The notes below the pieces were generated by a model, which made no database searches, was not told the origin of the DNA, and was given only the letters and a program-made list of their open reading frames with translations. DNA of 24,277 bases from a virus. The stretch's first letter is position 1, and the number at the start of each line of letters is the position of its first letter. The position numbers and the translations under genes are program-made. The stretch covers positions 1 through 24,277 of the IMG/VR virus record IMGVR_UViG_3300030107_004926; one strand, 5' to 3'. Shown piece after piece: positions 1 through 24,277 of this stretch.

Positions 1-1
1 C

Positions 2-703
2 TGGACAGCAGACAGTAGTCGAGCCAGTGGATCGTTTAGCAATGGCGGAACTCCAGACAGCAGCAACGCCATTGAACGCATGGCTGTTAATTTTAGCCCT
101 GATGGATCGTATGGAATTGCCTTCAATGGCGATGGCAATGAGAAACACCGCATCTATCAAAAGTTTGGCACGGCTGCTGGCACCATGGGTCTAGTTAAGC
201 CACTCAGAACATACATTTTTGCTGCAAACATTAGGGCACACGCAGACTCAGGAACTATTTCTGGTGGTGTTCTTAAGTTCTCTCTTACTGACGCTTCCTA
301 CAATGCAATTACCACAGCCACCACCTCGCATGATTTGAGCAGCGACAACCTTGCAGCAACATGGGAAAGAGTCACGGGAGTCTGGCAAACAGATGCTGAC
401 TCCATTACTAAGGACTCTAGGTTTACTGTTGAGTTTACGACAGCTCTGACAGACAACAAGACGTTGATTATGGATGAGCTGGTTCTTGCAGAGGCAGTGC
501 AGTTGTATCCGGGTGGCCCATCTGTCTTGATTGTACGAGGCTCTGCTGACTTTCGTAACCAAGACAGACTCACACTTGCAGTTGCAAACAACCGCGCAGG
601 CGAAATGCAGAACTTCTTTGACCAGTGTTTTGGCACATGTCAATACAACTTGAATTTGCCTATCGCTGGCACAAACAGAATTAACGACAACCTGATTGGG
701 TAA
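2..703 (+). CDS. Phage structural protein, carbohydrate-binding-like beta-sandwich (5' partial)
   Basis: The reading frame is open from base 2, so the gene starts before the window. The internal ATG at position 80 has no ribosome-binding site and need not be the start. About 233 residues are visible. The middle part is rich in alternating beta-strand residues. It ends with a pattern typical of CBM4/9-type jelly-roll domains: an aromatic start (YQKF), a strand before SANIRAH-like text, WERVTGVWQ, and a final IMDELVLAEA strand. In phages such domains occur in tail fibres, spikes and other surface proteins. The last 60 residues (GGPSVLIVRG onward) do not fit that fold and may contact another virion part. 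It lies 3 bases before the next gene on the same strand, in a block of likely tail/internal-virion genes. The fold is inferred from pattern, not from a search; the tail role comes from context. Confidence 0.6.
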   Translation, partial: WTADSSRASGSFSNGGTPDSSNAIERMAVNFSPDGSYGIAFNGDGNEKHRIYQKFGTAAGTMGLVKPLRTYIFAANIRAHADSGTISGGVLKFSLTDASYNAITTATTSHDLSSDNLAATWERVTGVWQTDADSITKDSRFTVEFTTALTDNKTLIMDELVLAEAVQLYPGGPSVLIVRGSADFRNQDRLTLAVANNRAGEMQNFFDQCFGTCQYNLNLPIAGTNRINDNLIG

Positions 704-706
704 ACA

Positions 707-3004
707 ATGGTCTACGTAGAAGAAAGTTACGACGAAGAGAAGCGCAGGCTGTTAGCAGAAGAGCAAGCGAGGCGCGAAGCTAGTAGGCCCGGTTCCGATG
801 AAATAAACAGAGAGTTAGGGATGATTCATGCCCGAAACCCTGCAGACCCCGGACCTCGCCAAAACGCCGTAGACGGAATTTTTGATCAGGGAGACGGACT
901 TCGTGCTGACACGCCTTATGACGAAGGCATTGGGATGGGGCCAAACGAGTTTAGAGAATCAGAAAATAGAAAACAAATTCGAGAAACTGCGCAGTTCACT
1001 CAAGACCTAATTGAGGGAAAATTTGACGCTCAAATTGAAGAGCAAAAAAAAGCAGCAGAAGCAGCAGCTAAACAAGCAGAAAAAGAGGCGCGACAGCAAG
1101 GCCCGTTTGGCACACAAGGCAGCTCTGATGACGCTGAATACAACCGCAGGGTAGCAGCTCGGGCTGCTGGTGAATTGCCAGAGCAAGTTGCAAAGCAGCA
1201 ACAGGTCCAACAAAGGATTGCAAACCGCAGAGAAGGCTACGAACAACGAAGACTGGCAAGGCAGCAAAGAGACGCGGCCCGTAGATCTGGCACGACACAA
1301 ACAGACACACCACGATCTACAGATTTCCCTACAGGCATCTCTACAAGCAGGGGCATGAACGTTGCAATGACAACAGCCTCTGTTAATGGGCAAACTCGCC
1401 CCATTTTGAGCAATGACCCTAACAGGACCCTTAGTCCTAGTGAGTGGCAACAGACTTTTGCAGATGGTGACACTGCTGCAATAGAGGCTTTCGACAACAC
1501 AGCTGAGTTTATCGGGACTCTTGATACTCCAAAAGCAAGGCAGTGGAACGAAAAGTATCAAGAGATTCAACAGCAAATTCAGTCCATCGAAAGCAACGAA
1601 GCACTTACTCCTACAGAACGTAGGCAGGCAATGGCTGATCTCAACAGCAGGAGAGCGCGTCTCGCTGCCAGTGTCCCTGATCTTGGTGATCTAGGAGAGC
1701 AGTCTGAAAGACAAGAGATTCAACAGGAGAGAGACGAGCAAAGCCAGAACCTCCGCGAGTCAAAGCAGAAGTTGACTGACATAGCAAACGTCGTGAAAGC
1801 TGCTGATGCAAGGCGTGATGCTCAAGAAGCACAAGGCATTCCCGTTAGCAACGAACAATACGAAAACATGTTGCGGGACGAGTACCAAAGACGGCAGCGT
1901 GCTGCTCAGGTAGCTCAAGACCTCATAGACGGAAAGACAGAAGCTGAAGATGTAGATGAGACTGTAGAAGGAGATCTTAATTACAGTGACGCAAACGGCG
2001 GTCTAATCCCGTATAGCGAAGATGGTGTTACTAAATTTAGAAACGCAACTACACCGGGCATGTCAATTCCTTCCAAACGAATAGGTGGAACAATTTACCC
2101 AGCCCCTGCAAACGATGCTCAGATCAAATCTTTGCCGAGCGGCAGTGTTTATTACGACCAGAACACTGGCGGCTTGAACGTTTCTAAGTTGGGTCCTAAA
2201 TCGCCACGGGAAAGATTTGAAGAATCAAGAGCGCAGTTTGAGGCAGAGCAGATTCAACTGGCTGAAGAAACCTCTGAGCGCGTGCATTACCAAATGGAAA
2301 AAGACTACAACAATGGCATGGAATCTGTGCGTGCTGGCGTTGCCCTGATAAACTCTAAAAATTCAGATTACAACATTACTGAAGAGCAATTAATGAGAGG
2401 GGACCTGACTGGTGTTAGTATGATGGACAGGGGTACTTTCTCTACATCAGACATGACAAAGTTCATGAATGTGCCCCCTGACCCTAATTCAGATGAGGGT
2501 CGCAAGATGATTGCAGAACAAGTCCGCCAAACTCTAGAGCGCAAAGAAATTGCACGCAGAGAAGCAATGCGGCACGCGGCAGAAAGAAACGAAAAACTCG
2601 CGCCGTATGCAAATGCCAGCTCTAATTACCAAACGATTGTTTCTGGAAATGAAATTTTGGTGCAAGCTGACAATGACGAGCAGTTTGAAGCCTACGTGAT
2701 TAACCAGAAAAACAGCGAGTTTGTAGGAACAGCCGTCCCTATTTTTGATGACGGTGAAGATTTGCAAAGAGCTGGTTTTAGTGCTCTCAACACGGCCTAC
2801 TACAATCCCACAGCAGGTCGAGTCATTGCCCCTAACTTTCCTCGTAACGAGTATTCTGGAACAATGTCAGCTACAGACTTCGACAATTTGTACAACGCAA
2901 TGATGCGTGCATACCCCGGACTTTTGACTACAGTAGAATCACAAAGAGCAATGTTTAACCAGATCGCTGAACACAGCGGCTACGACGGTTCACAGAATTT
3001 CTGA
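707..3004 (+). CDS. Putative internal virion/tail protein, coiled-coil rich, 765 aa
   Basis: The protein is strongly hydrophilic and rich in Q, E, R and A. Long helical, probably coiled-coil stretches lie around residues 1-40, 95-190 (runs such as EEQKKAAEAAAKQAEKEARQ) and 275-400. A mixed region follows, and the C-terminal 100 residues are more globular. No signal peptide, membrane segment or catalytic motif is visible. The ATG follows the previous stop by 3 bases and has only a weak GGG upstream, so translation is probably coupled. Its place between a structural gene and the 3,109-residue protein resembles the internal-core or ejection protein genes of short-tailed phages, which are long helical proteins stored in the head. 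That role is inferred from composition and neighbours; I do not recognise the family. Confidence 0.6.
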   Translation: MVYVEESYDEEKRRLLAEEQARREASRPGSDEINRELGMIHARNPADPGPRQNAVDGIFDQGDGLRADTPYDEGIGMGPNEFRESENRKQIRETAQFTQDLIEGKFDAQIEEQKKAAEAAAKQAEKEARQQGPFGTQGSSDDAEYNRRVAARAAGELPEQVAKQQQVQQRIANRREGYEQRRLARQQRDAARRSGTTQTDTPRSTDFPTGISTSRGMNVAMTTASVNGQTRPILSNDPNRTLSPSEWQQTFADGDTAAIEAFDNTAEFIGTLDTPKARQWNEKYQEIQQQIQSIESNEALTPTERRQAMADLNSRRARLAASVPDLGDLGEQSERQEIQQERDEQSQNLRESKQKLTDIANVVKAADARRDAQEAQGIPVSNEQYENMLRDEYQRRQRAAQVAQDLIDGKTEAEDVDETVEGDLNYSDANGGLIPYSEDGVTKFRNATTPGMSIPSKRIGGTIYPAPANDAQIKSLPSGSVYYDQNTGGLNVSKLGPKSPRERFEESRAQFEAEQIQLAEETSERVHYQMEKDYNNGMESVRAGVALINSKNSDYNITEEQLMRGDLTGVSMMDRGTFSTSDMTKFMNVPPDPNSDEGRKMIAEQVRQTLERKEIARREAMRHAAERNEKLAPYANASSNYQTIVSGNEILVQADNDEQFEAYVINQKNSEFVGTAVPIFDDGEDLQRAGFSALNTAYYNPTAGRVIAPNFPRNEYSGTMSATDFDNLYNAMMRAYPGLLTTVESQRAMFNQIAEHSGYDGSQNF

Positions 3005-3030
3005 ATAATATTTCCGCAGAAGGATTTGCG

Positions 3031-6000
3031 ATGCAAGAAGACTTTAGAGAACAGTTTCGTTCTGACTTTGTCCCTAGCCCTGAGCCTACTGAACCAGTAG
3101 AAGAGTTTGCAGACTTGACTGATTCCGGAGTTCCGGAAACACAGGCAATTGACTCTGCTGCAAAACAAGAGCAAGAAGAAGCTAAGCGTTTGCAAGAAGA
3201 GCAGGCTGACCAGCTTGACTCTATGGACCCGCTCAAACAACGCAGAGCACAAGAGCGTGCAGACGACAAGAAAAGAGCGGATCAACTTGTTGACCCTGAC
3301 TTCCAGCAAAACAAAAGAGAGGTGCTGGAGATTGCTCAGGAGCGAGTTGCGCAGAACCACCCTAATGCAAAAAGGGGCACGCCTGAGTATTACGCTCTAA
3401 TCAAGTCATACCGCAACAGGTATATGGAACGACGCGGATTCGACGTAGTTGATCCTGTTGCCCCGCCTAAAAAGACTGCGCTCACCAAGGCTTCTAAACA
3501 GTTTGACGCTATGCAGAGATCTGTGGATCGAATGCTTAAAACTCCTGAAACCAGAGCTAGAGAGCTGGAGGAGGCACAGAAAAAAGAAGCAGCTAAGAGG
3601 TTAGAAGAGCGACGTTTCACAGAGAAGTTGCGAAACGAAGGCGTTACAGAAATTAGAGACGGTGTTGAATACCAAGTTGTAATGGACGCGCAGGGTCGCA
3701 GAAAGTTAGCTGGTGGCGGTTTTAAGGGGTTCTATCAACAGCTAAAGTCTGGAACCAAAGATGTTTTAAATCACCTTGCAAGTGGTGAATTTCGACTCGC
3801 TCAATCAGCGTCAGTGGCTCTTATGGGTGACTTTGTTCTTGGTGGACATGAGGCAATTAATGACTCGCTTGATCCGCGAACTGAACAAGAGTTAAACGCT
3901 ATTGCTGAGTACAGGATGCGCAACATCATCAATGAGCAGGACTACAAATACAAGATGTATTTGAAGTACCCTGAGTTGCAAGAATTTGAGCCTAGCTATT
4001 TGCAAGAACTCGGGACTGCGTTTAAGGATGGAATAAGTGCAATCTCTACTGGTGGCGCAGGAATGTCTGCACTTGTTACGCAAGCTACCGTAGGTGTGTT
4101 GGATGCTTCGGGCCTTAAGGGTGGCGAAATTCTAGATCAAAACCTAATGATTGACATGGCAATTGATCTTACCTACCAGCAGAAGTTTCGTGCAGGGCGC
4201 AGCAGAAGTAAAATTGATGAAATGAGTCTTGGGGGAGACATTGGTATTGAGCTGACGAGAGAGCTTCCCTCTACCATGCTTGATTATTTTGTTGCTTTTG
4301 GTGTTGGCGGAAAAGTTGTTAAAGGACTTAGTAAAGAAGCAACTAAAAGAGCTATTGTGCAACAGGCACGCAAGCGTGCTATTGGTAATGCATTGGTAGA
4401 TTCGACTGAAGTTGGTGGTCAGCAATTTATTGACAGTTTCCAGCATTACATGAGAGATCCAAATATCGACCCAGAATCGGGTAGGAATTTGGCTATGTAC
4501 GAAGCTCAATTTGCCATTCTTACAACAATGGTACTTGATTACTTTGGTGGCAAAGTAATTTTCAAAGGCAAAGGGCCAAAGCAAGAAAGTATTCAAAGGG
4601 ATTTAGAATTCTCAACCAAAAGAGTTGTGGGGAAAGTTCTCAAAGCTGGCGGTAAAATCGGCGGAGCTGGTGCCGCTGAAGCTGTGACGGAAATTGCACA
4701 AGAAGTAGCAGTTGATCTTGGCATTTCTGCTGGCAGAGATGACATGGGGAACAGCTTGCTTTTTAAGGCACTGGAGGGTGACGGTGAAGCATGGAGACAA
4801 ATTGCTGTAATTGCCGGTGTGTCGGCCATCCTTGGTGGCGGCACTAGAGGTCTTTCTATGACAGTAGAGGGGGGAGGTCCGCGCAACGTAGGTCTTAGAG
4901 AGTTGGGCAAGCTCAGCGAAGGTATTAAGAAAAGAAGAGCAGAAGAATTGCAACGCAGCTTTGCAGTTGCCTCAGATGCAGAAGATCTTCTTGCAGAGGT
5001 CACAGACGAAGAACTGGCTAAGGTCGCCATGCGAGGTGTCACCCTTGGCGAAGACGAAAGTTTTGCGCCAGCTCGTGAGTTCTCAGGTACTGGCAAGAGC
5101 GGCAAGGAATACGAAAACGAAAGACTTACGCCACAGATTGCAAAAGCAGCCTTGCAGCAACGTTTAGGATACAGCACTGCCGAAATGGACATAGAAGCCT
5201 TGCTCACTATGGAGCCTGAGCGCGTCAGTCAGCAAAGGAAGCTGAATCCAAACGACGAAGAAGCGTCACGAGACATGAAGTACCTAGAAGACGCTAGGGG
5301 CAGCTTGTCTGCTGATGATGCGTTTGACTCTCAGGGCGGCGAGAACGTCGCTCTGAGGGAGTTTGTCCTAGACAACCCTGAGCTGGCTAGGCAAATGGCA
5401 AGTTCGTCTAAGCCGCCATCTCGCAGGCAGATGGAAATTATCCTCGGCGGACAAGATCGCAAGTCAAACAACGCACGGCACAGAACCCGTTTCTGGGCTG
5501 CGGTGCAGCAAGCTGTTCAGACTCTCCCTGACCCAGACCAAGAACAAGACTCAGAGCAAGAGGCACAGAACCAACAGAATGTCACGGTACAACAGGACCC
5601 GGCGGGTGAATCGGTTACGCCTACGACTGGCGACGAAGTGTCAGAAAACCCTGATGTCGAAGGGGTCGTATCGCCAGAAGAGAATACCCCAGCTCCAACT
5701 CAACCAGAACAAGAAGAAGAGCAACAAGAGCTTGAGGTCTTGCCAGCAGAAGCAGTCGAGACAGCACCAACGCAGCAGCTGGAAGAAGATGAAGGTGCTA
5801 TTGAACCAGCTGACGAAAAACCGGGGCTAGTCAAAAAAGCAGAAAGTGCAATTGCAGGGGTGACTGCAAGGGGCATGGACGAAGAGGCTGTTAAATCTGG
5901 ATTGGAGCGTCTTGTCGATGATGTTAACCTAGACGATCTGAGCCAGAACACGGAAGAACAACTAGAGCAAATTCTAACTTTGGTTCAACTGTTTTCTACT

Positions 6001-9000
6001 CTTGGTCAAACAGGAGGGATTAGAAGAACTACAGCTGAAGATGGCGAAGTGCACAGCTTTGCAGAAGAACGCGGCGTAGTTGTGTACTTGTTTGATGGGC
6101 CAAACACAACTAGAGGCGTAGCTTTGCACAGGTCAGCTATTGCTTTCAATTCAAAGCTCGCTGCAAGCGCACGAGTTAGAGCAACAATGTTCCATGAGTT
6201 CATTCACATTTACCAATTTGAAAACCCCGGTGAGATTGAGGCTCTCGCAGCTGTAGTTTTTGGAATTGCACCAGAGGCAGTTCAAGCAGCTATAAATGAA
6301 TACAACAAGGCTTTCGATGACATGAACAAACGGCGCGTGGCAGATGGATTGCCCCCTTTGCCAATGGACTTGGAACGAATGCTTAAAGAAACTCCAGCAG
6401 TTATGGCAAACATGATTGTGGATTTCATTATGGCAGACGACCGTGTTCTTGCAGAAATGCTTAGAGCAGAACCCAGTAAGATGGCTAAGTTCCTTGAAGC
6501 TGTTATGAGGTTCTTTGGCGTTGGGCCTGACAAGATGACCAAGGAGCAAAAAGCTCAGATGGAACACCTTGCCACTCTAGGCAAGGATGAGTTTACCGCA
6601 GAGCAAATGGCTGAACTTGGGTTACTGTACAAAAATCTTTTCAGGACACTGCGAACACAAGATGGCGACAGGTCTATAGGGACAGTCACGCCTGCACTAA
6701 TGGATGTCTCACCATCAGAGGCTTCTGCCATGCTTGCGCAGGCAACGCCATTGATGACTCACATGCAGAGAAACATTGGTGCAGATGACAAGGAAAAGTA
6801 CAGCTACCAAGAGTTGCAAGAGAGATTTGCAAAGGACCCATCTCTCAAACTAGAAGCGGAGTTTAGAGGGTTTGACAGTTGGTATGAAGGTCACTCTGAG
6901 GCTTACCGAGCTGACAACCCTAAGAGCAAAAAGAAAGCACCTATTACGAGGGATGAACTTGACAGGTTTCTTTCAGAAACTGAGCCACAAGTAGATGTGA
7001 GAGTTAGTGGCGATGGAAATGATCAAGACGTTCGCATGGTAGCTTTTGCGCTGGGTAATAATGCTTCAAATTTGCTTGCAGTAGAAGACGAAGTAATGGG
7101 GTTAGGTTTTGAAGTTGCGCCTGAAGAAAGAATGAATCAACTTCTTTCCGGTCGATACGTTGCTCGGAAACTTGATACTGAAGAACCTCTAGTGCATGAT
7201 CTTGAAAATTACTTGCCAGAGAAATACTTTAACTTGCACACAAGGACAGTAATAACTGACGCAGATTTAACATTTACACCGTCAATGACTTCCGCAGCGA
7301 TTCGGGGAACTAGACATATTGAAGTCTGGGGGCAGCTTGAAGAGGGTGGGCCTTATGTGCCTGTCCTAGATCAAACAGGCAACCACCTTAAAAGCGTAGA
7401 CGAAACAGTTCTTATAGGCCCCGGTCAAATTGACAAGGATGATATTGAACAGTTTCTTTATGACAACCCAGACGCAAGACTAGATCGTGGAACAGAAGAA
7501 TATATTACGGCTCTTGACTATGCCGTTGCGCCTGAAGAACAGCCTGCTGGGGTTGTTCGTATTCGTTTTAATCAGAAGAACGGTGCAGATCTTTTTCGTA
7601 GAAATCAGCCACAAGACGCATACAGGGACAGAGAATATTACAAACAACTTAACAAAGCTGTTTTTGAATCAGAAGCACATTCTCCTTATGCGTCCTCTGA
7701 AATTAATGTAAAACCTGCGCCTAAACCAACAATACGAGACCCGTATTTAGAAGAAGTACAAACTCCTGCTCAAGCCTTCGAGATGGGAATTGAACCTGAA
7801 AATGGAGCTTATGGTGTTTCGGTAGAGGGTCAATCAGACACTGTTGACTTTTCAGCCTTTTCAGACGAAGGCACTGGATCTTATTTTGCAACTTACATGT
7901 TGTTTGGGCAGTTTAAGAATGAATTTGCTTCTGCCAGAGGAACTGACGACGCAGGACAAGAAATACACAACCCAACAAAGTATTCAAATTGGTGGCCTTC
8001 AGGAAGATTTACATCGGGTTTCGATGACTTGTCTTCTAACCCACGCTCTTATCGAGAAGTGCAAGTAGTTACTAATGTTTCTACAACAAGCGAAAGTAGA
8101 TCTTATTTCGGTGCACATTTTGCGCCAAACGAAGACTTTGGTTACAACTTGCTCGGCAACCCATCATTCCGCCACGAATTAGGCAGTGGTAACCAAAATT
8201 ATATCGGCCACTACAGAAGAGATATTCGAAGCGACGGCGGTGTGCCGACCTTGTTTGTTGGAGAGTTGCAATTTGATTACCAAGGAGACAGAAATAAATA
8301 TGGCGTGGAGGGGGAGTCAGATTTTGTAGACGACAGCTCTGTAAGAATCGAGGTTAAGCCCAGAAGAGTCGTTCTTACTAACATTAGAAGTGGGGCAAAG
8401 ATTGATTTCTCAACTCAGCATCTTATAGAAATTATTGACGATTTAGAAAAAGCCTCAAACACAGAACTTTCTCAGCGCAGCATAGCCCAAGTAAATGAGT
8501 CTAATGTAGAAGAAGATGTTGAGTCTCGTGTATTGAAGGTGTTGTCTGCTGCCAGAGAGGTGCCAAGAAACACAACAGATGCAACTTCGATAACAATGCA
8601 AGAGTTTCTGGCGAGGCCATTAGGACCAAAAGATCCAGTAGGCGATTTGCCTTTTGGCAGGCCCATGAAAAACGCTAAGCAGATGTCTAACCGAGGATAT
8701 CTGAACCTCATTCTAAAGCAGATCATCAAAGACGCAGCTGATAACGGCGTGACACGCATTGCCATTCCACACGGTGAATTCATAAATCAATACTGGTCAA
8801 ACCAACACGGCAATTCCTATGCGTGGACCTTTGACCCTGAATCAGAACTTTTGAACGTTGTTCAAACAATGGGAGAGGATGACACGGACACAAAGGCATC
8901 TAAACGCAAAGGCCAAGATAGACTCGAAGGCATGATTATGGTTCAGGGTGTTCAAAAGAAATCTGACCAAGACGAGTCTCAAATTAGAGTTCCTGTAGTA

Positions 9001-12000
9001 GAAGGCAAAGCTAGTAGAACAGCTTTGAAACAAGCAGATGAGTTTAGTGCCGCTACTCCTATTAAAAATGAAATTCTCAATGCCATTGATAGGGGCGAAA
9101 CCCAAGGCGTAGTTCGTCCACGAGTTGTGGGCAAACGTTTTGTTCATTCAGATCTTGGTCCTGCTCAGGCAAGAGTCCTTGCAGCTACAGAACACTTTTT
9201 CTCTAAAGGTGATGGGTCAGGGTACGGCGTTGTTGTTTCTAAAAACACAACTGAGCACGGGCTAGTCAGGCATGACGCAGTAGACGCTGAGATGATGATT
9301 ATTGATCTTACGCCACAGGCAGCTGAAGCTGCTAGTAACGCTGACAGTGTCCTAAACACTGCAATGATGGATGTGTCTTCCGTCAACGAAGACGGAGATC
9401 TGTACGACAACACATCCGAAAGCGACGATCAGTTCTCTGAGCCAGATCCAAATACACCAGAACACGCCATGGTGACAAGCCTGACTGACTATCTAGTTGG
9501 CAAACAGGACGAAATAGCTCTGAACATTGACCCTAATTCACCACTTGCACAATCACTGCAAATTGGCAATACGGTCAAGGATCTCAAGGGCACCAAGAAG
9601 TTTATGCACAACATCTTGTTCCCTGCGCTTGCATCTAGTAGTCCAATTGTCAGAACAACTGTTTCTAGAATGGCCTTCCTTGAAATGGAAGCCAGCAAGC
9701 GGGAGCAGATACAGCTTAGAGAAGATCAGGGATATTACGACACCTTGCCTCGCGCCTTCCGTAAGAACAAAGGCCAAGCGTTCTTTAACTTAATGGACAA
9801 GGTTAAGGTTGCCCCGAGTGAGATTGATACTCATCCAGAAACTAGAAACCTACCGCCTAAGGTCAAACGCGCACTAGCTCACTTCAAGGCTAGAGGCGAA
9901 GGTATGAGACTTGAGCTTGTTGCACAGAAGCGTAGTGCAATTGAAAACTCCACGCAGTACCTCAACATGGATCAAATTGTTGTTATTGCTAACGAGAACC
10001 TTCCTGAAGATGAGCACTGGAGCGTTGAAGAATTTAAGAACGGCAAAAGAAATGGCAGGAGGATTGTCAAGGCTGATGGCACTACCCTTACCAAAACAGA
10101 GGCTGCTACTGAAGTGGCAAAGCTGGCTGTGCCAAATGACTGGGGATATCAATATGAACACATTCATCACGCTTTCTTTGGTGTGTACAGGCTTGGCTGG
10201 ATTGACGAAGCAAAGTACAAAGAAGCCCGCGACAAGGGCATGACTGAGTGGCAAGCTCAGCGAGAGGCTCTTGTAACGATTGGTGATGCAAACAACTACT
10301 CAGATGCTGCAACAAAGTTGAGCCAACAGAGGAAATTGCTTGCAGATGAAAAAGCTGCAATGCGAAACGCAGACGGTGAGATGATCCTTGTAGCACTTCC
10401 AGACACGCAAATTCCTAGTGACGTTACACAAAGACTAAGCACAAAGCAGCACAGTGCGTTGCTGGCTCAGTTAGGCGAAGCAGCGGCATTGACTTCAAGT
10501 GAAATCTTTGACCTCACTAGGGGAATCGTAGGAACTAAGAAGTCTAAGAACACTTTCTACGCAGCAATGTTGGAAAGAACTGGAGCTGAAGGCTACAGCA
10601 CTGACTTTATGAGAGTCTGGGGTGTGCAAACTAGAGGGTTTAACAGGTACATACTTTCGAGGCAGCTTAGAGATACTGTTTACCCTGCTACAGAAAAAAT
10701 GCGTGCAAATGGTCTTCTGAAGTGGGCAAATCATTTTGAGGACCTTGTTGAGTACGTCATTAATCCTGCAAGCGCGGAAAGACTAGAAGGAACGGCTGAA
10801 CAGTTGCTTGATGGAATCTTGCACAAGATTCTTGGCGGCGACGGCGAAAAAGGAATACTGTTCGGCAAAACAGACATTGGTCACAGGCCGCTGCGCAGAG
10901 GTTTGCAAACAGTCCGAGCTATTATGTACTTTGCAACACTGAAATCAGTGAGGCAATATATAATCAACAGTATGCAGCCGTTGCAAACCGTTTACCCTCT
11001 TGTGGGCGAACTTGGAATGATGAGGGCAATACGCCTCTACAACACCAACAAAGGCAGGGCTATTTTGAGAAAGTATGGCCCTGTTGCTGATCGTTCACAA
11101 TACACAGACGCACCAGCAGGTGGCGGTTTGGTTGGCCCAAGAGCATTTAGGCGGATTACTAACTTGCTCAGACAACTTGTTCAATACTCGCCTATTGACT
11201 TTTCGTCTGAAAACCGAAACCAAAGATTTGCATTTTTGGCTTTGTACTTGCACGCTAAAGATATGGGCATGTCAGACGAAGAAGCTGTCGAGTTTGGATA
11301 TATCAGGGGAACTTTGCAAACCCAGTACCCGTTTACAAGAACGACGCAACCTCCGGTTATGAGAGGGCCGATTGCAGCAACAATCTTGCAGTACAAACGC
11401 TTTATGATTAATCAAGTGCAGTTGGCCGCGTCTTTCCTTGCTCGCGGGTCAGATAAAGGTGACTACGCGACTACTGGATATGGCGGATTTACTAGGTTTG
11501 CGGCAATGCAACTTCTTATTGGCGGCGTTCGAGGTGTAGTCCCAATTGCGTTGTTTAACTTGGGTAAAAACACCCTGTGTAAATTTATGCCAGAGTGGTG
11601 CGAAAAAGCTGGCGGATACCCAGAAGACGACGTAGAACAGCTTAGAAGATTTGTAAACGATGCTACCCAAAGTGACAAATTTGGAAACGCTATTGCTCAC
11701 GGTATATTTGCATCTATCTTTGAAATAGACATGAGTGGGTCCATATCTTTGTTTGGCAAGCCATACGGCAGATCTACAGCAGAACAACTTGGGTATATGT
11801 TCATGGGTCCTGCTGGCAACTCTATGCTTAGGGTAGGAACAGATCTCAGTGAAAAACAAACAACTGACAGAAGCACACTAGATGTTGTGGGTCAGTCGTT
11901 GCTAGATGGTGCCCCTGCTGTTTCTGCTATGGTTGACTTCCTTGATGCTTGTTACAACATGGAAATGTCTGGTAAGAAATATTACGACAACAGAGGAAGA

Positions 12001-12360
12001 TTTAAGTTTGAAGCTACTGTGTACCAGAGATACTTGAAGATGATGGGCTTCCGTACTATGGATGAAAGCGTTATTGCAGCTGAATGGCAGCACATGGATG
12101 TGGTAAACAGGACCTATGATTATTACATTGACAAAGCAGCAACACTGTACGCCTCTGGCAAAGATGAAGAGGCCGATGAGGTAGTAAACAAATACAACGC
12201 CATGTATGGTGACAGGATTCCTATCGAAGGCAGAAACATCAGAAACAGGGTCGAGCGAAAACTTAAAGACCGGATGCTGCCTGCGCAGGAAAGGCGAAGA
12301 GAGCAAATGTCTGACCCTGCTCAGGCTTATGTACAAGAACAGTATGGAGAAGTTGAATGA
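3031..12360 (+). CDS. Giant polyvalent-type internal virion protein with HExxH metallopeptidase motif, 3,109 aa
   Basis: The start is set by an AGAAGGA site at 3018-3024, 6 bases before the ATG. Residues 1-200 are charged and helical. Residues about 230-610 are helical with Gly/Ala-rich hydrophobic pieces (near 335-365, 418-435, 592-605) that could touch membrane. Residues 831-934 are an E/Q/P-rich linker. A zinc metallopeptidase motif HEFIH lies at 1055-1059; a Glu in KETPAVMANMIVDFI about 85 residues on could be the third ligand. Residues about 1741-1917 (LFVGELQFDY, PFGRPM, then LKQIIKDAADNGVTRIAIPHGE) are a divergent copy of a domain common in phage polyvalent proteins. The C-terminal quarter, with TILQYKRFMINQ at 2784-2795, resembles PLxRFG-type proteins. 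Such giants are packed in the capsid and injected with the DNA. I see no T7/N4-type RNA polymerase motifs. The individual activities are inferred; the polyvalent nature is fairly clear. Confidence 0.75.
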   Translation: MQEDFREQFRSDFVPSPEPTEPVEEFADLTDSGVPETQAIDSAAKQEQEEAKRLQEEQADQLDSMDPLKQRRAQERADDKKRADQLVDPDFQQNKREVLEIAQERVAQNHPNAKRGTPEYYALIKSYRNRYMERRGFDVVDPVAPPKKTALTKASKQFDAMQRSVDRMLKTPETRARELEEAQKKEAAKRLEERRFTEKLRNEGVTEIRDGVEYQVVMDAQGRRKLAGGGFKGFYQQLKSGTKDVLNHLASGEFRLAQSASVALMGDFVLGGHEAINDSLDPRTEQELNAIAEYRMRNIINEQDYKYKMYLKYPELQEFEPSYLQELGTAFKDGISAISTGGAGMSALVTQATVGVLDASGLKGGEILDQNLMIDMAIDLTYQQKFRAGRSRSKIDEMSLGGDIGIELTRELPSTMLDYFVAFGVGGKVVKGLSKEATKRAIVQQARKRAIGNALVDSTEVGGQQFIDSFQHYMRDPNIDPESGRNLAMYEAQFAILTTMVLDYFGGKVIFKGKGPKQESIQRDLEFSTKRVVGKVLKAGGKIGGAGAAEAVTEIAQEVAVDLGISAGRDDMGNSLLFKALEGDGEAWRQIAVIAGVSAILGGGTRGLSMTVEGGGPRNVGLRELGKLSEGIKKRRAEELQRSFAVASDAEDLLAEVTDEELAKVAMRGVTLGEDESFAPAREFSGTGKSGKEYENERLTPQIAKAALQQRLGYSTAEMDIEALLTMEPERVSQQRKLNPNDEEASRDMKYLEDARGSLSADDAFDSQGGENVALREFVLDNPELARQMASSSKPPSRRQMEIILGGQDRKSNNARHRTRFWAAVQQAVQTLPDPDQEQDSEQEAQNQQNVTVQQDPAGESVTPTTGDEVSENPDVEGVVSPEENTPAPTQPEQEEEQQELEVLPAEAVETAPTQQLEEDEGAIEPADEKPGLVKKAESAIAGVTARGMDEEAVKSGLERLVDDVNLDDLSQNTEEQLEQILTLVQLFSTLGQTGGIRRTTAEDGEVHSFAEERGVVVYLFDGPNTTRGVALHRSAIAFNSKLAASARVRATMFHEFIHIYQFENPGEIEALAAVVFGIAPEAVQAAINEYNKAFDDMNKRRVADGLPPLPMDLERMLKETPAVMANMIVDFIMADDRVLAEMLRAEPSKMAKFLEAVMRFFGVGPDKMTKEQKAQMEHLATLGKDEFTAEQMAELGLLYKNLFRTLRTQDGDRSIGTVTPALMDVSPSEASAMLAQATPLMTHMQRNIGADDKEKYSYQELQERFAKDPSLKLEAEFRGFDSWYEGHSEAYRADNPKSKKKAPITRDELDRFLSETEPQVDVRVSGDGNDQDVRMVAFALGNNASNLLAVEDEVMGLGFEVAPEERMNQLLSGRYVARKLDTEEPLVHDLENYLPEKYFNLHTRTVITDADLTFTPSMTSAAIRGTRHIEVWGQLEEGGPYVPVLDQTGNHLKSVDETVLIGPGQIDKDDIEQFLYDNPDARLDRGTEEYITALDYAVAPEEQPAGVVRIRFNQKNGADLFRRNQPQDAYRDREYYKQLNKAVFESEAHSPYASSEINVKPAPKPTIRDPYLEEVQTPAQAFEMGIEPENGAYGVSVEGQSDTVDFSAFSDEGTGSYFATYMLFGQFKNEFASARGTDDAGQEIHNPTKYSNWWPSGRFTSGFDDLSSNPRSYREVQVVTNVSTTSESRSYFGAHFAPNEDFGYNLLGNPSFRHELGSGNQNYIGHYRRDIRSDGGVPTLFVGELQFDYQGDRNKYGVEGESDFVDDSSVRIEVKPRRVVLTNIRSGAKIDFSTQHLIEIIDDLEKASNTELSQRSIAQVNESNVEEDVESRVLKVLSAAREVPRNTTDATSITMQEFLARPLGPKDPVGDLPFGRPMKNAKQMSNRGYLNLILKQIIKDAADNGVTRIAIPHGEFINQYWSNQHGNSYAWTFDPESELLNVVQTMGEDDTDTKASKRKGQDRLEGMIMVQGVQKKSDQDESQIRVPVVEGKASRTALKQADEFSAATPIKNEILNAIDRGETQGVVRPRVVGKRFVHSDLGPAQARVLAATEHFFSKGDGSGYGVVVSKNTTEHGLVRHDAVDAEMMIIDLTPQAAEAASNADSVLNTAMMDVSSVNEDGDLYDNTSESDDQFSEPDPNTPEHAMVTSLTDYLVGKQDEIALNIDPNSPLAQSLQIGNTVKDLKGTKKFMHNILFPALASSSPIVRTTVSRMAFLEMEASKREQIQLREDQGYYDTLPRAFRKNKGQAFFNLMDKVKVAPSEIDTHPETRNLPPKVKRALAHFKARGEGMRLELVAQKRSAIENSTQYLNMDQIVVIANENLPEDEHWSVEEFKNGKRNGRRIVKADGTTLTKTEAATEVAKLAVPNDWGYQYEHIHHAFFGVYRLGWIDEAKYKEARDKGMTEWQAQREALVTIGDANNYSDAATKLSQQRKLLADEKAAMRNADGEMILVALPDTQIPSDVTQRLSTKQHSALLAQLGEAAALTSSEIFDLTRGIVGTKKSKNTFYAAMLERTGAEGYSTDFMRVWGVQTRGFNRYILSRQLRDTVYPATEKMRANGLLKWANHFEDLVEYVINPASAERLEGTAEQLLDGILHKILGGDGEKGILFGKTDIGHRPLRRGLQTVRAIMYFATLKSVRQYIINSMQPLQTVYPLVGELGMMRAIRLYNTNKGRAILRKYGPVADRSQYTDAPAGGGLVGPRAFRRITNLLRQLVQYSPIDFSSENRNQRFAFLALYLHAKDMGMSDEEAVEFGYIRGTLQTQYPFTRTTQPPVMRGPIAATILQYKRFMINQVQLAASFLARGSDKGDYATTGYGGFTRFAAMQLLIGGVRGVVPIALFNLGKNTLCKFMPEWCEKAGGYPEDDVEQLRRFVNDATQSDKFGNAIAHGIFASIFEIDMSGSISLFGKPYGRSTAEQLGYMFMGPAGNSMLRVGTDLSEKQTTDRSTLDVVGQSLLDGAPAVSAMVDFLDACYNMEMSGKKYYDNRGRFKFEATVYQRYLKMMGFRTMDESVIAAEWQHMDVVNRTYDYYIDKAATLYASGKDEEADEVVNKYNAMYGDRIPIEGRNIRNRVERKLKDRMLPAQERRREQMSDPAQAYVQEQYGEVE

Positions 12361-12581
12361 ATCCTCGTAAAGAAGAGACAGTAAGCGTAAGGGTTAGAGA
12401 GGCTACCTATGCAAGAGTCAAACAGATTGCAAAGGAACGCGGCGTGAAGGCCGTAGAGATCTGGTCTCAGATGCTTGACGCATACGAACGTGTGCCAGCC
12501 CCAACCGTGGTACACAACGTCACAGAAGGTCCTGTGGACGCGAACCACAGGCCAGTAGGCTCGTATCTAAGCAATATGTAA
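12357..12581 (+). CDS. Small ribbon-helix-helix DNA-binding protein, 74 aa
   Basis: A beta strand (residues 7-13, ETVSVRV) is followed by helix 1 (about 15-28) and helix 2 (about 31-44, KAVEIWSQMLDAYE). This is the Arc/MetJ/CopG order; these proteins dimerise and put the paired strands into the DNA major groove. The remaining 25 residues look unstructured. The ATG overlaps the stop of the giant gene (ATGA) and has GGAG 7 bases upstream inside that gene, so the two are co-translated. A small repressor at the end of a late structural operon could act on the operon itself or on host genes. The family is supported by pattern only; the target is unknown. It is the last + strand gene before the convergent block. 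Confidence 0.6.
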   Translation: MNPRKEETVSVRVREATYARVKQIAKERGVKAVEIWSQMLDAYERVPAPTVVHNVTEGPVDANHRPVGSYLSNM

Positions 12582-12585
12582 AGCA

Positions 12586-12613
12586 CAGTGCGCCCCCCGA
12601 AGGGAGCGCACTG
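12586..12613. terminator. Hairpin between convergent operons, possible bidirectional terminator
   Basis: CAGTGCGC at 12586-12593 pairs with GCGCACTG at 12606-12613. Inside, CCC (12596-12598) and GGG (12602-12604) pair around a GAA loop. It lies between the + strand RHH gene and the - strand gene ending at 12641, which is where a shared terminator would be expected. Neither side has a clear run of T after the stem, so a classical intrinsic mechanism is not certain. The rest of 12582-12640 holds only a weak AGAGA/TCTCT repeat. Confidence 0.55.
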
Positions 12614-12640
12614 CGACAAAAGAGAGAGATGGAGTCTCTA

Positions 12641-13459
12641 TTAACGCTCTTGTGCGAACTTCCACCAGTCCATCTGGAGCTTGGACTCTGCAGCTGCACC
12701 AACCTTGGTGTACAGAGCAAGACCAAGGGGTTCAGCGTCTGGGAAAGTAGCAGCTTCGAGGTTAGTTTGCGTGACGTAGGTGGCGTTTTTAGCACCATCC
12801 ACGTAAACCGCAAGCCTTTTATCTGCGTCTGCGTCAGGATCGTACACAAACCCGAGCTTGACAAACGTATCTGCAACTGGAACAGCAGCTCCAGCAACAG
12901 CATCCGTCTGGGCTTGGCCTTCAGCGCGATACATGAAGTTAATTGCATCACCATCAGCCTGATCGCAATGGAAACCAAGGAAACTGAACGCACCCGGTGC
13001 TCCGGTATCGTCAACGAGGGTGTCAGCAGAACTCAGTGGGACACTGCTTCCGTGGTCAAACGAAAGACCGACAAAAAACGCAAGCGCGTTGTCGGCAATT
13101 GATGCCTTCTTAACTCGACATTCAAACCACATCTTCTTGGGCGCGGCAGTTGAGATCATTCCCATTGGGCCGTGCGTAGTAAGATGTCCTTCGTCATTGT
13201 CAGCGTCATTGCCAGCCACTTCAATTTGACCAGCAGCAACACCAGCAAGCTGCTTGATTGTTACACCAGTGTCGATGTAAGAAGCATATGCCTGTGTGTC
13301 CTGATCGCTGACATGCTGACCGAAGTTAGTGAAGTCATCGAAAAAGAAAACTCCAGTGCCCTTCTGAATAAATTCACTAACTGGACAATCAGCCCAAACA
13401 CTGGGGCTAGGCGACGCACCCGTATCTGTTGCGTCACGGTATTCAACAAAATTACTCAT
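12641..13459 (-). CDS. Putative capsid decoration or other structural protein, lectin-like beta-sandwich, 272 aa
   Basis: The gene follows the major capsid gene directly and has a strong site (GAGGAAGGA) 8 bases before its ATG. The sequence is rich in Ala, Asp and Gly with repeated beta-strand patterns. Examples are TGVFFFDDFTNF near residue 35, MWFECRVKKASIADNALAFF in the middle, and LAVYVDGAKNATYV followed by a closing MDWWKFAQ at the C-terminus. This is the usual look of concanavalin-like/LamG jelly-roll proteins found just after capsid genes in many phages, where they are head decoration proteins or surface binders. No membrane segment, signal or catalytic site is seen. The fold and role are inferred from pattern and position; a minor capsid or head-fibre protein would fit equally well. 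Confidence 0.55.
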   Translation of the reverse strand: MSNFVEYRDATDTGASPSPSVWADCPVSEFIQKGTGVFFFDDFTNFGQHVSDQDTQAYASYIDTGVTIKQLAGVAAGQIEVAGNDADNDEGHLTTHGPMGMISTAAPKKMWFECRVKKASIADNALAFFVGLSFDHGSSVPLSSADTLVDDTGAPGAFSFLGFHCDQADGDAINFMYRAEGQAQTDAVAGAAVPVADTFVKLGFVYDPDADADKRLAVYVDGAKNATYVTQTNLEAATFPDAEPLGLALYTKVGAAAESKLQMDWWKFAQER

Positions 13460-13471
13460 GTGTTTATTCCT

Positions 13472-13484
13472 TCCTCAGTGAGGA
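13472..13484 (-). promoter_or_regulatory. Ribosome-binding site in a small hairpin
   Basis: On the - strand TCCTC and GAGGA pair around a three-base ACT loop. The GAGGA arm is part of the Shine-Dalgarno site of the 272-residue protein gene, and the other arm lies right after the capsid gene stop. Such a fold could reduce translation of the downstream gene relative to capsid. The stem is only 5 bp, so chance is possible. Confidence 0.4.
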
Positions 13485-14540
13485 TTAAGTAACGTCCGCA
13501 CCACTTGAGAGCAGGAAGTTAGAACGACGGTTGTAACACAGCAGGTTCATGGTCATGTCAACATGAGTCAGGAACACGGTGTGCTGGTTAGATGCCTTTG
13601 CAGGACCTTCTTCACGAAGGTACTCGCCTGCAAGGAATGCGGGGCGAAGTGACTGCCAGTTGACTCCGTAAACGGGGTTGCCGGTAGCGTTTTCGAGCTG
13701 CGGGACCCACTGCACAGGAGTGCGGCGGAACATAACCTGACCATCCTTGGAAGCGAGATCGTTGCCAAGGTTTTCGTTCTGAGCTTCAAGAACTTCTTCC
13801 AGAGGGCCAATAACACTGTAGTTCGTGTAGTAGCCGTAGTTAGAAGGACCTTCGTACTGTGCGTAGGGCGAAGGAGCCTTGAAGTTAGTGAACGTCGAAG
13901 CCTTACGCCATGCACGGATAAGGTCAACGCTGGTTACGTTGGTGTAGGAAGCAGACCAGTTCTGCCAGTTACCATAGGTAGCTGATGCAAGACCACCTGC
14001 ACCAGTGCCTTCAGCAGTGTAAGTCGGGTCACCGCCAAGGAAACCACCAGCAGTCGTGGGTGCGCCACGGGTAATCCAGTAAGGAATACCGTAAAGACGA
14101 TCAGTCTGGCTGGCTGTGGGCTGTGACCAGAATCGTTCTTCCATGTGAGTTGCAAGCGAACTCATTGCGTCATGGCGACGAATCTTGACAAGGTCCACAA
14201 TCTGTGCCGGAGTGCGATTCATAGCGATTTCACGACGCTCAAGAGCGTAGTTAGTCGTCATATGCCGCCAAGGCGCAGTAGCCGTCTGCATAACGTCGGT
14301 AACGTTCACCGAATCGACTGCGTAGAGACCAGTGTCCTTTGCAGCTCCGCTAGTTGCGGTCTGCACGTTCCACTGAAGCCCCTGTCCTGACTGATACGAA
14401 ACCTTCTCCTTCTGGAGAATCATTGGGAGAGCGACATGTTCCTGCAAACTGTAGGAAATGTCGGTCCACTTCATACGGCCCAGATCCTTCTGGGTCGTTG
14501 TAATCAGATCTGCAATATCTGATGCTTGGAGCGAAGCCAT
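13485..14540 (-). CDS. Putative major capsid protein, 351 aa
   Basis: The position decides this call: the gene follows the acidic scaffold gene, has the usual size of an HK97-fold capsid subunit and has a good site (AGAGGT, 6 bases before the ATG). The N-terminus (MASLQASDIADLITTTQKDL) looks like the helical arm of such subunits. The middle has WNVQTATSGAAKDTGLY and MTTNYALERREIAMNRTPAQIVDLV, a pattern of capsid spine and E-loop regions. TTSVD-like and aromatic-rich strands with PYWITRG follow, and the C-terminal third ends in VDMTMNLLCYNRRSNFLL. There is no N-terminal protease or delta domain, so a separate scaffold is needed, which agrees with the gene before it. I recognise no closer relative. 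Confidence 0.75.
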   Translation of the reverse strand: MASLQASDIADLITTTQKDLGRMKWTDISYSLQEHVALPMILQKEKVSYQSGQGLQWNVQTATSGAAKDTGLYAVDSVNVTDVMQTATAPWRHMTTNYALERREIAMNRTPAQIVDLVKIRRHDAMSSLATHMEERFWSQPTASQTDRLYGIPYWITRGAPTTAGGFLGGDPTYTAEGTGAGGLASATYGNWQNWSASYTNVTSVDLIRAWRKASTFTNFKAPSPYAQYEGPSNYGYYTNYSVIGPLEEVLEAQNENLGNDLASKDGQVMFRRTPVQWVPQLENATGNPVYGVNWQSLRPAFLAGEYLREEGPAKASNQHTVFLTHVDMTMNLLCYNRRSNFLLSSGADVT

Positions 14541-14551
14541 TTTAATACCTC

Positions 14552-15544
14552 TTATTCAAATGATTCCGAGTCGAGTGCTACGAGTCCTCTGTCACGCATG
14601 ATCTGCGCAACACTAGCTACGGCTTTGTCGCGTCCCTGCTTGGGGACACCACGGTTGTTTGTAGCTCTAGCGATGAATTGCTTCTCTCGCTTTTTGACCT
14701 TCTTTGCAAAACGATCTCGTTCAATTTCTTGGATACGCATACCGAAGACGCTTCGGAATGCCTTTGTGAACAACTCAGTGTCTGTAGGGACAGGCTTTTT
14801 AGCAGCTGCATAACCAGCGCGAAGAACGCTGACTTCATCAAGAAGTCTAGATCTGTTGCGCGAGAAATCAGATGTCGGATCAAGATCACTACTAGGGCCT
14901 GAACCAAGGACTTCTGGGTATTTACCAGCAATCTCAGTTACGCCCTGTTCTGACTGTGCGCTAAGTGCAACACCGCCAACCTTAGAAAGCTCTCCCCGCA
15001 TTCGTTCAAGTTCTGAATTCAACGCCTTAATCGCCCGTGCTGCCACAGGGTCAAAATGATCGTCGGGTTTCATCCCTTCAATTTCTGCAAGTGCCTGCCT
15101 TGACTCGTCAATCTTTTTGAGAGCCGCATCGCTTTGCTGGATTTCTGCTGATTCGGAAGTCTCTTCGACAGCTTTCCTCTGCAAAGCGGCAATAATTGTA
15201 CCTAGAGCTGAGTCAGATCCAATGGATTTGATTTCATCATCAGAAAGACCTTGGGCTTTAGCGAGAGCAACAAGTTCAGTCTGCAGACCTTCTTGAACTT
15301 CTTCCTCTTCCTCGTACTCTTCATCATCATTAATAACCTCGGGTTGATCCGGGTCGTAATATTCGTATTCATCTTCTTCGTCTACTTCTTCTTCTTCGCA
15401 ATCCTCACACTCTTCTTCTTCGCCCTCTTCAGCGAAGCCATAGAGTTCTTGCTCATCAGGCTCTTCAAAATCCATGCCTGCAAAAGCACCTTTCGGTTCT
15501 TCGGTTTGCTCAGTCGTTTCTGTAGGTTCTTTTTGTTCATCCAT
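14552..15544 (-). CDS. Putative scaffolding protein, acidic, 330 aa
   Basis: Three in-frame ATGs lie at 15577, 15550 and 15544. Only the last (MDEQKEPTE) is well placed, with GGAGG 8 bases upstream, so it is chosen; the gene then overlaps the upstream gene by 8 bases. Residues 38-86 are almost entirely Asp, Glu and Tyr with two Cys (ECEDC). Residues about 85-190 are predicted helical. The C-terminal half is basic, ending with many Lys/Arg (FAKKVKKREKQFIARA). An acidic, helical protein with a basic C-terminal end that can hold the capsid subunit, encoded just before the capsid gene, is the classic picture of a phage scaffold protein. It would be absent from the mature virion. No protease motif is seen. 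The function is inferred from position and composition. Confidence 0.7.
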   Translation of the reverse strand: MDEQKEPTETTEQTEEPKGAFAGMDFEEPDEQELYGFAEEGEEEECEDCEEEEVDEEDEYEYYDPDQPEVINDDEEYEEEEEVQEGLQTELVALAKAQGLSDDEIKSIGSDSALGTIIAALQRKAVEETSESAEIQQSDAALKKIDESRQALAEIEGMKPDDHFDPVAARAIKALNSELERMRGELSKVGGVALSAQSEQGVTEIAGKYPEVLGSGPSSDLDPTSDFSRNRSRLLDEVSVLRAGYAAAKKPVPTDTELFTKAFRSVFGMRIQEIERDRFAKKVKKREKQFIARATNNRGVPKQGRDKAVASVAQIMRDRGLVALDSESFE

Positions 15545-15911
15545 CGCCATAGCCTCCACTCTTGTCGTGCATTCCATATGCTTTTAGGTAATTTGCTCTA
15601 TGTGAGCGTGATTTAAAGATCGCTTGCCCGGTTTCCGTGTCAAAGTCAGTAGGAACGCCTTTTTTCATGCTGTCACTACGGAACTCATTCACTTGACCGG
15701 GATGTACGCCTGCTGCATCGCTTTTCATAGGCCAGACTGCACACCTCGCAGGGCTATTACCACAATGCTCAGACGCAAGGTCTCTTTCCCACTTTACACC
15801 TTCTAGCACAATGGACATATCGGCCTCACATCGCCGTTCCATCTCGCTAATAGTCATAAAAATGGAGGTTGTCTCACCAGTTGTGGTATTTTTGTAATCG
15901 TAATATGGCAT
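15537..15911 (-). CDS. Small FmdB-like head-cluster protein with lost zinc ligands, 124 aa
   Basis: It starts MPYYDYKN, like the FmdB-type zinc ribbon (MPxYDYxCxxCG) that many phages keep near the portal or capsid genes. Here the first pair of cysteines is replaced (NTTTGE). Cysteines remain at residue 28 (RRCEAD), then in EHCGNSPARCAV. The C-terminus reads FKSRSHRANYLKAYGMHDKSGGYGDG, a motif I associate with these phage proteins. The ATG shares one base with the portal stop (TAATG), so translation is coupled. A weak GGAG lies 11 bases upstream. The role in the head is unknown. The FmdB relation is a family-level guess from the N-terminus and length. Confidence 0.5.
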   Translation of the reverse strand: MPYYDYKNTTTGETTSIFMTISEMERRCEADMSIVLEGVKWERDLASEHCGNSPARCAVWPMKSDAAGVHPGQVNEFRSDSMKKGVPTDFDTETGQAIFKSRSHRANYLKAYGMHDKSGGYGDG

Positions 15912-17710
15912 TACTGCATTTGCTCCGCTTCAGACTGCTGGTTCCCCGCACCCATCATCATTCGGGTCATAGCATCGTCTCTAGCTGTGCCGCTCATACC
16001 AGCAGCAACATTCTCTCTAATGTATTTACGGGTGGTTTCTACGGGCTTGACAGTGCCTGCTTGCGTTGATTTTGCCATTTCCATAGCTGAAGCAATGGAC
16101 TCTTGTTCGGCAGGTGTTAGGTCTCTAAGCACATCCTGCAGCTCAGGAGTGTTGCTGTACTTGGAAACGATCTCGATAAACTCCTTCATGTCGAAAGTCA
16201 TGCCCATTTGCTGCAAATTCTGCGCCATTGGCAAGATGAAGGTAGAAACGATCTGAGACACTGTTTGCACACGTTCAGCTGGGCTTCTGCTCTGCATTGA
16301 GTATGGCGCAATGTCGATATTGTAATCAACAAAGTCGATTGTACGCATACTAGGGCTGAAATCAGCCTTGACGGTGATATTGGTGTCTGGGATCTCTTTA
16401 AAGATTCTTGGATTTGCAACAGGGTCATGGTACAGATATTTTGCAAGAGAAGTTACCACCCCTTGCACGGCACTGCTCACAGCTGCCTGCATGTCTGCAA
16501 TCTTGGTGCTGGCTGATTGAGAAATGATCTGCTCCTGACCAACAGTATTGGCCGCCTTGCCCAATCCACCCATGGTGTCCAAGTTGCCGCCAAGGTAGGA
16601 GAACATCTGCCTAAGCTGAACCATGAAGGCCAGCGAGGTTTGATCTACGCCGCCGTAGGTGACCTCCTTGGTGGCTTCAGGGCGGTCTGAGCGGATGATG
16701 TCCCCATCGTCCGCAGAACCGATTCTACGGCCATCCTCTTCAGCCCCTGCTCCGACCACTGTCAGGGTCTTCTGACGCTCAGCCTGCCTTCCTAGCTTCC
16801 TGAAGACCCTGTTAGACAGATCATGCAAATCAATGAGCTGCATTGCCGGTGCTGTCGGGAAAATATTGCCCGGAACGTCATTAAATCCCAACCTGTGGTA
16901 AGGGCCATTATCTGGTCCTGACCATTCAATAATGCGTCTCTCTTCTGAGTCTTTCACGCCGCCATCAGCGTCTGCAGGCATTGTTACCAGCAGGTTTTCG
17001 TATGGAAGCCAGATGTCCCAAAGCTCAATCATGGGCATATATGACTCATCGCCATACCCTGTTCCCTGCGTTGTCAGGGTTTGCACCCTGTCATCTCCGC
17101 CCTCGTTAGTCATAGGGGTGTATTCTGTCGGCTTCAAGTTAGAATTTTTGCCAAACATCTTCAGATCCATGACTGCCTCGTAAGGCAGGCAATACCTGTT
17201 CCCGCAAAATTGGATCTGATCCCATCTTTTAGCACCAACATCGAACACGAAGTCATCAAGATCGACGTTGTCTACAAAAGGCTGGCCCGTGTCGTGGGTG
17301 AAACCCATGATTTCTGAGCTTGCTTCTGGTGAAATGCCCACTTTGACAATGCCCATTGCAAACATTGCATCAATAACCCAGCGTTGCAGGGTTTCTTCAA
17401 AGCCAATTTCTTTCAGAAGCAGGTTCAAGGAGAGCTGAAAGTTCTCAGCTACTGCTTTCGCCTCGGGGTTCTGACTGGTCACAGTAACTTGTGGCGATCT
17501 TGCAGCCACTTGCCTCTTGTAAATGGAGAGGGCCATTTCCATGAGGTTGATGGGAACCCGGTCCATAGGGCCGTATTCTCCATAGTTACCGCCAACATAC
17601 TGCTTAATAGCTTCCAACCTCTTCTCTCTGAAGGGCTGCATCTTACGGCGCGAGTATTCGATTGATCGGGCAAGGCGGCTAACCTTGTCGCCATCCATTT
17701 TATATGCCAT
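15911..17710 (-). CDS. Portal protein, 599 aa
   Basis: The protein is of portal size, with the usual order of an N-terminal helical region with a conserved basic start (ARSIEYSRRKMQPFREKRLE) and then a GNYGEYGPMDRVPINLM segment. RQVAARSPQVTV and a long helical core with AMFAMGIVKVGISPE follow. The C-terminal part is helical with Gln/Met-rich ends. Portals form the ring at one capsid vertex that the terminase docks on and DNA enters and leaves by. It lies between TerL (3 bases before) and the FmdB-like gene. The start is ATG with GGTGG 6 bases upstream, overlapping the TerL end region. An alternative ATG at 17698 is less likely. Portal identity is based on context and general pattern and is quite safe; the exact family is not assigned. 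Confidence 0.85.
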   Translation of the reverse strand: MAYKMDGDKVSRLARSIEYSRRKMQPFREKRLEAIKQYVGGNYGEYGPMDRVPINLMEMALSIYKRQVAARSPQVTVTSQNPEAKAVAENFQLSLNLLLKEIGFEETLQRWVIDAMFAMGIVKVGISPEASSEIMGFTHDTGQPFVDNVDLDDFVFDVGAKRWDQIQFCGNRYCLPYEAVMDLKMFGKNSNLKPTEYTPMTNEGGDDRVQTLTTQGTGYGDESYMPMIELWDIWLPYENLLVTMPADADGGVKDSEERRIIEWSGPDNGPYHRLGFNDVPGNIFPTAPAMQLIDLHDLSNRVFRKLGRQAERQKTLTVVGAGAEEDGRRIGSADDGDIIRSDRPEATKEVTYGGVDQTSLAFMVQLRQMFSYLGGNLDTMGGLGKAANTVGQEQIISQSASTKIADMQAAVSSAVQGVVTSLAKYLYHDPVANPRIFKEIPDTNITVKADFSPSMRTIDFVDYNIDIAPYSMQSRSPAERVQTVSQIVSTFILPMAQNLQQMGMTFDMKEFIEIVSKYSNTPELQDVLRDLTPAEQESIASAMEMAKSTQAGTVKPVETTRKYIRENVAAGMSGTARDDAMTRMMMGAGNQQSEAEQMQ

Positions 17711-17713
17711 TTA

Positions 17714-19456
17714 TTACCACCATTGTTTGTCTTGCTTGCGTTTCTGGGCTATGTGCCTGCGCCAGAGCATTGACCCTTCTGACACCTCTACCATATCTAT
17801 CGGCCTTGTATTGTTCTTTCTCCGGATGATACCACGACAACACAATGCGTCAGCTGTGGGCCTGTCACCGTGGTTTTCCCTAGCTCCGCTAGGGTCGAAG
17901 TTACGAACAGACCTTGAGTGTGTCACCCACCCTGTAGATGAGAACACAATCTCTTTTGCTTCTTTGATCGACGGAAGACTGTAGTTGATGAATTCCTTTG
18001 ATTGCAAAGCGCGTCGATATTCACCGTACAGTGCACGCTTGGCATCCTTGGTAGGCCACCAGCCCGGTGTTTGGGTCGCAGTCTTCGTCACCTTGTTTTC
18101 GTTTTCCCGGTAATACACATGACGATAGCCGTTTTCCAAAACGACATCGCCAAAGTTCCTGCCGGGTCCGGGTGCTTCCCAGATCAAGAAAGCCTCCCTG
18201 TTGTTTGCGTCACAGAAGTACCTGCCAAGTGCAACCGCATACTTGCCTAGTTCTTCTGGCCTGACGTTGGGTGACACAAACTCTGCAACCTTCTCCCCTG
18301 TGCTTGCATCTGCAACACTCATTGCAGAGTTGCTTGCACCAGTACCAGTTGCAATGTCAACACCGATGACATACATCCGATCATTTGCAACGTGACCAGT
18401 AAAATCTGGCTCCCTCCACAAATGCAAACGGCCTTTAGGCGTAGCTACAAAACCCATAGGTGCAAGAGAGTCGGGTTCAAACTCCAACTCTCCTACAGCC
18501 ATGGGTGGTTTGCAAACTGTGTTTTCGATCTGGGTCAGCACTTCGTTGTCAAAGAATTGGTAATCAGATCCACTGAAGTCAATGTCTAGCTCTTGCGCAA
18601 TTTCTTGTGGGTGCGCACATCGTTTGACTTCGTCGTCGTACCAAGGACTTCTTTCTTTCCCGCCCTCATCAACGTACAGATTCTTCGCTTTGTCCGGATG
18701 ACGAGTCCAATGCAAAACAAGCTGCTTCGTATCGTTTTTATGCGCCATGTCGAAGAATGCGTTTCCGCTACCCGCAGGCGTTGAGTTAAAAATTCTTGAC
18801 TTAGTAGCATCACGAGTCGAAGCCAGCGCACGATATCCGGCATCAACGTCAAAAGCAGCAAACTCATCAAGACCAATTGCAGTTCTTCTATCTCCTCGGG
18901 CAACGTCGCCAGTAGTAGATTCTCCGTCGATGGTAGATCCATTGGACTCATTTGTAAGCCTTAGCTTTGTACGAGTGGTCTTGGGCTTCAACCAGCCGGG
19001 TAAGTGTTCGTGGATGAAATCAATCTTCCAAAAAAGGCTCTTGGGGTTGCCCGGTTTGTCCACATAATCTTCATTTCGGCTAACCAACAAGAAAGATTGA
19101 CCAGAATGAAAATGCCATCGCCATTCAAACACCGTCAGAAGCATCCACGACGCACCCATGTCGCGGCTCTTACGGATCACCAAATCATGGTTGCCAATCG
19201 CATCGTTCATATCAACCAATGATTCATCTTGGAATCCATAGGTTATGAACGGCAACTTGCCCGATCCTATACGCGGATCATAGGTCCAACAAAACATGTT
19301 GACGTAAAACAACAAGTCCCTAGAGCACATCATCCAAAACTCTTCAGCGTGCTTCTTGTCTTGTTTTGCAAGTGACAAAGCCTTGGCCCTGTACCGAAGG
19401 TTGCCCTTCATGTCCTTTGGGACACGCCTGTAATATTCGTCGGTTGTCTCAATCAC
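17714..19456 (-). CDS. terL: Terminase large subunit, 580 aa
   Basis: This ATP-driven motor cuts concatemeric DNA and packs it into the procapsid through the portal. The ATPase half has a variant Walker A (RKSRDMGASW, residues 95-104), Walker B with catalytic Glu (IGLDEF, D197/E198) and a coupling motif STPAGSGN (225-232). The nuclease half has the RNase H-like fold acids: D367 in GVDIATGTG, E427 in IWEAPGPG, and a C-terminal acid in HGDRPTADAL (D531/D536). Length is normal. The start is GTG, overlapping the upstream stop as GTGA, with a weak GGGG about 11 bases before it. It sits between a sigma-like gene and the portal gene. No missing motif was seen. This is the safest call in the window. 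Confidence 0.95.
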   Translation of the reverse strand: MIETTDEYYRRVPKDMKGNLRYRAKALSLAKQDKKHAEEFWMMCSRDLLFYVNMFCWTYDPRIGSGKLPFITYGFQDESLVDMNDAIGNHDLVIRKSRDMGASWMLLTVFEWRWHFHSGQSFLLVSRNEDYVDKPGNPKSLFWKIDFIHEHLPGWLKPKTTRTKLRLTNESNGSTIDGESTTGDVARGDRRTAIGLDEFAAFDVDAGYRALASTRDATKSRIFNSTPAGSGNAFFDMAHKNDTKQLVLHWTRHPDKAKNLYVDEGGKERSPWYDDEVKRCAHPQEIAQELDIDFSGSDYQFFDNEVLTQIENTVCKPPMAVGELEFEPDSLAPMGFVATPKGRLHLWREPDFTGHVANDRMYVIGVDIATGTGASNSAMSVADASTGEKVAEFVSPNVRPEELGKYAVALGRYFCDANNREAFLIWEAPGPGRNFGDVVLENGYRHVYYRENENKVTKTATQTPGWWPTKDAKRALYGEYRRALQSKEFINYSLPSIKEAKEIVFSSTGWVTHSRSVRNFDPSGARENHGDRPTADALCCRGIIRRKNNTRPIDMVEVSEGSMLWRRHIAQKRKQDKQWW

Positions 19457-20016
19457 CAGTACGAAAACCCCATCTTGTGCTGCTCAATCAAATACGTCCG
19501 TATCTCTTTGACCCGCAAGCTAATCATTCCCTCTGTCACACCAAGAATATCAGCAGCCTCACGCTGGTTCTTACCCTGTGCCAACAGCTGTACCAAGTCT
19601 CTCATCTGTGGTGGGAACACAGGCAAGTCTGAAGGATACTCAAATGTGGTAAACAACGAGCGGATCGTCTGCAAATCCGCTATGTCATCAACCCCAACAA
19701 ACATGCTCTTGAACACACGAGGCCCGTAGCTCCCATCCTCCATCCGTGTCCTAGATATCTTCATGCCCACAGACTTGGCGTAGGAACGCCGCATAGGCTC
19801 ATACAGACGTATGTCCAAGAATTTGCGGGGACTGGCCCTCGTGTGGTCGTACTGCTCCATCAAGCCGTATGCAATAACAAACGCCTCGTTCTCAATCTCT
19901 TCTTTGTCCCATTTTGGAAAAGATAAATGCCGCCACTGAGACCAGTCGCAACACATCTCATACAACTCAAGGGCTGAATACTTTTCCTTGTTTGAAGTTT
20001 TGCCTGAGCTGCACAT
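19453..20016 (-). CDS. Sigma-70-like helix-turn-helix protein just upstream of TerL, 187 aa
   Basis: Residues about 38-84 (KEEIENEAFVIAYGLMEQYD to LYEPMRRSYAKS) match the pattern of sigma-70 region 2. Residues about 134-176 (FPPQMRDLVQLLAQGKNQRE, ADILGVTEGMISLRVKEIR) match region 4 with its HTH. The first in-frame ATG is at 20016 with only GGA 6 bases upstream; a TTG at 20049 lacks a site and an ATG at 19956 would avoid overlap with the upstream gene, so the start is uncertain. The stop overlaps the TerL GTG. A phage sigma factor or sigma-derived regulator could switch on late genes; the position is also that of a small terminase subunit, which carries an HTH. The two-domain pattern favours a sigma-like fold; the function is open. 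Confidence 0.6.
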   Translation of the reverse strand: MCSSGKTSNKEKYSALELYEMCCDWSQWRHLSFPKWDKEEIENEAFVIAYGLMEQYDHTRASPRKFLDIRLYEPMRRSYAKSVGMKISRTRMEDGSYGPRVFKSMFVGVDDIADLQTIRSLFTTFEYPSDLPVFPPQMRDLVQLLAQGKNQREAADILGVTEGMISLRVKEIRTYLIEQHKMGFSYW

Positions 20017-20299
20017 ACGTCGTCCGACGAATCCCCAACAGCTCAGCAATATCTGTATTGCTCATGCTGTCTATTAGTACCTCGTGCGCTATCACGGCCA
20101 TTCTCTGCCTAGCCGTCATCGCACGGCGGGTTCGTGCGGTACTAAACTCTTCCTCAGACAAATCCAACTTGTGGAGCAATTCGCCCTTAATCGCCTCTAC
20201 CATCAACTTCGCTTGGCGAGGACCCCTTTTGGTCTCTGCTGCGCTCATCTTTAACTTTATCGGCCCGGACCGGAACATCCTTGTGCTGCTCTGAATCAC
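19967..20299 (-). CDS. Small HTH protein, possible small terminase subunit or regulator, 110 aa
   Basis: A basic N-terminus is followed by a helical middle and a clear HTH near residues 80-103 (SNTDIAELLGIRRTTYVQLR). The start is taken as GTG at 20299 because GGAG lies 7 bases upstream. Later ATGs at 20278, 20248 and 20203 have no site but would shorten the 113-base overlap with the 229-residue gene (to 20187). The 3' end also overlaps the next gene in another frame. A small DNA-binding protein two genes before TerL fits a small terminase subunit, which recognises the packaging site; a transcription regulator is equally possible. I do not recognise a family. Confidence 0.5.
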   Translation of the reverse strand: MIQSSTRMFRSGPIKLKMSAAETKRGPRQAKLMVEAIKGELLHKLDLSEEEFSTARTRRAMTARQRMAVIAHEVLIDSMSNTDIAELLGIRRTTYVQLRQNFKQGKVFSP

Positions 20300-20876
20300 C
20301 TTGCGTCTCCGTTTCTAGAAGGTCAATCAAACCCATCAATTGCCTCCCGTCATCACGATAACGCGCATCTGCCTCCAAGCTAGTCCTACTTGGCAACAAT
20401 TTTGTATAAATCTGGCCCCAAAACTGTGCTTCATTGGTATTAGACCTTCTCGCCCAGCACAACATGCCCCAAGCCTCCGGACTCGGCGCATCCTCCGGAA
20501 CCGCATCCTCCAACATCACATTTGCAGCAACCCACTCCACCGTCTCAGGTGTCGAACAACTCCTGCCAAGGAAAGATGACTTGCCAACCTTGTCGCCGTC
20601 CATGTCGGACACCGATGCCTGAACCACCGGTGCCGACACTGGACGACTCTCACCCACCTCGACACTCTTCACCTGATCCTCTTGTGGACCCTCCTGAAGC
20701 TCCCGCTCAAGCAATGTCGCTGCTTGACCCCAAGCGTCACCGGCATCAACGCCTTGCTCCTTCAACGACTCGCGGATCTCTATGAAACGGCTCCAATGGC
20801 CGTTCTCCATAAGCCAGTTGCGAAGCTGGCTCTTTGAGACGCGCTGTTGATAAAGATGGGGGGGAACGTATGCCAC
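20187..20876 (-). CDS. Unknown protein, first gene of the head operon, 229 aa
   Basis: I do not recognise it. The start is GTG at 20876, set by GGAGGT ending 7 bases upstream (ACCTCC on the + strand at 20884-20889). The N-terminal 50 residues are helical and basic-aromatic (SKSQLRNWLMENGHWSRFIE), perhaps a DNA-binding or dimer helix pair. Residues 75-110 look like a flexible linker. Residues 110-165 hold a helical part with PEAWGMLCWARRSNTNEAQF, YTKLLPSRTSLE, a pattern seen in proteins next to terminase genes. The C-terminus is charged and disordered. It leads the operon before the HTH, sigma-like and TerL genes, so a role in packaging start or late control is possible but not shown. Confidence 0.55.
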   Translation of the reverse strand: MAYVPPHLYQQRVSKSQLRNWLMENGHWSRFIEIRESLKEQGVDAGDAWGQAATLLERELQEGPQEDQVKSVEVGESRPVSAPVVQASVSDMDGDKVGKSSFLGRSCSTPETVEWVAANVMLEDAVPEDAPSPEAWGMLCWARRSNTNEAQFWGQIYTKLLPSRTSLEADARYRDDGRQLMGLIDLLETETQGDSEQHKDVPVRADKVKDERSRDQKGSSPSEVDGRGD

Positions 20877-20908
20877 AAGTTGAACCTCCGCTTAGAGTGT
20901 CGAGCTAT

Positions 20909-20914
20909 ATTATA
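20909..20914 (-). promoter_or_regulatory. Possible -10 box of the head operon promoter
   Basis: The - strand reads TATAAT, a perfect sigma-70 -10 hexamer, about 33 bases before the GTG of the 229-residue gene, leaving a short leader with the GGAGGT site. No recognisable -35 box lies 15-19 bases further upstream (the sequence there is GC-rich). It could be an activator-dependent or phage-specific promoter, or chance. Confidence 0.35.
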
Positions 20915-20948
20915 CGAAAATTCGACGCGGGCGGGGCGTGGCAAAAAA

Positions 20949-21086
20949 TTTCAACGAAGTTGAAAAACGGTTTGCAAACCTCGCATCAGCACACACGCGC
21001 ACGGCAGCGGAGCTGCCAGCACCTTGCAAACTTGCAAACCGGAAACACCCCAAAGGGGTGACGGATCGCATTCCGGAATTCCGGAA
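20949..21086. repeat. Palindrome and triloop hairpin cluster
   Basis: It contains TTTCAAC-GAA-GTTGAAA (20949-20965), the 12-base perfect palindrome GGTTTGCAAACC (20969-20980) and GGCAGC-GGA-GCTGCC (21003-21017). Two TTGCAAA copies lie near 21024-21038. CACCCC-AAA-GGGGTG follows (21046-21060), then the 16-base palindrome TTCCGGAATTCCGGAA (21071-21086). The two long palindromes have no loop and could be sites for dimeric DNA-binding proteins. The hairpin at 21003 has the core AGCGGAGCT, the same core I remember from coliphage N4 virion RNA polymerase promoter hairpins; no such polymerase was recognised here. Confidence 0.75.
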
Positions 21087-21184
21087 AGACCCAGCTTCGC
21101 TGGTCGCACGCGCACGCACACGTTCCAGCTCCGCTGGAAAGGCGACTACCCTCGGCCCTTGCAAACTCTGGCATCACATACGCT

Positions 21185-21307
21185 GTCCTTCGGACCATGC
21201 ACACAGTCCTTCGGACCACATGCGCTGCCCTTCGGGCCGTACCCACGAGGCTTCGCCTTGACACATGAGGCTTCGCCTTGACGCACTTGACGCACGGGGC
21301 TTCGCCC
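21185..21307. repeat. Phased array of six 11-base minihairpins with TTC loops
   Basis: The units are GTCC-TTC-GGAC at 21185 and 21206, GCCC-TTC-GGGC at 21227, AGGC-TTC-GCCT at 21248 and 21268, and GGGC-TTC-GCCC at 21297. Start-to-start distances are 21, 21, 21, 20 and 29. The arms change while pairing and the TTC loop stay, which points to selection on structure rather than sequence. On the opposite strand each loop is C(GAA)G, the most stable DNA triloop class known. Spacers are 9-10 bases (one of 18), rich in alternating CA/TG. A 21-bp period puts all units on one face of the DNA helix. Confidence 0.85.
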
Positions 21308-21380
21308 TGACCAGTGACGCAGCACACAGCGCAGCATGATGCCTCCCCATACACACATGAGGCAGCAAATTTGCACTATT

Positions 21381-21395
21381 TACCCCTACGGGGTA
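21381..21395. repeat. Triloop hairpin upstream of the first right-arm gene
   Basis: TACCCC-TAC-GGGGTA has 6 perfect pairs, extendable by a T.G wobble and a T-A pair to 8. It lies in an AT-rich stretch about 115 bases before the ATG at 21512, between two weak promoter-like hexamers. It is the last strong hairpin of the intergenic region. Confidence 0.7.
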
Positions 21396-21511
21396 GAAAT
21401 TTAGTTGGCAGATTTTCCTTGCATCGGTGGTCAGAATGCCGAAAGTGAATGGGTCAACTCATCGCCGAATCGGTCGGCATCTCAACCCTTGCAACTCCAA
21501 AGGAGCCACCC

Positions 21512-21817
21512 ATGAACAACTTCGTTGTCACAACCACCGTCCAAATGGCAGAGCCATTCACCAAGACTCAGGAATTCTACTGCCCCTTTGGGGCTGACGC
21601 AGCCTTCTGGAAGGCTGTCGATTCCAGCAAAGTGCTGGAAGAGTGGGGCTACCCAATGTCTGTGACATTGACCAGCAAATTGCAACTCAGCAATCCTTCG
21701 GATTGGGACTGGGATGTCGAGTCGCCCTGTGGCTGTGATGCTTGCAGAGAGGCTGAAGCCTACGACGAACTTCCCCAGCTTTCAGCTGGTTTGTCCCACT
21801 CCAACTCCTGCTGCTAA
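21512..21817 (+). CDS. Small unknown protein, first gene of the right-arm operon, 101 aa
   Basis: The frame is open from an ATG at 21449, but the ATG at 21512 has AAAGGAG (21499-21505) 6 bases upstream and is chosen. I do not recognise the protein. The first 60 residues (MNNFVVTTTVQMAEPFTKTQ onward) alternate like beta strands. Near the C-terminus is an acidic-aromatic patch (DWDWDVE) and a Cys group CGCDAC, with CC as the last residues, which might bind metal. Its DNA holds at least five triloop hairpins with arms of 6 or more. The stop codon sits in the loop of TGCTGC-TAAA-GCAGCA (21809-21824). It leads the operon with the AAA+ ATPase and may act with it. Confidence 0.6.
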   Translation: MNNFVVTTTVQMAEPFTKTQEFYCPFGADAAFWKAVDSSKVLEEWGYPMSVTLTSKLQLSNPSDWDWDVESPCGCDACREAEAYDELPQLSAGLSHSNSCC

Positions 21818-21851
21818 AGCAGCACCTCAACTCCTGCTGTCTTCGACAGCA
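21809..21851 (+). repeat. Two tandem hairpins at the gene end and in the intergenic gap
   Basis: The first (21809-21824) has arms TGCTGC/GCAGCA around TAAA, which contains the stop codon of the 101-residue gene. The second (21835-21851) is TGCTGTC-TTC-GACAGCA, 7 bp with a TTC loop. No T-run follows either, so they are not typical terminators; they may protect the upstream mRNA end or reduce read-through. Confidence 0.65.
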
Positions 21852-21856
21852 AAACT

Positions 21857-21871
21857 TACCTTGAAAGGGTA
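21857..21871 (+). promoter_or_regulatory. Ribosome-binding site of the ATPase gene inside a GAA-loop hairpin
   Basis: TACCTT and AGGGTA pair (one T.G wobble) around GAA. The site GAAAGGG (21863-21869) is made of the loop and the 3' arm. The hairpin ends 5 bases before the ATG at 21877. The same design occurs at 23128-23142 before the next gene, so access by the ribosome may be controlled in the same way for both. Confidence 0.55.
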
Positions 21872-21876
21872 TGCAA

Positions 21877-23118
21877 ATGTCCATCAGCTACGCTGAACAA
21901 TCCACAGGGAACCTTCGTTCCCTTCTCCGTTCGCTCCGTAAGACCAGCGGAGGACTTTCGTCCTCTCTGTCTGCAGCTGAGGCCAATGGCCTCAAGAAAG
22001 AACACTGCATTGCAGTGTTGCAGTACATCGACGATTGCAATCGTCACGGAAGACCGTTCCGGTCTTCGGATCTCCGCCACTACGCTGGACTCTCCGAGTC
22101 CAAGACTGGCCGAATCCGAATGGTCAAGAAGGCGAAGCCTTCGACCCCCAAGGTGACGAAGTCACCCCGTCCTGCTACCAACGGAGTTGAGTGTTCAATC
22201 ACCAGCCTCGTCGATAGTGTCCTTGACACTAGACTGGCAGATGTCGAAGCGAAGCTTGCCGAAGCTGTTGCAAGCTCTGGTGGTGCTTCCAGCACCTTTG
22301 TGTTCCCTGAAAGGGAACCAGTTGTCCTTGACAAGCTGACCCACGAGGTCCTTCCGGACCTTGTTGACTGCTGCAATGACGGCTTCAACAACTTGTTGTT
22401 GGTAGGACCAGCAGGAACCGGCAAGACGACCCTCGCAGAGGACCTTGCAAAGGCTCTGGACCTACCCTTCGGGTCGGTCTCCTGCACTGCTGGACTCTCC
22501 GAGTCGGTGTTCACTGGCCGAATCTTGCCTACGGCAAGTGGCGAATGGACCTATCGGTCCACCGAATTCGTCAAGCTGTTCACCGAAGGTGGTGTCTTCC
22601 TTGCCGACGAATGGGATGCAGCTGATCCGAACCTGTTGACTTTGGTCAACTCAGCTCTTGCAAACGGCAGAATGTCCAACGCCGTCTCTGGAGAGACGAT
22701 GATCCGTCACAAAGACTTCGTCTTTGTTGCTGCAGGAAATACTTGGGGCTACGGTGCCGACCGGACCTACGTTGGGAGGAACCCAATCGACGGTGCCACC
22801 ATGGACCGCACCGTAGGTGCCAAGTTCCATGTTGACTACTCCGTAGTCATCGAGGACAGCATCTTCAGAGCTTGCAAGAGTGACAAAGTCACTGGTGACG
22901 AGCTGAAGCAGCTGATCCACAGTCTTCGACGGTGGATCAAGACCGAACAGGCTTCCTACATCGTAGGAACTAGGGCAGTCGTTGCAGCTGTCCGGCTTGC
23001 AAATTCGCCGAAGCCGAAGAGCCTCGCCGACATCCTTGCAAGGCTCACAATCGACTGGTCTCCCAGTCATCAGACAGCTGCACAGCGTACTGCTATGGCA
23101 GCACACAGCACCAAATAA
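21877..23118 (+). CDS. MoxR/CobS-like AAA+ ATPase, 413 aa
   Basis: Two ATGs lie at 21871 and 21877; GAAAGGG is 7 bases before the second and only 1 before the first, so 21877 is chosen. Residues 1-95 are helical and basic, perhaps a DNA- or partner-binding part. The AAA+ core has Walker A GPAGTGKTT (177-185), Walker B VFLADE (240-245), sensor 1 FVAAGN (N288) and a likely arginine finger in ATMDRT (R311). This is the dynein/MoxR-type branch, whose members work with a VWA-domain partner to remodel proteins or insert metals. Here the next gene encodes a VWA-like protein, as in other phage pairs. The substrate is unknown. The gene DNA is packed with triloop hairpins, 14 of them with arms of 6 or more. 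The family call is safe; the function is not known. Confidence 0.88.
   Translation: MSISYAEQSTGNLRSLLRSLRKTSGGLSSSLSAAEANGLKKEHCIAVLQYIDDCNRHGRPFRSSDLRHYAGLSESKTGRIRMVKKAKPSTPKVTKSPRPATNGVECSITSLVDSVLDTRLADVEAKLAEAVASSGGASSTFVFPEREPVVLDKLTHEVLPDLVDCCNDGFNNLLLVGPAGTGKTTLAEDLAKALDLPFGSVSCTAGLSESVFTGRILPTASGEWTYRSTEFVKLFTEGGVFLADEWDAADPNLLTLVNSALANGRMSNAVSGETMIRHKDFVFVAAGNTWGYGADRTYVGRNPIDGATMDRTVGAKFHVDYSVVIEDSIFRACKSDKVTGDELKQLIHSLRRWIKTEQASYIVGTRAVVAAVRLANSPKPKSLADILARLTIDWSPSHQTAAQRTAMAAHSTK
22913..22939. repeat. Long compound hairpin inside the ATPase gene
   Basis: TGATCCAC (22913-22920) pairs with GTGGATCA (22932-22939). After one A.G mismatch, GTC-TTC-GAC continues the stem (22922-22930) with a TTC loop. 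In total 11 pairs, the same triloop design as its neighbours. It lies in the codons for the C-terminal helical part (LIHSLRRWIK). Confidence 0.8.
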
Positions 23119-23127
23119 TCACCCACG

Positions 23128-23142
23128 ATTCCTGAAAGGAAT
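23128..23142 (+). promoter_or_regulatory. Ribosome-binding site of the VWA-like gene inside a GAA-loop hairpin
   Basis: ATTCCT and AGGAAT pair perfectly around GAA in the 27-base gap between the two genes. The Shine-Dalgarno AAAGGA (23135-23140) is formed by loop and 3' arm, and the ATG follows 5 bases after it. It closely copies the design at 21857-21871. Confidence 0.65.
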
Positions 23143-23145
23143 ACC

Positions 23146-24030
23146 ATGCGTTATTTGCAGAACACCAAGACACGAATCGGCGTTCGATTCGACTCCGTCG
23201 AAGACATGATGCAAGCGACCAGCTTCGCTGAGTCTCATGCCAACCCAACCGCTACGGCGGAACAGCGTGAGGTCAACATGCAGGATCTGAAAGATCGCAC
23301 CGTTGAGTCAAGCTGGACCGAAGGTGTCACTGATGCCGACTCGCTTGCAAACTTGTTTGCAAATCCACCGGAGTGGTTGATCAAAGCTGGCACGAAGTGC
23401 CTTGACACGATCAATGCCGCAGTCGGTTCCCGACTCGATGCCCCCATCAAACGTCGAAGACGTATCGGCGTGGAGGATGGTGACTCCGTCAACATCGACC
23501 GATTCCTCGTTCGGTCTTCCGAACCATGGGAGCGCATGGATTCCTACAGGAATACCACGCCGATTGTGACCATCACCGTCGATCTGGTCACTGCCGGAGG
23601 CCAAAGACGCGATGAACTCCTTTGGAGGGGTGCCGCTGCTGTCGGTGCTGCTATGCAAATCGAGCGACTTGGCGGTCAGTGCGAGATCATCGGCATCAAC
23701 TCTGTTGCAAAGGTGGACGGCGAACGCCGTCTGATTCAGGAGATTATGATCAAGCCAGTGCACGAGAAAGCTACGCTTTCTTCGACGCTGATTTGCACGG
23801 GGCATGTCGGTTTCTACCGATATGCCGTCCTGAATTCGTTCTTCGCTTGCAGCGTTGGCAAGGTCAGACCCGGCATGGGGCAGTGCATGGACACCCCCAT
23901 CAGCGTACTCAAAGACGTTGGCTGTGACATCCACATCGGCAGGAATTGCACTAGTGCAAGCAAGGCAATTGCAGAAGCAAATGCCGCCATTGAATCATTC
24001 GACAAGAAAGGACAAGAACAGCATGTCTGA
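23146..24030 (+). CDS. VWA-like partner protein of the AAA+ ATPase, 294 aa
   Basis: Residues about 110-250 show a VWA-type Rossmann order. A basic run and RFLVRSSEPWERM are followed by a first strand TPIVTITVDLVTAGG (138-152), a helix with RDELLWRGAAAVGAAMQIE and a strand CEIIGINS. Further on are IMIKP and a helix around FYRYAVLNSFFA. The metal site DxSxS that normally follows the first strand is not present (VDLVTAG), so metal-ion binding is probably lost. The pattern matches my memory of a phage family annotated as DUF7192; the number needs checking. It follows the ATPase by 27 bases with AAAGGA 5 bases before its ATG, and such ATPase plus VWA pairs act together. The job of this pair in the phage is unknown. 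Confidence 0.65.
   Translation: MRYLQNTKTRIGVRFDSVEDMMQATSFAESHANPTATAEQREVNMQDLKDRTVESSWTEGVTDADSLANLFANPPEWLIKAGTKCLDTINAAVGSRLDAPIKRRRRIGVEDGDSVNIDRFLVRSSEPWERMDSYRNTTPIVTITVDLVTAGGQRRDELLWRGAAAVGAAMQIERLGGQCEIIGINSVAKVDGERRLIQEIMIKPVHEKATLSSTLICTGHVGFYRYAVLNSFFACSVGKVRPGMGQCMDTPISVLKDVGCDIHIGRNCTSASKAIAEANAAIESFDKKGQEQHV
23801..23826. repeat. 11-bp hairpin inside the VWA-like gene
   Basis: GGCATGTCGGT (23801-23811) pairs with ACCGATATGCC (23816-23826) around TTCT, with one G.T wobble at 23806/23821 and no other mismatch. It is the joint-longest stem in the window, with the one at 24043. The loop has four bases, so it belongs to the same population of tight hairpins but is not a triloop. 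Confidence 0.8.
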
Positions 24031-24277
24031 TGCAAACAACCCGCAGGGGGTGGGAATCCACCCCCTGCCATTTGAGATCGGTGTCGGCGTAGACACCCAC
24101 GAACTGCTTGCAGTTCAGCTGCAAACAGCAGCGTATGAGAGTAACGCGGAAGCAGCTACGCTGCTCGTGTACCAACTCTTGCGCACTGTCAATGCACTGG
24201 AACCACGCAGCGATTGGATGCACATCTTGAACGATGCAGCTATGCTGCTGGCACATGATGAAGGAATGCTCGATTCA
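24023..24277 (+). CDS. Unknown protein, 3' partial (85 codons visible)
   Basis: The ATG at 24023 overlaps the previous stop by 8 bases and has AAAGGA (24007-24012) 10 bases upstream. The frame stays open to the window end. The visible part (MSDANNPQGVGIHPLPFEIG, then VDTHELLAVQLQTAAYESNA, LLVYQLLRTVNALEPRSDWM) is helical after residue 25 and has no known motif. It continues the ATPase operon. The DNA holds an 11-bp hairpin at its start, triloops at 24151-24165 and 24236-24248, and GGTGTC/GACACC at 24080-24097. Confidence 0.6.
   Translation, partial: MSDANNPQGVGIHPLPFEIGVGVDTHELLAVQLQTAAYESNAEAATLLVYQLLRTVNALEPRSDWMHILNDAAMLLAHDEGMLDS
24043..24068. repeat. GC-rich 11-bp hairpin at the start of the last gene
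   Basis: GCAGGGGGTGG (24043-24053) pairs perfectly with CCACCCCCTGC (24058-24068) around GAAT. It covers codons 7-16 of the partial gene. A stem this strong so near a start codon would normally slow early translation, unless it has a control role. Confidence 0.85.

Follow-up and report, generated by a model that had tools for sequence, protein, structure and literature searches.

A field of perfect triloop mini-hairpins fitted into phage genes through synonymous codons beside a putative early promoter

Two described systems come closest to the locus presented here. The early promoter hairpins of phage N4, which are read by the virion RNA polymerase, are the closest in anatomy, and a GNA loop together with a C-G closing pair is needed for their supercoil-driven extrusion (PMC4496689). 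The coding palindromes of Nematomorpha mitochondria are the closest in phenomenon; they are perfect inverted repeats within conserved coding sequence, for which template switching has been proposed (PMC6649704). In yeast, transcription-associated quasi-palindrome mutations over a 3-bp spacer give perfect repeats of 5–8 bp (PMC3820800), and template switching can invert loops and make stems perfect (PMC8794818).

The DNA analysed here (the window) comprises the 24,277 bases of the IMG/VR virus record IMGVR_UViG_3300030107_004926. A second record, IMGVR_UViG_3300030060_003331, shares the right end of the window (with four differences over ~2.98 kb, its first bases left aside) and then continues; it also overlaps the left end at 93.5% identity. 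Both overlaps together point to a circular map of ~46 kb, the records themselves coming from different strains. The hairpin field, or island, occupies positions 20940..24277 without assignment to a strand, with ~12 triloops (arms of at least 5 bp) per kb and a GC content of about 55% vs. 48%, and extends in the overlapping contig to ~26.2 kb in window-equivalent coordinates. Along this contig the triloops drop from 5–10 per 500 bp to none ~5 kb past the left edge. A sequence-only reading of the window had placed a hairpin-saturated region from 20940 onward; the region is indeed dense, but it returns to background by ~26.2 kb and does not fill the remaining genome. Both in the window lineage and in a relative described below (G009), the field spans 4–5 kb and consists of a sharp edge followed by decay.

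Within 20940–24277, triloops with arms of at least 6 bp number 28 (the earlier count by eye was 30), whereas 200 dinucleotide shuffles lead one to expect 0.80 and never exceed 4; for arms of at least 5 bp the count is 41 compared with 3.0 (shuffle maximum 7). The excess is weaker for 2-base and 4-base loops with arms of at least 6 bp (9 vs. 0.77 and 8 vs. 0.70, respectively), and loops of 5 bases or more show none against the same shuffles. The impression that no comparable density exists to the left of the island was borne out, as positions 1–20939 contain 7 triloops with arms of at least 6 bp (4.95 expected) and 13 with arms of at least 5 bp (18.5 expected). The triloop excess is limited to arms of 4–8 bp; arms of 3 bp or less occur at chance level and no triloop with arms of 9 bp or more was found in the scan of the field. 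C-G closes 82 of the 108 island triloops, and 69 of 108 have a GNA loop or the complementary TNC. Both features are combined in 54 of 108 compared with 2 of 114 chance hairpins elsewhere, a background that leaves out the island of G009; this combination is the one on which extrusion of the N4 promoter hairpins depends (PMC4496689). In the dense part hairpins occur about once per 45–50 bp (every 48–50 bp for loops of 2–4 bases), and overlaps between hairpins are rarer than under random placement (2 vs. 11.6; 5 vs. 13.9).

The field starts sharply beside a conserved TATATAAT-like motif in the window and in G009. The conserved edge (20906..20941, plus strand) is composed of a TATATTATAC box (20906–20915) and a GGGGCGTGG block (20933–20941) and is present in all five aligned lineages. 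On its hairpin-free side lies a leftward gene (20187..20876, minus strand) encoding a 229-aa protein, terminase-small-subunit-like by position only. A scan of the edge with the sigma-70 consensus returned no hexamer pair; on the basis of the conserved TATATAAT-like block, the gene order and the gene content, the edge may represent a rightward promoter region and the operon to its right is probably early. A non-coding leader carrying hairpins (20942..21448, no strand assigned) follows. Its first hairpin, TTTCAAC-gaa-GTTGAAA (20949..20965, likewise unstranded), keeps its position in five lineages while its arms are swapped for others (TGCAAC/GTTGCA, GTAAAGCT/AGCTTTAC, GTAAAGTCT/AGACTTTAC). Three further units, GTCC-ttc-GGAC, GTCC-ttc-GGAC and GCCC-ttc-GGGC, are arranged in a 21-bp register at 21180–21242.

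The field continues through three genes on the plus strand, in which triloops with arms of at least 5 bp were compared with synonymous shuffles that keep the protein and the codon usage. An open reading frame of 122 aa without family assignment (21449..21817) contains 8 vs. 0.9 expected; a CobS/MoxR-like AAA+ ATPase (21871..23118; identified by family match, AAA_5, phrog_249) contains 17 vs. 1.8 (12 vs. 0.43 for arms of at least 6 bp); and a DUF7192 protein (23146..24030), where the density is dropping, contains 6 vs. 1.4. Such a codon-preserving control had been proposed together with the original observation, and the signal withstands it: the three island genes yield 20 hairpins vs. 1.0 expected (maximum 4 in 100 shuffles), and the excess holds in two lineages (the window and G009). 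The control gene for the terminase large subunit (TerL; 17714..19456, minus strand), the portal gene and the gene of a 3109-aa protein show no excess over synonymous shuffles. Since synonymous shuffling removes the signal, the latter resides in the choice among synonymous codons, and the hairpins are fitted into the genes mostly by this means. The ratio of used to possible synonymous 6-bp sites is 0.28, 0.25, 0.14, 0.09, 0, 0.17, 0, and 0 in successive genes, compared with 0–0.02 in the genes of TerL, the portal and the 229-aa protein. Of the 17 triloops in the CobS gene of the window, 14 have a loop that coincides with one entire codon, so that third codon positions pair with first positions. 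Placement of the hairpins at poorly conserved residues was also considered and discarded, as arm codons are as conserved as the other codons.

The relative G009 (IMGVR_UViG_3300034190_001954; 44,659 bp), found through a portal-based scan, encodes a CobS 57% identical to that of the window and has the same island gene order, field, edge and decay; its CobS gene contains 12 triloops vs. 1.4 in synonymous shuffles and its TerL gene none. Two other contigs (L054 and L069) are near-identical to G009, two more (L029 and L002) have a hairpin-rich leader and L003 a shorter stretch of it, while in L072, a downstream contig that shares its metagenome with L029, the excess is absent ~3 kb from the edge. 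No hairpin excess was detected in CobS homologs of other phages, no field in the TerL relatives L004 and L006, and no CobS relative in the bacterial genomes searched. Among leader homologs (five sequences, an alignment-dependent comparison with small numbers) the arms are less variable than the flanks (odds ratio 0.57, p 0.002) and the loops more variable (odds ratio 2.4, p 0.0004), and of the doubly changed pairs, counted once each, 10 of 17 are still paired, whereas slid controls give 19 of 74 (p 0.02). Slow arms, partly compensating pairs and fast loops may be read as marks of a maintained structure, in the leader only and on these small numbers. This pattern was not seen in the genes between the window and G009, where the hairpin positions mostly differ; thus in genes the density is kept rather than the site.

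What was observed is a set of perfect, non-random hairpins that belong to one size class, are symmetric between strands, are anchored to the edge and persist in diverged relatives. The explanation that we tentatively place first, at somewhat less than an even chance, is that selection maintains the island as a field of extrudable DNA hairpins within an early operon. Selection would account for the size class, the loop chemistry, the slow arms, the spacing and the restriction to one operon and one clade. The field would cover the promoter-proximal 4–5 kb of a rightward, probably early, operon, and its hairpins might be extruded by negative supercoiling behind the RNA polymerase or, alternatively, while the DNA is single-stranded in the course of genome entry, replication or recombination. 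Selection would then maintain the hairpin density as a cis-acting feature of the stretch, whose hairpins could, for example, absorb supercoils or be recognised by a structure-specific protein of the phage or the host. Exact sites would matter in the leader and density alone in the genes. The sequence-only reading had suggested that DNA hairpins are extruded and bound by a phage protein; its structural half is favoured by the strand-symmetric folding, the C-GNA-G loops and the absence of wobble, and the binding protein would be hypothetical. The turnover of hairpin positions in genes counts against selection. So do the perfect arms with few one-mismatch intermediates, the loop flips and a mirrored insertion, which fit template switching equally well. 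With a probability that we place somewhat below even, the phage DNA carries a structural code in which dozens of supercoil-extrudable mini-hairpins, anchored to the early promoter, thinning out over 4–5 kb and written with synonymous codons, serve a cis function of that DNA, candidate functions being supercoil handling, genome entry, replication and protein recruitment.

The main rival, which we consider unlikely as a sole cause, is that promoter-linked quasi-palindrome template switching perfects near-palindromes and that the hairpins are functionless. Just downstream of the promoter a strand would fold back across the 3-base loop and copy itself, and purifying selection on the proteins would let mainly synonymous products persist. 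This process had also been put forward in the sequence-only reading and is retained, as it fits several observations. Perfect 6-bp stems are in large excess (35 vs. 1.2 in the window plus extension, 28 vs. 0.8 in G009) and stems carrying a single mismatch, whatever its type, stay near chance, with little excess; loops flip between gta and tac on equal arms twice; and a single-base insertion in one arm has its mirror counterpart in the other. The turnover of hairpin sites in genes, the sharp edge and decay of the field, and the precedents for perfect 5–8 bp repeats over a 3-bp spacer (PMC3820800) and for loop inversion and stem perfection (PMC8794818) point in the same direction. The preference for GNA/TNC loops could by itself produce gta/tac flips. 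Neutral arms, however, would be expected to diverge about as fast as their flanks, yet they diverge less; arms of the non-coding leader do not exceed those of the genes in length; hairpins are lacking in the structural operons, for which high transcription is likewise probable; and close-strain differences within the island, which are few, never fall inside an arm. A source/target asymmetry between the arms was looked for and not found, changes being spread evenly over both (mean difference 1.24 vs. 1.34 under the null, in a comparison that is saturated). A reverse transcriptase as local cause was discarded, as neither the two contigs nor the relative gave an RVT_1 match, with controls that worked. 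Selection and mutation do not rule each other out, and both probably contribute; selection would then act on perfect arms that may well come from template switching.

Selection at the RNA level, by which the early transcript would be folded into many small hairpins for protection or regulation, is improbable. A field that begins just beyond a promoter-like box and weakens downstream would agree with it, but antisense folding is as extreme as sense folding (z of −8.5 for the coding strand and −9.4 for the antisense strand of the window CobS gene against synonymous shuffles; TerL has a coding-strand bias, with −3.9 vs. −1.5). Among pairs that a single change has broken in a relative, G.T and A.C are equally frequent (11 of each in the leader, 25 of each in genes); the loops belong to the DNA-stable GNA class and are found on either strand; and a search of Rfam gave no match. 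The suggestion of a nuclease-resistant folded mRNA is disfavoured, because coding-strand G.T pairs do not exceed A.C pairs and the antisense folding excess is equally strong. With strand-symmetric folding, no wobble preference and GNA loops on either strand, the hairpins look like a DNA-level feature.

An array of N4-type promoters, serving a virion RNA polymerase, is less probable still. The hairpin anatomy is the same, and the scan applied here finds three C-TNC-G hairpins in the first 15 kb of N4 (positions 90, 557 and 4546). In N4, however, a T-rich run and then GG come after the hairpin, while no shared sequence follows the C-TNC-G hairpins of the island, and the 3109-aa protein has no RNA polymerase family match. 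PF00940 (phage RNA polymerase) gave no match in the two contigs (G000 and G001) or in G009, in a search whose control likewise matched nowhere.

An artefact of composition, of a repeat family or of assembly can be dismissed as extremely improbable: the island is GC-richer and a few units, confined to the leader, are tandem repeats, but dinucleotide and synonymous shuffles both abolish the signal, arm sequences are mostly unrelated to one another, the field also occurs in contigs under other identifiers, reading frames are intact and CobS homologs of other phages lack it.

The sequence-only reading knew of no phage system described in this way, and nothing in the open-access papers searched contradicts it: no description of a phage hairpin field of this kind was found there. 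If the field is selected, it would represent a DNA-level code superimposed on a protein code across kilobases and would point to a new manner of handling phage early DNA. If it is mutational, it would be a natural, promoter-anchored record of template switching, by which a rare mutation mechanism becomes measurable.

The comparison with known systems can be made in these terms. N4 promoters and the island share a perfect stem (5–7 bp in N4), a 3-base GNA loop, C-G closing, a presumed capacity for extrusion under supercoiling and location in a phage early region (for the island a probable one), but N4 has three sites and the island dozens, which run through genes too. The Nematomorpha palindromes resemble the island in their many lineage-specific positions, in arms evolving in concert and in having no known function; they belong to mitochondrial genomes, with arms averaging 43 bp and distances averaging 37 bp, whereas the island has arms of 4–8 bp over 3 bases, at one end of one operon and with a gradient. 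Quasi-palindrome template switching has been described as sporadic or hotspot mutation (PMC3820800; PMC8794818) and is not known to fill 4–5 kb or to persist as a field across divergent lineages. Neither the N4 hairpins nor the Nematomorpha palindromes are a triloop field anchored to an edge. Each single hairpin resembles the known hairpins of N4; the new feature is the hairpin field in a phage, anchored to what appears to be a promoter.

Within the island of perfect three-base-loop DNA mini-hairpins (triloops; window 20940-24277), three tandem units of 21 bp each occupy positions 21180-21242, and every one of them forms a triloop with 4-bp arms. The third unit shows a compensated pair change relative to the other two: its arms read GCCC/GGGC instead of GTCC/GGAC. 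The words CTTGCAAAC and TTGCAAA are repeated across window 20960-23720, in both genes and spacer, and GCTTGCA occurs 12 times in the island, where its frequency in the remainder of the genome would predict 2.8.

The contig IMGVR_UViG_3300030060_003331 overlaps both ends of the window. The left overlap, which comprises structural genes (window 1-4586), shows 93.5% identity, whereas the right overlap, within the island (window 21298-24277), contains four differences in ~2.98 kb; this unequal identity suggests that the two records represent mosaic strains.

An ORF of 3109 aa (window 3031-12360), for which Pfam and PHROG searches gave no match, possibly encodes a giant polyvalent virion protein. 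It includes a HEFIH stretch which, judged by eye, resembles the HExxH motif of zinc peptidases.

The major capsid and portal proteins (window 13485-17710) had no tblastn match among 50,697 deposited phage records and, on this basis, the clade seems to be known from metagenomes only. The contig IMGVR_UViG_3300030107_005854 (L020-L022) is related to the window phage through the terminase large subunit (TerL, window 17714..19456, minus strand; 63% identity) and triloops are absent from it. This contig does carry a GC-rich stretch (0.60-0.65 vs. about 0.5) at about 8-11 kb, immediately upstream of its terminase genes.
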